Positions 1-63,060 of a stretch of DNA of 63,060 nt are shown here, in pieces (within the stretch, counting starts at the first letter, position 1; the number at the start of each line of letters is the position of its first letter). The stretch comes from Lentisphaeria bacterium (GTDB lineage: Bacteria > Verrucomicrobiota > Lentisphaeria > Victivallales > UBA1829), in NCBI GenBank assembly GCA_017503545.1, contig JAFVSW010000037.1, positions 1-63,060 on the forward strand, in the 5' to 3' direction. Position numbers and translations under genes: made by a program. Under the pieces are notes generated by a model, which searched no databases, was not told where the DNA came from, and worked only from the letters and a program-made list of their open reading frames with translations.

Positions 1-80
1 AATGTAGTTCTGATGCCTTATCCCCAGGGTTACGCTTCGCTCACCCTGGGCTGTCTGACTCTTGCCGCCCTTTCAGGGCT
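1..80. repeat. Stem-loop-rich dispersed repeat, cut by contig edge
   Basis: Two short hairpins are visible: CCCAGGGT (23-30) pairing with ACCCTGGG (43-50), and GCCCT (67-71) pairing with AGGGC (75-79) over a 3-nt loop. No ORF is supported. The stretch runs directly into the 78-217 repeat arm, so it is probably the continuation of the same dispersed element, cut by the window edge. GC-rich hairpins of this kind are common in intergenic REP-like repeats. The family assignment is inference. Confidence 0.55.
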
Positions 81-217
81 AGTCTATTGGCAAATCCGAG
101 TTTGTCTGGACGTTTAGGTTTGTGCTTATTTTACGTGTAAAACTGGTCGATTCTACATTCCGTATTTGCTTATCAGCTGTTTTTGTGCATAATTGTGGCA
201 CAAACCGTCGAAGAACC
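78..217 (+). repeat. Left arm of terminal inverted repeat (~140 bp)
   Basis: Read forward, this segment aligns without gaps to the reverse complement of 62921-63060. By hand I count about 125 of 140 identical positions. It contains the palindrome TTTTACGTGTAAAA at 129-142, also present in the other arm. It carries no coding sequence and lies upstream of the redox operon promoter. It is most likely a dispersed intergenic repeat rather than the end of a transposon, because no transposase lies between the arms and 63 kb of ordinary chromosome does. Confidence 0.85.
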
Positions 218-250
218 TTTATTTTCAACTGAAATCCGTCCCTTTTTTTC

Positions 251-285
251 TTGACTTTTGACGTTTTGTGATGTAAATTACACGA
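251..285 (+). promoter_or_regulatory. Promoter of the NuoEF/GltD-like operon, with palindrome
   Basis: TTGACT (251-256) and TAAATT (274-279) are separated by 17 nt, a good sigma-70 arrangement about 60 nt before the first start codon. The -10 box lies inside the palindrome TGTAAATTACA (272-282). A wider imperfect dyad TTGTG-N10-CACGA (266-285) covers it. This vaguely recalls Rex operators (TTGTG-N8-CACAA), but the spacing is 2 nt too long, so the regulator is unknown. Confidence 0.6.
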
Positions 286-340
286 TTACTATTTATTATT
301 TTAAATATAAGCAAACAAAGAATGAGGATTACGGGTAAAA

Positions 341-796
341 ATGAGTAATGATTTTTCCTACCTGTCCGAAGCCGGAACAGACAAAAGTGGTCTGATTAAA
401 GGCTTGCAGCTTATTCAGGCAAAGGAAGGATACGTCCCCGATGATGGTATCCGCGCTGTTGCAAAACATTTTGGTGTGGCAGAAGCGGAAGTTGAAGGAG
501 TATTGACTTTTTATGCTCAATTCAAGCGGCAGAAACCGGGTAAATATCAAATCTGTATTTGCGACGGTACCGCATGTCATATCAAAGGTTCCACCCAGAT
601 TGCAGCCTGGCTTTCTGCCGAATTGGGTATCAAGGACGGTGAAACAACGGAAGATGGTTTGTTTTCCATTGAAACAGTCGCCTGTCTCGGCTGCTGCTCG
701 CTGGCTCCGGTCATGTCCGTCAACGGTAAAGTTTACGGAAAACTGGACCGCAAGGGATTGACCCGTATTCTTAACGATTACAAAAAACTGGGCTGA
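341..796 (+). CDS. NuoE-like thioredoxin-fold [2Fe-2S] subunit
   Basis: This 151-residue protein is the 24-kDa-type subunit of complex I-like and bifurcating enzymes. The [2Fe-2S] ligands are visible as CDGTAC near residue 80 and CLGCC near residue 125, the usual four-cysteine pattern. It is expected to be cytoplasmic and to pass electrons alongside the NuoF-like partner. It is the first gene of a tight operon: the next gene starts 10 nt after its stop. In the Stn (Sporomusa transhydrogenase) and HydABC/Bfu families this subunit accompanies a flavoprotein and a variable large subunit. Which complex it serves here is decided by the third gene, which has no hydrogenase domain. A GAGGA stretch lies about 12 nt before the ATG. 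Confidence 0.9.
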   Translation: MSNDFSYLSEAGTDKSGLIKGLQLIQAKEGYVPDDGIRAVAKHFGVAEAEVEGVLTFYAQFKRQKPGKYQICICDGTACHIKGSTQIAAWLSAELGIKDGETTEDGLFSIETVACLGCCSLAPVMSVNGKVYGKLDRKGLTRILNDYKKLG

Positions 797-806
797 GGTA
801 ATAAAT

Positions 807-2531
807 ATGTCATCGATCAAAAGAATCAAAGTCGGTACAGCATCCTGCGGGATCGCTGCCGGTTCCCAGGCCGTATTTGACGCACTGACCCGCTGCGCCG
901 GAGACATCCCGGTTGTCGGTGTCGGATGTATCGGACACTGTTACGCCGAACCGTTGGTGGAAGTGGAACTGCAGGATGGGTCCAGCGTTTTCTATTCCAA
1001 AGTCAATGGTACAGATGAAACCGCAAAATCCATTTTGGCATTGAGTGAAGAAGGCCGTTTTGTCATTCCTCAGCGCAGAGCCGAACTGGAACATATTTTT
1101 GTCACCCGTCTCGCCGGGCGCATCGTCCCCACCAGCTTGGAAGAATACAAGGCAAACGGCGGTTTCAAAGGTCTGACACGTGCTTTGACCATGACGCCTG
1201 AAGCCGTCGTGGAAGAAGTCAAGCAGTCCGGACTGCGCGGGCGCGGCGGTGCCGGATTCTCCACCGGCATGAAATGGAGTTTTCTCGCCGCAAAACAAGT
1301 GCCGGAAAAAGTTATGATCTGTAATGCGGACGAAGGTGACCCCGGTGCATTCATGGACCGTTCCATGATGGAATCCGTCCCCTATCAGGTGTTGGAAGGG
1401 ATGATGATCGGTGCCTGGGCAACCGGTGCAACTAAAATTTTTATTTACTGCCGTGCGGAATATCCCCTTGCCATCAAACATCTCACCATTGCCATTGAAG
1501 AAATGCAGAAAGCGGGCTTGGATCAACTCCCCGGCCGCAGCAAACCGGTGGAAATCGTGATCAAAGAAGGTGCCGGCGCATTCGTTTGCGGAGAAGAAAC
1601 TGCCATGATCAATTCTCTGGAAGGTCGCCGCGGAACACCCCGTTTCCGTCCCCCCTTCCCCACAGATAAAGGTTGGAATGGTCTGCCCACCAGTATCAAT
1701 AACGTGGAAACCTTTGCCAATATTCCGCCTCTCATGGCAGACGGTTGGGAAAAATACGCCTCCGTCGGGACCGAAAAATGCAAAGGAACCAAAATCTTTG
1801 CACTTGCCGGTGACTTGCAGAATCCCGGATTGACCGAAGTCCCCATGGGGGCAACCATTGCCGAAGTCGTGTACGAAATCGGCGGAGCCATTCCCGGAAC
1901 CGTCAAAGCAGTACAGACCGGCGGTCCCTCCGGCGGTTGTATTCCGGCAGATAAATTCGATACAAAAATCGATTATGATTCTCTCGGCGCATTGGGCGCA
2001 ATCATGGGGTCCGGCGGCTTGATCGTCATCGGCAATCACCGCTGTATGGTGGAAACCGCCCGTTACTTCCTGAGTTTCACACACCGTGAATCCTGCGGCA
2101 AATGTACCTTCTGTCGTGTCGGAACCACCCGGATGTATGAAACACTGGAACGCATCGTTGCCGGTCAGGGCTGCGAAGAAGATATTGCGTTTCTGGAAGA
2201 TTTGGGACAGAAGATCAAGAAAGGTTCTCTCTGCGGCTTAGGTCAGACAGCGCCGAATCCGGCACTTTCCACCATCCGTTATTTCCGGAACGAATACCTG
2301 GCGCACGTGAAAGATCATGCCTGCGATGCGCTGGTTTGTCCCGCTCTGGTAGATGTGAAACTGGATACAGAAAAATGTATCAAATGCAAACTCTGTATCA
2401 AGACCTGCCCGGTGGGTGCCATTGATAAAGAAACTTTCAAAGTAGACAATACAAAATGCACAAAATGCAATTCCTGTATTGAAGTCTGCCCGAAACATGC
2501 CATTTCCCGTGTACGGAAAAATAACCAATAA
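807..2531 (+). CDS. NuoF/HydB-like NADH-binding FMN and Fe-S subunit
   Basis: This 574-residue flavoprotein has four parts: an N-terminal thioredoxin-like [2Fe-2S] domain (about residues 5-90); the NuoF core with the GRGGAGF NAD(H)/FMN glycine motif near residue 145 and CNADEGDPGAF near 170; the [4Fe-4S] motif SCGKCTFCRVG near 430; and a C-terminal two-cluster ferredoxin (CIKCKLCIKTCP and CTKCNSCIEVCP, about 520-570). This is the HydB/BfuB layout, longer than plain NuoF. It should be the site where NAD(H) is used and electrons split between clusters. A GAGGT ribosome site precedes the ATG. It is followed 14 nt later by the GltD-like subunit. Confidence 0.9.
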   Translation: MSSIKRIKVGTASCGIAAGSQAVFDALTRCAGDIPVVGVGCIGHCYAEPLVEVELQDGSSVFYSKVNGTDETAKSILALSEEGRFVIPQRRAELEHIFVTRLAGRIVPTSLEEYKANGGFKGLTRALTMTPEAVVEEVKQSGLRGRGGAGFSTGMKWSFLAAKQVPEKVMICNADEGDPGAFMDRSMMESVPYQVLEGMMIGAWATGATKIFIYCRAEYPLAIKHLTIAIEEMQKAGLDQLPGRSKPVEIVIKEGAGAFVCGEETAMINSLEGRRGTPRFRPPFPTDKGWNGLPTSINNVETFANIPPLMADGWEKYASVGTEKCKGTKIFALAGDLQNPGLTEVPMGATIAEVVYEIGGAIPGTVKAVQTGGPSGGCIPADKFDTKIDYDSLGALGAIMGSGGLIVIGNHRCMVETARYFLSFTHRESCGKCTFCRVGTTRMYETLERIVAGQGCEEDIAFLEDLGQKIKKGSLCGLGQTAPNPALSTIRYFRNEYLAHVKDHACDALVCPALVDVKLDTEKCIKCKLCIKTCPVGAIDKETFKVDNTKCTKCNSCIEVCPKHAISRVRKNNQ

Positions 2532-2545
2532 GGATGATACCCCCC

Positions 2546-4582
2546 ATGTCTGAAACATTCAAATTCATTCTTGACGGAAAAGAAGTGGAAGCCGTAAAAG
2601 GGGAAACCATTCTTACGGTCGCAACACGGAACGGAATTTTTATTCCCACACTCTGTCACAACGAAAAAATCAGCCGGACAACCTCCTGTTTTGTCTGTGT
2701 TGTCAAAGATAAAAAAACCGGAAAATTCCTCCCGTCCTGCGCCGCAATGCCCGCTCCCGGACAGGAAATCGAATCCTCAACCGAAGAAGTCATTTCCATG
2801 CGCCGTACAGCATTGGGATTGCTCCTTTCCGAACATACCGGTGACTGCGAAGCCCCCTGTACCTTGGCATGTCCCGCTCACGCAAGTGTGGAAGAATATG
2901 TCCGTGCCTGTCGGAACGGTGATTTTCTCGAATCCCTGAAGATCATCAAAAAACGCATCCCGCTGCCCATGTCCGTCAGCCGGGTTTGCCCACGGTTCTG
3001 CGAAAAACATTGCCGCAGAAATATCGACGGCAAACCGGTGGCGATCAATGACGTCAAACGCATTGCTGCCGATTTGCATTACGACACTTATATGGAAGAT
3101 CTGCCCGCTCTGAACGGGAAAAAAGTTGCAATCGTCGGTGCCGGACCTGCCGGTCTCTCTGCCGCCTATTATTTGCGTCTGGAAGGCGTTCTGCCTGTGG
3201 TTTATGAACAGATGCCGGAAGCCGGGGGTATGCTCCGTTACGGTATTCCGGAATTCCGTCTGCCCAAAGATACATTGCGCCGGGAATTGAGCCATTACGC
3301 AAAAATGGGTATCGAAATCCGCACCAATCAGAAATTGGGCAGCGATATCACGATTGAAAAACTCACCGCGGAATACGATGCTGTAATCATGGCGGTCGGT
3401 TCCTGGAAAGCCTCCGGTATGCGTATCGAAGGCGAAGAACTTGCGCTGCAGGGGATTGAGTTCCTCGGAAAAATCGCTGCCGCAAATTGGCAGAATTGCA
3501 GTAATCCGGGAAAAACCGTCATTGTTGGCGGTGGTAATACTGCAATGGACTGCGCACGTACTGCATTGCGTTTGGGCGGGGAAGTCACGGTCGTTTACCG
3601 CCGGACAAAAAATGAAATGCCTGCAGAACTGTTGGAAATTGAAGAAGCCATGGAAGAAGGTGTCAAATTCGAATTCCTGACTGCTCCTCTTTCCCTGGCA
3701 AAAAATGATGACGGCACACTCGCTCTTACCTGTCAACGGATGGAACTCGGTGCCCCCGATGCCTCCGGACGCCGCGCACCTGTCCCCGTTCCGGGTTCCG
3801 ATTTCGTCATGAATGTAAATACCGTCATCGGTGCCATCGGACAGCGTACCGTTGTTCCCGAAGGTCTTGCCGCCTCCAAACGGGGAATCGAAGTCACGCC
3901 TGCCGATTTGCGCTGCTGTGAAGATAAAATGATCTTTGCCGCAGGGGATTGCGTAACCGGTCCTGCCACCGTTGTAGAAGCTCTTGCCGCCGGACGGAAA
4001 GCCGCACTTGCTGCAGCCGATGCACTTGCCGGAAGAAAACACGAAGAACCGGAATTGTTCAGCGTTTCCAGAGGTCATTGGCAGAGTATGACTAAAGACG
4101 ATATTGTGTATCTGCACCCGGTCTCCGAAGCCGATCGCGTGAAACCGGATTATATCCCCATGGAATTGCGTCAGACCACATTTACCGAATTGTCTCCCTC
4201 CATCTCTGCGGAAGATATGTCGAAGGAAGCGGAACGCTGTATTGAATGTTCCTGCACCGCAAAAGGCGAATGTGCCCTCAAGAAACATGCGGAACGCTAC
4301 AAAGTGGCGCCGGATATGTTCAAAGGTAAAAAACCGGATGCTTCTGCGGATACCCGCCATCCGGAAATCATTCACGACAAAGGTAAATGTATCCGTTGCG
4401 GAACCTGTGTAAAAATCTGTTCGGAAGTCATCAACAAAAATCTGCTGGCTCTGATGCGCCGCGGCTTCAATACAGAAATGCGGACTGCATTCGATCAGGG
4501 TATGGCATCTTATTGCAAAGATTGCGGTGCCTGTATCAAAGAATGTCCCGTCGGTGCTTTGGATTGGAAAAAGAAAAATTGA
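2546..4582 (+). CDS. GltD-like NADPH/FAD subunit with ferredoxin domains (StnC-type)
   Basis: This 678-residue protein has an N-terminal plant-type [2Fe-2S] and His/Cys Fe-S region (about 1-100, cysteines in LCHNEK and TSCFVC). A glutamate-synthase small-subunit-like core follows, with the FAD motif GAGPAGLSAAYY near 197 and the NAD(P) motif GGGNTAMDCARTAL near 327. It ends in two [4Fe-4S] ferredoxin motifs (CIRCGTCVKIC near 614, CKDCGACIKECP near 656). There is no H-cluster or formate dehydrogenase domain, so the complex is probably a ferredoxin-linked NADH:NADP transhydrogenase like Sporomusa Stn. I chose ATG 2546 over an in-frame ATG at 2534 because AAGG at 2530 is correctly placed only for 2546 and the fold starts there. 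Confidence 0.8.
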   Translation: MSETFKFILDGKEVEAVKGETILTVATRNGIFIPTLCHNEKISRTTSCFVCVVKDKKTGKFLPSCAAMPAPGQEIESSTEEVISMRRTALGLLLSEHTGDCEAPCTLACPAHASVEEYVRACRNGDFLESLKIIKKRIPLPMSVSRVCPRFCEKHCRRNIDGKPVAINDVKRIAADLHYDTYMEDLPALNGKKVAIVGAGPAGLSAAYYLRLEGVLPVVYEQMPEAGGMLRYGIPEFRLPKDTLRRELSHYAKMGIEIRTNQKLGSDITIEKLTAEYDAVIMAVGSWKASGMRIEGEELALQGIEFLGKIAAANWQNCSNPGKTVIVGGGNTAMDCARTALRLGGEVTVVYRRTKNEMPAELLEIEEAMEEGVKFEFLTAPLSLAKNDDGTLALTCQRMELGAPDASGRRAPVPVPGSDFVMNVNTVIGAIGQRTVVPEGLAASKRGIEVTPADLRCCEDKMIFAAGDCVTGPATVVEALAAGRKAALAAADALAGRKHEEPELFSVSRGHWQSMTKDDIVYLHPVSEADRVKPDYIPMELRQTTFTELSPSISAEDMSKEAERCIECSCTAKGECALKKHAERYKVAPDMFKGKKPDASADTRHPEIIHDKGKCIRCGTCVKICSEVINKNLLALMRRGFNTEMRTAFDQGMASYCKDCGACIKECPVGALDWKKKN

Positions 4583-4606
4583 GCTGCCTTTGAAAGGAAA
4601 TAAATC

Positions 4607-5839
4607 ATGCCATTGAAATACAATGAACTCTCCCTGCCTTCCCCTCTTGTGAAAAAGGATGGTACGCGGATTTCCACAAAACAGGAATGGGAAAACGGAC
4701 AACGCGATTATGTGGCAGAGTTGATGAAGCAATATATGTATGGTCCGATTCCCCCTGCCCCGACTGAAATGACATGGGAAGTTCTGCAAACAAAAACCGT
4801 ATACAATGGTCTCGGCACAAGGGAAATCATCCGCCTGACCTGTAAAGGTACAACGGATGAAGTGATGCATCTGGATCTGCTGGTATACATTCCTGCGGGC
4901 GATGGTCCGTTCCCTTGTACCGTAGGATTGAATTTCTGCGGAAATCATGGTGTGGAAGAAGATGAAACCATCCCCATGCCCGATTATGTCTGGCCGGAAG
5001 GAAGACAATTTATGAAGCGCGGGGAACAGAATGCCCGCTGGATCCCGGATTATATTCTGAGCAGAGGAATGGCACTTGTCACCACCTGTTATCACCAGAT
5101 CTATCCGGACCACGCTTTCGATGGTTTGAAAGACAGTATTTACAAACTGTTTTATTCACAGGAAAAATTATTCCTTGCCCAGCCCGGCAAATACAGTGCT
5201 ATTTCCGCATGGGCATGGGGCTTGCAGCGGATCGCCGATTATCTGGAAACAAGAAAAGAAATCGACTCATCCAAACTCATGGTCACCGGTCATTCCCGGC
5301 TCGGAAAAACAGCATTGTGGGCAGGCGCAAACGATCCGCGTTTCACTGTCGTTGTTTCCAATGATTCCGGTTGCGGCGGTGCGGCAATTACCCGTCGGGC
5401 TGATATCGGAGAAACGTTAGAGGTCATGAATCATTATTTCCCCCATTGGCTCACCCCGATGGCAAAAGTCATTCAGGATAATGTGGAAGATTTGCCTGTT
5501 GATCAACATTTCCTCACCAGTCTGATTGCACCGCGTGCCGTGGCTGTGGCAAGTGCAACCGAAGATACCTGGGCTGACCCGGAAGGCGAATTCTACGGAC
5601 TTGTCGCTGCCAATGAAGTCTATGCCCTTTACGGTGAAAAAGAAATGTCTGCCGACTATGTTCCCCAGGGTGGAGAAGCAGTTACATCACAATCCAGACA
5701 CTATCATATCCGCATCGGTGGACACAATATTCTCCATTTCGACTGGGAACATTATATTGATTTTGCATTCTCTGTCTGGAGAGGCAATTTCAAGACTTTT
5801 GAAATTACCTCTGGAACAAATAATCATCCGTCTTTCTGA
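4607..5839 (+). CDS. CE15-like glucuronoyl esterase family protein
   Basis: This 410-residue alpha/beta hydrolase has the CE15 nucleophile motif GHSRLGKTALWAG near residue 228 (family pattern G-C/H-S-R-x-G-K), a conserved NDSGCGGAA segment after it, and a late GGHNILHFD stretch that could carry the catalytic histidine. CE15 enzymes cut ester bonds between glucuronic acid of xylan and lignin or other alcohols. Here there is no signal peptide, so it would act in the cytoplasm on imported uronoyl esters, or on something else. It starts 24 nt after the transhydrogenase subunit and may be co-transcribed with it. Its last 16 nt overlap the convergent xseA. Confidence 0.75.
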   Translation: MPLKYNELSLPSPLVKKDGTRISTKQEWENGQRDYVAELMKQYMYGPIPPAPTEMTWEVLQTKTVYNGLGTREIIRLTCKGTTDEVMHLDLLVYIPAGDGPFPCTVGLNFCGNHGVEEDETIPMPDYVWPEGRQFMKRGEQNARWIPDYILSRGMALVTTCYHQIYPDHAFDGLKDSIYKLFYSQEKLFLAQPGKYSAISAWAWGLQRIADYLETRKEIDSSKLMVTGHSRLGKTALWAGANDPRFTVVVSNDSGCGGAAITRRADIGETLEVMNHYFPHWLTPMAKVIQDNVEDLPVDQHFLTSLIAPRAVAVASATEDTWADPEGEFYGLVAANEVYALYGEKEMSADYVPQGGEAVTSQSRHYHIRIGGHNILHFDWEHYIDFAFSVWRGNFKTFEITSGTNNHPSF

Positions 5840-7032
5840 GACAGCACAGAAACATCAAAAGAACCATCCGCGACCCGGGCATGAAGAATATCACCGGGCG
5901 CGGTTTTTTCTGCCTCGCGGACAACCGAACCATCCTGTTTTGTCAGGATGGCATAACCGCGTTTCAATACTCCATAGGGATTAAAAGCATTCATCACACT
6001 TTCGGATCGGGACAAACGATATTGCGCACGTTCCAATGTCTGATTCATGAAAGTCAATGCATCATCCATGACCATATCAATACGCTGCATCCGTTCATCA
6101 AGCTGATAATTCAAATCAGTAAATGCTTTGGAACGGCTGACGGTATCCAGACGGTTCTGGGCGCGCTCCAATTGATACAACACGGAATTCTGCATCCGGG
6201 ATACCGATGATGTTAAATGCTGTTGGATCCCATCTTCTTCCGGAATCAGCATTTCCGCCGCGCCGGAGGGGGTGGGCGCACGGAGGTCTGCAACAAAATC
6301 GGCTATGGTAAAATCAATTTCATGCCCTACCGCACTGATAACCGGGATTTGACTGGCTCCAATGGCACGGGCAAGTTCTTCTTCATTGAACGGCCATAAA
6401 TCTTCCAGCGATCCGCCGCCGCGGGTCAACACGATCACATCCACCGGATTCGATACCCGATTGAAAAAACGAATACCATCCGCAAGAATCCGTTCCGCTC
6501 CTGCGCCCTGTACCGGTGCCGGATACACCTGAATGTGCAAACGGGAAAAACGGCTGTTGGCAATCCGGATAAAATCTTTCAATGCCGCTCCGGAGGGAGA
6601 ACTGATCACCCCGATGCGTTGCGGCAGAAAAGGAATCGGCTTTTTCCGGGCAGAATCAAATAATCCTTCCGCTGCCAAACGCCGTTTGAGTTCTTCAAAT
6701 TTCACCTGAAGATCCCCGATCCCGTATGGCCGGATTGAACGCAAATTCATCTGGTATTCACCACGGGGAGCATAGACGGAAAGTTTACCGAAACCTTCAA
6801 TTTTCATCCCCTCGCGCAATCCGATGGAACGGCAGAATTCCGCACCATTGAAATAAACGGCTTTGATCTGGGATGAAGCATCTTTCAATGTCAGATACAC
6901 GTGCCCGGAACGGTGAATTGTCAGATTCCCCGTTTCTCCGGTGATCCAGAATGGCATAAAAGTACCTTCCAGTGTATCCCGGACCATGGCATTGACATCA
7001 CTGACACTGAATACCGGAGTTTGATCATTCAT
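5824..7032 (-). CDS. xseA: Exodeoxyribonuclease VII large subunit
   Basis: This 402-residue protein has the expected order: an N-terminal OB-fold (about 5-100, with FWITGETGNLTIHRSGHVYLTLKD-type sequence), the catalytic domain with RIGVISSPSGAALKDF near 140, VLTRGGGSLEDLWPFNEEELARAI near 205 and SAVGHEIDFTIADF near 240, and a C-terminal helical region. ExoVII degrades single-stranded DNA with the small subunit XseB, which is not seen in this window. It is last in the long minus-strand run, 6 nt after the DUF502 gene, and overlaps the CE15 gene tail-to-tail. Length is normal or slightly short. Confidence 0.95.
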   Translation of the reverse strand: MNDQTPVFSVSDVNAMVRDTLEGTFMPFWITGETGNLTIHRSGHVYLTLKDASSQIKAVYFNGAEFCRSIGLREGMKIEGFGKLSVYAPRGEYQMNLRSIRPYGIGDLQVKFEELKRRLAAEGLFDSARKKPIPFLPQRIGVISSPSGAALKDFIRIANSRFSRLHIQVYPAPVQGAGAERILADGIRFFNRVSNPVDVIVLTRGGGSLEDLWPFNEEELARAIGASQIPVISAVGHEIDFTIADFVADLRAPTPSGAAEMLIPEEDGIQQHLTSSVSRMQNSVLYQLERAQNRLDTVSRSKAFTDLNYQLDERMQRIDMVMDDALTFMNQTLERAQYRLSRSESVMNAFNPYGVLKRGYAILTKQDGSVVREAEKTAPGDILHARVADGSFDVSVLSQKDG

Positions 7033-7038
7033 ATTGAA

Positions 7039-7779
7039 TTATTCGTTTTCTTCGTTCGTATTTTCCGGCGTTCCGGGAAGCACGGCACCGCAACTGACGA
7101 TCAGGCGCATGGCTTCCGATACAGACATATCCAGAATCTGACATTCATCTTTCGGAATATACATAAGAAATCCGCTCGTCGGGTTCGGAGTTGTCGGCAT
7201 GAATACACTGACCATTGTTTTGCCAAGACGCTTGGAAATCTCAAAATCCTCCCCGACTTCACTGGTCAGAAAACCAACAGAATAACTGCCTTTGCGCGGA
7301 TATTCAAACAAAACAACTTTCTGAAACATGTTGCCTTTCTGGGAGGACCAGAGAGCATCGCCGATCTGTTTGCAAGTAGTATAAACAAAACTGATAATCG
7401 GCAATTTCAACATGATACTTTCTGCAAGTCGCAGCAGGCGGCGGCCAATCGTGATCTTTGTCAGAAGACCGATCAGAAACAAACACAGCGCAACAACGAG
7501 CAGGGAAGCAACACGGACAACCTGTTTCGCAACAAACGGGGATATCCATTCCGGTGTATTATCCGCAATATTCTGACTGAACGGAACTGCCCAATCCGTC
7601 AGAAATGAATACAAACTCCAGGCTGCCCAGAGTGATAAAAAAATCGGAATCACAACAAAAACACCTGTGATAACAGATGTCCGTATCACCGCACCGACAC
7701 TCTTTTTCGGCGTTTCCTTAAAATGATTCAATGGATTCATTGTTTTCTTTTCAGCATAAGGTCCATTATTATTACTCAT
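7039..7779 (-). CDS. DUF502 family membrane protein
   Basis: This 246-residue inner-membrane protein has two clear hydrophobic spans near residues 28-55 and 80-110. The following hydrophilic domain contains the family's PTTPNPTSGFLMYIP segment. DUF502 proteins have no established biochemical role. I moved the start to ATG 7779 because GAGGA lies about 7 nt before it, while the in-frame ATG 12 nt upstream lacks a ribosome site. It lies between ybeY and xseA in the same orientation with short gaps, so it is part of the housekeeping run. Confidence 0.85.
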   Translation of the reverse strand: MSNNNGPYAEKKTMNPLNHFKETPKKSVGAVIRTSVITGVFVVIPIFLSLWAAWSLYSFLTDWAVPFSQNIADNTPEWISPFVAKQVVRVASLLVVALCLFLIGLLTKITIGRRLLRLAESIMLKLPIISFVYTTCKQIGDALWSSQKGNMFQKVVLFEYPRKGSYSVGFLTSEVGEDFEISKRLGKTMVSVFMPTTPNPTSGFLMYIPKDECQILDMSVSEAMRLIVSCGAVLPGTPENTNEENE

Positions 7780-7797
7780 GACAATCCTCATATTCTG

Positions 7798-8304
7798 TTA
7801 TTTTGTTAATTTGAAAATTTCCAACATCTCAGCAGGCAATGCCGACATCACACGGTGTTCCGCACGGCGCATTTTCCGCTTCAACTCCGGCTGCAAATCA
7901 TCGTACCCTGCCGCATGTAAAAATCCATGGGCTATGTACAAGGTCAATTCCCGGGAATATGGCAACGAACGTTTCTCCGCTTCACGCTGTGCCACAGCAG
8001 GACAGATAAATAATTCCACACAAGGCGGAATATCTTCTCCGTCCTCTTCATCTTCCACTGAAAACATGGCATCCGGTTCACCGCATGTACGGTAATCAAA
8101 ACTGATCACATCCGTGGATCCGGTATGCCCGAGAAATGATTCATTCACTTCCGCCATCGCTTCCGGAGTCAGAAAGGTCACCGTCGCTGATTTGACTTCC
8201 GGACCTCCTGCCAAACGGACAATTTCCTGTACCAGAGCGATCAATTTTTTTCTTGACGGTGCCGGATAAGTCTTTCCCGCACGCCATTGACATGACAGAT
8301 ACAT
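7798..8304 (-). CDS. ybeY: YbeY rRNA maturation endoribonuclease
   Basis: This 168-residue protein has the zinc-binding signature HGFLHAAGYDD near residue 127 (three-histidine motif H-x3-H-x5-H/D), the YbeY hallmark, plus the upstream FLGHTGSTDVISF segment typical of the family. YbeY takes part in 16S rRNA 3'-end processing and ribosome quality control. It follows the phoH and 7TM-HD genes with a 7-nt gap, the conserved phoH-pgpH-ybeY order seen in many bacteria. An acidic insertion (EDEEDGED, about 83-91) before the active site is slightly unusual. Confidence 0.95.
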   Translation of the reverse strand: MYLSCQWRAGKTYPAPSRKKLIALVQEIVRLAGGPEVKSATVTFLTPEAMAEVNESFLGHTGSTDVISFDYRTCGEPDAMFSVEDEEDGEDIPPCVELFICPAVAQREAEKRSLPYSRELTLYIAHGFLHAAGYDDLQPELKRKMRRAEHRVMSALPAEMLEIFKLTK

Positions 8305-8311
8305 AGTATTT

Positions 8312-10579
8312 TCAATCCTTATTTTCTGTTTTAGGAAATGACGGATAGGCTATCCGGACATGACTCATTGCACACAACGATGATACAAAAGAATCACGGA
8401 TCGCCCATAATTCAGCCGATGTTATCTTTGCCTGATCCAACTGACCATTATTCAACTTCGTTTGAAATGCTGCCGTGATCTTTTCCGTCAGCGTTTCACG
8501 GGTCAAACGCGGCATACTTTGTGCTATCGCTTCCGAACAATCTGCCAAACAAAGCAGAACCATCTCCTTATCCATGGGCAACGGTCCCTCATAACGGAAA
8601 TCACTTTCATCCAGCGTCAGATCCGGATTCTGCTGCTTTGCCTGGTTGTAGAAAAAGGAAATAAAATCCGTCCCGTGATACTGTGCAATCGCCTTGCATA
8701 ACGGGGATTTCAATTTGTATTTCCGTGCAAGTTCCAAACCATAGGAAACATGACTGCGGATAATACGCACACTTTCCTCCGGCGTCAGCGATGCATGGGG
8801 GTTCGGATTGTCATCCGACGTATTCTCCGTAAACAAAGTAGGATTTGCCAATTTGCCAATGTCATGGAACAATGCACATGCCTGTACCAGCAATGGGTTC
8901 ACACCCAGTTGTCCCGCCGCTTTTTCTGCAATAGAAGCAACTCGTTCACAATGATGATACGTTCCCGGTGCTTCCTGCTGCAAACGTTTCAACAGAGGAT
9001 GATTCCGGTCCGTAAGACTGATATAGGACATGGTACTGGACACATCAAAAAAAGTTTCCAGCAGGAACAATATGACCAATGCAAGAATCGGCGTGACCAA
9101 CCCGGTCAGGAGAGAAAGTGCCGCCGCATCTTTGATCAATTGAAAATCCGCAGTAAGGGAAAAATCAGACAGAATAAATATCATCCCGAGGAAAAAGTTC
9201 GTAATTGTAATCACAAGGAATGACAGCATGAAGAACTTTTTATAATCCGAGGAATTCCGGATCACAAAACCTGCAATCCCGTTAAGAAATAACCCGGAAA
9301 GAAAGACGGGGAACGAATTATCCAGCGCAATCGCCGTCACGCCGGAAATATATAAGCCGGAAAATACTGCCGCACGGTAACCGAACACTGAACCAAGCAA
9401 TAACGACGGCAGCGCAAGCGGTAAACACAAGAAAATAAAAATCGGTAAGATATTCGTTTCACTGGAAAGAAAACGGAAAAAAACTCCCGATTGCTGATTC
9501 ACAACCAGTGCCACAATCGTAACTACAGAAATCGCAAAAAATACACGCCGCTGTTCCATAATGTGCGGGTGAACATTACGCAGATACATCACCGTAAACA
9601 ACATCAAAATAACAACCAGCGCACAGCGCTGCATCAAAACTGTCCAGGAGGCTTTATGTTTCCGCTCTTTCGACAACGCAGTCCGGTAGTCATCCAATAA
9701 CTGCAAATCTGCTTCTGATAACTTATTCTCTTTCGTCAATAAGCGGTCACCACGGTAAAAAGTACGCATACGCGGCGTAACTTTCTCTTTCGCCTGATGT
9801 TTCTCCTGTTCCGTCCGTAATATATCAGCAACCACATTGCCCCCGGCAAAAAGACTTGTCAATTCATGCCTTAATACCGTACGGAACACCAGTGCCTTTT
9901 CCGGAACATCTGACCGGTATTGCATCAACAGCAAATCAATAATCTCACGGGCGGCTTTTTCCTTTGACAATACATTCACCTTCTGAAAAGGTCCGAACGA
10001 TAAGGCTTTTTCAGTGGTGTTCTGCGCAACATAAACAGGACGCACCGCAGAAAGCAAACCAATCTGACTGTCAGAGAAAATCCCCTGCGTCAAAATCCGT
10101 TTTTCCACCCGGGTCAAAAACTCTTCCCGGAAAGAACGGTCTGATAACACAATTTGTAAATATTTGAAATTTTCAGCAGAGATTTTGGTATATAATCCGG
10201 CTGCACTGAATGTTGAGGAATATTCCGGTTTGGAATCCGCAGTAAAATTGCAAATCTCATTGCAGAAACGCTGAAAAACTTCAAACAAACGTGCCGTTTC
10301 CTGCACATTCAATGTGTAATAATCCGGGGTGACCGAGGCTACAGCATTTTTTTCCTCTGCCGTCTTTGCAAAATCAATGGTCTCAAATTCCACACGGGCA
10401 AATATCGTGCGGGGGACTGTCTGCCCTTCAATGGGACTGTTCAATCCGCTGATCCCCTGCTCTTCCGGCATAAGCAATACCAGAAAACTGGCAATCAGTA
10501 CAACAAAAAAAAGTCCGATCGGCAAAGGCTGCCAATCCCGGAACGAAGGAAACGATGAGAAAAATCCATTCTTGAACAT
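8312..10579 (-). CDS. 7TM-HD family phosphohydrolase (PgpH-like c-di-AMP phosphodiesterase)
   Basis: About 755 residues. It has one N-terminal membrane span, a large extracytoplasmic 7TMR-HDED-type region, about seven membrane spans in the middle (roughly residues 300-500), and a C-terminal HD domain with HHCERVASIAEKA, FHDIGK and a later QYHGTDF histidine. PgpH relatives hydrolyse cyclic di-AMP; that activity here is inferred from family and context. I placed the start at ATG 10579 because the AAGGAG ribosome site lies in the last codons of phoH. Upstream in-frame GTG/ATG codons would extend deep into phoH and lack ribosome sites. It sits between phoH and ybeY. Confidence 0.9.
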   Translation of the reverse strand: MFKNGFFSSFPSFRDWQPLPIGLFFVVLIASFLVLLMPEEQGISGLNSPIEGQTVPRTIFARVEFETIDFAKTAEEKNAVASVTPDYYTLNVQETARLFEVFQRFCNEICNFTADSKPEYSSTFSAAGLYTKISAENFKYLQIVLSDRSFREEFLTRVEKRILTQGIFSDSQIGLLSAVRPVYVAQNTTEKALSFGPFQKVNVLSKEKAAREIIDLLLMQYRSDVPEKALVFRTVLRHELTSLFAGGNVVADILRTEQEKHQAKEKVTPRMRTFYRGDRLLTKENKLSEADLQLLDDYRTALSKERKHKASWTVLMQRCALVVILMLFTVMYLRNVHPHIMEQRRVFFAISVVTIVALVVNQQSGVFFRFLSSETNILPIFIFLCLPLALPSLLLGSVFGYRAAVFSGLYISGVTAIALDNSFPVFLSGLFLNGIAGFVIRNSSDYKKFFMLSFLVITITNFFLGMIFILSDFSLTADFQLIKDAAALSLLTGLVTPILALVILFLLETFFDVSSTMSYISLTDRNHPLLKRLQQEAPGTYHHCERVASIAEKAAGQLGVNPLLVQACALFHDIGKLANPTLFTENTSDDNPNPHASLTPEESVRIIRSHVSYGLELARKYKLKSPLCKAIAQYHGTDFISFFYNQAKQQNPDLTLDESDFRYEGPLPMDKEMVLLCLADCSEAIAQSMPRLTRETLTEKITAAFQTKLNNGQLDQAKITSAELWAIRDSFVSSLCAMSHVRIAYPSFPKTENKD

Positions 10580-10586
10580 AATTCTG

Positions 10587-11606
10587 TCATAACTCCTTAT
10601 TCCCGGCGGCATCCTCTTGCGGGTGATCTTCATAAGCCCGAATGATCTTTTCCACCAGAGAATGACGCACCACATCACCCGTCGTAAATTCACATGTACG
10701 GATGCCCTCTATATGACGTAAACGGTGTACTGCATGAAGCAGACCGGAATCAACACGCCGATTCAAATCGTTCTGACTCGGGTCGCCGCAAATCACGCAT
10801 TTGGACCGGAACCCCAATCTGGTCAGAAACATCAACATCTGTTCTTTCGATGTATTCTGCGCTTCATCAAGAATGATGAACGCATTATTCAATGTGCGTC
10901 CGCGCATGAACGCCAATGGCGCAACTTCCAGAATATTGCGCGCTGTCAAATCCTCCACATCCGCGGAATCCAGCATATCATATAACGCATCATACAACGG
11001 ACGCAGAAACGGCTGAATCTTTTCCTCCAGTTTACCCGGCAGAAATCCTAAATTCTCGCCCGCTTCCACCGCAGGACGCGTCAATACAATACGATCCACT
11101 TTCCCTTCCAGGAGAGAGGAAACCGCCATCGCCATTGCAAGGTAGGTCTTTCCCGTACCCGCAGGACCGATCCCGAACACGACATCATTTTTACGAATCG
11201 CACGGATATATGCAAGCTGTCGCGGCGTACGCGGTGCAACCGGCCGCTTTTTCGGGCTCACATTGATCCGTTCCGCAAAATAAGTCTGAAGATCCGATTC
11301 CCGTTTTTCTGCTGTTGCATCCAATATCTGTTGAAAATCTTCATCCGTCAACGCCGCACCACGCATTTGCTGCAAACGGATAAGTTCATTTAAAAAAGCC
11401 AAAGCCCGGTCCTGTTTCTCAGGATCGGACGATGTAACTTTTATCCAGGTATCGCGGGCTGTAAATGTAACATCAAGTGCATCACCCGCAACACGTAAAT
11501 ATTTTAATGCATGGCCAGCGAAAATTGCTTCGACAGCTTCCCAACTGTCAAAATAAATCTTTCCGCCGGCATTCTCAAGCAATGAACCGCTTTCTCTGCC
11601 GGTCAC
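10587..11606 (-). CDS. PhoH-like ATPase (PhoL type)
   Basis: This 339-residue protein has the Walker A motif GIGPAGTGKTYLAMAMA near residue 148, RPAVEAGENLGFLPG, and Walker B in FIILDEAQNTS. This is the PhoH/PhoL family, ATPases linked to RNA metabolism and found next to ybeY. The start codon appears to be GTG at 11606, with a GAGGG ribosome site about 8 nt upstream; no suitable ATG exists before the conserved domain. It begins 10 nt after the LysM lipoprotein stop codon and its end carries the ribosome site for the 7TM-HD gene, so the genes are probably translationally linked. Confidence 0.92.
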   Translation of the reverse strand: MTGRESGSLLENAGGKIYFDSWEAVEAIFAGHALKYLRVAGDALDVTFTARDTWIKVTSSDPEKQDRALAFLNELIRLQQMRGAALTDEDFQQILDATAEKRESDLQTYFAERINVSPKKRPVAPRTPRQLAYIRAIRKNDVVFGIGPAGTGKTYLAMAMAVSSLLEGKVDRIVLTRPAVEAGENLGFLPGKLEEKIQPFLRPLYDALYDMLDSADVEDLTARNILEVAPLAFMRGRTLNNAFIILDEAQNTSKEQMLMFLTRLGFRSKCVICGDPSQNDLNRRVDSGLLHAVHRLRHIEGIRTCEFTTGDVVRHSLVEKIIRAYEDHPQEDAAGNKEL

Positions 11607-11616
11607 TGTTCAACCC

Positions 11617-12384
11617 TCATTTCACCTGCTTAACCGCAGGAATTACAAGCTGCATTCCGGGTACAAGACGGTTTGCATTGCTTTTCAGGATCGTCTGGTT
11701 CTCACGATAAATGATCTGCCAGAGATTGCCGTTTTTATAATGTTTCTTGGCTATGCGGGAAAGAGAATCTCCACGGCGAACGGTATAAGTCGTTCCCGGA
11801 ATACTGCGGTCAATCACAACTTTGACCGGAGCCTTTCTGGCTGCAGTCCGGCTATTCTTGCCCGCGGTACTCTGTTTTTTCAATTCAACTGCTTTGAATC
11901 CGAATTCCGTACAGCGTTTTTGGTAATATTGCGCACGTTCCGCATAAATATCTGCAGAATAGCAAATCAATACCTTTGACTTCGCATTGACCAAAGCAAA
12001 ATCTTTCAGAAATGCTTCCGCCATCCCGTCCGTCAAAGGCTCACCGTTGATCTTGCAGTTTCCGGGAGCTTTTCCGAAAATATCCAGCCGGACAACTTCT
12101 TCCTGCGCAGTCGCACCATTGACAGGTACAGGAACAACATCGCCGCCAAGATCAAGTGCATCGGCCTGCGAGTGAATCCCTGCACGGGAAAACGCAGCTT
12201 CATATTCTGCATTTCCCTTCGGCATCACACGCGGAGGCTGCCAGGAGGGATAAGAACTTTTGATCTTAGGTGTCCAGACAAGTGCTTCTGCATCATCCGG
12301 AACCGGAACATCATGTACACACGATGTCAGTAACACTGTCGCCGCAATTGCGGAAGCACAGCTCAAACAAGCTGAAATTTTCAT
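11617..12384 (-). CDS. LysM-domain lipoprotein
   Basis: This 255-residue protein has a lipoprotein signal peptide ending in the lipobox LLTSC near residue 21. A central region resembles an OmpA/periplasmic-type domain only weakly, and a clear C-terminal LysM domain follows (YTVRRGDSLSRIAKKHY, then VPGMQLVIP). It should be a membrane-anchored peptidoglycan-binding protein. The ATG at 12384 was chosen over an ATG 30 nt upstream because AAGGAG lies about 7 nt before it and the signal peptide starts there. It lies between fabF and phoH in the same direction. Its cellular role is unknown. Confidence 0.85.
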   Translation of the reverse strand: MKISACLSCASAIAATVLLTSCVHDVPVPDDAEALVWTPKIKSSYPSWQPPRVMPKGNAEYEAAFSRAGIHSQADALDLGGDVVPVPVNGATAQEEVVRLDIFGKAPGNCKINGEPLTDGMAEAFLKDFALVNAKSKVLICYSADIYAERAQYYQKRCTEFGFKAVELKKQSTAGKNSRTAARKAPVKVVIDRSIPGTTYTVRRGDSLSRIAKKHYKNGNLWQIIYRENQTILKSNANRLVPGMQLVIPAVKQVK

Positions 12385-12410
12385 TAAAAAACTCCTTTTC
12401 TTACCGGAAA

Positions 12411-13670
12411 TCATTCAAATTTTCTCAGAACGATTACGCCGTTATGACCGCCAAATCCAAGGTTGGTATTGATCGCAACTTTAAGATTTGCCTGACGCGC
12501 CGTATTCGGAGTATAGTCAAGATCACATTCCGGATCAGGATATTCATAGTTGATCGTAGGCGGAACGATTCCGGTTTCAAGTGCTTTTGCACAGATAATC
12601 GTTTCAAAGCCACCCGCCGCACCAAGTCCGTGCCCCATTGCACCTTTGGTACTGCTGATGGACATCTTGCGTGCATGATCGCCGAATACCGTCTTCAATG
12701 CCTGTGTTTCATAAAGGTCATTCAAATGGGTACTCGTACCATGAGCATTAACATAATCCACTTCGGTCGGGTCGATTTCCGCACTCTTCAATGCCTGTTT
12801 GAATGCAAGAACTCCACCTTCGCCTCCGGGTGCCGGAGATGTGATGTGATAGCCATCGCCGGATGCACCATAGCCGATCATTTCAGCAATGATATGTGCC
12901 CCACGCGCTTTCGCATGTTCCAATTCTTCCAGGAAAAGAATACCGGATCCTTCCGACATCACAAATCCATCACGTTCACGGTCGAACGGGCGGGAAGCAT
13001 GGAGCGGATCATCATTTCTCTGGCTCATCGCTTTCATGGAACAGAAACCGGAAAATCCCAAAGCAGAAATCGTGGCTTCCGCACCACCGGTAATCATCGC
13101 ATCCGCATCACCGCGGACAATTGTGGAATAGGCTTCCCCGATCGCATGCGCCGCACTGGCACAAGCAGAAACGGCAGAAAAGTTGGGACCTCTTGCACCG
13201 CAACGGATAGAAATCATACCCGCAGCCATATCAGAAATCAACATGGGAATAAAGAATGGACTGATACGGGAAGGTCCGCGTTCAATCAACACTCTTGCCT
13301 GCGATTCAATCGTGCGCATACCGCCAATACCACTGCCAACAATTACACCAACGCGATCACGATCAATCGGACAGCCTTCGGACCGGAAATCTTCCGGCAG
13401 ACCGGCGGAACGCATCGCTTCCACAAATGCAGCAATGGCATACAAACAATAATCATCTACACGTTTCAATTCCTTTGCGGGAATAAAATCTTCCCCGCGA
13501 AGATTTTTCACTTCACCGGCGATTTGCGTTTTGAATTCGGTGGCATCAAAAAGTGTCACTTTATCCAATCCACATTTTCCGTTTACTACGGATTCCCACA
13601 TGGACGCAACATCATTACCAACACAAGAAACGCACCCCATACCGGTAATAACAACACGTCGCTTACTCAT
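12411..13670 (-). CDS. fabF: Beta-ketoacyl-ACP synthase II
   Basis: About 419 residues, the normal FabF length. The catalytic triad is intact: Cys in SACASAAHAIGEA, His in NAHGTSTHLND, and His in KGAMGHGLGAAG. The C-terminal NTNLGFGGHNGVIVLRK is typical. FabF condenses malonyl-ACP with acyl-ACP in fatty-acid elongation in the cytoplasm. ATG 13670 follows a strong GGAGGT site. The gene lies 80 nt after acpP, and a rho-independent terminator sits in that gap, so fabF may be read only by read-through or from a weak internal promoter. Confidence 0.95.
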   Translation of the reverse strand: MSKRRVVITGMGCVSCVGNDVASMWESVVNGKCGLDKVTLFDATEFKTQIAGEVKNLRGEDFIPAKELKRVDDYCLYAIAAFVEAMRSAGLPEDFRSEGCPIDRDRVGVIVGSGIGGMRTIESQARVLIERGPSRISPFFIPMLISDMAAGMISIRCGARGPNFSAVSACASAAHAIGEAYSTIVRGDADAMITGGAEATISALGFSGFCSMKAMSQRNDDPLHASRPFDRERDGFVMSEGSGILFLEELEHAKARGAHIIAEMIGYGASGDGYHITSPAPGGEGGVLAFKQALKSAEIDPTEVDYVNAHGTSTHLNDLYETQALKTVFGDHARKMSISSTKGAMGHGLGAAGGFETIICAKALETGIVPPTINYEYPDPECDLDYTPNTARQANLKVAINTNLGFGGHNGVIVLRKFE

Positions 13671-13694
13671 ATTCACCTCCGATACGGTAAAATT

Positions 13695-13731
13695 AAAAAA
13701 AAACGGGTCATCCAAACTTTTGAACGACCCG
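13695..13731 (-). terminator. Terminator or attenuator between acpP and fabF
   Basis: On the minus strand CGGGTC (13731-13726) pairs with GACCCG (13709-13704). Inner pairs extend the stem, and a run of T residues (13703-13695) follows. It lies directly after acpP and before the fabF ribosome site. Partial termination here would keep acpP message more abundant than fabF message. Confidence 0.75.
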
Positions 13732-13750
13732 CGACATAAAAACTACGCGA

Positions 13751-13990
13751 TTACTCGCCCTGTTTTGCCTCGATGAATTTAATTGCATCGCCGACAGTTT
13801 TCAGCTTTTCAGCTTCTTCGTCCGGAATTTCTGCATTGAATTCTTCTTCGAGAGCCATGATCAATTCGACCTGGTCCAGAGAGTCAGCATTCAGGTCTTC
13901 GATGAAACGAGCTTCTTCGGTCACCTGGTCTTCTGCAACTGCCAACTGTTTGACGACGATTTCTTTTACTTTTTCTGCGATTGTAGACAT
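13751..13990 (-). CDS. acpP: Acyl carrier protein
   Basis: A 79-residue acidic protein with the phosphopantetheine attachment serine in [19 protein letters not shown] near residue 37. It carries growing acyl chains for the neighbouring Fab enzymes. ATG 13990 is preceded by AGGA; the longer in-frame reading from upstream is not supported. It has its own promoter (14052-14079) and is followed by a terminator (13695-13731), so it can be made as a single-gene message. This fits the high ACP level cells require. Confidence 0.97.
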
Positions 13991-14051
13991 GGTTCTGTCC
14001 TTTCTTATTCTGTAAATGTTAAAGTTCGATTTTAAGTCTGATACTTCAGTA

Positions 14052-14079
14052 AATATACATCCATCTTTGAAAATTTCAA
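14052..14079 (-). promoter_or_regulatory. acpP promoter
   Basis: On the minus strand TTGAAA (14079-14074), a 16-nt spacer and TATATT (14057-14052) lie about 60 nt before the acpP start. The fabG-acpP gap of 135 nt is the largest inside the fab run, consistent with an internal promoter. Confidence 0.65.
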
Positions 14080-14125
14080 ACAAAATACTGAAAAAATCAG
14101 AAAAAATTTTGATTTTTTTGTGATT

Positions 14126-14872
14126 TTACATCAAAAATCCACCGCAAACGTTGATTACCTGACCCGTTACATAGTCAGACATCGGACTGCAGAGGAAATA
14201 TACAACGTTTGCAACGTCTTCCGGCTGACCGGCACGTTTCAGTGGAATCGCATCCGCAAATGCTTTTCTTGCTTCTTCCGGCAATGCACGGGTCATATCC
14301 GTTTCAATGTATCCAGGTGCCACAGCATTGGCAAAAATATTTCTGCTGCCCAATTCCTTGGCAACGGATTTGGTCATACCGATTACACCGGCTTTGGATG
14401 CAGAATAGTTGATCTGCCCCGCATTGCCGGCACGGCCCACAACGCTGGAGATATTCACGATTTTGCCGTATCTGGCTTTCATCATCGGGCGGGAAGCCGC
14501 TTTGATGAAGTTGTAAGAACCCTTCAGGTTCACGGCAATCACAGCATCCCAATCATTTTCACTCATGCGGAGAAGAAGATTGTCTTTGGTAATACCGGCA
14601 CAGTTCACCAGAATATCCAGTCTGCCGTATTTTTCCATTACTGCTTTTACGGTATCTTCCGCTTCCTGCAAGCTGGCAACGTTTGCACCAACTGCCATTG
14701 CGTCATAACCGCGGGAGCGGAATTCCGCTGCGGACTGTTCTGCAACATCCGGCATGATGTCAACCATTACAACTGCTGCGCCTTCTGATGCAAGACGTTC
14801 ACAGATCGCTTTCCCGATACCGCGGGCACCACCCGTTACAAGTGCTACTCTGTTTTCCAATGTTTTTGCCAT
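14126..14872 (-). CDS. fabG: 3-oxoacyl-ACP reductase
   Basis: This 248-residue short-chain dehydrogenase has the cofactor motif TGGARGIGKAI at residues 14-24, NCAG near 88, the catalytic serine in VNISSVVGRAG, and YSASKAG (Tyr-x3-Lys) near 155. FabG reduces beta-ketoacyl-ACP with NADPH. Its place between fabD and acpP makes the assignment secure among the many SDR proteins. An AAAGGA site precedes the ATG. The C-terminal VTGQVINVCGGFLM is standard. Confidence 0.95.
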   Translation of the reverse strand: MAKTLENRVALVTGGARGIGKAICERLASEGAAVVMVDIMPDVAEQSAAEFRSRGYDAMAVGANVASLQEAEDTVKAVMEKYGRLDILVNCAGITKDNLLLRMSENDWDAVIAVNLKGSYNFIKAASRPMMKARYGKIVNISSVVGRAGNAGQINYSASKAGVIGMTKSVAKELGSRNIFANAVAPGYIETDMTRALPEEARKAFADAIPLKRAGQPEDVANVVYFLCSPMSDYVTGQVINVCGGFLM

Positions 14873-14917
14873 TGTTCTTTTTTCCTTTCAAGAAAATAAA
14901 GTTATACACCAGTTTCT

Positions 14918-15841
14918 TCACTGGCAGTTATATTGTTCCAAATCTTCCAGCGATCCAATATTGCAAACCGCTTTCGTTGAATCGATTTTACGAACCAATC
15001 CGCTCAATACGGTGCCGGGGCCCATTTCAATAAATGCTTCCACACCACATTCCCCAATCAATGTATTCACACAGCTGTCCCAGCGGACACTGCCCGCTAC
15101 CTGACTCTGCAAATTGGATTTGATTGCGGCTGCATCCGATTCCAATTTACCCGTAAAGTTCTGGGCAACCGGAATGGTCATCCCATTCACAGGAGTTCCT
15201 TCCAACACCGGTGCCAACGCATCTCCGGCAGTTTTCATCATGCGGCTGTGGAATGCGCCCGCCACATTCAGAGGTACCACACGACGGGCACCTTTTTCTT
15301 TCAATTTCGCCGCAGCATCCGTCACAAGTGCTTTCGGACCGCTGATCACGATCTGACCGGGGCTGTTATAATTCGCAACATCAATTCCACATTCCGCACA
15401 AACTTCTGCGATCACTTCCGGTGCCATACCCAAGACACTTGCCATACCACCTTCTGCTGCACGACATGCCTGATCCATCAATTCACCGCGTTTCGCCACC
15501 AGACGCAAACCATCGGCAAAGGTGAAAAATCCGGCACAGGCAAAAGCGGCATATTCTCCAAGACTCAATCCCGCCGCAGCGCAAGGCTGGACTTTCTCGC
15601 CATAACGTTCCATAAATGCGGCATAACATGCCATGCTGACCGTATAGATTGCAGGCTGACAGTATGCGCTTTCCGTCAATTTTTCCGCAGGACCATTGAA
15701 ACACACATCAGAAACGGACCAGCCGAGAATGGAATCGGCTTCATCAAATATCTGTTTTGCAGCTGCACTGTTGTCATACAGACTTTTTCCCATACCGACA
15801 GTCTGAGCTCCCTGCCCTGCAAAAATAAAAGCTGTTTTCAT
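14918..15841 (-). CDS. fabD: Malonyl-CoA:ACP transacylase
   Basis: About 307 residues, normal for FabD. It has FAGQGAQTVGMG at the N-terminus, the nucleophile serine in GLSLGEYAAFACAG near residue 90, and the catalytic histidine in GAFHSRMM near 198. It transfers malonyl from CoA to ACP. It is the first gene of the fab run, preceded by a good promoter. I chose ATG 15841 over an in-frame ATG 27 nt upstream because the conserved fold begins there; AAAGG lies about 13 nt before it, so the longer form cannot be excluded. Confidence 0.95.
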   Translation of the reverse strand: MKTAFIFAGQGAQTVGMGKSLYDNSAAAKQIFDEADSILGWSVSDVCFNGPAEKLTESAYCQPAIYTVSMACYAAFMERYGEKVQPCAAAGLSLGEYAAFACAGFFTFADGLRLVAKRGELMDQACRAAEGGMASVLGMAPEVIAEVCAECGIDVANYNSPGQIVISGPKALVTDAAAKLKEKGARRVVPLNVAGAFHSRMMKTAGDALAPVLEGTPVNGMTIPVAQNFTGKLESDAAAIKSNLQSQVAGSVRWDSCVNTLIGECGVEAFIEMGPGTVLSGLVRKIDSTKAVCNIGSLEDLEQYNCQ

Positions 15842-15901
15842 TGTAAGACTTACGCCTTTCTTTTTCATTATTGTTCAAATTCGTTTTCTACAATTTCCGA
15901 T

Positions 15902-15930
15902 AATATAGCATGAAATACCGTTTTTTGCAA
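15902..15930 (-). promoter_or_regulatory. Promoter of the fab operon
   Basis: Minus-strand TTGCAA (15930-15925), a 17-nt spacer and TATATT (15907-15902) lie about 60 nt before fabD. No FapR-like or other fatty-acid operator was recognised. Confidence 0.65.
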
Positions 15931-16094
15931 ATTGATCTTTTCAGAAAGTAAAATTTTTAACCTCTGCGACACCTTGCAGCCCCACCGCTGATGTAATACG
16001 CCGGATAAGTCTTATCGGTCTTATCGGTGGACATCTGCCACTTTACCCCATCTTTCGTCGGACTGGTCGGTCAGACAACAAACTCTGCCCGACC

Positions 16095-19000
16095 TTATTT
16101 CACCGGGACCAGAATCAGACGGAAACCAAGATCGTTCAACCGGGCATTGGGCTTGCGGCTTTCCCGATCCGCAGAACGGCAATACCAAGTATAATCGGAC
16201 CAACTGCCGCCACGAATCATACGGCGTGTCTCATCATTGGAATCCTTATTTGTCCGGCTGAATTCCGCCAGCGTACTATTGGAAGCCTCGGACCAATCAT
16301 CCAGACACCATTCCCACACATTGCCGCTCATATCATACAAGCCGAGTTCATTGGCACGTTTTTCTCCCACTGAGTGAAGTTCTGCAGAAGAATTGCTGTC
16401 GCACCACCCGACATCATTCAGATTATTACTGCCGCTGTATTTATAACCGCGCCCTTTCTTACCGCCGCGTGCAGCAAATTCCCATTGTGTTTCCGTCGGC
16501 AGAGTAAAACGCCAGCCATTGGGGGCATATTGATTCATTTTCTCGCAGAAATTCATGACATCCCCCCAGGAAACATTCGTCACAGGGTAATTACCGTCTT
16601 TTGCTTTTTCAGTGGGAGGGACTTTGATCCCCATTACAGCACACCATTGCGCATTGGTCACTTCATATTTTCCGATATAGAAAGGTTTCGTCAGAGTTTT
16701 ATCATGTTCCACTTCATTTTCATAATTTTCACCGTCTTTTTTACTCATGGTAAAACTGCCCGGTTCCACTTTAACCATTTCCAATTTTGTATCACGCGGG
16801 AGGTTGATCAAACCATTGAACACGATTTCCTTCAAAGGCAGCGTCCATTTTTTAAGGCCGCGCCAATTACAGGAGAATGCAATTTCCCCGGCATATTTGG
16901 CATTGGCTGTCTGATAGGATACCGAGATTTTATAACGGCTGTTTTTCGTAAAGCCGTGAATGATTTTTCTGGTATCCAGATCGGTATCGCCGATTTTTGC
17001 TTGAGCGGGGACCCGTTTTCCATCCACCATTGCAAGGATTTCCAGAGTTGGCTTCAAATTAAGTTCCGCTTCGTTTCTCAACCGTTTCGCTTCTTTGCAA
17101 TTTTGGTCAACCGCGAGCGCAGCAACAGCATGATCAAGCACCGCAAGCCAGCTGCCGATTTGTTTCGCCTGTCTTGCCAATGCCAATTCCTTATGCAGTT
17201 TTTCCAGACGGATCTGTTTATCTGCCAGAATAATCAATTCGTTCGCTTTTCCGGCATCAAAGGGGCGCAACTGACCGGCAAGTTGTTTTAATTGTCCCCA
17301 TTGTTTATGTTTTTTTGCCAGTTCAATAGAACGGTTGAGATCATCCAGAGCCAATTTCTGAGCCTCAGTATGTGCTTTTTTGTATCCGGCAAGAGCGAGG
17401 CGGAAAGATTTTTCTGCGGATTTGAAATCGCCCTGTTCCTTCGCTTTCCGCCCCATTTTTTCCTGCGCAAGAGCATCCTTATATGTCACATAAGCAAGTC
17501 TGGCACCATTAAAACGATCCGCCTGTTTTTTCGGTTCAACCAATTGTTTTTCCAACAGCAATACCTGTTCCCGTAACGGGGCATTGACAAGCAGCCAATC
17601 AGCAGCCTTTTCTGCGGCAAGGAATGCAGTATGCGCGGCAATGATGTCATTTTTTTTCATTGCATTTTCCCCGGCATTATACTGATCGCGCAACGTATCC
17701 AGGTGTTTACCGAACATCTGACCGCGGTCATATTTAGCAAAATCAATATCCTGTTTTTTTCTGAAAATACGCAATTGCAAGCGATAAACATTCTGCATCA
17801 ACATTGCCATTTTGCGTTCATCGGACAACAATTTTTCCGCAGAGAGGCGATCATTTTCGGCTCTTTTTGCATTTTCCTCGGCTGCGAGTTTTGCAAGACG
17901 TTCTTTTTCAGCTTTTTCTGCGGCAAGTTTCAAAAGACGTTCTTTTTCAGCTTTTTCCGCAGCAAGTTTTGCAAGACGTTCTTGTTCAGCTTTCTTCGCA
18001 CGTTCTTCCGCAGCAAGTTTTGCAAGACGTTCTTGTTCGGTTTTCTTCGCATGTTCTTCCGCAGCAAGTTTCGCAAGATATTCTTTTTCAAGCTGAATCA
18101 AACGGTCTTGTGCATTTTTCTTCAGCTTCTGCTGCTGTCCATACCAATAATATCCGGCACCTCCACCAAGCAAAAGGATCAGGAGTGCAGCAATGCTGAT
18201 TTTTTTCAATCCGATTTTCTGCGGAACAATATAATTCCAGAATGTTTTCCCCTCCAGAGCGGTAACAAAATCAGCACAATTCCGATACCGTGTATCCGGT
18301 TCTTTGCTCAACGCATGGAAAATGGCAGACTGAATGTGCGCCGGAACATTGGGGATATCCGCAGGAACATCATTCAGTACAGCATACCGGAGAACGGTCG
18401 AATCCGCACTTTCAAAAGGCAATCCACCGGCATACATTTCGTATGCGATAACAGCCAAAGCATATTGATCCGCCCGTGCGCCGAGGGCACGTCCCCGCCA
18501 TTGTTCCGGTGCCATATAGGTACGGGTACCGGGAACAAAAGAATCTGTAGATTCTGTGCGTGACAACTGGGTATCCGGCGGAGCCGCAAGTCCGAAATCA
18601 AGGATTTTGATATTTCCATTACGATCGATCATGATATTATCCGGCTTGACATCGCGGTGAATAATTTTCTGACTGTGTATGTAATCCAATCCGGCGGCAA
18701 TTTGTTTGACAACCGCCAGAATTTCCTCATGGGTCACCCCCTCTTTCTTGCGTTTCCGTTTCAACCAATGACGCAATACCTCTCCGGGGCAATATTCCAT
18801 AATAAGGTAATAACTGTTGTTTTCGCTGTCAAATTCCAGATTTTTGTAACCGACCACATTCGGATGTTGTAAATTATGAACTAGCTGGAAATTTTCTTTA
18901 AAGTTTTCCATTTCCACCGGATCGCTGCAAATTTCCAGCGGAAGTGCTTTCAACGCTACCTGGATTTCAGATGTTTTATCAAAACATTTGTAAACGACTC

Positions 19001-22000
19001 CCATGCCGCCATGCCCCAAGACAGAGAGGACATAATAACGGTCCATAATCAATTCACCCGGCTGAAATCCCGGTGTTACTTTTCTGTGTCTGCGCGGACC
19101 GGTGGAATCGGAATGAATAACCGATTCGATCCCCGTATGCGGCAGTGCAGTGTCCGGCTCCTCCTGCTCCCGGGCATTTGAAGAAGCAGCAGTTGTCTCG
19201 CGAATCACAGTATCCTGATTTTCATTGCGGATAAGCACGAGACGGAGACCGATATAATCTTCGCAACAATCCTCTTTATGACAGTAAAACATTTCCGAGG
19301 TCTGGGGCATCAATTCGGCATCCCGCCAACTGCCGCCGCGAATATTTTTACCGTAATCACCATATTCTGCAAAATCATCCAGACACCATTCCCAGACATT
19401 ACCGTTCATATCATACAGTCCGAGTTCATTGGGTAATTTCTGCCCGACTTCATGCGTTGTCTCGCCGGCATTCTCATAAACCCATGCAACAGTTTCCAAA
19501 TCATCACTGCCGCTGAACCTGTAATTGCAGTCAAATTTTCCGCCGCGAGCAGCAAAATCCCATTGTATTGCAGTCGGGAGTGTAAAATACCAACCGGCAG
19601 GAGCGTAAGGAGCCATTTTTTTACAAAATTCCATCGCATCATACCAGGAAAGACATTCCACCGGGAACTTTGCCGCTTTATGATTAACGGAGGGAATGGG
19701 AACCGTCCCCATTACAGCACTCCACTGCTCATTCGTAACTTCATATTTACCAATAAAAAATTCATCATACAGGGTTTTGGTACATTCGCCCACATCGACC
19801 GTTTCCGTTTCGTCTTCCGACATTCTCATCATACGGACAGCAAAACTGCCGGGCTCGACTTTCACCATTTCAAAATCCGTACCGCCGGGAAGATTAATCT
19901 TTAAATGATTCTCGTCACTGGGTACTTTTACGCGTAAAACAATACGATAATTCAAAATAAGCCGCAATAACAGGAACAAAACAACAAAAGCCAGACAGCC
20001 CACAATGTACTGTGTATAAGCCGGATATTTATTACATCCCCACAAACCTGCAGGACAAACAAACATGCACATACAAATCAAACAGGCGAACAAAGTTTTG
20101 ATCTTATTCCGGGCAATCCTGATCACTGCCTCACATTTCAATGTCAAAGCATCAAAATTTTTCTCATCGTTCTTCAATACGGCATCTGATAATTTCAAAA
20201 CATTGCGCCAGTTCCGGCTCGTTCCGGCTTCCCGGGCATGTAATAAATCGCCGGCGATTTGAGCAAGATATACGGCAGCTTCCTCTTTCAAAGATTTCAC
20301 ATCTGCATTTGCGGCATCCATGCTGGAAGCGACTCTTGCATGTTTCAATACTTCATGCCAATTCTTTGCTGCTTTTGCTTCCCGTGCGAAAGATAATTCC
20401 TGTTCCAGTAAAGCCAGAACGTTTTCCGCTTCCTGCTTCAAAGCCAGTGCATTTTCATTGGCGGCATCAATATCCAGGGCATAAGCGGCATTTTCCAATA
20501 CATCGTTCCAATTTTTTGCAGTTTTTGCTTCGGAAGCCTGTAACAGAAAATGTTCCAATTCAGCCAAATGCATTTCGGCTTCCTGTTTCAGATTCAAGGC
20601 TTCCACATTCGCCTGATCTTCCACAGCTGCCAATTTTGCATGTTCCAAAACATCGCGCCATTTTTTTGCAGTTTGCGCCTCATAAGCCACCGCTAATTCC
20701 TGTGCAAGTTTCAACAAATGCGCGTCTGCTTCCTGCTTCAAAGCCAGTGCGTCTGCATGGGAAGAAATAATCTGCAATGCGTCATTGGCATATTTCAATA
20801 CATCATGCCAGTTTCCGGCAGTTTTTGCTTCGGAAGCCTGTTGAACTTTCATGGCAAGATCTGCCAGATGCGCCTCTGCATTCTGTTTCAAACGTTGAGC
20901 CGCGGTATTAGCCGGATCAATATTCCATGCAGATTCGGCATGTTTCAACACATCATACCACGCGGATATTGATTCCGCTTCATTAGCCCGTGCCAACTCC
21001 TGCGCCAACTGTCCAAGCGCAGTTTCCGCTTCCCGCTTAAAAGTCTGGGCATCAGTATTTACCCGGTCGATTTTCAAAGCGGAATTGGCATATTTCAACA
21101 TATGTTGCCATTTCCGGTCTTTTTTTGCATCACGAGCCTGCGCCAGAACTTCTGCGAGTTGCGCAAGTTGTTTTTCTGCTTTTGTTTTTAATGACCGGGC
21201 ATCGGCATCCGCTTCATCAATCGCCAATGCCGCATTTGCATATTTCAATACATCATGCCAGTTTTCGGCAGTTTCCGCTTTATGAGCAGAGGATAAATCC
21301 TGTGCAAACTGCGCCAGTGTGTTCTCCGCCTCCTGTTTTAAAGTCAAGGCTTCGGTATTTGTTTTATCGATCCGGGATGCAGCTCCCGCATGGGATAACA
21401 CATCCTTCCAGCGTTTTGTTTTCTTTGCCTCACGTGCCTGAACCAATGTCTGTTCCAACTGCGCCAAATGCTCTGCGGCATCGTCTTTGAGTTTCTGCGC
21501 TTCGGTATTTGTTCCGGCGATGCGTAACGCAGTCTCCCCATGCTCCAATACGGCACGCCAATTTGTTTCTTTTTTTGCGGACCGCGCCAACGCTAATTCC
21601 TGCGCAATTTGTGCGAGGCAGTCTTCTGCTTCCTTTTTCAGATTATGCGCTTCGACATTCGTCGGATCCATCGTCAACGCATTTTCCGCATGGGTCAACA
21701 CTTCACGCCAATTCTTTACATTCTGCGCTTCATGAGCCTGCGCCAATTTCTGATCCAGTTTTATCTGTTGATCGGCAAACGTTTCCCATTCCGCAGCTTT
21801 TATCTGATCAAGCGGGGCAATTTTTCCGGCAATATCCTTTACATTATACCATTGTTTATTGTTTTTGGCATTTTCTGCAGATTGAATCAGATTACTCAGG
21901 GTCACATTCCGCGCTTCTTCACCGGCGCTGCTGTAACCGGCACCTGCGGTCTGCAAGAGGGTTAAAGCTTCAGAGAATTTTCCGGATTCATAATTTTGCA

Positions 22001-23375
22001 AGGCTTTTTTTGCTAATTCCACCGCCTTTTGATAAACTGCAGCAGCCAATTTCTGTCCGGAAAATTTATCCGCTTCCACTTTACGGATTTCAATATCCAA
22101 CTGCAAGGTCTGGAATTGTTCACGCAAGGGAATATTCTCAATGATCCACTTGGCTTCTTGTTCCGCTTTCCGGTAAAACGCATTGATATTCCGGTGGTCA
22201 TCCCGCACCCAGGCACGCTCCGCCAGTTTCAAATTTTTATCAAAAGTATCAAGATGGATCCCGAAAGTCTGCCCCCGGTCAAGATTTGCAAAATCGAATT
22301 TCCTGATTTGCGTTTCAAGCTGATCCTGCAAATCATAATTTTCCATACTTAATTCTTCAAGACTCTTTTTGGAAGAAGCACTGCGGCGGAATCTTGTATC
22401 ATACAAATTTGCTGCTGACTTTGAAAATGTTTCCGGACTTTCACCACGCATCGCAGCAACAAAATCACTACAGTTCTCAAAACGGTCCGCCGGCTCCTTG
22501 CTCATGGCACGGAAAATAGCCTCCTGTACATATTGGGGAATACCGGGAATATCATCCGGACTTTCCTCCAGAACAGCCTGTTTCAGAATCGCAGTATCCG
22601 GACTTTCAAACGGCAGTGTTCCGGCAAGCATTTCATAAACCAGCACAGCAAGGGCATATTGATCGGTTTGCGCCGCATTTTGTTTTTTGCAACGCCATTG
22701 TTCCGGAGCCATATAAGGCGCAGTACCGGAAACACCGTGATGCGTCATACTGATTTTGGACATCGTATTATAAATTTGTGCTGCAAGTCCAAAATCAAGG
22801 AGCTTGATCTCTCCTTTGGAATTGATCATGATATTGCCCGGCTTGATATCCCGATGAATCACTTTCTGCTTATGAGCATAATCCAATGCTTTGGCAATTT
22901 GATCCGCAATATCAAGAACGTCTTTCAAGGGCAGTTTGCCCTCTTTGTCGCACATACGACGGCACCAGGCACTGAGATCTTCCCCATTCACATATTCCAT
23001 GATCAGGTAATAATTCCCGTTGCTTAAATCTTTTTCCAGATTGTTGTATGCCGCGACATTCGGGTGATGCAGATTATGAACCAGACGGAAATTCGACATC
23101 ATATCTTTGATTTCCGCATCGCTGCGGCTCAATTCCGGCGGCAGAGCTTTTAATGCAACTTCTATTTTGGCGATCCTGTCAAAACATTTGTAGACAATCC
23201 CCATTCCCCCTGCACCTAAATTATCAAGCACTTCGTAACGGTCGACAATGAGGTCTCCGACAATAAACTTGCCATCCGGTTCACGGTCCCGTTTCCCACG
23301 AACCGTTTTCTCCGGATCCTCATTCGACCATTCCGGGGTCAAATGTTTTAATTTCTCTTTGCTCTGCTCTTCCAT
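16095..23375 (-). CDS. Giant tandem Ser/Thr kinase / SUMF1 membrane protein with 50-residue repeats
   Basis: 2426 residues in one uninterrupted frame. Order: kinase 1 (about 45-320; GAGGMG loop, VALK lysine, HRDIKPGN near 173, DFG near 193); an alpha-helical region (about 340-540); eleven 50-residue repeats (about 542-1090, each centred on a W-x2-VL motif); two membrane spans (about 1098-1118 and 1126-1150); SUMF1-type domain 1 (about 1166-1385); kinase 2 (about 1440-1705; HRDVKPDN near 1572, DFG near 1592); one span (about 1723-1742); a charged coiled coil (about 1748-1860); an alpha-helical region with one 50-residue repeat (near 2075); a beta-rich segment; SUMF1-type domain 2 (about 2195-2426). 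Both kinases keep all catalytic residues. The SUMF1 domains have RGGSW, but copy 2 has RSADR where formylglycine-generating enzymes have a catalytic cysteine. With three spans both kinases can be cytoplasmic and the last SUMF1 domain periplasmic. Substrates are unknown. Confidence 0.9.
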   Translation of the reverse strand: MEEQSKEKLKHLTPEWSNEDPEKTVRGKRDREPDGKFIVGDLIVDRYEVLDNLGAGGMGIVYKCFDRIAKIEVALKALPPELSRSDAEIKDMMSNFRLVHNLHHPNVAAYNNLEKDLSNGNYYLIMEYVNGEDLSAWCRRMCDKEGKLPLKDVLDIADQIAKALDYAHKQKVIHRDIKPGNIMINSKGEIKLLDFGLAAQIYNTMSKISMTHHGVSGTAPYMAPEQWRCKKQNAAQTDQYALAVLVYEMLAGTLPFESPDTAILKQAVLEESPDDIPGIPQYVQEAIFRAMSKEPADRFENCSDFVAAMRGESPETFSKSAANLYDTRFRRSASSKKSLEELSMENYDLQDQLETQIRKFDFANLDRGQTFGIHLDTFDKNLKLAERAWVRDDHRNINAFYRKAEQEAKWIIENIPLREQFQTLQLDIEIRKVEADKFSGQKLAAAVYQKAVELAKKALQNYESGKFSEALTLLQTAGAGYSSAGEEARNVTLSNLIQSAENAKNNKQWYNVKDIAGKIAPLDQIKAAEWETFADQQIKLDQKLAQAHEAQNVKNWREVLTHAENALTMDPTNVEAHNLKKEAEDCLAQIAQELALARSAKKETNWRAVLEHGETALRIAGTNTEAQKLKDDAAEHLAQLEQTLVQAREAKKTKRWKDVLSHAGAASRIDKTNTEALTLKQEAENTLAQFAQDLSSAHKAETAENWHDVLKYANAALAIDEADADARSLKTKAEKQLAQLAEVLAQARDAKKDRKWQHMLKYANSALKIDRVNTDAQTFKREAETALGQLAQELARANEAESISAWYDVLKHAESAWNIDPANTAAQRLKQNAEAHLADLAMKVQQASEAKTAGNWHDVLKYANDALQIISSHADALALKQEADAHLLKLAQELAVAYEAQTAKKWRDVLEHAKLAAVEDQANVEALNLKQEAEMHLAELEHFLLQASEAKTAKNWNDVLENAAYALDIDAANENALALKQEAENVLALLEQELSFAREAKAAKNWHEVLKHARVASSMDAANADVKSLKEEAAVYLAQIAGDLLHAREAGTSRNWRNVLKLSDAVLKNDEKNFDALTLKCEAVIRIARNKIKTLFACLICMCMFVCPAGLWGCNKYPAYTQYIVGCLAFVVLFLLLRLILNYRIVLRVKVPSDENHLKINLPGGTDFEMVKVEPGSFAVRMMRMSEDETETVDVGECTKTLYDEFFIGKYEVTNEQWSAVMGTVPIPSVNHKAAKFPVECLSWYDAMEFCKKMAPYAPAGWYFTLPTAIQWDFAARGGKFDCNYRFSGSDDLETVAWVYENAGETTHEVGQKLPNELGLYDMNGNVWEWCLDDFAEYGDYGKNIRGGSWRDAELMPQTSEMFYCHKEDCCEDYIGLRLVLIRNENQDTVIRETTAASSNAREQEEPDTALPHTGIESVIHSDSTGPRRHRKVTPGFQPGELIMDRYYVLSVLGHGGMGVVYKCFDKTSEIQVALKALPLEICSDPVEMENFKENFQLVHNLQHPNVVGYKNLEFDSENNSYYLIMEYCPGEVLRHWLKRKRKKEGVTHEEILAVVKQIAAGLDYIHSQKIIHRDVKPDNIMIDRNGNIKILDFGLAAPPDTQLSRTESTDSFVPGTRTYMAPEQWRGRALGARADQYALAVIAYEMYAGGLPFESADSTVLRYAVLNDVPADIPNVPAHIQSAIFHALSKEPDTRYRNCADFVTALEGKTFWNYIVPQKIGLKKISIAALLILLLGGGAGYYWYGQQQKLKKNAQDRLIQLEKEYLAKLAAEEHAKKTEQERLAKLAAEERAKKAEQERLAKLAAEKAEKERLLKLAAEKAEKERLAKLAAEENAKRAENDRLSAEKLLSDERKMAMLMQNVYRLQLRIFRKKQDIDFAKYDRGQMFGKHLDTLRDQYNAGENAMKKNDIIAAHTAFLAAEKAADWLLVNAPLREQVLLLEKQLVEPKKQADRFNGARLAYVTYKDALAQEKMGRKAKEQGDFKSAEKSFRLALAGYKKAHTEAQKLALDDLNRSIELAKKHKQWGQLKQLAGQLRPFDAGKANELIILADKQIRLEKLHKELALARQAKQIGSWLAVLDHAVAALAVDQNCKEAKRLRNEAELNLKPTLEILAMVDGKRVPAQAKIGDTDLDTRKIIHGFTKNSRYKISVSYQTANAKYAGEIAFSCNWRGLKKWTLPLKEIVFNGLINLPRDTKLEMVKVEPGSFTMSKKDGENYENEVEHDKTLTKPFYIGKYEVTNAQWCAVMGIKVPPTEKAKDGNYPVTNVSWGDVMNFCEKMNQYAPNGWRFTLPTETQWEFAARGGKKGRGYKYSGSNNLNDVGWCDSNSSAELHSVGEKRANELGLYDMSGNVWEWCLDDWSEASNSTLAEFSRTNKDSNDETRRMIRGGSWSDYTWYCRSADRESRKPNARLNDLGFRLILVPVK
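20107..21752 (-). repeat. Eleven in-frame repeats of 150 bp inside the kinase gene
   Basis: The encoded unit is 50 residues long, with the pattern A-x2-A-x-N-W-x2-VL-x-HA-x2-A-L-x-ID-x-A-N-x-A-x2-LK-x-EA-E. The W-x2-VL/ML anchor occurs every 50 residues from residue 554 to 1053, and the first two units are exactly 50 residues apart. It looks like a TPR-like helical pair plus a third helix. The second half of the protein keeps only one such unit, so the array expanded in the first half. Confidence 0.85.
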
Positions 23376-23417
23376 TTTTACCGTTCTGCCACTTTATATA
23401 ATAAAATAAGACTGTTT

Positions 23418-23445
23418 AATATAACTTGTATTTTATATTTTTCAA
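23418..23445 (-). promoter_or_regulatory. Promoter of the giant kinase gene
   Basis: Minus-strand TTGAAA (23445-23440), a 16-nt spacer and TATATT (23423-23418) lie about 40 nt before the start. The ribosome site is weak (only ACGG near the ATG), suggesting low translation. Confidence 0.55.
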
Positions 23446-23502
23446 GAGTTTTTTTGAGAAAAATACTATTTCAATGGCGCAAACAGCAGATAAAACGGAA
23501 TC

Positions 23503-24693
23503 TCAGCGGGAAAGACGGCTGTTTTCCAAAGCAATTACGCCGCAGACAGGACTGGATTCCATGACAAAGGACAGCTCATTCGCCGGTTCCGACAGTTCCA
23601 ACTGTACACTCGAATGAACCGCATCAAGAACAATTCGCTGAGCAACTTTTCCATCGTTCAGAACAGAAATGCAAACATTCTCCGTTGTCCCGGATTTGCA
23701 ATATAATTTCAAATTCGCAGCAAATAACCGGAAGACTCCCGGCGCAATCCAATATCGCAATGCGCCTTCAAAATGACTCCCGAATGATACGCCGTCGATC
23801 TCTTTCACCGTCCCATCCGGCAGATAAACCTGATTGCGGACATACGGCAAAAAACGATATGCACCACCACCCCCGCCGAACGGAAATTCATACGGCTCAA
23901 ACTCCGTGAGGGAACAAACCGGCTTTCCGGTTGCTGTGCCGTGGACAATATGATATATCGTATTGACCACATCCGCACAAATCTGTACGGCGTTATCAAA
24001 CATCCGCTGCACCAATGCCGGATTACCGGACTCCTGTTTATCCCGGGCATTCAAAATATATTGGAATGTACATTTCCGGGAATCCGATGTACGCCGGTAA
24101 TATTCCGCATACAATCGCATAACGGTGTCCCCGACACTGTCTCCCAGTATTTGCGGGATGTAAGCCGATGGTTTCAAATTCTTACCTTGTGCATCAATAT
24201 TCAAAGCAAACAAGGTCGGCTGCACCTCCGATTCCATCAAACGGTCAAGCACAAACATATCCATTCCTCCCGGTCCTTCAATGGAATGAAGTCCAAATGT
24301 GGAATCCTGAAGCATATGCAGGAGGGATCCCAGATATTTTTTCCCTTCTTCCATATTTCCGGCACGGAATTGTGTAATAATGTGTTCCAGGAAAAATTCA
24401 AAACCGGCTTTTGCATGTATAAAGTTCTCATTCACATACGGTTTCATCCGGTGGACTTTACCGCCTTCCGCACTCCAATACCGGTATAATTCCCTGTAAG
24501 GGGTATCCGGCAGATAATGGAATTGCACTCCATCGGTAAAAAAGTTATACGGTTTGTATTTTTCGTCACCGGAAAAATACAGATCCGGATAACAGCAATA
24601 TTCATTGATGAGTCCGGTGTTATCCCCGAGGTCAAAAGAAAGCAATGAGAACAATTCCCGGGTAACGGCGTTGTGAATGTAACTTGTCGGCAT
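23503..24693 (-). CDS. Zinc phospholipase C/P1 nuclease-like protein with C-terminal NPCBM-type domain
   Basis: 396 residues, no signal peptide. Residues about 125-150 contain H-x3-D-x5-H (HMLQDSTFGLH), with the same spacing as the zinc ligands in bacterial phospholipase C (HYFGD then H). An N-terminal IHNAVTREL stretch resembles the family's first histidine region. The C-terminal third (about 290-380; GVSFGSHFEGALRYW, then LNDGKVAQRI) looks like an NPCBM carbohydrate-binding domain. The substrate is unknown; a phosphodiester in a glycolipid or teichoic-type polymer is only a guess. It starts 2 nt after the GntR regulator gene, so the two are one operon. A GAGGAA ribosome site supports the start. 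Confidence 0.6.
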   Translation of the reverse strand: MPTSYIHNAVTRELFSLLSFDLGDNTGLINEYCCYPDLYFSGDEKYKPYNFFTDGVQFHYLPDTPYRELYRYWSAEGGKVHRMKPYVNENFIHAKAGFEFFLEHIITQFRAGNMEEGKKYLGSLLHMLQDSTFGLHSIEGPGGMDMFVLDRLMESEVQPTLFALNIDAQGKNLKPSAYIPQILGDSVGDTVMRLYAEYYRRTSDSRKCTFQYILNARDKQESGNPALVQRMFDNAVQICADVVNTIYHIVHGTATGKPVCSLTEFEPYEFPFGGGGGAYRFLPYVRNQVYLPDGTVKEIDGVSFGSHFEGALRYWIAPGVFRLFAANLKLYCKSGTTENVCISVLNDGKVAQRIVLDAVHSSVQLELSEPANELSFVMESSPVCGVIALENSRLSR

Positions 24694-24695
24694 GA

Positions 24696-25739
24696 TTATT
24701 TTTCCTCTGTGTATGAACGTAATTTCATATCGATTTTTGTAATCTCTTTACTGTTATTCAACAACATTTCCAATGCCGTTTTACCATGAATCACACTGTT
24801 ATCTTCCAATTCAATTGCCGCTTTCCCCGGGAATGTATTATCATAATATTCTTTCCCGTAACGGATGAGAAATATATCTTCCGGACAGCGCAACGAATGT
24901 TCCAGCATGTATTCCCATGCGCCGGAAAAAGTAGGTTCCGTCAGCAAAACACAATCCGGCTTGAATTCTTCCAGTTGGCTCATGAGCAGGTAACTGTCGC
25001 TATGATCATCATGCTCCAGAAAAACAACCGGAAATCCACGCTGTTCCGTAAATTCCCTGATGTTCCGGCGCAATGCAAGAGAAATCTTCAATGCTTCCGG
25101 CGGAACCAGTGCCGCAAACCGTTTACAGCCATGTTGAGCAGCCAATTCCAATGATTGCTGTAACTGCGCATCAAAACAAGTCGTTACCTGACCGTAATTC
25201 CCCGTTAAATCATAGTTCCCAACAACAACAATATTGTTATTGCACTTCTTCCCCGCCGCTTCCAATAACGCATCATCCACATCCCCGGTGATAATCAAAC
25301 CTTCGCCCGGACGCGGCACGAACCAGTGGAGAAAATCTTCCCGGCTCTGTCCAAAACGGACAACCACACGCAAACCATATTGTTCCGCCTCATTGACCAG
25401 GCCGACTAAAATATTGTAGAAGAACGGGTGATACTGCTGTTGTGCCAGCACGGCATACCAGAGATTTCCCACTTCGGAAACTTTTTCCACACTGGTAACA
25501 TATACCCCGCTTCCGATCCGTTTTTCCACTAATCCATCTTCAATCAGCAAATCAACAGCCGCTGCAATGGTACGCAATTCCGTTTTATAAATATCTTTCA
25601 ATTTCCGGTAAGAAAAAAAACGTTCTCCTGCCTGATATTTCCCCAACACCAATTCCCGCTTCAATTGTTCATAGATTTGAGAATATAAAGGCGTAGTGGA
25701 TTTACGGTCCAATTGTTCCGGGATCAAATACTGACTCAT
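24696..25739 (-). CDS. GntR-type regulator with LacI-like sensor domain
   Basis: 347 residues. The N-terminal winged helix (about 15-85) carries PLYSQIYEQLKREL and a C-terminal wing GSGVYV. The remainder (about 90-330) is a periplasmic-binding-protein-like fold as in LacI/GntR hybrids. Such proteins are cytoplasmic sugar-responsive regulators. It is the first gene of the operon with the phospholipase-like gene. A TTGACA-17-TATATT promoter is followed immediately by the inverted repeat CAACA-N10-TGTTG, the natural place for autorepression. The effector is unknown. Confidence 0.88.
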   Translation of the reverse strand: MSQYLIPEQLDRKSTTPLYSQIYEQLKRELVLGKYQAGERFFSYRKLKDIYKTELRTIAAAVDLLIEDGLVEKRIGSGVYVTSVEKVSEVGNLWYAVLAQQQYHPFFYNILVGLVNEAEQYGLRVVVRFGQSREDFLHWFVPRPGEGLIITGDVDDALLEAAGKKCNNNIVVVGNYDLTGNYGQVTTCFDAQLQQSLELAAQHGCKRFAALVPPEALKISLALRRNIREFTEQRGFPVVFLEHDDHSDSYLLMSQLEEFKPDCVLLTEPTFSGAWEYMLEHSLRCPEDIFLIRYGKEYYDNTFPGKAAIELEDNSVIHGKTALEMLLNNSKEITKIDMKLRSYTEEK

Positions 25740-25780
25740 AATGCAATATCTTTTCTGTTTTGCTTTCGTTGAGGGCGTTT

Positions 25781-25833
25781 CAACATATTTTTCACTGTTG
25801 CAAAAATATACATCACCTTTTCCCGTTTGTCAA
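25781..25833 (-). promoter_or_regulatory. Promoter and putative operator of the GntR/phospholipase-like operon
   Basis: Minus-strand TTGACA (25833-25828), a 17-nt spacer and TATATT (25810-25805) form a near-consensus promoter. Four nucleotides downstream lies the inverted repeat CAACA (25800-25796)-N10-TGTTG (25785-25781). A repressor bound here would block initiation. The likely binder is the GntR protein encoded next (inference). Confidence 0.65.
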
Positions 25834-25960
25834 GAGAACTTCATATTTTTTCACACTTCCTTCCGGAACACATACCTGTACGATTGAAGGCAAACAGTAC
25901 GGACCTTCTGCCGCGTCATGAAAGAAGGTATGTTTTTTTCGTCTGATTTTTTTCAAGACA

Positions 25961-26782
25961 TTACGGGACAATCGCTCCACCGAATTTCTTTTGAAACTCC
26001 CGCGGCGGTGTTCCTGTTTGACGGCGGAAGAAGCGGGAAAAGACAAAGGGGGTACTGAATTCAAGCAATGCAGCAGTTTCCTTGACAGATTTTCTTTTTT
26101 CCGTTAAAAGGGAGGCTGCCCGCGCGGTAAGAATCCGGGCAAGAAATTTTCCGGGCGACATACCTGCATCACGGGTAAAACGTTTGACAAAAGCATTGGT
26201 GGAAAGGTGGGAGATCTCTGCCATTTTTTTTAATGTAATTGCTGCAGTAGCATGCAGACTGAGGAACTGAAGCAATCCGGCATACCCGGGGACATGCAGA
26301 AAATCCAAAAGTCTCCAGGAATCTTCCGGAGTAATAACATGAGCCAGTGTCCGGTTGCAAAGTTCGTAAAAAAGCAAAGCCTGTGACAATTCGGAATGTT
26401 CTGCAAAATGCTTTTTGATAGTGTCACACACTTCATAATCATCGGCAAAATAAAACGTGTTTGATAATGGAGTCAATAACAATGCATCCTCTACGGAAGC
26501 GGAAAAATGAATGGAAAAATGCTTCATGGAGTCGTTGACCACATGGGTTACTTCACAAAATGGCGGCAACAGATACCAACGGCCCGCAATACAGGGGATA
26601 TCCTTTACCGAATCACTGAAATAACTTTTCCCGTCAGACTCAAAGACAAATATCAGGCGGTACCAGGGATGTGAAACCTTGAAACTTCTGGTATAACTGC
26701 CGTAATAAAGATTCAGAATCTTTATTTCCAAATGCCGGCACAAGGTATAAAGTCCGCTTTCTGTAAATCTTGTCAATGCCAT
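25961..26782 (-). CDS. AraC family transcriptional regulator
   Basis: 273 residues. The N-terminal half is a cupin-like sensor region (about 1-150). The C-terminal half has two helix-turn-helix motifs (about 170-270), the first with ITLKKMAEISHLSTNAFVKRF and the second ending FSTPFVFSRFFRRQTGTPPREF. ATG 26782 was chosen because AAGGA lies 7 nt upstream. It is divergent from the glycyl radical enzyme gene with 168 nt between the starts, so it probably controls that gene. The ligand is not evident. Confidence 0.88.
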   Translation of the reverse strand: MALTRFTESGLYTLCRHLEIKILNLYYGSYTRSFKVSHPWYRLIFVFESDGKSYFSDSVKDIPCIAGRWYLLPPFCEVTHVVNDSMKHFSIHFSASVEDALLLTPLSNTFYFADDYEVCDTIKKHFAEHSELSQALLFYELCNRTLAHVITPEDSWRLLDFLHVPGYAGLLQFLSLHATAAITLKKMAEISHLSTNAFVKRFTRDAGMSPGKFLARILTARAASLLTEKRKSVKETAALLEFSTPFVFSRFFRRQTGTPPREFQKKFGGAIVP

Positions 26783-26888
26783 ATATTTTATCCTTATGAA
26801 ATTGCAGCTTCCATAAAATATATCACACAAAAAGAGAAAATACAATCACCCATGGCAAAAAATGGTATATTTTCATCCGTTTCAGCTA

Positions 26889-26917
26889 TTCCAAAAATAA
26901 AAAAGTGATATTATATT
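26889..26917 (+). promoter_or_regulatory. Promoter of the glycyl radical enzyme gene
   Basis: TTCCAA (26889-26894), a 17-nt spacer and TATATT (26912-26917). The -35 box is poor, as expected for an AraC-activated promoter. The repeat CCAT-N8-ATGG just upstream (about 26852-26867) is a possible activator site, but weak. Confidence 0.45.
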
Positions 26918-26950
26918 ACAACAACCAAACCAATGAGGAGTATTGTTAAT

Positions 26951-29098
26951 ATGCTGCATTTTTGTTCTGATAAAAACCGTTTTGAAGAAGAATTCCGCAA
27001 CCCCGGGATCCCTGAAAGCGGCATCGCCGCGGATTGTCTCCGGGATGAATTGGCACAATTTCTCAATGGGAAAAATTTTTCTTCTCATTTGGAAGAACAT
27101 TTGGCAGCCTTCACATGGCTTTTGGAAAATTTCCGTATCGGAGTTTCTCCCGATGATCTTTTTGTTACACTGGGATTCTGGGGGAGAAAGCCCATCGAAC
27201 AGATTCTGGGGATCCCACGGCGGAAATATGTTACAGAAAATCTCTGCACCGGAACAAGTGACTTTCGTACGGAATTCGTGCATAACGGATATGGATCTTT
27301 TTTCTGGGATTTCGCGCACAGTGTTCCGGATTGGCAAAAAATACTGGCAAAAGGGTTTCCCGCTTTGACCCATGAAGCGGAGACAGCTTATCAACGGTTC
27401 AAACTTACCCGAAAAAATGATATAACACCACAGCAGGAACAGTTTTTTCATGTCGTAATCCGTGAATATCAGCAGACATTGCGCCTACTTGACCGTATTC
27501 TTATATGGGCGGAAAAAGTCAATTGTCAGCAGGCAACACTGGCGGCATTGCGCTCTCTCCGCCGGGGTGCGCCGCAAAACTTTTATGAAGCGATGCTGTT
27601 GATCTGGCTGTACTATCAACTCTCGGAATACGGGGACTGCATTCAGACGCGTTCATTCGGGAATTTGGACATCATGCTTTATCCTTATTACAAGCGGGAT
27701 CTTGATTCCGGAACCTTTACAAAAGATGATATACGGCAGATCATCCGTAATTTTTATTCCAAAGTTTCCGGGATGAAATACTTTTACGGACACCCGTTTT
27801 ACCTCGGCGGAACATTATCTGACGGCAGTTCCGGCTTCAACGAACTCTCCTCACTTTTCCTGGAAGAATATGGAGACATGGGGATCTATGATCCCAAAAT
27901 CCAAATCAAACTTGCCGCAAATACACCGACCTGTTATATCGACCAGGCTCTTGATCTGATCCGTTCCGGTCGTAACAGCATTGTGTTTGTGGGTGAACCA
28001 TGTATCAACAAAAGTATGCGCCGTCTTGGATACACGCCGGAAGAGGCACGTAACGCAATTATCAAAGGATGTTACGAATACAGTGCGCCAAACGCGGTGG
28101 AAACTGCTCCAATCATTTTCAATATGCCAAACATTCTTATGAAACTGCTCAAAGAAAACAAGGATGCCTCTTCTTTTGATGAACTGTTCAATGCCTGTCT
28201 GTCCGGATTCCGTAAAATCATCGACAACAGTATGGCAGTTGCCAACGACTTTGAAAAATATCTGGATTACGTAAACCCTGCCCCGCTTTTTTCCGGTGTT
28301 TCAGCAACCGCACTGGCACAAGGCGGCGACGGATATGCAAAATGTGCCAGTTACAACAATTCCAACATCTGGTTTTCCGGACCCGCTACCGCCGCAGACA
28401 GCATTATCATGATTAAAAAATATGTCTTTGACCGGAAAGAAATCACGCTGTCCCAATTCCTTTCCATTCTTGAGAAAAACTGGGAAGGTGCGGAACTGCT
28501 CCAAAAGAAAATTTTGAATGATCCGGACCATTTCGGCAACAATCGTCCTTCCGATGTCATTGCAGTTGAATTTATAGAATCTCTGGCAAAACACATCAAC
28601 ACCCGTCCCAACAGCCGCGGTGGAATCTATACCACTGCCCTTCATTCCGCGAACTGGTTTATCCTGTTCGGACGCAACGTAGGGGCTACTCCGGACGGAC
28701 GCAAAGCCGGAGAAGAATTGACGAAAAATATGACACCGAGACAAGGTGGTAATTTTACCGGAGCCCCGGCATTGCTGTCATCGGTATTAAAACTTGACCC
28801 CACGGAATTTGCTGCCGATTTTCCTGTCGATATCATGCTTCATCCTTCTGTAACGGCAGGGGAAGACGGACTTCTTGCCATGCGGGCTCTGCTGATGACT
28901 TATATCAAACAGGGCGGTCACGCCATCCATTTCAATATTTTCAGCAGCAAACTACTCAAAGACGCGCAACTTCATCCAGAACGCTATACCGATCTTCAGG
29001 TGCGGGTCTGCGGTTGGAATGTTCTCTGGAACAATCTTTCCGAAAATGAACAGAATGCTTATATGGCGCAGGCAGAAGCGAACGAAACGGAAGCATAA
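26951..29098 (+). CDS. Glycyl radical enzyme of unknown substrate
   Basis: 715 residues, slightly short for a pyruvate formate-lyase/dehydratase-type enzyme. The active-site loop KGCYEYSAP carries Cys374 in the place of the catalytic cysteine, followed at +2 by the usual glutamate. The C-terminal loop VRVCGWNVLW places Gly688 as the radical site. The residue after it is Trp instead of the near-universal Tyr (normally RVxGYxA). No radical-SAM activating enzyme is encoded in the window, so one must act in trans. ATG 26951 was chosen because GAGGAG lies 10 nt before it. The divergent AraC gene suggests substrate induction. The reaction cannot be told from sequence; a C-C or C-O eliminase of sugar-derived compounds is a guess. 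Confidence 0.85.
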   Translation: MLHFCSDKNRFEEEFRNPGIPESGIAADCLRDELAQFLNGKNFSSHLEEHLAAFTWLLENFRIGVSPDDLFVTLGFWGRKPIEQILGIPRRKYVTENLCTGTSDFRTEFVHNGYGSFFWDFAHSVPDWQKILAKGFPALTHEAETAYQRFKLTRKNDITPQQEQFFHVVIREYQQTLRLLDRILIWAEKVNCQQATLAALRSLRRGAPQNFYEAMLLIWLYYQLSEYGDCIQTRSFGNLDIMLYPYYKRDLDSGTFTKDDIRQIIRNFYSKVSGMKYFYGHPFYLGGTLSDGSSGFNELSSLFLEEYGDMGIYDPKIQIKLAANTPTCYIDQALDLIRSGRNSIVFVGEPCINKSMRRLGYTPEEARNAIIKGCYEYSAPNAVETAPIIFNMPNILMKLLKENKDASSFDELFNACLSGFRKIIDNSMAVANDFEKYLDYVNPAPLFSGVSATALAQGGDGYAKCASYNNSNIWFSGPATAADSIIMIKKYVFDRKEITLSQFLSILEKNWEGAELLQKKILNDPDHFGNNRPSDVIAVEFIESLAKHINTRPNSRGGIYTTALHSANWFILFGRNVGATPDGRKAGEELTKNMTPRQGGNFTGAPALLSSVLKLDPTEFAADFPVDIMLHPSVTAGEDGLLAMRALLMTYIKQGGHAIHFNIFSSKLLKDAQLHPERYTDLQVRVCGWNVLWNNLSENEQNAYMAQAEANETEA

Positions 29099-29244
29099 CG
29101 AACCGGTTACTGCCAGGGTTGATCAGGAACTGTCTGCGGATTACAAAATCATTCCGGCTTGTATAGAATATTGACACAAAACTGTTTTTTGAAAAATTAT
29201 GGGATATCTTCTCACTTTTTTACAATTTTATTTGCCATTTTTCC

Positions 29245-29303
29245 TTGACAAATCTTAATTTACCTGTTATATTAACCCCAATGTGTTGCATATTAGTACA
29301 ACA
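29245..29303 (+). promoter_or_regulatory. Promoter and operator A (TGTTG-N10-CAACA)
   Basis: TTGACA (29245-29250), a 17-nt spacer and TATATT (29268-29273) are followed by the inverted repeat TGTTGCATATTAGTACAACA (29284-29303) at the expected transcription start. The same elements at the same spacing recur at 34292-34349. A LacI/GntR-type repressor is the likely binder. Confidence 0.75.
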
Positions 29304-29331
29304 GTTATAAAAAAAACAAGGATACAGCGCA

Positions 29332-30030
29332 ATGAAACCGATCGAAGTAAAAACCATTCTTATGGATGTGGATGGCACAATGACACGGTATTCAAATCCC
29401 AAGCCGGATTCCGGCTGCCATTTCTGGAATATACTGGTCAAAATGGTAATGGAAAAGTATGATCTCACAAGTGAGACGGCAGAAGCAAAAATCCGGTCAT
29501 GCGGCAATACGGATCAGGAATGTATCTCCACGTTTCTGGAACCATTGGATATCTGCCGACAGACTTATTTTGACAAGATCGTAGAAGGCTTTTCCCATTC
29601 CATTGAAATACCGGAAGATACCATTCTTTTCTTTCGCGCCATGCAGAAAAAAGGTATCCCGGTCTGCACGGCAACGACCAATCCCCCCTTCATGACAAAT
29701 GCAAAGCTGGCAGTGGGGGGAATCGCAACAATGGAAGGTTGCAAATACCTGACCCGCCATCATCCCGGGAATGAATTCAACGATCCGCTGGGTAAATTTT
29801 CGCCTCATTTCTTCCCAAATATCCTGAGACATCACGGATACGATCCGGCATACACCATGATGATCGGGGATGAACCGAAACGGGATCTGTACCCGGCATT
29901 GGAAGCGGGGATCCGTTATTGTGTGATCATCGACCGGAATCAGAAGGAAGACATCATTGAAAAAGAAGGCGGAATATTTATCCGTGCATACAGGGTGTTG
30001 ATCAACAAAATAAAAAATACAGGAGGTTGA
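29332..30030 (+). CDS. HAD-superfamily hydrolase
   Basis: 232 residues. Motif I is LMDVDGTMT (Asp nucleophile near residue 12), motif II is in CTATTN near 108, and the acidic motif IV is in [16 protein letters not shown] near 185. It is a small cytoplasmic phosphatase-like enzyme, probably acting on a sugar phosphate or similar metabolite; the substrate is not predictable. It heads an operon: its stop overlaps the ribosome site of the prepilin-like gene, followed by a DUF4838 protein and a truncated membrane protein. AAGGAT precedes the ATG. Confidence 0.88.
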
Positions 30031-30032
30031 AA

Positions 30033-30713
30033 ATGAAACGGAAACAGAAAAATCAATTTACTCTCATCGAATTGCTGGTCGTAATCGCCATTATCGCCAT
30101 CCTCGCGGCTATGCTTCTGCCTGCATTGAACCAGGTCAAAGAAACCGGGTATGCCGTCGCATGTCTGAACAATTTCGGGCAAATCGGGAAAGCCGCCCAC
30201 GTATATTCCGAAGATTACGGCGGATATCTGGTGCCCGTGTTCAATAACTTCACAACGTCCGGCGGTGGAACAAAAGTCAACTGGGTGGATAATATCGTAC
30301 ATTATCTCGGAACAGCAAAAGAATCCTGGGGCGGATTTGCGAAAACATCCACAAGAAACGGCTCGTTTGTCTGCCCCGTTTACAAGAAAGAACCATTGCC
30401 CAGCACCACGCATTTTTCCGTAGGATGCAGTCTCGACTATACCGCAAGCAAACTGCCGGTATCAAAAGTCAAATATCCGTCAAAAATGGCTTACATGGGT
30501 GAGATCGAAAACATCTATCTTTATATTTACTCCTGGGATACGTCACAAAAATATTTCCTGAAAGCACGCCACCACAACAAAACAAAAAGCAGTGTGACAT
30601 TCGTCGATTCCCATGCAGAATTTGTCAAAACGGCGTACTATTCCCATCGCACAGGCTCCTCCACCTGGCCGTACAACGCGGAAGCTTCCCGGATATTCTG
30701 GATTGGAAGATAA
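30033..30713 (+). CDS. Prepilin-like protein 1 (H-X9-DG-type variant)
   Basis: 226 residues. A short basic leader (MKRKQKNQ) precedes [20 protein letters not shown], the type IV pilin/pseudopilin hydrophobic helix with the conserved Glu at +5. The usual Gly before the cleavage point is Gln here. The C-terminal H-X9-DG box is altered: VDSHAEF takes the place of xDGHxxx. The start at 30033 follows AGGAGG. It is expected to be membrane-anchored and assembled by a type II secretion/pilus-like machine. It lies 24 nt before the DUF4838 gene. One of five relatives in this window. Confidence 0.88.
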
Positions 30714-30737
30714 CTTTAACGATAGAAAGATAGTAAC

Positions 30738-33695
30738 ATGAAAAAGTCCCTTTTACTTTCACTGAGTTTGCTCAGTGTTTTCGCTTTGACTGCAGCTGAT
30801 CAAATGCCCGCTTTGGATTTCGATCCGCCACCGCGGGTCATCAGAATGGATCACAAAAACATCATCACTCTCACCGGAAAAAATGTAGAGATCGTTGTCC
30901 CTGCGGATGCCGGTCTGCCGGCAAAATGGGCAGGAAAAGAATTGCAGTCTTTTCTGAATCAGGTCTTATCGGCAAAGATCCCCGTCCGCACCGCACGGTC
31001 AAAAAATGTTCCGCACGCCATCATCCTCGGCGACAGCGCACTGAGCCGCAAGGCAGGGGTCAGAGTCGATAAACTCGGGCGCGATGCCTTCCTCATAAAG
31101 ACCATCGGCAAAGATATCTATATTGCCGGCCGCGACGACAAGAAAAGCAATACCGAAAAGCTTCTGACCGACCGCCAATGGCGCAAAGAACCCTTTTTGC
31201 ATCTGCGCGGGACCATATTCGGCACCTACGATTTTCTGGAACGTTTTGCCGATATCCGGTTCTACTTCTACGGTCCCATCGGTACGATCGTGCCGAAAAA
31301 AGCATCTTTGAAGATCCCGAAACTGGATATCTTCGACCGTCCGGACCAGATCGTGCGCAATTACAAAACATGCCGTTACAAACAGGAAGACTGGTACACC
31401 GGCAGCAAAAATCCCGTTCCGGAAGGCAGGATATCCTCGTTGCGCTGGCGTTCACAGACCCGGAGTATCCCCAATAGTCATGGTATCGCACATCTCGGTT
31501 ATGTTTCCCGTTTCGGCAAATCCAATCCGGAATATTTTGCATTGAAAAAAGACGGGACACGGTACAATACCTGGGATGATGATTTTCCCGGCCATATATG
31601 TCTTTCCAATCCCGGTTTCCGCAATGAATTGTTCAAGGATATGGTCTCCGGTCTGAGTGGTGAACCGCCGACAAAGCGCGGTGTCAGATTCTCCTACAAG
31701 GGGTATAAGAAAGGTTTTTCCGACTGGATGCCAAGCGTATTGCTTTACCCCGGATTTTTCAATATTCATCTGCAGGATGGATCACAGCCCTGTCAATGCA
31801 AAGATTGTCAGAAATTGCTGACTCCGTATAAAAATGGTCAGCCCCGCGGCGAACTGATCTGGGAATTCACTGCCGACATGGCTAACCGTATCAAGAAAGC
31901 CGGATTCAAGGCTTATGTCACACAGATGGCATATCATTTCTACAGAGATGTACCGAAGGTCAAACTGCCGGATAACGTTCTTGTTCAGGTCGCGACACCC
32001 GGCCCCTGGGCAAGCAGATCTCCCTCGATGGAAAAGATCGATATGGACCTGCTCCGCGGCTGGAACAAAAAACTGGGCAAAAAAGTCTGGTTGTGGAATT
32101 ATATTCTCAACGGCAATAATCCGAAATCCAATTACACCTCTCCCGGCGCACCTCAATATACGCCGAAAGCCGCCGGATATTATTATCAGAAACGCGCAAA
32201 ATTGATCTCCGGCGCATTCCTCTCCAACATGTCCCGCGGCAGCGATTATATTCATGACGTAATGACGCTGTACATGGCAATGAAGATCATGTGGAACTCC
32301 TCCCTGAATGTGGAAAAACTCATGCAGGAATATTACGACCGCATGTTCCTTGCCGCATCCCCCGAAATGAAGAAATTCTTCGAAGAATTGGAAGAGATCT
32401 GGGTCACAAAAATGCGTGGTCAATACATGGAAACCGCACTCGGTCCGGTCTGGATCAGACCGACACAATACGAAATGTGGACCGCGATCTATTCCCCTGC
32501 CCGTATTGCGGCCTGGGAAAAATTGTTCGCCCGTGCAGAAAAGAAAGTTGCAAAGCAGAAAGACGCTCTTACCAGAGTCCGCTTCATGAAAAAACATTTT
32601 CTTGATCATATCAGGAAATATGCCGACACATTCCAGGCGAAAGATCAACGTTCCCGGAATCTCAGAGCGTATGCTGCACCGGACGGCAAAGTAAGTAAGA
32701 AATATTATCTGCCCCGTCTCCACAATCCGGTCTCGAACATCAGACCTTATGTTACGATCCGGAATACCGGCGATGCCCTGGTATTCGATTTCCGCGTCGA
32801 TGACAAGAAGATGAATGAAATTGTTTATACAAAAAATATCTCTTCAGGCAGAGAATTCTTTGCTAATGCAACATTTGAAGTCTTCCTGAACCCCAACGGC
32901 GACCGCAAGACGATCTATCAAGTCGCAGTCACTCCAAGCGGTGTAAACCGGATCTATCATCACCCCGGCGTGCAGGTAAAAAAGGATCCCCGGATCCAGA
33001 CCAGTGCAAAAGTGGCAAAAGATCATTGGACAGCCACGATCCGTGTGCCCTTCTCTGCTCTGCCCGGCATGAAAAAGGATGGCTTCCCCGTCAATTTCAC
33101 TTACAACAGTCAGCGGAAAAATGCAAAGAGCAACAGCGAATTGTATTCCTGGAGTCCGTTCCTGGTGAAAGGATTCCTCGGTTTTGACAGTGTCGGCACA
33201 CTCTATCTGGATAAACTCCCGGAAGCAAATCTGGTCGAGGACTTCGATCTGCAGGAACTCGTACGCAAGGGAAGAAGAGCAAGCAAACGCTGGACCATGA
33301 CAGAAAAGAATGGCGGCAATGTCAGTTTCGCGACCGACAGTTATATTTCCGGCGGACAAAGTCTGAAATGTACCGGAACAAATGCAAAATCCAATACCCA
33401 GATCTCTCATGCACTGGCCGGCAAATTGAAACCCAATACCCGTTACAGCTTCAGCTTTTATGTGCGGTATGACATGGATAACAATGCCATTGCCCGTGCA
33501 CGTGCCTGGGCCGGACGGAATTATTTCTTCCCCCGCAAAGGCATGAAAGGCAAGCGGGATTGGACACTTGTCACAGGTGAATTCAAGACAGGTGATCTGA
33601 CGGAACATAACATCAAACATGCGCACCTCGGTTTCGGCTTGAGCGGGAAAGGTACGTTCTATATCGATCACATCGTCTTGCAGGAAATCAAATAA
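30738..33695 (+). CDS. Secreted DUF4838 protein with C-terminal carbohydrate-binding-like domains
   Basis: 985 residues with a signal peptide (MKKSLLLSLSLLSVFALTAA). An N-terminal GH67-N-like region (about 45-190) is followed by the DUF4838 core (about 195-620), which contains the C-x-C-x2-C element CQCKDC near 355. Next comes a CBM9-like beta-sandwich (about 650-830; ATFEVFLNPNGDRKT) and a final CBM4_9-like jelly roll (about 840-985). DUF4838 proteins resemble glycoside hydrolases in architecture, but their activity is not established. It is exported and probably handles complex glycans. It is cotranscribed with the HAD and prepilin-like genes. Confidence 0.82.
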   Translation: MKKSLLLSLSLLSVFALTAADQMPALDFDPPPRVIRMDHKNIITLTGKNVEIVVPADAGLPAKWAGKELQSFLNQVLSAKIPVRTARSKNVPHAIILGDSALSRKAGVRVDKLGRDAFLIKTIGKDIYIAGRDDKKSNTEKLLTDRQWRKEPFLHLRGTIFGTYDFLERFADIRFYFYGPIGTIVPKKASLKIPKLDIFDRPDQIVRNYKTCRYKQEDWYTGSKNPVPEGRISSLRWRSQTRSIPNSHGIAHLGYVSRFGKSNPEYFALKKDGTRYNTWDDDFPGHICLSNPGFRNELFKDMVSGLSGEPPTKRGVRFSYKGYKKGFSDWMPSVLLYPGFFNIHLQDGSQPCQCKDCQKLLTPYKNGQPRGELIWEFTADMANRIKKAGFKAYVTQMAYHFYRDVPKVKLPDNVLVQVATPGPWASRSPSMEKIDMDLLRGWNKKLGKKVWLWNYILNGNNPKSNYTSPGAPQYTPKAAGYYYQKRAKLISGAFLSNMSRGSDYIHDVMTLYMAMKIMWNSSLNVEKLMQEYYDRMFLAASPEMKKFFEELEEIWVTKMRGQYMETALGPVWIRPTQYEMWTAIYSPARIAAWEKLFARAEKKVAKQKDALTRVRFMKKHFLDHIRKYADTFQAKDQRSRNLRAYAAPDGKVSKKYYLPRLHNPVSNIRPYVTIRNTGDALVFDFRVDDKKMNEIVYTKNISSGREFFANATFEVFLNPNGDRKTIYQVAVTPSGVNRIYHHPGVQVKKDPRIQTSAKVAKDHWTATIRVPFSALPGMKKDGFPVNFTYNSQRKNAKSNSELYSWSPFLVKGFLGFDSVGTLYLDKLPEANLVEDFDLQELVRKGRRASKRWTMTEKNGGNVSFATDSYISGGQSLKCTGTNAKSNTQISHALAGKLKPNTRYSFSFYVRYDMDNNAIARARAWAGRNYFFPRKGMKGKRDWTLVTGEFKTGDLTEHNIKHAHLGFGLSGKGTFYIDHIVLQEIK

Positions 33696-33706
33696 AAATT
33701 GCTGAT

Positions 33707-33943
33707 ATGGAAATCAACTGCATCATGATCACAGCCCAGGTCATCGGGTTGGCAGCAATGATCGTAACCGTTCTCTCTCTGCAATGCAGAAGCAATCAGA
33801 ATTTTTACCGGTGTCAAACTGCCGGTGGTATATTATTCATGCTCAATTTTCTGCTGCTTGGCGCATGGAGTGGAGCGCTGATGAACGTTTACAGCATTCT
33901 CCGTCCGGAATTGCTCCGGCGTCGCCATACGGCTATGCCGTGA
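33707..33943 (+). pseudogene. Truncated YgjV-like membrane protein
   Basis: 78 residues that match the first 70 or so residues of the intact 181-residue protein at 42353 very closely (QCRSNQNF, CQTAGG, LLLGAWSGA, ILRPEL are shared). Similarity stops abruptly after ILRPELLRR. The following DNA, with CTTCGCCAAGACTACGGCGG at 33969-33988, is unrelated to the rest of the gene and looks like inserted repeat sequence. About 100 residues (the later membrane spans) are missing. It is probably non-functional. It keeps the same position behind a DUF4838 gene as its intact relative. Confidence 0.8.
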
Positions 33944-34291
33944 CAAGGTGTGGAAAATAACCATCCACCTTCGCCAAGACTACGGCGGACAAGCCGCAAA
34001 CGCTCCGGTTTCAGATCCCAACAAGAGTTTTCAGGCATTTTTGAAAACTTTTGAAATTGCCTCATCAAATCGAACGAAAATATTACGGAGCAAAATACTG
34101 TTTATGAAAGTGTTCTGCTCCGTATTTCATTTAGCGTAAAAAATTTTTATAATGATTTCTACGGTTCGTTACAGTACAGTCTGACATTAAAAAAACAGCA
34201 TTTTTTCTTCGTATATTCCGTTTTTCTTTGCCAAAACAGCTGAAATATAACATTTTTTTTATTTTTTTCACATTTTGATATCTTTTTTTTC
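33944..34291. other. Gene-free stretch with repeat-like insert and weak stem-loop
   Basis: No gene is supported. The first part (about 33944-34020) has higher GC than its surroundings and contains the CTTCGCCAAGACTACGGCGG segment that interrupts the YgjV-like gene. TACGGAGCA (34084-34092) pairs with TGCTCCGTA (34116-34124), a possible weak terminator without a clean T-run. The remainder is AT-rich and leads into promoter B. Confidence 0.5.
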
Positions 34292-34349
34292 TTGACAAAT
34301 CATAGTAGGACAACTATATTATCCCAGAGTGTTGCATATTAATACAACA
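34292..34349 (+). promoter_or_regulatory. Promoter and operator B (TGTTG-N10-CAACA)
   Basis: TTGACA (34292-34297), a 17-nt spacer, TATATT (34315-34320) and the operator TGTTGCATATTAATACAACA (34330-34349), one base different from operator A. Similarity to site A continues downstream (CAGTTA, AAAA, AAGGAT, GCGCAA) to where the HAD start codon would be, but here no HAD gene follows. A 17-codon reading frame at 34361-34414 has no ribosome site. Confidence 0.75.
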
Positions 34350-34442
34350 GTTAAAAAATAATGAAGGATATGGAAAGCGCAAAAATAAAGAGCAATTCCG
34401 GTGAGGATAAATAAACCTATTGTTAAAGCAGGAGATAGAACA

Positions 34443-35132
34443 ATGCCAAAGAAATTTCGTACTTTCACGCTGATCGAACTTCTGGTTGTAATTGCCATCA
34501 TTGCCATTTTAGCGGCAATGCTTTTGCCATCGCTGAATAAGGTCAAAGCGGTTTCCGTCAAAGCAACGTGTATGAGTAATCTGAAACAAATCGGTCTGGC
34601 TTGTCACGGGTATGCCGCCGATTTCAAGGATTATATATTTCCGCAGGCAAGTGAGAATAAAGTAGGCTCTAATAGCAATTTAGGGATTCACTGGTATAAA
34701 GAAAACAGTCACGTGTGGAGTTATCTGAAAAGCCGGAAACTCTCCTTCTGTAATGCCTTCAGACCGGAACACTCCCTCAGTTATTCGCTTCCGAACCGGG
34801 GTACTTATACCATTGCACGGGCATTTTCTATGGGATATGGAAACTTTAGTGGACGGGGAACAAAAATACAGCAAATCAAACAACCATCATGGAAATTTTT
34901 ACTTGTGGAACACAGATATGCCCCGGACGGTTTTGATTACACACATTTGAACAAGGATGACAGCAAAACCTATATACGTTTTCTGCACAACAACACAACC
35001 AATATTCTTGTCATCGACGGGCATGTACCAACAGCAAAAAAATGGCAGATACTTGATAGTGCGAACAACCGACTCTATGCGCAATTTCTTTGGCTGGACG
35101 CCGGAACCAAACCACCTGCGTTCCAACCGTAA
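34443..35132 (+). CDS. Prepilin-like protein 2 (H-X9-DG type)
   Basis: 229 residues. The leader MPKKFRT is followed by [20 protein letters not shown]; the residue before the Phe is Thr instead of Gly. The C-terminal box [17 protein letters not shown] fits H-X9-DG exactly. The pilin stalk helix is followed by a beta-rich head. The start at 34443 has GGAG about 8 nt upstream; a longer in-frame version is not supported. It is the first gene after promoter B and lies 116 nt before the CBM9/DUF4091 gene. Likely exported to the inner membrane as a pseudopilin-like component. Confidence 0.88.
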
Positions 35133-35248
35133 AAACAAGTCGGAAATACTGAAAAAAGGGTATTACGGGATCATTGTGTCCTGAAACCGGAAATTAAGGA
35201 ATAAAAACACTCACAATTTTATAAAAAACAGAACAGGAAAGAAAAAAA

Positions 35249-38200
35249 ATGAAAAAGCTGTTAAGGAACACAATGCTTATGCTGCCGGTAACCATGATCG
35301 CAGCAGAAGCACAACCAACCCCAACAGAACCGACAACATTCCGTATCCCACGGATCGAAACAGCATCCACCGGTTATAAACTGGATGGGAAACTGACGGA
35401 TAAAGTGTGGGAAAAAGCCGCCATGATCCAGAAATTCGATCATGTCTCCTTTAACGGAAAAATGTCCAATAAACCGGTAAAGAGTAAAACAACAGTAAAA
35501 ATGTTTTATGATGTGGATGCCCTTTATTTCGGCTTCACATGCTATGAAGAAAATATCAAAAAAGTTGTGCCGGGTCTTCCCGCAGGACAAACAACAGACG
35601 TCCCCATCGGCAGCAGCGATGACTGTCTGGAAATGATGATCTTCCTCCCCGGATCCGACAAAACGTATTATCACATGCGGATCGTTCCCTCCGGTGCAAA
35701 AGAAGATGCGCGCAACACACTTCTCGAACCGGGAAAATTTCTGCGTGACAGTTCCTGGAATGGAAATTGGGATGTAAAAACAAAAATCGATGAAAAGGCA
35801 AAATGCTGGACTGCGGAAGTTAAGATTCCGTTCAAAATCTTTGCAAATGCAGAAGCCGGATTTTTCTCCACCACTCCCGCAAAAGGGGATAAAATCCGGA
35901 TCAATCTTGGCAGAGTCTCTTCTCCGGCTGCCGAAACGACCACCTGGCAAGTCGGACCCCGTGGATTCCACAGTCTGTTTGCAAACTGTATTTACAACGG
36001 AATGCCTTTTGGCGACATCCAATTGATCAAGCCGCAAAATCAGCGTATCATCAATGGAAAAAATCAATATACCGTAACTCTCTGCAATAAGGCATACCGA
36101 CCGGGAAATCTCCGTGTGACGGCAACCTTGGTGGAAGATGAAACCGATCCGGTAAAACGTGCCGATGCACGGCGGAAACGCCATTGGATCAAACCGATGC
36201 GCTACACCTCTCTCCTGAATCAGACTTACGCCTTGAAAGCTGGTGAGAAAAAAGATATTACGGTGGAATTCGACATCAAAGAAGGCGGCGTCAAAACAAT
36301 CAATTTCAATGTTGACTGGCTGCGGATGAAACATCATATCTGCCACAGCACTCTGGTGGATAATCTGTACGATATTGAAAGCGGAATCAAAAAGAATTCC
36401 GATAAAAACACGCTGCTGAACAACAAAATCAAAGAAGCTGCCGGGAAAGGGATCAAGACTCCGGCAAATATCACCTCTCTGATCAAGCAGACCAATGATC
36501 TTTTGAAGAAAGCACAGGACAAAACAGTTTCTCCCTTTGAAAAGACTTCCGCCTTACAGAGTGCAGAAAAGAATCTGGAAAAAATAGAGTTCTACATTTC
36601 TACGGTCATTTCACCAAGCATCTGGAATATCAAAAACGGCAGAAAAAATGCGTCTTTCGCCGTTGGGATCGCTTCCGCCGGAGAAAAAGTATTCCGGGAT
36701 CTGCCGTTCAAAGGCACATTCGGCAACAGGATTTCCATAAGCCTTGCCGCAAATGAATATGAATCCGCACAAATGGTATTCTTTTATCTTACAAAGAAAA
36801 GAAACAATATCAAAGTCTCCGTTTCCGATCTGAAAAACGAAAAAGGCGATATCATCAAAGCCGATCAATTCAAAATCCACAGAGTCGGTTTTGTCAATAT
36901 CGGGGACAGCGGTCATCACACCCACGTAGGCTATTGGCCGGATGTACTTTACCCCGAATCCAATATTCAGCCGCCGGTCAAGGGCGATCTGCAATCCGTC
37001 ATGCTGACTTTGAAAACAGACAAAGATCAGAAAGCAGGCAATTATACCGGAACAGTAACATTTGATAACGGCAAAGAAAAACAATCACTGGAACTGGCAG
37101 TCCGTGTATATCCCTTTGCGCTGCCCGATAAAAAAAGCCTCGGCATGAATATCTGGTTCCACGGGATTCGCGTCCATTGGTTCTATAACCAACTTACTTT
37201 ATCCCACAAATTATTTGATCAAATTATGTCGGTACAGGGTGCATATCACTTTGCGACAGGGCTCCGCGGCTACATAAGCAAATACATTCGTGTCAGAGAA
37301 ATTGCAAAAGGAAAATATAAATTTGACTTTTCACTTCTGGAACCGTACATGGAAATTTCCATGAAACACAATGCCAATGTATTGAATCTGGATATACTCG
37401 GTCCGGCATTATTCAAAAAATCGCCAAAGATCCTCATCGACAAAAACGGAAAATTGCAGAAATTCTCCCCGGCAGATCCGGAAGCGATGGAAGATCAATA
37501 TTTCCAGGAAGCTGTTGCATGGTACAAGGAAAAAGGATATTTGAAATATGCGGTCATTCAGATCAGCGACGAACCCTGGAGCGAGAAAGCACAGGAATAT
37601 ATCCGTAAACGGTCCGCTCATTTGCGTAAACTTGTCAGCAAGGAAGATATGCCCCGGATCATTACAGCAGGTACTGTCCGCAACCGTATGAATTTGAGTG
37701 GTGCCATCAATATCTGGTGTCCCCAGTTCCCCCAGTTCAATCCTGCCGATTATAAAAACATGAAGAAAGACGAATCCTTGTTCTTCTATCAGTGTCTTTA
37801 CAAACCGGAATTCCCCATGTACATGATCGACCGTCCGGGGATCGAACCGCGTATCACCGGCACGATTTGCTGGAAATTCAATGCAAAAGGTTTCCTGTAC
37901 TGGACCTCCGAACAATGGATTGCCGGCGGTGCTGGTGAACCGGCAAACAGAGCAAAAATGAAAAACCGCTGGGTTCATGAAGAATGGGGATTCCCCTTCC
38001 GCGATAATCCCGGTGACGGATGTTTCATTTACCCGACAAAAGATGGTGTGATCCCCTCACTCCGCGCACAATACATGCGTGACGGGGTGGAAGATTACGA
38101 ATATCTTGCCGTCCTGCAAAAAACATTGGGACAGGCACTCAAGAAAGGGAAAATGACGGCTCAGCTTCGCAGAGAAACCGATGCGATCCTGAAAGTTCCG

Positions 38201-38311
38201 GATCACATTGTAAAAGCGGTCAATGATTGGACGAAATCGGAATCTGCCCTGCAGGATTTCCGTAACAAAGTGGCAGAACAGATCATCAAATTGCAAAAAC
38301 GCCTCAAATAA
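35249..38311 (+). CDS. Secreted CBM9-like / DUF4091 (GH123-like) protein
   Basis: 1020 residues with a signal peptide (about 1-22). Residues about 30-260 form a CBM9-like carbohydrate-binding domain (LDGKLTDKVWEKA, ALYFGFTCYE). A helical linker and beta domains follow (about 270-620). The C-terminal half is DUF4091/GH123-like: KYAVIQISDEPW near 770 has the Asp-Glu pair that is catalytic in GH123 beta-N-acetylgalactosaminidases, and GDGCFIYPTKDGVIPSLRAQYMRDGVEDYEYL near 930 is the DUF4091 signature. It probably removes amino sugars from host or mucin-type glycans outside the cell (inference). A terminator follows the gene. Confidence 0.82.
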   Translation: MKKLLRNTMLMLPVTMIAAEAQPTPTEPTTFRIPRIETASTGYKLDGKLTDKVWEKAAMIQKFDHVSFNGKMSNKPVKSKTTVKMFYDVDALYFGFTCYEENIKKVVPGLPAGQTTDVPIGSSDDCLEMMIFLPGSDKTYYHMRIVPSGAKEDARNTLLEPGKFLRDSSWNGNWDVKTKIDEKAKCWTAEVKIPFKIFANAEAGFFSTTPAKGDKIRINLGRVSSPAAETTTWQVGPRGFHSLFANCIYNGMPFGDIQLIKPQNQRIINGKNQYTVTLCNKAYRPGNLRVTATLVEDETDPVKRADARRKRHWIKPMRYTSLLNQTYALKAGEKKDITVEFDIKEGGVKTINFNVDWLRMKHHICHSTLVDNLYDIESGIKKNSDKNTLLNNKIKEAAGKGIKTPANITSLIKQTNDLLKKAQDKTVSPFEKTSALQSAEKNLEKIEFYISTVISPSIWNIKNGRKNASFAVGIASAGEKVFRDLPFKGTFGNRISISLAANEYESAQMVFFYLTKKRNNIKVSVSDLKNEKGDIIKADQFKIHRVGFVNIGDSGHHTHVGYWPDVLYPESNIQPPVKGDLQSVMLTLKTDKDQKAGNYTGTVTFDNGKEKQSLELAVRVYPFALPDKKSLGMNIWFHGIRVHWFYNQLTLSHKLFDQIMSVQGAYHFATGLRGYISKYIRVREIAKGKYKFDFSLLEPYMEISMKHNANVLNLDILGPALFKKSPKILIDKNGKLQKFSPADPEAMEDQYFQEAVAWYKEKGYLKYAVIQISDEPWSEKAQEYIRKRSAHLRKLVSKEDMPRIITAGTVRNRMNLSGAINIWCPQFPQFNPADYKNMKKDESLFFYQCLYKPEFPMYMIDRPGIEPRITGTICWKFNAKGFLYWTSEQWIAGGAGEPANRAKMKNRWVHEEWGFPFRDNPGDGCFIYPTKDGVIPSLRAQYMRDGVEDYEYLAVLQKTLGQALKKGKMTAQLRRETDAILKVPDHIVKAVNDWTKSESALQDFRNKVAEQIIKLQKRLK

Positions 38312-38336
38312 ATGATTCGAGACTGTTAAATCGTCG

Positions 38337-38382
38337 ATCCGGTAAAATGTCAACACAACACAGCATTTTACCGGATTTTTTT
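38337..38382 (+). terminator. Terminator after the CBM9/DUF4091 gene
   Basis: ATCCGGTAAAATG (38337-38349) pairs with CATTTTACCGGAT (38364-38376), a 13-bp perfect stem with a 14-nt loop, followed by T residues to 38382. Confidence 0.9.
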
Positions 38383-38403
38383 GCGGTATTCCGGCATTTG
38401 ACC

Positions 38404-38448
38404 TTGCTTTTCGGTCAAGAGATGATATAGTATTGCAATCGAACAATA
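38404..38448 (+). promoter_or_regulatory. Promoter with TATTG-N8-CAATA operator
   Basis: TTGCTT (38404-38409), a 16-nt spacer and TATAGT (38426-38431) run into the inverted repeat TATTG (38431-38435)-N8-CAATA (38444-38448). The same TATTG-N8-CAATA arrangement lies in the promoter of the GntR/LacI regulator at 47205-48302, so that protein is a candidate regulator of this unit. Confidence 0.6.
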
Positions 38449-38473
38449 AACCAACATAAAAACAGGTTATGAA

Positions 38474-39124
38474 ATGAACAACAAAAATCGCAAGTTCACA
38501 CTCATCGAATTGCTGGTTGTTATTGCAATTATCGCCATCATCGCGGCTATGCTGCTCCCCGCATTGGGCAAGGTCAAGGAAACTTCTAAAACCGCTTCCT
38601 GTCTCTCCAATCTCAAACAGAGTATGACGTATATCGGGATGTATACTGATTCGTATAACAATATGCTGTATACTGACAGTACCTGGGCGGGTGCAATCAC
38701 CAAAGCCGGGCTTGCCAAACAAGATCAATATCAAGCCATGCGCTGCCCGGGACTTCCTGTACCCCAGGCACATATCAACAGTCCGTACTATACATTCGGG
38801 ATCCGCATGGTTTCCGGCACCTCAAAAACCCTTCACCATCTGGTCAAAATCAAACAGCCAGGCAAATACATTCTGCTTGCAGACTCCATCAACAGCAATC
38901 CGGATAAAATGAATCAGACCAACATTATCTGCGGCAGATTGCTTTATGACAACGGTTCGCACTCCGATATTTTCGGTGCTTATGCGCAAAAAATCCATTT
39001 CCGGCATAATCTCCGGGCAAATATCAGTTTTGCGGATGGACATGCCAGCGCACATCAACCAAAAGATTCTGACATCAAACTCCGTATACAATGTCCAAAA
39101 CCCTATCCTACAACACTTTATTGA
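38474..39124 (+). CDS. Prepilin-like protein 3 (H-X9-DG type)
   Basis: 216 residues. The leader MNNKNRK precedes [20 protein letters not shown] (Lys instead of Gly before Phe). The C-terminal [13 protein letters not shown] is a perfect H-X9-DG box. It is a close tandem paralogue of the next gene: long identical runs occur in the helix, in [16 protein letters not shown], in [10 protein letters not shown] and in the last 15 residues. It is separated from that gene by 147 nt holding a second promoter. An AGGT site lies before the ATG. Unlike the other four, it is not directly followed by a secreted enzyme gene. Confidence 0.88.
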
Positions 39125-39190
39125 TATTTTTTGAGGTGATTCAGGACAATAAAAACAGTTTGAAAGAAATGATTTTTTTACGGTATTCAG

Positions 39191-39218
39191 TTGCTTTTTC
39201 CGGATGTACGTGTATACT
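39191..39218 (+). promoter_or_regulatory. Promoter of prepilin-like gene 4
   Basis: TTGCTT (39191-39196), a 16-nt spacer and TATACT (39213-39218). ATACT-N6-AGTAT overlaps the -10 box, and TGTTCAATATTAACA lies about 25 nt downstream, a possible variant of the TGTTG/CAACA operator. Confidence 0.5.
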
Positions 39219-39271
39219 AACAAAAGTATGACATTTTATGTTCAATATTAACATTTTAAAGAGGATTGAGT

Positions 39272-39964
39272 ATGAACACAGCGACACACCATGCGCAACA
39301 GGGAACTGCCATTTATCAAAAACAATGCAAAACATTCACATTGATTGAACTTCTGGTTGTTATTGCCATCATTGCCATTCTGGCGGCTATGTTATTGCCG
39401 GCATTGGGCAAAGTCAAAGAAACATCAAAGTCTTCCAGCTGTCTCTCCAACCTGAAGCAGAGTATGACATATATCGGCATGTATGTTGATTCCTATAACA
39501 ATACAATTTGGTGCAATAATACCTGGGGCAGTTCCCTCACAAAAGCAGGGTTGACCACAAATGCACAATACCAAGTCATGCGCTGCCCTTCCCTCCCCGT
39601 TAAAAAATCGGATATAAACAGTTCCTATTACACTTATGGGATGCGGATGATTTCCGGAAATTCAACAATCGTTCACCATCTGGTCAAAATCAAGCAACCC
39701 GGCAGATATGTATTGCTTGCAGACTCCATCAACGGAGAAGCCAACAAATTGGTACAGTGCGATATGCTTTGCGGCAGAAAACTCTACGACGACGGAACGT
39801 ATTCTGACATCAATGGTGCTTACAAATATAAAATCCATTTCCGGCACAATTTCAAAGCCAATATCGGTTTTGCTGACGGCCATGCAGGCGCACACCGTCC
39901 CAAAGATCCGGAAATCAAACTCCATGTACAATGTCCCAAACCTTACCCTATGACACTTTATTAA
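39272..39964 (+). CDS. Prepilin-like protein 4 (H-X9-DG type)
   Basis: 230 residues. An unusually long leader of about 21 residues ([10 protein letters not shown]...QCKT) precedes [20 protein letters not shown]; Thr replaces Gly before the Phe. It ends [13 protein letters not shown] (H-X9-DG) and PKPYPMTLY. Tandem paralogue of the preceding gene. ATG 39272 follows GAGG with 7-nt spacing. It lies 21 nt before the second DUF4838 gene, so the two are one transcript. Confidence 0.88.
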
Positions 39965-39985
39965 TCATCAACCAGGATACCTGTT

Positions 39986-42343
39986 ATGTTGTTACCCACT
40001 ATCAAAAAACAAGCAGCATTTCTGACCGCCATGCTGCTGGCATCAACCACTCTCTCAGCCACACAGATCGTCATTCCGGATGAACCGGGGAAATTGGTAT
40101 TTCCTCCGGGAGAAACCTACGAATATCCCGCCGGATTTCTCATGTTTTATATACAGAAATCCACCGGCTTGCGCCTGCCGATCGTCAAAGAATCAAAAAT
40201 GGACCCGAAGCAGAGTCATATTTTTGTCGGTAACACAAAAATGGCAAAAAAGTTTGCATTCAAATGCAAGCCGGAAGAATTGATCATTCACCCCGTCGGC
40301 AAAGACTTGATCCTTTGCGGAGAAATCACAAAGGAAGGAATCGACCGCGGTACGCTTTTTGCTGTATATGAATATTTGGAACGGCAATACGATATCCGCT
40401 GGTTTTACCCTTCCCATAAAGATTGGAAAGGGTTTGGCAGCGGAACTTTCATCCCGAAAAAGAAAGGTATCAGCTATCCGAAAACAACGATCCGCACCGC
40501 ACCCCGTTTCCAACAGCGTGAAGGCGGTGTGATGTATATGAATTATTACGGTATTGAAATCGAGAAACAATGGCACCCCGTCTTGCGTTTCGGAACCTCG
40601 CTTGCGCATGACAACGCAAATCACACCCAGATCAACTGGGTAGACCTGTATGCCGATTCTCACCCCGAATATTTTGCAAAAAGAAGCGATGGCAAACCGG
40701 CGATCAATCGCCGTTACAAAGCCCGTACTTATATCTGTCTCAGCAGCGAGGCAACACTCCAGCGGATGAAAGATAATCTGAAAGACTTGGATGCAGGGAA
40801 AAATCCCGGTCCGGCATGGGGTCCGCGCAAACCGACTGCCAATGCTGTATTTTTTGCCTGCAATGACGGTATGACGCCCCATAACATGTGCAAATGCCCC
40901 AAGTGTTCTGCCATGTTGAATACAAAAACATATTACGAAGAACAGGGGTCGGAATTGTTCTTCAAATTTGCCTCTCAATATGCTGAATTTGTCAAAAAAC
41001 ATTCTCCGCAGCGACGCTTTGCCGTACTGGCATACAGTCATTACCTTGCACCTCCGGAAAAATGCAAAATTCCGGATAATATGGATGTGACTTATGTCGG
41101 CCCGCGAATCCATTATGCCAACGACCCGGCAATGTATGAACGCCACAAAAAATATTTGAAACGCTGGGGCGAATTATTGAACAATGACCGCTCCCGTCTG
41201 AATATCTGGTGGAATATTGTCAACCCGACACAGTATCTTTCCGCCTGTCCCTTCATGTATCCGAACACGGTCAAAAAATTCATGAAAGAATTTGAAGGTC
41301 AGGTCTGCGGTTTCTTTATCAACGGCTTCAGCCCCTATCTGCGCCGCACCGGAGCAGTCCGGATTTATGGCACAATCATGTCCCTCCCGATGGTATGGAT
41401 CCAGAGCCGTCTGATGTGGAATCCGGATGCCGATGTGCAGGAATTGTTGAAAGAATACTGCAAATATTCTTACGGAAATGCCGCCGGTACAATGCTTGAA
41501 TTTTATAATTTGATCATTTCCCGTTGGGAAGGAATGTACCAGCAGAATCCTGCATTGGGTGAAATGGATTACATCCACCGGATCCGCTATCCCAAAAATA
41601 TCGTTGCAGAATTGAAAGCCTTGTTGGAAAAAGCTATGGCTGAAACAAAAAGTGACAAATATATTTACAACCGGATCCGCTACCTCAACAAATATGTTTA
41701 TTCCCGTTTCTTCACAGAATCAGAAAATTATCATAAGGGTGATGGTATTATGAAAACATACGAATGTGTTCCCGCCAATGTCCCGCCGGTCATCGATGGC
41801 AAAGGGTCCGATCCGGTCTGGCAGGATGCCCAGGGAATCAACCTGGTCAAATTCATGCGCGGCGAACAATCTCCCCGTCCGACCACGGTCCGCATGGTGC
41901 ATCATAACAAAAAATTATATTTCCTTGCAAAATTGGATAAAGCGATTGCAAAAACGGAATTGCGTGTTCACATTGCGGTCAAGGCAGATTCTCTGAAAGG
42001 ACGTTTTGCGCCCAATATCAACCGGGACTGGAAGAGTTTTCTGGAATTGCGGATCGCCCGGGACGGAAAATGCAAACGGTACGGAAGATTCCCCGCATAT
42101 CAGGTCAAAGTTAGCGAAACAGATAATACGCTTATGATTGAAGGCGAAATCGATACAAGTAAATTTCTGAATTCAATCGGCGTGCCGTCTCTGCGTATGC
42201 AGTTCCTCCGCTATGAAGATATGTGGAATGATTATGATCTGTGGTGTCCCACCATGTCCAGTATTTCCGATTATCCCACATGGCGTTTCGGTCTGATTCA
42301 GCTTCTGCCGGCTGTCAAAGTAATCAAGAACGGTTTGGAATAA
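39986..42343 (+). CDS. Secreted DUF4838 protein with CBM9-like C-terminus
   Basis: 785 residues with an N-terminal signal peptide ending near LLASTTLSA (about 25). The N-terminal GH67-N-like domain (about 28-150) includes LFAVYEYLERQYDIRWFYP. The DUF4838 core (about 155-590) has a cysteine element CKCPKC near 305. A CBM9-like domain (about 610-780; PPVIDGKGSDPVWQDA) ends the protein. It shares the first two domains with the 985-residue protein at 30738 but lacks its last jelly roll. Exported; activity not established. It is flanked by a prepilin-like gene and a YgjV-like gene. Confidence 0.82.
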   Translation: MLLPTIKKQAAFLTAMLLASTTLSATQIVIPDEPGKLVFPPGETYEYPAGFLMFYIQKSTGLRLPIVKESKMDPKQSHIFVGNTKMAKKFAFKCKPEELIIHPVGKDLILCGEITKEGIDRGTLFAVYEYLERQYDIRWFYPSHKDWKGFGSGTFIPKKKGISYPKTTIRTAPRFQQREGGVMYMNYYGIEIEKQWHPVLRFGTSLAHDNANHTQINWVDLYADSHPEYFAKRSDGKPAINRRYKARTYICLSSEATLQRMKDNLKDLDAGKNPGPAWGPRKPTANAVFFACNDGMTPHNMCKCPKCSAMLNTKTYYEEQGSELFFKFASQYAEFVKKHSPQRRFAVLAYSHYLAPPEKCKIPDNMDVTYVGPRIHYANDPAMYERHKKYLKRWGELLNNDRSRLNIWWNIVNPTQYLSACPFMYPNTVKKFMKEFEGQVCGFFINGFSPYLRRTGAVRIYGTIMSLPMVWIQSRLMWNPDADVQELLKEYCKYSYGNAAGTMLEFYNLIISRWEGMYQQNPALGEMDYIHRIRYPKNIVAELKALLEKAMAETKSDKYIYNRIRYLNKYVYSRFFTESENYHKGDGIMKTYECVPANVPPVIDGKGSDPVWQDAQGINLVKFMRGEQSPRPTTVRMVHHNKKLYFLAKLDKAIAKTELRVHIAVKADSLKGRFAPNINRDWKSFLELRIARDGKCKRYGRFPAYQVKVSETDNTLMIEGEIDTSKFLNSIGVPSLRMQFLRYEDMWNDYDLWCPTMSSISDYPTWRFGLIQLLPAVKVIKNGLE

Positions 42344-42352
42344 AAAAGAACC

Positions 42353-42898
42353 ATGGAACTTAATTACACGGTTATTATCGGGCAGATTTTCGGCATTGCT
42401 GGGATGCTTATGACTATTTTTTCCATGCAATGCCGGAGTAATCAGAATTTTTTCCGCTGTCAAACTGCCGGCGGGGTTTTATTCATGATCAGTTTTATGC
42501 TGTTGGGAGCATGGAGCGGTGCAATCATGAATGTATTCGGCATACTCCGTCCGGAATTGTTCCGCAGAGAAAAGATCGCGGCATCCAAATGGACATTGCC
42601 CGGACTGCTTATTTTTCTGTTGATGCTCAGTCTGCTGCTGATATTTGTATGGAAAGAAAATCCCTTTCTGGTCCTGTTGGTCTTTGTTGCCCAGGGTGCC
42701 GGAACTTGTGCCATGGCAACACAAAATGGAAAACTGATCCGTCTGGGACAGCTTTACGTTGTATCTCCATTATGGCTGACCTACAACATATTAGTGCCGA
42801 TTCCCAGTATTGGCGGTATCATTACGGAAACATTCAACATTATATCCGTTTTGGTCGCCTTATTCCGGTACCGCAAGACGGGCTTCACAAAAAAATAA
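42353..42898 (+). CDS. YgjV-like inner membrane protein
   Basis: 181 residues with about five to six hydrophobic spans and almost no hydrophilic domain. It matches the pattern of the YgjV family (QCRSNQNFFRCQTAGGVLFM, LLLGAWSGAIMNVFGILRP), small membrane proteins of unknown function. It starts 9 nt after the DUF4838 gene, so it is probably translated from the same message. The intact copy here and the truncated copy at 33707 occupy the same position in their units, which suggests a functional link with the secreted protein, such as transport of its product (inference). Confidence 0.78.
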   Translation: MELNYTVIIGQIFGIAGMLMTIFSMQCRSNQNFFRCQTAGGVLFMISFMLLGAWSGAIMNVFGILRPELFRREKIAASKWTLPGLLIFLLMLSLLLIFVWKENPFLVLLVFVAQGAGTCAMATQNGKLIRLGQLYVVSPLWLTYNILVPIPSIGGIITETFNIISVLVALFRYRKTGFTKK

Positions 42899-42934
42899 AA
42901 ACATAAAAGCCTTTGCACCGTTATCACACAAAAA

Positions 42935-42978
42935 ACTGGAACTGTTTTTACTGATAAATCAATAAAAGCAGTTCCAGT
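42935..42978. terminator. Stem-loop between convergent genes
   Basis: ACTGGAACTG (42935-42944) pairs with CAGTTCCAGT (42969-42978), extended by TTTT/AAAA on the loop side. It lies between the end of the YgjV-like gene and the end of the convergent GH-like gene and could terminate both, although the flanking T-runs are short. Confidence 0.6.
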
Positions 42979-43017
42979 ATGATTTTATATGCAGCGATAT
43001 TGGCTTATCACGACGTT

Positions 43018-46000
43018 TCAGCGGACAATTTCGTAACTGCAGCTCCAACTGATTTGTTTACCGGGCTGAAGAGTCAACACATCTGAAATCGGTTCCACCG
43101 TATATCCGGTAACGGTATTCGCCCAGGAATAGAACCCTGCGGTTTTGGAATCCGGAACAATTTTGACCGTTTCCATCATTTCCTTTCCGGCTTTGACTGT
43201 GATCGGCCCCGGCTTGATAATTTCAATCGGGATCCGTTTGTAAAGCAGATGTTTGCGTAATTCGGGGGCAGCATCTTTGTTTTTCAACAGCATACGATCA
43301 CTTTTCGGTGAACCGGGGATGAACGATTTTGAACCGCAAATGATTTGAGTTACTCCAGGAAGATGTGCTTTTTCAGCATAATTTCCGCCGATTCTCGGAT
43401 AATTATTGACCTTGAAAGAGAAGTTCATCGTTTTTTTGGAAGGATTGTAAAACGTAAATGTCAATACAATCTTTTTGCCTGCGTTTTGCAGTGAAATCTT
43501 TTTACTGACTTTCAAACCGGTCAATGGATTCTTCACCGCAGATGCATTGGCATAATCCGGAACCGTATAATCAAACAACACTTCCGGTCCAGTTTTGGTT
43601 TTGCGTATGGCTTGCAATTCAAACGGATACGGTCCCGGCAGCTGTTCCGGGGCATTCAGCTGAAATCTGCCGAAAAATCCGCGTCCCTGATGATACAGCA
43701 AATCATTCCCAACTTTTCCATCCGGTTCCCAGGAAACGATTTCACCGCCATCAAGTGCCTCAATACCGATTCTGCCTTTTCCCTGGTGTTCAAGATAGAC
43801 CACGGCATTGTCTTTTTCCGGAAGAACGCCCCACATTGCCGAAGAATCTTTTTCTTTGAACGGGCGGAACGATGTTCCGGAAGAAGCATGTAACTTATTC
43901 TGTTTCAACTTTCCGGCAAAATATTTCTGCTCCACAGGCCGCATTGTGCCGGGGACATTTTCCGCTTTTTTGCGGATACGGAATACCGCAGTTCCGTTCG
44001 GTGCAATTTCTGCAAGAAATCCTTTGCGGATCCGGTCAGAAGAAAGATTTTTTCCATTTTCAGTCAACCGGATCTGTTTGACCAATTCTTCCACGCCGGA
44101 ACATTTTCCGGAAAAGCCGGGAATTGCCAACTCAAGAATCGCAGAAGTACGATCGGAAAAATTAAAGACTGTCAGCAAATCGGCATCCGCAGACTGATGA
44201 TGCAAAACACGGATTTTACGGTCGATCGGGGGAATGGTCAACGTAATCTTTTTCCCATTTTCACTGCTGGTTTCAATCTCCAGAACATTGCGGCATTTTG
44301 CCCGGAAAGTACCGGAGTCGCGGTACGGCAATGCATAGATTTTTTCCGTTTCTGCAACGACACGATAACTTTCTTTAATAGATTCCAGATAACGGCCGTC
44401 AAACACATCATTCGGCCAGAAACCAATCCCGTAACCACCGAGAGATGCAACGATCAGGATGTTCTGCATTACAGTCGCCGGATTATAACGGGAATAATAC
44501 ATTTCCGCATTTTCCGAGGGGTCAATAAAAGGGAAACATGGCTTTTTCAATTCCGCAATGTTGAGTTTCATTACATTGTAAAACTGTTCCCCGGTGTAAT
44601 AAGGCATATCCTGGTGGATATCAACATCGGGATCCGAGGCTTGCACATCCACGCCGCACCATTCCGCAACACGCTGTTTTCCAGGCTGCAAGGGATCGCT
44701 GATGAGCCAGAACTGAACGCCCGGCAGGTGTTTTTTGATTGCTTTGGAAAGACGTTCCAAAATCTTCCGGTGTTCTTCAATGCGGAACTTGAGCCATTTT
44801 TCGCGATGTTTCACCAGAATGACATCGGTAGAAGGTACCGTTTTAAGTTTCGCAAAAGCTGCAAATCGTTTCCGGCTTTCCGGACTGAAACAATGGGTAT
44901 AGGCTCCCGGTTCGTAATCAACAGCAATGGCTTTGATATTCGGATTTTTCCGGACAGTTACTGCATATTCTTTGAACAGAGTTTCCCAAATCAGATTTTC
45001 CGGGTCCTCAATAAGATACCACGGACTGACCGAAATGGGGATCTTACTGCCATCCGCACGGACCACTTTAGGGAATTTACCCGGAAAACGGTTTTTCGCC
45101 ACCGCATTGTAAAGCGATGTGATCCACGGCATACTGGCGGAAGCCGGCAGATGAAACGAATAATGATAACGGGAATAGATCTTTTTCTGCTCCGTTTCCG
45201 GATAAGCATTTATATAATAAGGATTGGAGATCCACGGGCGTTTCTGCAGAGAATTCCAAAAGTCAAGATACGCATCGGACACTCCAGCCGGAGTGATCAT
45301 ATGCCATAATCTTGCAAGGCAAAGCTGGAACCGTTCACACGGACGGGCTGGCATTTGCAATGACGGCAACACATTCAATACAAAAAACTGTTCTTTCGTT
45401 TCATTGGTACGACTGCGCAATTTCCAATAGACTTTTCCAGCGATACGAGGTTGCCCCGTCGCGCGAAAATAGATCCGGTTATAATTTTCCCATGCAAAAT
45501 TCTTACCGAGTTTTTCCGTAAATCCGGGGGCAAAGGTCAATGTGTAACGCACATAATTTTTGCCATCCCGTTTGATCGCTTTTTTATTGTAAGTATCTTT
45601 TTCAAAAACCGTTTTTTTGGCAGCATTGCTGACCGGTAATAATGCTCCGGATCCAAGATATTCCACACCTTCCGGTACATCCAATATCATTTGGAGATGA
45701 TTGCCGGGCATCCATTTCCGGTCCAGTTTTGCACGCAACAAAAGAGCATTGGGGAAATTACTGTTCAGATACCAATTCCGGTTCTGAAAATCTACCGGAT
45801 AAAGAAATGCTTGCGGGGCTGTCTGTTCGACCTTTTTTTTCTTTTCAATACGTACTTTGTCATACCAGACTGTCCCTGTAACAGCACGCAGAGAAAAGAC
45901 CAGGGCAACAGAGGAACTTCTCAACTTTTTCGTTCTGAAATTGTGTTCCACCCGTTTCCAATTGAAAGTCCCGGTCGCATGATGATACAGCTTATCACCC

Positions 46001-46377
46001 ATACTGAAAAGGGCATTCCCTTTATCAAGCAGATACACCGCACCGCCGCAATATGCCGTTGAACCTTTAATATTTTCCGCTTTGACGTAGTAGGAAATGG
46101 TATATGAAGTATCCGACTCCAAACGGACGCTCTGCGCCAAAAAGGAATGTTGTTTGACACTGTTATTGACAATCTTGAGAACAGCATCTTTTCCGCCCTG
46201 CTCCGGCACAACAGTGATTTCTCCGGTGGGAGGTCCCCATGACTGACGGGACCAATACGGGATTTTCTTTTTGTTCACTTGTGAAAACTCGCCGTTATAC
46301 ACAAGATTATCTTTTGCATTCAGCAGAAAACTGCACAACAATGCAAAGATAAGAGGAATTGTAATTTTTACTTTCAT
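43018..46377 (-). CDS. Secreted CBM4_9 / glycoside hydrolase-like protein
   Basis: 1119 residues with a signal peptide (MKVKITIPLIFALLCSFLLNA). Residues about 25-190 are a CBM4_9-type jelly roll (NLVYNGEFSQ, YTISYYVKAENIKG, VWYDKVRIEKK). A long middle part contains a probable TIM-barrel (about 350-730) with IKAIAVDYEPGAYTHCF near 485, where the acidic residues may be catalytic, and FWLISDP. Beta-rich domains end the protein. I cannot assign it to a named GH family. It follows the prepilin-like gene 5 by 32 nt and is third in an operon led by the GntR/LacI regulator. ATG 46377 was chosen because the signal peptide begins there. Confidence 0.75.
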   Translation of the reverse strand: MKVKITIPLIFALLCSFLLNAKDNLVYNGEFSQVNKKKIPYWSRQSWGPPTGEITVVPEQGGKDAVLKIVNNSVKQHSFLAQSVRLESDTSYTISYYVKAENIKGSTAYCGGAVYLLDKGNALFSMGDKLYHHATGTFNWKRVEHNFRTKKLRSSSVALVFSLRAVTGTVWYDKVRIEKKKKVEQTAPQAFLYPVDFQNRNWYLNSNFPNALLLRAKLDRKWMPGNHLQMILDVPEGVEYLGSGALLPVSNAAKKTVFEKDTYNKKAIKRDGKNYVRYTLTFAPGFTEKLGKNFAWENYNRIYFRATGQPRIAGKVYWKLRSRTNETKEQFFVLNVLPSLQMPARPCERFQLCLARLWHMITPAGVSDAYLDFWNSLQKRPWISNPYYINAYPETEQKKIYSRYHYSFHLPASASMPWITSLYNAVAKNRFPGKFPKVVRADGSKIPISVSPWYLIEDPENLIWETLFKEYAVTVRKNPNIKAIAVDYEPGAYTHCFSPESRKRFAAFAKLKTVPSTDVILVKHREKWLKFRIEEHRKILERLSKAIKKHLPGVQFWLISDPLQPGKQRVAEWCGVDVQASDPDVDIHQDMPYYTGEQFYNVMKLNIAELKKPCFPFIDPSENAEMYYSRYNPATVMQNILIVASLGGYGIGFWPNDVFDGRYLESIKESYRVVAETEKIYALPYRDSGTFRAKCRNVLEIETSSENGKKITLTIPPIDRKIRVLHHQSADADLLTVFNFSDRTSAILELAIPGFSGKCSGVEELVKQIRLTENGKNLSSDRIRKGFLAEIAPNGTAVFRIRKKAENVPGTMRPVEQKYFAGKLKQNKLHASSGTSFRPFKEKDSSAMWGVLPEKDNAVVYLEHQGKGRIGIEALDGGEIVSWEPDGKVGNDLLYHQGRGFFGRFQLNAPEQLPGPYPFELQAIRKTKTGPEVLFDYTVPDYANASAVKNPLTGLKVSKKISLQNAGKKIVLTFTFYNPSKKTMNFSFKVNNYPRIGGNYAEKAHLPGVTQIICGSKSFIPGSPKSDRMLLKNKDAAPELRKHLLYKRIPIEIIKPGPITVKAGKEMMETVKIVPDSKTAGFYSWANTVTGYTVEPISDVLTLQPGKQISWSCSYEIVR

Positions 46378-46409
46378 TTTCACGCAACCTTCATATAAAA
46401 TTATTTTTA

Positions 46410-47186
46410 TCAAGGAACATAAACAGGTGTACTTGCAGATATTTGCAGTAAGATATAATAAGGTCCCGCAGTATCAGGCAGCAACTTTGATGCCTGATGC
46501 TGCCCAATTGCTTCCACATGACCATCCATCATGGCAACATTGGCATGTTTTCCATGACGCAGGGTCATATAATAATTTTGCCCCGACCAGGAACATACAA
46601 TATAGGTCATATATTCTTTATTTTTCGCCCCGCTGTCAGCAATAAATCCGGTTGTGGAAGGTCTGTGTTTTTTGGTGATGGCATGATAAGGCACTTTACC
46701 ATAGGAAAACGGACCGTTGAAGAAAACGCCATAGGTATAAAACCAACTGTACGGATCGTTTTCCTTGACACGGGATTTCTGTATAGTGGGACATTCCGCA
46801 CTTTTCGGAACGATCATTTTTTCTTTGTATAAATATTCCGCCCAAAAAGTCGGAGTACCGTTTGCATTGAATGCAGGGAAATACCCATTGTACTGGTCAC
46901 AATACATGATTGCGGCAAGGGACATCTGTTTGAGATTATTGGAACAGGACCCCTTTTTTGCCATCGCCTTGGAACTCTGCAATGCCGGCAAAAGCATGGC
47001 AGCGAGAATCGCAATGATGCTGATGACAACAAGAAGTTCAATCAGCGTAAAGTGTGCCTTTGAAGGCGTAAGGAGCTGCAATTTTTTAAGATTGTTTTTG
47101 CGGCCATCCAACGGCAAAACACCGTTTTTAGGAGTAATACTCACCACGGTCTGATCAAAAAGTTCTCTCTGATGCTTTTGTTTCAT
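46410..47186 (-). CDS. Prepilin-like protein 5 with long leader (H-X9-DG type)
   Basis: 258 residues. The [20 protein letters not shown] helix is preceded by about 45 residues, far longer than a normal prepilin leader, and by His instead of Gly. The ATG has a GGAG site 8 nt upstream and no good later start exists, so the leader seems real. The C-terminal [17 protein letters not shown] fits H-X9-DG. It lies between the GntR/LacI regulator gene (18 nt) and the secreted GH-like gene (32 nt), so this pilin and enzyme are probably under that regulator. Confidence 0.85.
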
Positions 47187-47204
47187 GATACGATCTCCTG
47201 TTCT

Positions 47205-48302
47205 TTATTTTTTGGATTTATGTATTCTTTTTTTGCAAGATCCCCGTTCGATCAATATGGCATCACTGGGGGATGATGTCATGGGTTCCTGATGCAGGAT
47301 CAGCCGTTCCAGCTGTTCGGTTGCCATACGGGTAATTTCACGTACAGGCTGAGCAAAAACTGTCACGGGAGGATCCAATTCCGCCATAAATGCGGGATCA
47401 TCAAACGCAACAACAGATAAATCATCGGGTATTTTTACCCCTAATTTTCTGCATGCGTCATACAATTTAGCAAGTCTGCTGAAATCGCTCAGAAGCAGAG
47501 CGGTCGGCATATCACCATCTTTTAACAGACGTTCCAATAAATCTTCATAACTCTCCTGATACTGAATTTGAATGATCCATGAAGGATTGATCGGAAGTTT
47601 TGCCTGCCACATGCCATGTCTGTAACCATCTTCCCGCTGACGCGTACCGCTTGAGTTTGACCTGGTGGTAATACCGATTTTCGTATGCCCCTGTTTATGC
47701 AGATATGCCACCGCTTTTTCACAAACTTGCCGATGATCGGAGCCGAAAGAATGTCCTTCCAATCCATCCAGACATATCCCGACTGTCACAATCGGTATTT
47801 TTTTCCGGATCAATTCATGAATTTGAGGAGCAAAATGTTCCTGTGGACACAAAACCAATATTCCGGCAAGACGGTACTCACGAATCGCCTGTTCATATTG
47901 ATCCGGCGTACGGATCAAAGAAATAATATCTACATTACGACTGGTCCAATACGAATAAAATTCCTGCAATACCGCTGTAACATAACATTCATCATTGATG
48001 ATCGGCTCATGTGCAATAATACCGACACGGGAAAATCCGGGCGCAATACTCTTGCCGGAAATATAGGTGCCGGATCCGGAACGTCTGGCCAATAATCCTT
48101 TTTGAACAAGAATATCAAGGGCTTTTGCTGCCGTCGCGGGGGAAACACCCCAACTGTCCGCCAATAAACGTTCACTGGGCAAACGCGTTCCCGCCTCCGG
48201 CTTGTTGACAACGATCCAATTTCCCAACAGATCAGCCAAGGCACGAAACTTCGGCAGGCGTATATCTTCCGGGAGCTGTAATTTTATTTCATCAATATTC
48301 AT
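47205..48302 (-). CDS. GntR/LacI-type hybrid regulator
   Basis: 365 residues. The N-terminal GntR winged helix (about 15-85) contains RLPSERLLADSWGVSPATAAKALDILVQKG and GSGTYIS. Residues about 90-350 form a LacI-type sugar-binding fold (VGIIAHE, GHTKIGITTR, DLSVVAFDDPAFM). It is probably a repressor relieved by a sugar from the glycan degraded by its operon. The ATG follows GAGG. The promoter contains its likely own operator (48335-48358). The related GntR protein at 24696 has a different operator sequence upstream. Confidence 0.9.
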   Translation of the reverse strand: MNIDEIKLQLPEDIRLPKFRALADLLGNWIVVNKPEAGTRLPSERLLADSWGVSPATAAKALDILVQKGLLARRSGSGTYISGKSIAPGFSRVGIIAHEPIINDECYVTAVLQEFYSYWTSRNVDIISLIRTPDQYEQAIREYRLAGILVLCPQEHFAPQIHELIRKKIPIVTVGICLDGLEGHSFGSDHRQVCEKAVAYLHKQGHTKIGITTRSNSSGTRQREDGYRHGMWQAKLPINPSWIIQIQYQESYEDLLERLLKDGDMPTALLLSDFSRLAKLYDACRKLGVKIPDDLSVVAFDDPAFMAELDPPVTVFAQPVREITRMATEQLERLILHQEPMTSSPSDAILIERGSCKKRIHKSKK

Positions 48303-48321
48303 ATCAAACCTCTTCTGCTAT

Positions 48322-48358
48322 AATTTAGAACATCTATTGTTACTTTTCAATAACAATA
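48322..48358 (-). promoter_or_regulatory. Promoter and operator of the GntR/LacI regulator operon
   Basis: Minus-strand TTGAAA (48350-48345), a 17-nt spacer and TAAATT (48327-48322). The -35 box lies inside the perfect inverted repeat TATTGTTA (48335-48342)-N8-TAACAATA (48351-48358), which also contains TATTG-N8-CAATA (48335-48352). Repressor binding here would block the polymerase, so autorepression is likely. Confidence 0.65.
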
Positions 48359-48994
48359 TGCTGCTTTTTTCCACCTTTATCGCCATAGTATACTACATAA
48401 GTACCATATGGTGATTTTCAAAAAAAAGACTTGTGAGTGCAACCGGACGGGAAATAGACCTCCATCGCGAATAACCGGATGGAGTATTCCAATAAGCCGG
48501 AAAAGATTGATAAACTGGTATATCCATGACAAAAAAGTATTTTTCAAAACATGGATCACTGTGAAATTTTTACCGGACCGCTGTAAGAAATCAAGAAATT
48601 TCATTCAAAAATCAAAGGAGGGAAATTATAACAGAGAAAATATTTTTCCGGAAAAATTTGCATTTTGCAAATTGTGTGCTACATTAGACGATATAACACA
48701 TAACTTACTTAAGCGATTGAAATGAAAAAGAAAAAACACAGGGGGCGACCCCGATGGGGTTCCAACCCGTCTATCGAATTGAATTTGCATGTATACCCGC
48801 TAAAGGTATTTTCCAACACAATTGAATCCTGTTTTGTACATCGTGTATTGCGTATGAGACGATGCTGATCAGACTGTCTCCAAGTCTCGTTATTTCTTAC
48901 GCCCGCAATATTAACGCACGTTATTTTATCCGGACAAAAAAATAAACAAAAAGATTCCGGGGCGTGCAACAGAAGGTTTCAATAATTAAGCATT
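48359..48994. other. Long intergenic region without a supported gene
   Basis: About 640 nt. Possible short frames (for example 48722-48868, 48 residues, starting MKKKKHRGRPRW) have no ribosome site, and I recognise no family. A GC-rich patch at 48739-48767 contains ACCCC-GAT-GGGGT. On the minus strand AGACT (48897-48893) pairs with AGTCT (48885-48881), and T-rich sequence follows the GC-rich patch, so an unrecognised RNA or a decayed gene is possible. Confidence 0.3.
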
Positions 48995-49975
48995 ATGTTT
49001 GCTTTTGTTTCAAGTGTTTGTACTGTACTGATCGTCTCATTTTTATGTTCTTTGACAGAGTCTGTTATTCTGAGTACGAATATCAATGCGCTGTCAAAAG
49101 TCAATCCCACATCCTATGAAAAACGTACGCAGGATGTTTGGAATCGTTTACGCAGCAATATCAGTAAACCCATTGCTGCCGTTCTGATTCTGAATACGAT
49201 CGCCAATACCGGCGGATCTGTTATGGCAAGTTCGGCGTTTCAAACGTTATTCGGCGCACAAAGCATGTGGATTTTTTCTCTCGCCATGACAGTTGCCATT
49301 CTCTGTGGAACGGAAATTCTCCCCAAGATCATCGGGGTGGAATACGGAAAACATCTGTTAGGTAAGTTGGTTTATCCCCTGTATTTTCTGACAAAAGTTT
49401 TTGCACCGATCATTCTGTTTACCGAATGGATCGCAAAACCATTCAAAAAAGAAGGCAGTCAATCCGGATTGGAACAGACCACTTCCGCCGCCGATATCAT
49501 TGCGTATGCAGCAACTGCCCGTTCCAGAAAAAGCATTGATATGGAACAGGAATCCATCATTGTCAATGCCATTAAACTGAAACATGCTTCCGTGAAAAAA
49601 ATCATGATTCCGCGGGATTCCATTCAATATATCATCAACGGTACATCTTTGGAGGAAAACGAAGAACGGTTCGGCGGTGTATTAAGCAAAACACGTTATC
49701 CGGTCTGCGAAACAAGCGATCTTGATACGATTATCGGCACAATCAATTACAAAAAATTTGAATTGCGCCATGGTGATCAGGCAAAAGATTATACTTCCAT
49801 GACACGGGAACCCGTTTATGTCAATGAAGATATGACTCTGCTTCAGGCATTGAAAATGATGCGCTGGAATAAACGGCACATGCTGTTCGTGCGGGATCCT
49901 GATAACCGGCTTTCCGGTTTGATCACGCTGGAAGATATTATGGATGAACTGGTGGATGTTGCTCTGCCCGATTGA
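48995..49975 (+). CDS. CNNM/DUF21 membrane protein with CBS domains
   Basis: 326 residues. The N-terminal DUF21/CNNM domain has three to four membrane spans (about 1-140) with NTIANTGGSVMASSAF and GTEILPKIIG, which is typical. A CBS pair follows (about 190-325; MIPRDSIQYI, then HMLFVRDPDNRLSGLITLEDIMDELV). The C-terminal CorC/HlyC domain found in many relatives is absent. Relatives take part in magnesium or cobalt export, or are wrongly named hemolysins. The ribosome site is poor. It is convergent with nudC, 9 nt away. Confidence 0.85.
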   Translation: MFAFVSSVCTVLIVSFLCSLTESVILSTNINALSKVNPTSYEKRTQDVWNRLRSNISKPIAAVLILNTIANTGGSVMASSAFQTLFGAQSMWIFSLAMTVAILCGTEILPKIIGVEYGKHLLGKLVYPLYFLTKVFAPIILFTEWIAKPFKKEGSQSGLEQTTSAADIIAYAATARSRKSIDMEQESIIVNAIKLKHASVKKIMIPRDSIQYIINGTSLEENEERFGGVLSKTRYPVCETSDLDTIIGTINYKKFELRHGDQAKDYTSMTREPVYVNEDMTLLQALKMMRWNKRHMLFVRDPDNRLSGLITLEDIMDELVDVALPD

Positions 49976-49984
49976 TTTGCTTGA

Positions 49985-50827
49985 TCAATCCGCTTCATTG
50001 CCGCCGGAATGACCGGGAAAAATCGCATCAATAATCTGCCGGGCGATACTGCCTTTCATCGGCAATTCCGGCAGATTATCCGCGGTAAACCACCCCAGGG
50101 AAGTCAACTCCACCCCGTCCGGCGTTGCGTCTCCGGATTCATATTCCGCTTCAAACGCCAGCATCAAACTGTTGGGAAACGGCCAGGGTTGACTGGCAAG
50201 ATAACGGATATTTTTTACACGCAAAGAAGTTTCTTCCAAAATTTCACGCTGAACCGTCTGTTCCACCGTTTCTCCGGCTTCCATAAAACCGGCAATCAGA
50301 CTATGCACATTCCGTTCAAAATTCCGGTTGTGTGCCAATAATAACTGATCCCCTTTCCGCACGGCAACGATCACTGCCGGTGAGATCTGGGGGAAATACA
50401 TGGCTCCACATTCCGGACATTTCAACGCAGAATCGTGGGACGATGGCACAAGCTCTGCCCGGCAAGCCCCGCAATACCGATGCTGTTTTTTCCAGAATAC
50501 CAATTTTTGTGTGCGGCTGATGGCATGCCATAAACATTCCTCCGCTTCCGTCAGCAAACGACGGGTCAACACACGCTGGAATCCACTGGGCAATGTTTCC
50601 GGCAATTTGCATTGTCCGCCGAAACAGGGGCGGTCATACAATTTACCCAAGTACAATAGATTTTCTGTAATACCCGGCAGAAACGTCTCCACCTCCTGAA
50701 CCGTGGGGAATGTCCAATCACTGGTTACAACCGTTTCTCTGCCGCAAAATAAAATGCAATAGGAGGCGGATAAAGATTCGCATTTTTCAGCAAAAACACG
50801 TGCAAGAGCCGATTCCGCTTCAAACAT
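49985..50827 (-). CDS. nudC: NAD+ diphosphatase (RNA decapping)
   Basis: About 280 residues. A zinc ribbon (CGACRAE and CPECGAMYFP) precedes the Nudix box GFMEAGETVEQTVQREILEET, and the NudC-specific SQPWPFPNSLM follows, which separates it from other Nudix enzymes. It hydrolyses NAD(H) and may remove NAD caps from RNA. In the Nudix box the usual EExG glycine is Ser. ATG 50827 has GAGGG about 9 nt upstream. It is last in the lipoprotein-yicC-cysE-yggS-nudC operon. Confidence 0.92.
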   Translation of the reverse strand: MFEAESALARVFAEKCESLSASYCILFCGRETVVTSDWTFPTVQEVETFLPGITENLLYLGKLYDRPCFGGQCKLPETLPSGFQRVLTRRLLTEAEECLWHAISRTQKLVFWKKQHRYCGACRAELVPSSHDSALKCPECGAMYFPQISPAVIVAVRKGDQLLLAHNRNFERNVHSLIAGFMEAGETVEQTVQREILEETSLRVKNIRYLASQPWPFPNSLMLAFEAEYESGDATPDGVELTSLGWFTADNLPELPMKGSIARQIIDAIFPGHSGGNEAD

Positions 50828-50838
50828 GATCCAATCCC

Positions 50839-51522
50839 TCAACGACCGCCGAAAATTGCGGTTCCGATCCGGACAATGGTAGATCCTTCCGCAATGGCAT
50901 ATTCATAATCGCCACTCATTCCCATGGAAAGTTCGGGCATTACAATGCCGTATTCCTGCGCTGCACGATCGCGGAATTGGCGCAATGCCGCAAACGTGTT
51001 GCGGATCTCCGTTTCCGGCGCATCGAATGCAGCCATGGTCATCAAGCCTTTGACATGAAGATTTCCGGCAGGCAAAGCCGCATCCAGCAGCATACGCAAG
51101 GAATCATATCCGCCGGTCAAACCGGTTTTGGATTCCTCGCCGGAAAGATTAAGTTCCAGCAGAATATTAAGATCACTGCCGGATGCCTGTAATTTTTCAA
51201 TAAGTTTCACCGAATTCACACTGTGGATCCAGGCAGCCAGACTTGCCGCTTTTGCCGCCTTATTACTTTGCAGATGACCGATCAGATGCCAAACCGGCGG
51301 GGTTGCCATTTCCGCAAACTGCGGGACTTTTTCCGCCAGTTCCTGTACCCGGTTTTCTCCGAATTCCAACTGACCGCAGGACAATGCTTCCGCAATATCA
51401 GAAGCAGGGAATGTTTTGGATACGGCAAGCAGACGGACAGAATTTTTTTCCCGTCCGAACCGCTCTTCCGCACGGGCAATATTTTCTTTTACGCGGGCAA
51501 GATTATCACGGATGGAAGACAT
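50839..51522 (-). CDS. yggS: YggS/PROSC family PLP-binding protein
   Basis: 227 residues, the usual length for this single-domain alanine racemase-fold protein. The PLP lysine lies in LLAVSKTFP near residue 35, with FGENRVQEL, WHLIGHLQSNK and the C-terminal LSMGMSGDYEYAIAEGSTIVRIGTAIFG all typical. It takes part in PLP homeostasis and has no strong enzymatic activity in known members. ATG 51522 is preceded by GGAG. It lies 17 nt after cysE. Confidence 0.94.
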   Translation of the reverse strand: MSSIRDNLARVKENIARAEERFGREKNSVRLLAVSKTFPASDIAEALSCGQLEFGENRVQELAEKVPQFAEMATPPVWHLIGHLQSNKAAKAASLAAWIHSVNSVKLIEKLQASGSDLNILLELNLSGEESKTGLTGGYDSLRMLLDAALPAGNLHVKGLMTMAAFDAPETEIRNTFAALRQFRDRAAQEYGIVMPELSMGMSGDYEYAIAEGSTIVRIGTAIFGGR

Positions 51523-51539
51523 AACAGCAATACTCCGTT

Positions 51540-52475
51540 TCAATTTTGTTTACTTGATTTCCGGATGGTCAATTCCGGGGCGGCAATGGTGATCTTGGTT
51601 CCGGGTGCCGTGTTTTCTGTCAGCCAGACGTTACCACCGATAATGGAACCTTTCCCGATGGTGACTGCACCCAGAATGGAAGCACCGGCATAGATCGTCA
51701 CATTATCTTCAATGGTCGGATGCCGTTTTGCTCCTTTAATGATCATACCGCAAGCATCTTTCGGGAAGGAAAGCGCACCCAATGTGACACCTTGATAAAT
51801 CTTGACATCGTTCCCGATTTCTGCCGTTTCACCGATCACGACACCGGTACCGTGGTCAATAAACAAACCTTTTCCCAGACAGGCACCGGGGTGAATATCG
51901 ATCCCCGTGATCCGGTGTGCATATTCCGTCATCATCCGGGGAATCATGGGAACTTTGCTGCAATACAGATTATGGGCGATACGCTGAATGGAAATCGCAC
52001 GTACCCCGGGGTAACTCAAAACGATTTCATCAAGGGTTCTTGCCGCCGGGTCGCCATCGTATGCGGCTTGGATATCCAATTTCATGGATTCCCGTAATTC
52101 GGGAATGGATTCCAACAGATTCCGCGCGGCACTTTCCGCGGTTCCGGAACAGTCGCAGATTTCTTTTCCTGCGGCACGGCAAACATAACGGTTTGCACGG
52201 CAAATCAGATCCCGCATGGAAATATAAGTTGTCGCCAGCAATTCGCCTACGGCATAAGGTAAAGTCGAAGTGGAGTGAACCGCATGAGTACCGAAACCGG
52301 GGAAAATCAATTCCAGGATCCGGTTCAGATTATCCAGAATCTCTGCTTCCCGGGGCAGATTCTGCCGTTCATTGTGATTGACTGCAATATTATCGGCATA
52401 CGAAGCACAGATACGCGCGGTCAAATCGGCAATAAAATCTCCGTTTGTTTCAAAATCCTGTTCCAATTTCTGCAT
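51540..52475 (-). CDS. cysE: Serine O-acetyltransferase (EpsC-like)
   Basis: 311 residues. An N-terminal helical domain (about 1-180) is followed by a left-handed beta-helix of hexapeptide repeats (about 190-290; GIDIHPGACLGKGLFIDHGTGVVIGETAEIG, HPTIEDNVTIYAGASILG), which carries the active-site histidines. It makes O-acetylserine for cysteine synthesis. The long N-terminus is of the EpsC type rather than short CysE. No cysK is nearby. AAAGGA precedes the ATG. Member of a five-gene minus-strand operon. Confidence 0.92.
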   Translation of the reverse strand: MQKLEQDFETNGDFIADLTARICASYADNIAVNHNERQNLPREAEILDNLNRILELIFPGFGTHAVHSTSTLPYAVGELLATTYISMRDLICRANRYVCRAAGKEICDCSGTAESAARNLLESIPELRESMKLDIQAAYDGDPAARTLDEIVLSYPGVRAISIQRIAHNLYCSKVPMIPRMMTEYAHRITGIDIHPGACLGKGLFIDHGTGVVIGETAEIGNDVKIYQGVTLGALSFPKDACGMIIKGAKRHPTIEDNVTIYAGASILGAVTIGKGSIIGGNVWLTENTAPGTKITIAAPELTIRKSSKQN

Positions 52476-52490
52476 CGTATGAGTCCTTTC

Positions 52491-53384
52491 TTATTCGATG
52501 TTCTGCACTTGCTCACGCATCTTTTCCACTTCCGTTTTCATGGAAACTATACGCTTGGATATTTCCGGGACCGGGGCTTTGTTCCCTAATGTATTGACTT
52601 CCCGGAAAATTTCCTGGGTAATAAAATCAAGCGGTCTGCCCGCCGGTTCTTTCGCCTGCTCCATGACAGAACGGAAATGGGTAAAATGACTGCGCAGACG
52701 GACGATTTCTTCCGTCACATCGCACTTATCCGTAAAGATCACCAATTCACGGAGAAACCGTTCATCGGAAGGATCGGCAAGGAATCCGGCTTCCGTCACC
52801 CGATCAATCAACTTCTTGTATTGCAGCTTGGGCAAACCGGCAGCATAAGGTTCCAATTCCGTCAAGGAGTTCTCCAGGAAGGAAAGACGCTGTTCCAGAT
52901 CGACTTTCAACCGTTCGCCTTCCGCAGTCCGCATTGCGACCAGAGACTCCACAGCCTGCGTTGCAATGTTACTCAAAAGTTTTTCCGTTGTTTCAGAAAC
53001 AACAGATTGGGTTGCAGCTTCTGCAACGCCGGGAATGGTAAGCACAGCCACAGCATCAGCAAAGGAATTCAAACCATGGCGTTTCTGCAATGCTTTTGCC
53101 ATTTCCGCATATCGGCCGGCAAGAGAAAGATCAAAGGCTTCATCTGCAGCACCTTCATTCGCTGTCTGAAAAGCACGGACTTCCACCCGCATCAACAGGG
53201 AACCTCTGGAAACTTTTTCAGAAACGATACCGCGCAACATACTTTCATACACCGCAATTTCATGGGGCAGTGAACACTTCAATTCAAACTGCTTCCGGTT
53301 GATGCTGGATATTTCCACGCGGAAGGAGATACCGGCAGAGAGATCACCCCCGCAAGCATTCCCGAAACCTGTCATACTTCTCAT
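52491..53384 (-). CDS. YicC/YloC family endoribonuclease
   Basis: 297 residues with the family's N-terminal MRSMTGFGNA, a central helical region, and C-terminal GRPLDFITQEIFREVNTLGNKA. YicC proteins are RNases affecting small-RNA and mRNA turnover. In many genomes yicC precedes gmk and rpoZ, but here cysE follows, 15 nt away. It begins 23 nt after the upstream lipoprotein gene. Confidence 0.93.
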   Translation of the reverse strand: MRSMTGFGNACGGDLSAGISFRVEISSINRKQFELKCSLPHEIAVYESMLRGIVSEKVSRGSLLMRVEVRAFQTANEGAADEAFDLSLAGRYAEMAKALQKRHGLNSFADAVAVLTIPGVAEAATQSVVSETTEKLLSNIATQAVESLVAMRTAEGERLKVDLEQRLSFLENSLTELEPYAAGLPKLQYKKLIDRVTEAGFLADPSDERFLRELVIFTDKCDVTEEIVRLRSHFTHFRSVMEQAKEPAGRPLDFITQEIFREVNTLGNKAPVPEISKRIVSMKTEVEKMREQVQNIE

Positions 53385-53407
53385 ATTTCTGTTCTTTCCT
53401 GAAAATC

Positions 53408-54328
53408 TTATTTGTGATAAATAATACTGCCGCCCTGTTCCGGTGCATCCGGTGATGTTTGGGGATTTGTACGTTTGATTTCCGGTGCGGCAGGGTGGAT
53501 CTGCTTCAACGGTTTCGCCGGAACAACTTTGATCTTGCGGATCTCGGCTTGCGTCATACGGTTTTTATTCAATTTTGCAACGGACATCAATTCTGCCGTC
53601 TGGAACTTCCATCCGGCAAGGGATCCGGTCGTTGTCAAACCGGTGAACACGATTTTCTGATCCGCTTTATCCCCGTTCCAAATCAAAGAAATCTGAGTAT
53701 ATTCTTTTTTCGATTCTTTCAATTCCATCAAATAAAGTTCCCAATCCGATTTACCGGCTTTTTCTTTGACATGGGGCAATGCAATATCAATTTTGGTAAA
53801 TGCGATTTCCGCCGGATCGGAAAAACGGATCCGGTTACGTTCCGCCGTGGAAAGATACAGCATATTGTCCTTTACATGAACCTGACACGCTGTGACGGCG
53901 GCTGTAAATCCCGGATCAGCAGGAATATAATTTTTGATCAGAACGCGTCTGGGAGACCAATTGTGCATATTCCGCTGTCCATCCCCCACAACAACGATTT
54001 TGGCATTGAGATCCGGCGGAGCCCACACAATACTGCAGTGCATCAAGTCCAAATAAGGAGCCAGGGGAAAATCTTTATAATCTTCTTTTTTGACATGGCC
54101 GATTTCATCGACAGGAGTTACCACCTGGGGAAAAATCAGATTTTCATAAATCTCAGGCTGGGTAAATTTAATAAATGCACGCTGAGATTCCGTGATTCCG
54201 CGCAAATTATGCAGCGCATAATCCCGGGCGCGCTCCACTGCATCTGCTGAATAATCCGATCTGCATCCACTGTAAAGAAGTGCAGATAATGCAATAAACA
54301 ACCATAAAAAAATCTTATTTTTTCCCAT
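53408..54328 (-). CDS. Lipoprotein of unknown function
   Basis: 306 residues with a lipoprotein signal ending at YSGC (Cys near residue 22). No known domain was recognised. The body has alternating beta-strand-like segments and a proline-rich C-terminal tail (about 265-300; PAKPLKQIHPAAPEI). It is first in the operon with yicC, cysE, yggS and nudC. AAAGG precedes the ATG, and a promoter lies about 45 nt upstream, divergent from the PHP gene. It is probably anchored in a membrane facing the periplasm. Confidence 0.75.
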   Translation of the reverse strand: MGKNKIFLWLFIALSALLYSGCRSDYSADAVERARDYALHNLRGITESQRAFIKFTQPEIYENLIFPQVVTPVDEIGHVKKEDYKDFPLAPYLDLMHCSIVWAPPDLNAKIVVVGDGQRNMHNWSPRRVLIKNYIPADPGFTAAVTACQVHVKDNMLYLSTAERNRIRFSDPAEIAFTKIDIALPHVKEKAGKSDWELYLMELKESKKEYTQISLIWNGDKADQKIVFTGLTTTGSLAGWKFQTAELMSVAKLNKNRMTQAEIRKIKVVPAKPLKQIHPAAPEIKRTNPQTSPDAPEQGGSIIYHK

Positions 54329-54371
54329 CGCAGAAAACCTTTCTTTCTATGTCCGACTTAACAGTTTTTAT

Positions 54372-54399
54372 AATATAATACATGTTCCGGAAACTGCAA
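54372..54399 (-). promoter_or_regulatory. Promoter of the lipoprotein-yicC-cysE operon
   Basis: Minus-strand TTGCAG (54399-54394), a 16-nt spacer and TATATT (54377-54372). Confidence 0.55.
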
Positions 54400-54441
54400 A
54401 CAAAAAAGCAAAAAAATCACGGGTACTCTGAACTTTTTTTG

Positions 54442-54470
54442 TTGATTTTATAACAATATCATGCTATATT
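54442..54470 (+). promoter_or_regulatory. Promoter of the PHP gene
   Basis: TTGATT (54442-54447), a 17-nt spacer and TATATT (54465-54470), about 35 nt before the start codon. Confidence 0.6.
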
Positions 54471-54504
54471 GCTCCAAACTTATAACAAAAGGATAATACC
54501 CATT

Positions 54505-55377
54505 ATGACAAAACAAAACACGTTTGACCTCCCTCTCCATACACATTGGAGTTACGATGCGACCACTCCCCCGGAACATTATTTTGCGCAAGCTGAAAAA
54601 TCCGGAATAACGCATATCGCCATTACCGATCATCATACAAATGACGGTATACAGGAAACACTGGAAGCGGCAGCAAAGCATCCCACTGTAAATTTCTTTT
54701 CCGCTGCCGAACTCACCGTTCATTGCGAATTGGGTACGTTCGATATGGTCTGTCTCGGTTTGCCCATTACTCCCACTCCGGAATTGGAAAAAGTATATGA
54801 GGCTTATCACACATGGCAACGCGGTTTCGGCGATCATTTGTGCAAAAATTTCACAGAAGCCGGTTATCCATTCCCGATGGAAGACCGGATCCGCATCGTA
54901 AAACAGTTCCGTCCGGAAAAAACGTTGAAGGTTCAAGGTATCACACATGTCCAATATCACTTGTTGCTTAAATATCTTCTGGAAGAAAAAAAATATTTCC
55001 CGGACAGAGATTCTCTGAATAAAGTCTGGGGCTCATTCCCGGCTTATGATTATCCGGAAGCGGATTTCGTTCTCCCCGCCGTCAGAAAAGCCGGCGGCAT
55101 CATCTTTATCGCCCATCCGCACCCCTATTTCTACCGTGACGATTTGAAACGCATGGATGCGTTGCGGGAACGGCTCGGTTTTGACGGTATTGAATGTGCC
55201 CATACGGATGTTCCGGAAGAATTGACTCCGTTCTATCGCGATTATTGCAAAAAATACAACCTGCTTTCTTCCGCCGGATCCGATGCGCATAAACCGACAA
55301 CGCCGATGGCAACCCATATTGCAGAACGGTGTTATCTGGAAGAAATTCTGGAACGTGTTTCCTGTGTCAAACTTTAA
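54505..55377 (+). CDS. PHP-domain metal-dependent phosphoesterase
   Basis: 290 residues. The PHP metal ligands are visible as DLPLHTHWSYD near residue 7, ITDHHTNDG near 38, an AAELTVH-type Glu near 65, FIAHPHPYFY near 195 and SAGSDAHKPT near 255. This fold covers phosphoesterases such as histidinol phosphatase and nucleoside bisphosphate phosphatases; the substrate cannot be told. ATG 54505 was chosen because AAGGAT lies 11 nt upstream. Single-gene unit with its own promoter and a strong terminator. Confidence 0.85.
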   Translation: MTKQNTFDLPLHTHWSYDATTPPEHYFAQAEKSGITHIAITDHHTNDGIQETLEAAAKHPTVNFFSAAELTVHCELGTFDMVCLGLPITPTPELEKVYEAYHTWQRGFGDHLCKNFTEAGYPFPMEDRIRIVKQFRPEKTLKVQGITHVQYHLLLKYLLEEKKYFPDRDSLNKVWGSFPAYDYPEADFVLPAVRKAGGIIFIAHPHPYFYRDDLKRMDALRERLGFDGIECAHTDVPEELTPFYRDYCKKYNLLSSAGSDAHKPTTPMATHIAERCYLEEILERVSCVKL

Positions 55378-55416
55378 ATGACACTATCCTTCTTTTTTGC
55401 ATTAACTGCAAGCAGC

Positions 55417-55450
55417 AAGATACAGAAAATTTTTCTGTATCTTCTTTTTT
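55417..55450 (+). terminator. Terminator after the PHP gene
   Basis: AAGATACAGAAA (55417-55428) pairs with TTTCTGTATCTT (55432-55443) over a 3-nt loop, then a T-rich tract. Confidence 0.85.
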
Positions 55451-55476
55451 TCTTTTCCTTTTTTTCAAAAAACAAC

Positions 55477-55505
55477 TTGAAATCGAAACAGTTCCGGAGT
55501 ACATT
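55477..55505 (+). promoter_or_regulatory. gnd promoter
   Basis: TTGAAA (55477-55482), a 17-nt spacer and TACATT (55500-55505), about 40 nt before the gnd start. Confidence 0.55.
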
Positions 55506-55544
55506 ATCCATAACCGGAAACATTCAAAAAAAGGAGGGTAACGA

Positions 55545-56960
55545 ATGAATTCACAAGTTGACATCGGTCTCGCCGGATTAGGCGTCATGGGGGAAAATCT
55601 GGCATTGAATCTGCAAAAAAACGGTTGGAGTATTGCTCTGTTCAACCGGCACGAAGAAAAAGTGCAGGAGTTTTTGAAACAACACAATGATCCGTCTTTC
55701 ACGCCATGTACCACCCCGGAGGAATTTTGTAAAAAGCTGAAAACACCACGCAAGATCCTGCTCACCGTAAAATCTGGTCCCGCTGTGGATGAAATGATTC
55801 ATCTTTTTATCCCGCATCTGGAAAAAGGAGATGTAATCATCGACGGTGGAAACAGCGATTACCGTCACACCACACGCCGCTGTCATTTCCTGGAAGAACA
55901 TGGCATCCATTATGTCGGACTGGGCATTTCCGGCGGCATGGAAGGCGCACAGAACGGGGCATCCCTGATGGCGGGTTGTACCCTGGAAAGTTGGGAGCTG
56001 GTCAAGGATATTCTTTTTTCCATCGCAGCAAAAAAGGAAAACGGGGAAATTTGTTGTATGCGTGCAGGTACGGACGGTGCCGGTCATTTCCTCAAAATGG
56101 TTCACAACGGAATCGAATATGCGGAAATGCAATTGATCGCAGAAACCTATGCGCTGTTGAAACATTTACTCCGCTGGACTCCGCCTCAATTACAGGCTCT
56201 CTACAAAAAATGGAATCAAACTGAATTGAACAGTTATCTTTTGGAAATCACTGCCGACATCTTTTCCAAAACGGAACCGGACGGTTCTTTTACCATTGAT
56301 AAGATTCTGGATGCCGCAAAACAGAAAGGCACCGGACAATGGAGTGTGCAGAGCGCATTGGAAATCGGAACTCCGGTCCCCAGTCTCGCCCAAGCCGTTT
56401 TTGCCCGTCAACTTTCCAGCATGAAAGAGGAACGGCAGAGAGCATCGGAAATTCTGGACGAAGTCCCGGTTTCTTCGGGGAACAGTTATCATAACAGTTT
56501 TGCCGATTCCATCCGGATGGCGTACCATGCCTCCCGGATCAGTGTGTATGCTCAAAGTTTTCAAATGCTCAAAATGGGTGCAAAATTTTATCATTGGGAT
56601 GAAATGCAAATGGAGGACATTGCTTCCATATGGCAGGCAGGATGTATCATCCGTTCTGAAATGCTCCATGATATCCGCACAGCATATAAAAATGATCCGG
56701 CATTGCCGAATCTGCTTCTTTCCGAACATTTCCACCACACCATTACAGAATATCAACGGGATTGGCGGATCACGGCGGCAACCGGAACATTACAGGGAAT
56801 CCCCCTGCCCGGAATCACGGCGGCATTGCATTATTATGACATGATACGCAGCACAGATCTTCCGGCAAATCTGATTCAGGCACAACGGGATTATTTCGGC
56901 TATCATGGGTTTGAACGCAACGATCATCCCCGCGGTGAATTGTTCCATTTGAATCCGTAA
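55545..56960 (+). CDS. gnd: 6-phosphogluconate dehydrogenase, decarboxylating
   Basis: 471 residues, the standard full length. It has the NADP-binding GLAGLGVMGENLALN at the N-terminus, GGNSDYRHTTRR, GISGGMEGAQNGASLMAG near 128, the catalytic lysine in FLKMVHNGIEYAEMQ near 183, and the C-terminal YFGYHGFERND. It oxidises 6-phosphogluconate to ribulose 5-phosphate with release of CO2. The GISGGxEGA glutamate is kept, but the usual preceding Glu is Met, a small variation. A strong AAGGAGGG site precedes the ATG. Flanked by its own promoter and terminator. Confidence 0.95.
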   Translation: MNSQVDIGLAGLGVMGENLALNLQKNGWSIALFNRHEEKVQEFLKQHNDPSFTPCTTPEEFCKKLKTPRKILLTVKSGPAVDEMIHLFIPHLEKGDVIIDGGNSDYRHTTRRCHFLEEHGIHYVGLGISGGMEGAQNGASLMAGCTLESWELVKDILFSIAAKKENGEICCMRAGTDGAGHFLKMVHNGIEYAEMQLIAETYALLKHLLRWTPPQLQALYKKWNQTELNSYLLEITADIFSKTEPDGSFTIDKILDAAKQKGTGQWSVQSALEIGTPVPSLAQAVFARQLSSMKEERQRASEILDEVPVSSGNSYHNSFADSIRMAYHASRISVYAQSFQMLKMGAKFYHWDEMQMEDIASIWQAGCIIRSEMLHDIRTAYKNDPALPNLLLSEHFHHTITEYQRDWRITAATGTLQGIPLPGITAALHYYDMIRSTDLPANLIQAQRDYFGYHGFERNDHPRGELFHLNP

Positions 56961-56986
56961 ACATCCATCCTGCAATAAACACAAGA

Positions 56987-57028
56987 ATCCCGGATCACAC
57001 CGTAAAATGTGATCCGGGATCTTTTTTT
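56987..57028 (+). terminator. gnd terminator
   Basis: ATCCCGGATCACA (56987-56999) pairs with TGTGATCCGGGAT (57008-57020), followed by seven T residues to 57028. The stem also lies just beyond the end of convergent groEL. Confidence 0.92.
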
Positions 57029-57052
57029 ATTGCAGAGCAATAAGCGGATGAA

Positions 57053-58696
<1,644 letters not shown>

Positions 58697-58743
58697 TGTA
58701 ATATACTCCTTGAGTTATTTATTTAAGCTTTGTTGATTTATGA

Positions 58744-59040
58744 TTAGCCGACGATCGCAAGAATGTCGCTGGAATTGAGAATTTTGTATTCTTCATCATC
58801 CAGTTTCACTTCTGTTCCGCCGTATTTGCTGGTGAGAACGATATCGCCGACTTTGACATCAAAACCGGAACGGGAACCGTCATCATTGAGTTTACCAGTA
58901 CCGAGAGCGATCACTTTCGCCTGCTGGGGTTTTTCTTTTGCAGCATCGGGAATCACGATTCCGCCGCGGATCTGTTCTTTTTCTTCAATTGCCTGAACGA
59001 GAACTCTGTCGCCCAGCGGTTGAACTTTCGGATTAGCCAT
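58744..59040 (-). CDS. groES: Co-chaperonin GroES
   Basis: 98 residues with the N-terminal [11 protein letters not shown], the mobile-loop region ([20 protein letters not shown]) and the C-terminal [21 protein letters not shown]. It caps GroEL. It lies 52 nt after dnaK and 47 nt before groEL in the same direction. No CIRCE element (TTAGCACTC-N9-GAGTGCTAA) lies before it, so it is likely transcribed from the dnaK promoter. Confidence 0.98.
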
Positions 59041-59092
59041 TTTCTTTTACTCCTTGAGTCGTTGTTATTTTTAGGTTGTTTTGGGTTGCTTA

Positions 59093-60997
59093 TTATTTGT
59101 CGTCGTTGACAACTTCTGCATCGATCACATCGTCATCGCCGCCCTTCGGAGCATCTGCACCCGGAGCTGCGCCACCCTGCTGCTGTGCTGCCTGCTGGGC
59201 TTTATAAACTTCCTGACCGATCGCCATGAGTTTTTCTTCCAGATCTTTCATCGTGGCTTTCATGGCTTCTGTGTCGTCACGTTCGATGTCTTTCTTCAAT
59301 TGTTCGATACCGGCGGTAACAGGTGCCTTCAGACTTTCGGGAACTTTGTCGCCCAGTTCGTTCAACTGTTTTTCGGTCTGATAGACCATATTGTCTGCAC
59401 GGTTCTTGACTTCGATTTTTTCTTTCGCAAGTTTATCTTCTGCTTCATGGGCTTTCGCATCATCAACCATGCGCTGGATATCCTGTTCAGAAAGACCGCC
59501 GTTCGCTGTGATCGTGATCTTCTGTTCCTTGCCGGTTCCTTTGTCTTTTGCAGTGACAGAGAGAATACCGTTTGCGTCAATATCGAATGTCACTTCGATC
59601 TGCGGAATACCGCGGGGAGCCGGAGCAATACCGTCAAGACGGAATCTGCCGATGGTCTTGTTGTCCGCTGCCATATTGCGTTCCCCCTGAAGAACGTGAA
59701 TGTCTACAGACGGCTGATTATCCGCTGCGGTAGAGAAGATTTCACTCTTCTGTGTCGGGATTGTTGTATTCCGTTCGATCAAGCGGGTTGTTACGCCGCC
59801 CAGAGTTTCAATACCGAGAGAGAGAGGTGTAACGTCAAGCAGAACAACATCATTCAAACCTGCATTACCGCTCAACACACCACCCTGGATCGCAGCACCG
59901 GCTGCAACCACTTCGTCCGGGTTGACACCTTTGTTCGGTTCTTTGCCGAAGATGCTCTTGGCTGTATCCTGAACCTGAGGCATACGGGTCATACCGCCAA
60001 CCAGAATGACTTCATTCAGTTGAGAAGCACTCAAACCGGAGTCCTTCAAGCAAGCCATACAGGGAGGACGGCTGCGTTCCAACAGCGGGTCAGCCAACTG
60101 AACCAGCTGAGAACGTGTCAATGTGGTCTGCAAGTGTACCGGACCACTCTGATTCATGGTGATGAACGGAAGGTTGATTTCTGTACTCATGCTGGAAGAA
60201 AGTTCGATTTTGGCTTTTTCTGCCGCTTCTTTCAAACGCTGCAATGCCTGTGCATCTTTACGCAAATCAACACCGTTTTCTTTCTGGAAATCGTCAGCGA
60301 TCCAGTCCATAATGACTTTATCAAAGTCGTCACCACCCAGGTGAGTATCGCCGTTTGTTGCTTTCACTTCAAACACGCCGCCGCCGAATTCGAGAATGGA
60401 GATATCGAATGTACCGCCACCCAAGTCGTAAACGGCAATTGTTTCATCATTGCTCTTATCCATACCGTATGCAAGGGCTGCAGCAGTCGGTTCGTTGATG
60501 ATACGTTTGACATCGAGACCGGCAATACGGCCGGCATCTTTCGTTGCCTGACGCTGTGTATCATTGAAGTATGCGGGAACCGTAATAACTGCTTCTGTAA
60601 TCTTTTCACCCAGGAATGCTTCTGCATCCGCTTTGAGTTTCTGCAGAATCATTGCACTGATTTCCTGCGGAGAATACAGTTTGTCATTGATTTTGACTGC
60701 AACGTCACCATTGGGGGCTTTTGCCACTTCATAAGGAACGCGGGAGATTTCTTCGCCCACTTCATCATAACGACGTCCCATGAAACGTTTGACAGAGAAA
60801 ATTGTGTTCTTCGGGTTGGTCACAGCCTGACGTTTTGCAGTCTGACCGACAAGACGTTCCCCGTTCTTTGTAAATGCAACGATAGACGGAGTGGTGTTTG
60901 CACCTTCCGCATTGGGGATGATTTTAAATGTAGAACCATCCATCACAGCCATACAACTGTTGGTTGTACCCAGGTCAATACCAAGAATTTTACCCAT
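59093..60997 (-). CDS. dnaK: Chaperone DnaK
   Basis: 634 residues. The N-terminal [47 protein letters not shown] and the substrate-binding domain are all present. The C-terminus has a Q/G/A-rich linker and acidic end ([16 protein letters not shown]). grpE and dnaJ are absent nearby; groES and groEL follow instead, an uncommon arrangement. The promoter upstream is of sigma-54 type (61051-61067). AAAGGA precedes the ATG. Confidence 0.99.
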
Positions 60998-61050
60998 TTT
61001 CAGATTCCTTTCATATTTGTTTTGTTTTTGAAATTTACACTACCTATACA

Positions 61051-61067
61051 AGCAAATACCATGCCAA
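61051..61067 (-). promoter_or_regulatory. Sigma-54-type promoter of dnaK-groES-groEL
   Basis: Minus strand TTGGCATGGTATTTGCT has GG and GC separated by exactly 10 nt and fits the -24/-12 consensus TTGGCACG-N4-TTGCT at all but one position. Transcription would start near 61040, giving a leader of about 43 nt before dnaK. No convincing sigma-70 promoter was seen between it and the gene. Confidence 0.75.
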
Positions 61068-61126
61068 CTTTTACACATTATAATTTATATCAATCAAATT
61101 CAATGACTTGTTTTATTTTTAACGCC

Positions 61127-61189
61127 TGTCTCATAACGTGACATCGAATGTTTTTCCGCGTGTCACAGTGGGCAAAGTGACATTTTGTC
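61127..61189. promoter_or_regulatory. Candidate enhancer-binding-protein sites upstream of dnaK
   Basis: TGTCAC (61161-61166)-N10-GTGACA (61177-61182) is a perfect 6-bp inverted repeat. Further half-sites are TGTC (61127-61130)-N9-GACA (61140-61143) and TGTC (61186-61189). The distance to the -24 box is about 60-120 nt, the usual place for activators of sigma-54. Confidence 0.55.
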
Positions 61190-61231
61190 TCATTTTGCCC
61201 CATTCCCGGCAAGCTCTGCGCCATGGAATGC

Positions 61232-61263
61232 AAAAACCCGGGAACTTTACAGCACCCGGGTTT
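61232..61263 (-). terminator. Terminator of the small Cys/Lys-rich gene
   Basis: On the minus strand AAACCCGGG (61263-61255) pairs with CCCGGGTTT, continuing as TTTTTG to 61231. It lies about 30 nt after the gene's stop codon. Confidence 0.85.
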
Positions 61264-61291
61264 CTGACTGAATCAAAATGCAAAGACAAGA

Positions 61292-61519
61292 TTATTTCTT
61301 TTTGCAGCACTTTTTCGCAGGTTTGCCTTCTTTGCAGTTCAGTTTGTCAAAAGTAGCTTTGGAAACAAAGATGGTCAGACGGGTACCGTCATCATCAACC
61401 GCTTTGACACCATAGCGAATCTGTACGCCTTTGGATGTTTCGCGGGGATACTGGATCTTTTCGCATTTTGCATCAGCGATTTCGACATGTGCTTTTTTCT
61501 TGACGTTGTAGAACTTCAT
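61292..61519 (-). CDS. Small basic protein of unknown function
   Basis: 75 residues, starting MKFYNVKKKAHVEIADAKC and ending in a Cys/Lys-rich tail (PAKKCCKKK). No family was recognised with certainty. It has a good GGAG ribosome site 8 nt before the ATG and its own terminator, so it is a real gene. The body is strand-rich. The cysteines (19, 62, 71, 72) could bind a metal, but their spacing does not fit a common zinc finger. Confidence 0.75.
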   Translation of the reverse strand: MKFYNVKKKAHVEIADAKCEKIQYPRETSKGVQIRYGVKAVDDDGTRLTIFVSKATFDKLNCKEGKPAKKCCKKK

Positions 61520-61713
61520 TTGCAGCTCCTGTTGTTAAGGGTTGAAAAAAAACGTTTGCACGGCTTGTGCGTATTACTCTGCGATACAATTACACCATGT
61601 TGAAATCAATTGCAAGCCCGAAAATAAAAAATTTTGCGTTTTTTTTGAAAAAAATTTGATTTTTTCTTAAAAATTCATGTTTTTTGACCTATTCCTTGCA
61701 AAAAATAAGCAAT

Positions 61714-61741
61714 TTGCAATTTTTATTTCAGCGTCTATATT
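61714..61741 (+). promoter_or_regulatory. Promoter of the aldo/keto reductase gene
   Basis: TTGCAA (61714-61719), a 16-nt spacer and TATATT (61736-61741). The upstream 61600-61710 stretch is very AT-rich with A-tracts, an UP-element-like setting. Confidence 0.55.
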
Positions 61742-61798
61742 ATTGTCATCAGAAATAAAAAAAAAACAATTTGCCTCTACAGAAAGGAAATTCAACTC

Positions 61799-62902
61799 AT
61801 GAAAAATGTGGATTTGCTCGGATTCGGGTTCATGCGCTTACCCGTTTCAGGTCCGGAACGGACTGTCAATATCGCTCAAACCTGTGAATTGGTCGATCAT
61901 TATCTCGATAACGGTTTCCGCTGGTTTGATACCGCAAAACCTTATCACGGTGGTGATTCCGAAGTTTACTTGAAACAATGTGTCGTTGACCGTCATGACC
62001 GGGACAAGATCCGTATTGCAGATAAACTGACACAATGGTTCCTCAAAGACGGAATAACGCCGGAACAATTCTTTCAGGAACAATTGGAACGTACCGGAGC
62101 CGGATATTTTGACCGCTATCTCCTTCACGCGCAAGATAAACAGAAAGCAAAAGAAGGCGAAGAAAATGGACTTTGGGATTTTCTTCTGTCTTTGAAACAG
62201 CGCGGTCTTGCCCGGGAAATCGGTTTTTCTTTCCATGATACTGCGGATGTACTGGATCAAATCCTGACCAATCATCCGGAAATGGATTTTGTACAGCTTC
62301 AATTGAATTATATTGACTGGGATAATGTTTCCATCCAATCCCGTCTTTGCTACGAAATCGCGCGGAAACATAATAAACCGATCATTGTCATGGAACCGGT
62401 AAAAGGCGGTATGCTCAGTTCTCTTTCCGGGGAAGCATTGAAAATATTGGATGCACCGGAACGCTCTGCGGCATCCTGGGCGATCCGTTACGTGGCATCT
62501 CTGCCGGGAGTTGTCACAGTCCTCAGCGGCATGTCTGATATGGCTCAGCTCAACGACAATATGGAAACGATCAAGAATTTTGAGCCGCTGAACGAAAATG
62601 AACTGAAACGGATTGCAAAAGTATGTGATCTGTTGAACAGTATCCCACTTGTTCCCTGCACCCGCTGCAATTATTGTGTGGAAAAATGCCCGATGGAATT
62701 ACCGATTCCCAATCTGCTCGGAGTTCTGAACAGTTACCGTCAATTCGGCATATCCGAAGGTGTAAACAGTTCTTACCGTTGGTACAGCCGGAATCACAAA
62801 CCTTCGGAATGTATCAAATGCGGTCTTTGCGCCAAAGAATGTCCGCAGCACTTATCAATTCCCGATCTGATGCAGGAACTCTCGGAAGCAAAACTGGGCT
62901 GA
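61799..62902 (+). CDS. Aldo/keto reductase with C-terminal ferredoxin domain
   Basis: 367 residues. The N-terminal aldo/keto reductase barrel (about 1-280) has LLGFGFMRLPV and FDTAKPYHGGDSE with the active-site Tyr, plus LNYIDWDN. The C-terminal part holds two Cys motifs CTRCNYCVEKCP near 287 and CIKCGLCAKECP near 340 for [4Fe-4S] clusters. This is the common ferredoxin-linked subfamily of anaerobes, whose substrates are mostly unknown. AAAGGA precedes the ATG. The right repeat arm begins 18 nt after the stop. Confidence 0.9.
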   Translation: MKNVDLLGFGFMRLPVSGPERTVNIAQTCELVDHYLDNGFRWFDTAKPYHGGDSEVYLKQCVVDRHDRDKIRIADKLTQWFLKDGITPEQFFQEQLERTGAGYFDRYLLHAQDKQKAKEGEENGLWDFLLSLKQRGLAREIGFSFHDTADVLDQILTNHPEMDFVQLQLNYIDWDNVSIQSRLCYEIARKHNKPIIVMEPVKGGMLSSLSGEALKILDAPERSAASWAIRYVASLPGVVTVLSGMSDMAQLNDNMETIKNFEPLNENELKRIAKVCDLLNSIPLVPCTRCNYCVEKCPMELPIPNLLGVLNSYRQFGISEGVNSSYRWYSRNHKPSECIKCGLCAKECPQHLSIPDLMQELSEAKLG

Positions 62903-62920
62903 TCTGAAATACAAAAACTT

Positions 62921-63060
62921 GGTTCTTCGACGGTTTGTACCACAATTATGCTCAAAAATATATAATAAACAAATACAGAATGTAGAATCGACCTGTTTTA
63001 CACGTAAAATAAGTATAAACCTTAACGTCCAGACAAACTTGGATTTGCCGATAGACAAGC
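62921..63060 (-). repeat. Right arm of terminal inverted repeat (~140 bp)
   Basis: Reverse complement of the left arm (78-217) with about 125 of 140 identical positions by hand alignment and no gaps. It includes the same palindrome TTTTACACGTAAAA (62997-63010). The most variable part is about 62946-62965; the segments TCGATTCTACATT and CATAATTGTG are conserved. Part of a dispersed repeat that continues beyond the window. Confidence 0.85.

What the first reader, a model, noticed from the sequence alone, without database searches (positions are those of the whole stretch)
16095..23375. One 2426-residue protein carrying two full kinase-SUMF1 modules
The ORF holds kinase - helical region - repeats - two spans - SUMF1, then again kinase - span - coiled coil - helical region - SUMF1. 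The two halves are related throughout: the helical regions share DRGQTFGIHLDT versus DRGQMFGKHLDT, and both contain IxLREQ and the 50-residue unit. So a whole module was duplicated and kept in one frame, with both kinase active sites intact. Hanks kinases joined to one SUMF1 domain occur in planctomycetes and relatives; a tandem double with different membrane topology in each half is unusual. With three spans, kinases 1 and 2 and SUMF1 domain 1 can be cytoplasmic and only SUMF1 domain 2 outside. This suggests an outside-sensing, inside-dimerising signalling protein.
Basis: partly seen in the sequence, partly recalled or inferred. Interest (0 to 1): 0.8.

Follow-up and report, generated by a model that had tools for sequence, protein, structure and literature searches.

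The report
Double receptor kinase with two sensors
A gut-type Lentisphaeria bacterium encodes one very long membrane protein made of two copies of a common bacterial "sensor plus protein kinase" unit joined end to end; single units are ordinary in its relatives, the joined pair was found nowhere else, and its front sensor looks worn down.

Summary
The ORF is real: 2426 codons on the minus strand, no stop, two Pkinase and two FGE-sulfatase (SUMF1-like) domains, both kinases with intact motifs. The halves are homologous (kinases 53%, helical regions 36%). Half 2 (K2–TM–coiled coil–helical H2–small beta domain B–S2) has the standard order of a family of Ser/Thr kinases found as single-module proteins in this genome and in relatives. 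Half 1 differs: no span after K1, 11 head-to-tail 50-residue TPR-like units, a two-span hairpin, no B domain, and a degenerate S1 (47/60 family-conserved residues; S2 keeps 58/60) that has lost the CRSAxR motif. The halves are not each other's closest relatives by identity, and some relatives carry such genes in tandem. So a fusion of two diverged neighbouring paralogues fits better than fresh duplication of one module, although trees do not settle it. Among hits examined from several hundred genomes of the phylum, only this frame holds two kinases. The "SUMF1" domains resemble the C-type-lectin protein TvpA and lack the Y-C-x-R-Y-R formylglycine-enzyme motif: ligand-binding sensors, not sulfatase activators. 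Likely mechanism (inferred): S2 senses outside, TM3 transmits, K2 and tethered K1 phosphorylate in cis, the solenoid recruits partners. A new variant of a known kind, from one MAG.

The parts
16095..23375 (-). Whole ORF, 2426 aa (P0001), ATG start at 23375, stop at 16097-16095
22437..23294 (-). K1: Hanks-type kinase domain, residues 28-313; motifs GAGGMG, VALK, HRDIKPGN, DFG, APE intact
21588..22376 (-). H1: helical region, residues 334-596, 36% identical to H2; no span between K1 and H1
20085..21734 (-). R: 11 head-to-tail 50-residue two-helix units (residues 548-1097, the first being the last unit of H1), mean pairwise identity 43%; TPR-like solenoid in the model
19953..20093 (-). Two hydrophobic spans, residues 1095-1113 and 1123-1141 (hairpin; positive residues on both outer flanks)
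19221..19898 (-). S1: FGE-sulfatase/C-type-lectin-like domain, residues 1160-1385, degenerate (47 of 60 conserved positions; CRSAxR lost), predicted cytoplasmic
19095..19220 (-). Linker between modules (residues 1386-1427), no in-frame ATG; one GTG with AGGA only 4 nt upstream
18237..19094 (-). K2: Hanks-type kinase domain, residues 1428-1713; motifs GHGGMG, VALK, HRDVKPDN, DFG, APE intact; activation loop diverged
18159..18215 (-). TM3, residues about 1721-1739, directly after K2 as in the single-module paralogues
17826..18143 (-). Charged A/E/K-rich coiled-coil-like stretch, residues 1745-1850 (read from the sequence; no coiled-coil predictor was run)
17019..17825 (-). H2: helical region, residues 1851-2119, family-wide domain
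16815..17054 (-). B: about 80-residue beta domain ('PTLEI.A.VDG..VPA...'), residues 2108-2187; PEGA/transthyretin-like by appearance only
16098..16817 (-). S2: FGE-sulfatase/C-type-lectin-like domain, residues 2187-2426, intact, predicted outside

Best explanation
This is a membrane-bound Hanks-type Ser/Thr receptor kinase in which two members of one paralogous family are joined in a single polypeptide. Shown by sequence: the two-module anatomy, the standard single-module order of half 2, the altered half 1 and the degenerate S1. Inferred: (1) it arose when two diverged, neighbouring kinase-SUMF1 genes became one frame; (2) S2, a C-type-lectin-fold domain, binds a ligand outside the inner membrane and signals through B, H2, the coiled coil and TM3; (3) ligand-driven clustering activates K2, and K1, tethered on the same chain and the same side of the membrane, is phosphorylated by or phosphorylates K2 (built-in relay or cis-dimer); (4) the 11-unit TPR-like array recruits cytoplasmic partners; (5) S1, predicted to be folded back into the cytoplasm, no longer binds the original ligand and is a relic or a protein-contact surface.
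For: Two kinase and two FGE-sulfatase domains. Four single-kinase members in the same genome (688, 985, 1347, 1666 aa), three of them in the order K-TM-H-B-S(1-3) as in half 2, the 688-aa one K-S without a span. The same order in a second family of the order. K1 closer to paralogues (up to 65%) than to K2 (54.7%). H2-B-S2 48-54% identical to own paralogues, H1 against H2 37%. H1+H2 clade rejected, p 0.042. Adjacent single-module genes in relatives: L131 (same frame, stop, then the next gene), L132 (overlapping ends), L063 (16-nt gap), L139 (30-nt gap). TvpA is the closest solved structure to S2 and S1. TPR-like solenoid. Periplasmic SUMF1 in single-span kinases is reported for the PVC superphylum (PMC11032199).
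Against: No ortholog of the fused protein was found, so conservation, the usual proof of function, is missing. The kinase and SUMF1 trees do not exclude a K1+K2 or S1+S2 duplication (p 0.26 and 0.67; 0.17). Topology rests on hydropathy and charge alone. Ligand, substrates, phosphorylation direction and dimerisation are untested. The structure model of half 1 is of moderate confidence (mean pLDDT 71).
Confidence: 0.55

Rival explanations
1. In-place duplication: one kinase-helical-SUMF1 module was duplicated within the gene and the copies diverged.
For: The halves are homologous in the same order; the kinase tree does not exclude a K1+K2 clade (p 0.26, and 0.67 with a slightly better likelihood when they are held together), nor does the SUMF1 tree (p 0.17).
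Against: Each half is more similar to other family members than to the other half; H1+H2 clade rejected at p 0.042; half 2 has the family's TM and B positions, half 1 has neither.
Confidence: 0.3
2. Assembly or base-calling artefact: two adjacent genes wrongly joined in this MAG.
For: A fragmented MAG (353 contigs, 5.6% contamination); relatives have such genes as adjacent separate ORFs; no second genome shows the fusion.
Against: No long exact repeat near the junction is shared with other contigs (best matches 66-73% identity, otherwise short); GC is even across the junction; the linker has no ATG and no well-spaced ribosome site before K2 (AGGA 4 nt before a GTG, against 6-12 nt at genes of this window), so K2 would not make a plausible separate gene.
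Confidence: 0.12
3. The SUMF1 domains are formylglycine-generating enzymes that activate sulfatases under kinase control.
For: Pfam family name; FGE structures are among the sequence matches of S2.
Against: The FGE stretch Y-C-x-R-Y-R-x-A-A-R is not present: S2 has Y-C-R-S-A-D-R, S1 has lost the segment; the nearest structure is the C-type-lectin protein TvpA.
Confidence: 0.03
4. Both SUMF1 domains are outside; one of the two hairpin spans is not a span.
For: In a relative (L110) a single span sits just before SUMF1, with kinase and middle region inside.
Against: Both hydrophobic stretches are strong (2.09 and 2.73), and an odd number would put K2 outside, where there is no ATP; positive residues flank the hairpin on both outer sides.
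Confidence: 0.06

Closest known systems
Single-span PVC-superphylum Ser/Thr kinases with a periplasmic SUMF1/FGE-sulfatase domain (PMC11032199)
   Same: Cytoplasmic Hanks kinase, one span, SUMF1-like domain outside: matches half 2 and its single-module paralogues
   Different: Here two kinases and two SUMF1-like domains lie in one chain; half 1 has an internal TPR-like array, a span hairpin and a predicted cytoplasmic, degenerate SUMF1
Treponema denticola TvpA (2Y3C), C-type-lectin protein diversified by a retroelement
   Same: Closest solved relative of S1 and S2 by sequence and of the H2-B-S2 model by fold; same spacing between the Cys and the Arg near the C-terminus
   Different: No reverse transcriptase was found in this genome; paralogous SUMF1 genes differ by about 30% in DNA rather than at adenines of one template
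TPR/WD40-repeat Ser/Thr kinases of Planctomycetota (PMC11032199)
   Same: Kinase joined to a tandem repeat array
   Different: There the repeats are mostly periplasmic; here the array precedes the first span and is predicted cytoplasmic, with 50-residue units that Pfam TPR models do not recognise

Membership tests
Hanks-type (eukaryotic-like) Ser/Thr kinase | Glycine loop, VAxK lysine, HRDxKxxN, DFG and APE motifs | tested here: met
   Both domains carry all five; Pfam Pkinase E 1e-101
FGE-sulfatase (SUMF1-like) domain family, PF03781 | Profile match above the curated cut-off | tested here: met
   S2 165 bits, S1 107 bits against a cut-off of 23.3
Formylglycine-generating enzyme | Catalytic segment Y-C-x-R-Y-R-x-A-A-R with the copper-binding Cys | tested here: not met
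   S2 has Y-C-R-S-A-D-R; S1 lost the segment
DGR target (variable) protein | Reverse transcriptase and template repeat with adenine-specific differences | tested here: not met
   No RVT_1 match in the genome; only coding paralogues at 69-73% DNA identity, or short conserved stretches, match S2. MAG about 96% complete
PVC single-module kinase-SUMF1 receptor | One kinase, one span, SUMF1 domain(s) outside | tested here: not met
   Half 2 alone meets it by sequence and hydropathy; the whole protein has two kinases and three predicted spans
PVC single-module kinase-SUMF1 receptor | Ligand-dependent kinase activation | not testable with these tools
   Needs biochemistry
TPR repeat proteins | Two-helix solenoid of 34-residue units, Pfam TPR match | tested here: inconclusive
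   Two-helix units and TPR superhelices as fold matches, but 50-residue period and Pfam TPR only at E 0.34

The most novel reading that the evidence does not exclude
A bacterial receptor with a built-in two-kinase relay: an outside lectin-like sensor (S2) and a repurposed inside one (S1) act on two kinases of one chain, so that one polypeptide integrates outside and inside signals, analogous to dual-kinase-domain proteins of eukaryotes.
Probability: 0.15. Interest if true: 0.6.

Novelty: new variant of a known kind. Interest (0 to 1): 0.38.

Why it matters
Single kinase-SUMF1 receptors are abundant in the PVC superphylum, but what the SUMF1-like domain senses and how the kinases are switched is not established. 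A natural fusion that ties two kinases together, and leaves one sensor degenerate on the predicted inner side, is a ready test case: it predicts that two such kinases work as a pair and that only the outside sensor is under constraint. It also shows how receptor kinases may grow from tandem gene arrays. As one gene in one MAG, its general weight is limited.

Tried and rejected
Diversity-generating retroelement: the S domains resemble TvpA and differ most in the segment after RGGSW, so a reverse transcriptase was sought; none in the own genome, and the hits in G118 and G129 showed no template-like repeat in the stretch held. Internal start for K2: one GTG with AGGA 4 nt upstream, outside the spacing seen at genes of the window; rejected as unlikely. 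A second double module: G181 contig 12 first looked like one (frame reported as 1469 aa), but a stop codon after position 6319 separates two genes. Sulfatase activation: motif absent. Kinase tree for dating the duplication: unresolved. Literature searches for double Hanks kinases and for Chlamydia Pkn1 with FGE returned nothing usable.

Full report
Observation. The ORF at 16095-23375 is read on the minus strand from an ATG at 23375 to a stop at 16097-16095 and gives 2426 residues without a stop. Pfam finds the kinase domain twice and the FGE-sulfatase (SUMF1-like) domain twice. BLAST of the first 1390 residues against the rest aligns the kinases (53% over 286 aa, E 6e-96), the helical regions (36% over 266 aa, E 8e-39) and the SUMF1 region (E 7e-65) in the same order. 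Both kinases have every catalytic motif. Hydropathy gives spans at 1095-1113, 1123-1141 and about 1721-1739. This is far beyond chance.

Anatomy. Half 2 reads K2 (1428-1713), TM3, an A/E/K-rich coiled-coil-like stretch, H2 (1851-2119), a beta domain B of about 80 residues (2108-2187), S2 (2187-2426). Half 1 reads K1 (28-313), H1 (334-596), eleven units of exactly 50 residues (548-1097), a hairpin of two spans, S1 (1160-1385). The repeat unit is the last unit of H1, amplified; half 2 has one copy. AlphaFold gives helix pairs of about 14 and 29 residues for most units, and the fold matches are TPR superhelices, although with low TM-scores for the whole model. H2 is a confident helical region; B is a beta domain whose only, weak, fold match is transthyretin-like (E 0.06); S2 matches TvpA at E 1.4e-12.

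S1 is worn. Of 60 positions conserved in at least 85% of the other SUMF1 domains of the family, S2 keeps 58 and S1 keeps 47; S1 has lost R-S-A-x-R near its end and sits on a long branch (1.69 changes per column, median 0.49). One other domain scores lower than S1, only because the extracted piece is truncated at its end (G021_C166). K1 and K2 keep 82/86 and 77/86 of the kinase positions.

Family. The same genome (a MAG of 4.06 Mb, 353 contigs, 95.8% complete, 5.6% contaminated) has four further single-kinase members of the close family: 1347 aa (K-TM-H-B-S-B-S), 985 aa (K-TM-H-B-S), 1666 aa (K-TM-H-B-S-B-S-B-S) and 688 aa (K-S, no span found). The order as held here (137 genomes) has close kinases or SUMF1 domains (E <= 1e-50 to the S1-K2 segment) in 14 genomes and the H domain in 11, in two families. 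Searches of 198 genomes of the class and 388 drawn from the phylum added more single-kinase proteins. These searches score only a few candidates per genome, so a missed second double cannot be excluded. Among all frames loaded from those hits, only P0001 holds two full kinase domains. Nearest named relatives are MAGs of Victivallales and other Lentisphaerae/Verrucomicrobia from rumen and other sources; the placement of this genome in Victivallales is inferred from that alone.

Origin. K1 is 59-65% identical to the single-module kinases and 54.7% to K2; K2 is up to 60.6% identical to a paralogue. H2-B-S2 is 48-54% identical to the same stretch of own paralogues, H1 is 37% identical to H2. A clade of H1+H2 is rejected at p 0.042, H2 grouping with own paralogues (87/93); K1+K2 (p 0.26; 0.67 with more rows) and S1+S2 (p 0.17) are not rejected. 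In relatives, single-module genes lie next to each other: L131 (same frame, about 230 nt apart after a stop), L132 (ends overlap), L063 (16-nt gap), L139 (30-nt gap). Joining of two diverged neighbours is therefore the simplest origin; an old internal duplication remains possible.

Artefact check. No long exact match near the junction is shared with another contig, GC is even, and the linker offers no ATG and only a badly spaced GTG for K2. The gene lies next to fatty-acid genes of the fabD/fabG/fabF type, with no second kinase gene among the neighbours scanned. A wrong join cannot be ruled out without reads.

Function. [quoted passage not shown] Half 2 fits this. The formylglycine-enzyme motif is absent and TvpA is the closest structure, so the domain is best read as a C-type-lectin-fold binding domain. 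The rest is inference: S2 as outside sensor, K2 switched through TM3, K1 tethered beside it as partner or substrate, the TPR-like array as a docking platform, S1 as a cytoplasmic relic or contact surface. No ligand, substrate or phosphate transfer was tested.

Verdict. Observation confirmed; interpretation partly supported; a new variant (double fusion) of a known receptor-kinase kind, so far one gene in one MAG.

Noticed in passing
L061:279-7436: A 2386-residue frame with eight consecutive SUMF1-like domains and no kinase found, in a Verrucomicrobia MAG.
   Followed up: no
L131:3368-7774; L132:4749-9243; L063:7764-17043; L139:3893-17703: Tandem arrays of separate kinase-SUMF1 or kinase-helical genes, with gaps of a few to about 1800 nt or slight overlap.
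   Followed up: partly
L054:2068-5457: A close kinase of the same family joined to many Sel1-like repeats instead of a SUMF1 domain, in relative G021, which has at least ten such kinases.
   Followed up: no
L095:745-2619: A kinase of the family followed by seven predicted spans (relative G076).
   Followed up: no
L040, L041, L042, L043 SUMF1 C-termini: The paralogous SUMF1 domains differ most between RGGSW and GFRLALVP, near the stretch that the retroelement diversifies in TvpA, although no reverse transcriptase was found in this genome.
   Followed up: partly
L126, L127, L128: Reverse-transcriptase genes in relatives G129 (two) and G118 (one); no template-like repeat seen in the short stretches held.
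   Followed up: partly
L044:438-6299: Three more distant kinase genes in a row in the same genome (contig 253).
   Followed up: no
window 26933-29098: Glycyl-radical enzyme of the pyruvate-formate-lyase type, near DUF4838 and GH123 glycoside-hydrolase-type genes (30738-42343).
   Followed up: no

Follow-up and report, generated by a model that had tools for sequence, protein, structure and literature searches.

We analyzed a window of 63,060 nucleotides (the whole stretch of DNA under study, contig JAFVSW010000037.1) from the genome of a Lentisphaeria bacterium (G000, approximately 96% complete with 5.6% contamination). The window harbors the chaperone genes dnaK, groES, and groEL, all on the minus strand, together with the upstream elements listed in Table 1. 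The hairpin found behind groEL is the probable end of a dnaK-groES-groEL operon, and terminator-like matches in this region were about as numerous as in its shuffled versions. On the other side, upstream of dnaK, lies an open reading frame (ORF) of 75 amino acids rich in lysine and cysteine (61292 to 61519, minus strand) that gave no Pfam match, and an aldo/keto reductase gene with a C-terminal 4Fe-4S dicluster domain (61799 to 62902, plus strand) diverges from the chaperone operon. Comparison of the dnaK region with a plasmid collection returned no match.

Table 1. Genes and sequence elements of the dnaK-groES-groEL locus (window coordinates)
Feature	Position	Strand	Remarks
terminator-like hairpin	56986..57021	minus	16 pairs, immediately 3' of groEL; consensus match only
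groEL	57053..58696	minus	547 aa; NCBIfam GroEL TIGR02348, 850.8 bits (cut-off 582.1)
groES	58744..59040	minus	98 aa
dnaK	59093..60997	minus	634 aa; NCBIfam DnaK TIGR02350, 981.6 bits (cut-off 822.55)
predicted transcription start	61040	minus	12 nt past the C of the -12 GC; inferred from element geometry, unmapped
sigma-54 -24/-12 promoter, TTGGCATGGTATTTGCT	61051..61067	minus	GG-N10-GC; class common to the dnaK regions of the order
weaker paired half-sites, TGTCACgttaTGAGACA	61127..61143	minus	
extra half-site, TGTGACA	61161..61167	minus	forms TGTCAC-N10-GTGACA with 61177-61182
putative enhancer (UAS), 17-bp palindrome TGAGACAaaaTGTCACT, TGAGACA-AAA-TGTCACT	61176..61192	minus	family motif TGTGNCA-N3-TGNCACA

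In bacteria, the core chaperones are classically controlled by sigma-32 or HrcA, and sigma-54 is known above all for its role in nitrogen control. The preliminary description of this DNA had nevertheless placed a -24/-12 element with GG-N10-GC spacing 54 nucleotides before dnaK. We found both the element and its spacing to be correct, while the distance to the dnaK ATG at 60997 has to be amended to 53 bases. Scored against the sigma-54 consensus YTGGCACGN4TTGCW, the element agrees at 12 of 13 informative positions, and it is the only match to YTGGCAYN5TTGCW in the entire window. Since shuffled sequences contained on average 0.16 such matches, the match alone is suggestive rather than proof. 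Indeed, a match of this kind turned up in 14 of 100 shuffles, so that a single one within 63 kb is no great rarity, and the element and the accompanying repeats could in principle be due to chance and have been kept only through shared ancestry of the intergenic region.

Conservation weighs heavily against this explanation. As relatives we took the order Victivallales (Lentisphaeria), represented by 100 genomes, in 90 of which DnaK was detected. Leaving out G015, G031, and G035 (contig end) as well as G058 (weak partial frames), and adding a second copy from G046, gave 87 dnaK regions. A GG-N10-GC site scoring at least 10/13 was present within 250 nt in 86 of these 87 regions, compared with 2.7% of dinucleotide shuffles, on the strength of which we rejected a chance origin of the dnaK promoter; 33 of the 87 sites reached the full score of 13. 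Among the 87 best sites, TGGCA and TGC were invariant, while the 4-bp spacer contained just 0.04 to 0.30 bits. The scan itself imposed GG and GC but left T2, C5, A6, and T14 free. That the element stays invariant while its spacer and flanks vary speaks against mere shared ancestry, and the same element recurs independently at clpB, hsp20, and htpG (see below). Furthermore, only 2 of 33 dnaK regions of a Bacteroidota comparison set scored 10 or more. We therefore give hardly any credence to a fortuitous match.

The promoter was also found beyond the order. Sixty-one genomes from other families of the phylum provided 60 dnaK upstream regions (G124, without match, and G158, at a contig end, were lost; a second copy in G152 was added; and a second, weak copy in G108 was left out). 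Forty-eight of them scored at least 10, compared with 3.4% of shuffles, and the other 12 had no site of that score. In families f12, f17, and f18 of this set, the -12 GC lies just 11 to 16 nt before the dnaK ATG (L371, L373, L376, L383, L389, L390, L392, L399, L401, L403, and L404), so that the dnaK mRNA is predicted to have no leader or almost none. In genus g51 of family f15, a much sampled genus with genomes of approximately 3 Mb, dnaK sigma-54 scores of 12 to 13 were accompanied by operator-like palindromes (L391 and L393 to L398, from G115, G156, G117, G119, G121, G142, and G113, respectively).

Upstream of the promoter, a perfect TGTCAC-N10-GTGACA inverted repeat had been described and proposed as the site of an enhancer-binding protein. 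The repeat does exist (61161 to 61182) and did not occur once in 100 shuffles. Its interpretation, however, had to be changed: the spacing conserved in the relatives is N3, and the unit common to relatives and co-regulated genes is the 17-bp palindrome, the 5' edge of which lies 125 bp upstream of the 5' edge of the promoter. We thus rejected TGTCAC-N10-GTGACA as a functional unit. The N3 motif, TGTGNCA-N3-TGNCACA, scored at least 10/12 in 82 of the 87 dnaK regions of the order, compared with approximately 1.2% of shuffled regions, and stayed below 10 in the remaining 5. Hence both the promoter and the upstream element are conserved in related genomes, a point on which the preliminary description had wanted its proposal to be checked. 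In addition, the operator-promoter distances cluster with a period of about 11 bp: for 43 genus-distinct distances among sites scoring at least 11, the best period was 11.25 (R = 0.65), and the 19 distances for a score of 12 gave an R of 0.64 at 11.0. Such clustering would place operator and promoter on the same helix face, roughly in phase. This evidence is merely suggestive, because the species share ancestry and a scan served to select the period.

A sigma-54 promoter requires rpoN, and absence of this gene from the genome had been named as an observation that would refute the proposal. This was not the case: a 488-codon ORF of the same genome (G000:C81) matched PF00309 over the cut-off. 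The usual regulators, by contrast, were missing. Just as had been noted before, no CIRCE was present anywhere in the window, even with up to 3 mismatches allowed, and the best CIRCE match in the 87 dnaK regions of the order reached only 12/18. HrcA (PF01628) was detected in none of the 100 order genomes. Likewise, none of these 100 genomes had a match over the cut-off to the proteobacterial RpoH model TIGR02392, the best one scoring 169.5 bits versus the required 323.1. Some sub-cut-off matches of the sigma-70 family in relatives are located in frames of approximately 280 to 350 codons; we take them to be other sigma-70-family proteins, but a divergent heat-shock sigma factor is not fully excluded. 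On the basis of these counts, control of the chaperones by HrcA/CIRCE and by RpoH was rejected. The genomes are mostly draft metagenome-assembled genomes, so these absences, like the counts of single activators given below, may reflect assembly gaps and are approximate. Overall, the presence of rpoN, the conserved elements, and the lack of CIRCE, HrcA, and RpoH over cut-off support, at the sequence level, the sigma-54 route initially suggested for these chaperones.

The sigma-54 promoter could still be real yet auxiliary, with an overlooked sigma-70-class promoter or another sigma factor providing basal and heat expression. We consider this unlikely, although it remains the objection that we take most seriously. 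groEL is normally essential, and a strictly activator-dependent promoter would therefore need standing activation, which is surprising and counts against exclusive sigma-54 control. The sub-cut-off sigma-70-family matches in relatives point in the same direction, and so does Chlamydia, for which the accessible part of PMC8762339 reports tandem sigma66-sigma54 promoters at hrcA-grpE-dnaK and the accessible part of PMC7482065 includes hrcA and grpE in its sigma-54 regulon table. However, the minus strand from 61067 to dnaK contained a single sigma-70-type match (9/12, 61014 to 60987), and this match overlaps the dnaK start. Moreover, HrcA and CIRCE are absent, and the elements that are conserved are of the sigma-54 type. 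That the -24/-12 element is the main promoter of the operon nevertheless remains an inference.

The two elements are not restricted to dnaK. In the window's own genome, TTGGCAYN6TGCT gave 7 matches, versus 2 for the reversed control. Three of the 7 were inside ORFs, and the other 4 precede dnaK-groESL, clpB, an hsp20 pair, and fmdB-like-htpG. An independent search of this genome for the operator (GHGACAN3TGWCDC) returned 7 distinct places, 5 of them in the same four promoters and 2 inside ORFs. Promoter and operator thus occur together only before these four loci. The names clpB, hsp20, fmdB-like (for an FmdB-like zinc ribbon), and htpG were taken from the translations, without a family search. 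The sharing of cis-elements by several chaperone loci is one of the features expected of a heat-shock regulon, and sigma-54 control is accordingly predicted to reach beyond dnaK to clpB, hsp20, and htpG.

In the relatives, clpB was analyzed in 61 genomes, 10 of which had no match at the threshold; G031, where the gene lies near a contig end, was left out of the other 51, giving 50 upstream regions. The promoter scored at least 10 in 47 of them (all except those of G006, G045, and G051) and the operator in 39. When five other genomes were searched with the strict pattern, each of them yielded dnaK; G014 also yielded clpB and htpG, and G009 clpB, and dnaK was the only intergenic site recovered in G069. 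G045 and G085, which harbor 5 to 7 activators, have further -24/-12 sites (L251, L256, L257, L266, and L267); the genes behind these sites, identified by eye, include PII-like, glutamate-synthase-like, and glutamine-synthetase-like ones.

Two proteins of the window's own genome, at G000:C101 and G000:C59, are strong matches to the sigma-54 activator domain PF00158. The C101 regulator combines a receiver (PF00072), the AAA+ activator domain, and a Fis-type helix-turn-helix (HTH; PF02954), all over cut-off, and contains the GAFTGA motif; its nearest solved chain is 4l4u, of the NtrC family. Directly upstream lies the gene of a soluble kinase with PAS, HisKA, and HATPase domains. The best-scoring models for the pair were AtoS/AtoC, under cut-off, and the regulator remained below the NCBIfam equivalog cut-offs of both AtoC (491.3 versus 714 bits) and NtrC (423.4 versus 558.6 bits). 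Most C101 orthologs keep the GAFTGA loop, with GAFTNA in three regulators of family f4 (G067, G069, and G083). The C59 protein (L090/L277, G000:C59:4500-9000) has a GAF-AAA+-Fis architecture in which unrelated residues replace the GAFTGA loop; it probably cannot serve as a sigma-54 activator and may regulate in some other way. Lacking GAFTGA, it was rejected as the driver of the chaperones.

A single strong PF00158 protein was found in 15 of the 100 order genomes, and for 14 of them, all except G031, this protein is the C101 ortholog (53 to 70% identity). Four of the genomes providing this evidence (G042, G067, G069, and G082) are 94 to 96% complete. In G093, the dnaK promoter was present and no activator was found. 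The upstream stretch of the kinase-regulator operon was present in 9 loci, the other 20 either lacking the kinase or ending inside it. Eight of these 9 genomes carried the operator, without a -24/-12 element, upstream of the operon, compared with 0.8% of shuffles; the regulator operon without operator is that of G042. An operator without promoter at this place is a typical autoregulation pattern and links the operator to the C101 regulator, which thus probably controls its own operon, positively or negatively. No kinase adjoins the regulator in the fetched loci of G022, G025, and 10 genomes of family f4 (G060, G064, G067, G069, G074, G075, G082, G083, G086, and G090).

It is quite improbable, in our opinion, that another enhancer-binding protein is the activator, be it the GAF-AAA-Fis protein of C59 or one absent from the assembly. 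The own genome does contain two strong PF00158 proteins, other genomes contain up to 13, and G031 carries only the non-C101 kind. Nevertheless, the missing GAFTGA loop of the C59 protein, the 14 genomes that have the C101 ortholog as sole activator, and the operator in front of the C101-type operon all point to the C101 regulator.

The signal is less well defined, since signal specificity cannot be read from a sequence. A soluble PAS kinase, belonging to a pair that resembles AtoS/AtoC best, could also respond to nitrogen or carbon status, redox, or envelope stress, and the sigma-54 regulon would then answer something other than heat. We regard such a non-heat signal as rather unlikely: all shared sites of the own genome are at chaperone loci (Hsp70, Hsp60/10, ClpB, Hsp20, and Hsp90), and nitrogen-type genes with sites were seen in only two of the five relatives, G045 and G085, both of which are richer in activators.

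We thus consider it very probable that the PAS kinase and the NtrC-type regulator drive a sigma-54 heat-shock regulon comprising dnaK-groESL, clpB, hsp20, and htpG, with regulator binding, start sites, and heat induction being inferred. According to this model, heat or damaged protein would be sensed by the soluble PAS kinase, either directly or via chaperone titration, and the kinase would phosphorylate the C101 regulator. The phosphorylated regulator would then bind TGTGNCA-N3-TGNCACA upstream of the chaperone loci, contact sigma-54 polymerase, and drive open-complex formation with ATP, allowing transcription of dnaK-groES-groEL from the -24/-12 element. Phosphorylation and the heat or misfolded-protein signal are, like binding, inferred steps. 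clpB, hsp20, and htpG would be under the same regulator, which would make sigma-54 the heat-shock (proteotoxic-stress) sigma factor of these bacteria.

In a wider reading, sigma-54 would be the main heat-shock sigma factor of Verrucomicrobiota sensu lato (Victivallales together with other Lentisphaeria and the majority of sampled families), acting with one dedicated, self-regulated PAS kinase-NtrC pair via a TGTGNCA-N3-TGNCACA enhancer, and rpoN and the regulator would be essential for growth, because the only recognizable dnaK-groESL promoter is activator dependent. The evidence leaves us evenly balanced on this extension. If the proposal is true, an activator-gated switch replaces the usual sigma-32 or HrcA logic, and the control of Hsp70, Hsp60, Hsp90, ClpB, and Hsp20 has been rebuilt on this ATP-dependent mechanism. 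Direct predictions are the essentiality of rpoN, a defined operator, and a kinase sensing protein damage.

Single chaperone genes with sigma-54 promoters have precedents: E. coli ibpB has one, and groESL3 of Bradyrhizobium is under NifA/sigma-54 control. These cases are similar in this respect, but they are auxiliary or paralogue specific, exist beside sigma-32 or CIRCE, and do not amount to a whole regulon. The HsfB/HsfA pair of Myxococcus xanthus and its action on lonD were reportedly described by Ueki and Inouye in 2002. According to the accessible portion of PMC9109919, the pair is NtrC-like and has lonD as a target, and it resembles our model in that a kinase phosphorylates an NtrC-like regulator and a heat-shock gene is activated. 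As far as that portion goes, however, the pair acts on a single heat-shock gene and on genes of secondary metabolism instead of core chaperones, and HsfB is a hybrid kinase.

A 2025 survey (PMC12316311, accessible in part) predicted sigma-54 promoters by position-specific scoring matrix (PSSM) for groEL, groES, ibpA, grpE, dnaJ, and dnaK in Planctomycetota and Bacteroidota. Unlike in the Victivallales, no operator or activator is given for this chaperone cluster in the available text, which does not contain the string "Lentisphaer" and does not name Verrucomicrobiota for the cluster; its reference no. 80, cited in support of sigma-54 dependence, deals with nitrogen recycling in Blattabacterium. 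In Rhodopirellula baltica, heat induces chaperones and rpoN is unregulated under heat, as stated in the accessible part of PMC2754498. In the literature covered, from which subscription papers are largely missing, we came across no sigma-54 heat-shock regulon described for Lentisphaeria or Verrucomicrobiota.

Chlamydia, also of the PVC superphylum, offers a further comparison. In C. trachomatis, the accessible parts of PMC7482065 and PMC8762339 describe a CtcB/CtcC (AtoS/AtoC)-sigma-54 pair in which CtcC has no DNA-binding domain. Judging from these parts, the likeness is that one AtoS/AtoC-like pair activates sigma-54, that its targets include a chaperone operon, and that expression of most sigma-54 targets increases upon heat shock. 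Chlamydia nevertheless keeps HrcA/CIRCE and a sigma66 promoter, and many of its targets are, in the same partial sources, late developmental genes. In contrast, Victivallales lack detectable HrcA, their regulator has a Fis-type HTH, the operator is conserved, and the regulon of the window's own genome consists of chaperones. If true, the arrangement proposed here might also explain how the unusual sigma-54 promoter of the Chlamydia hrcA-grpE operon arose.
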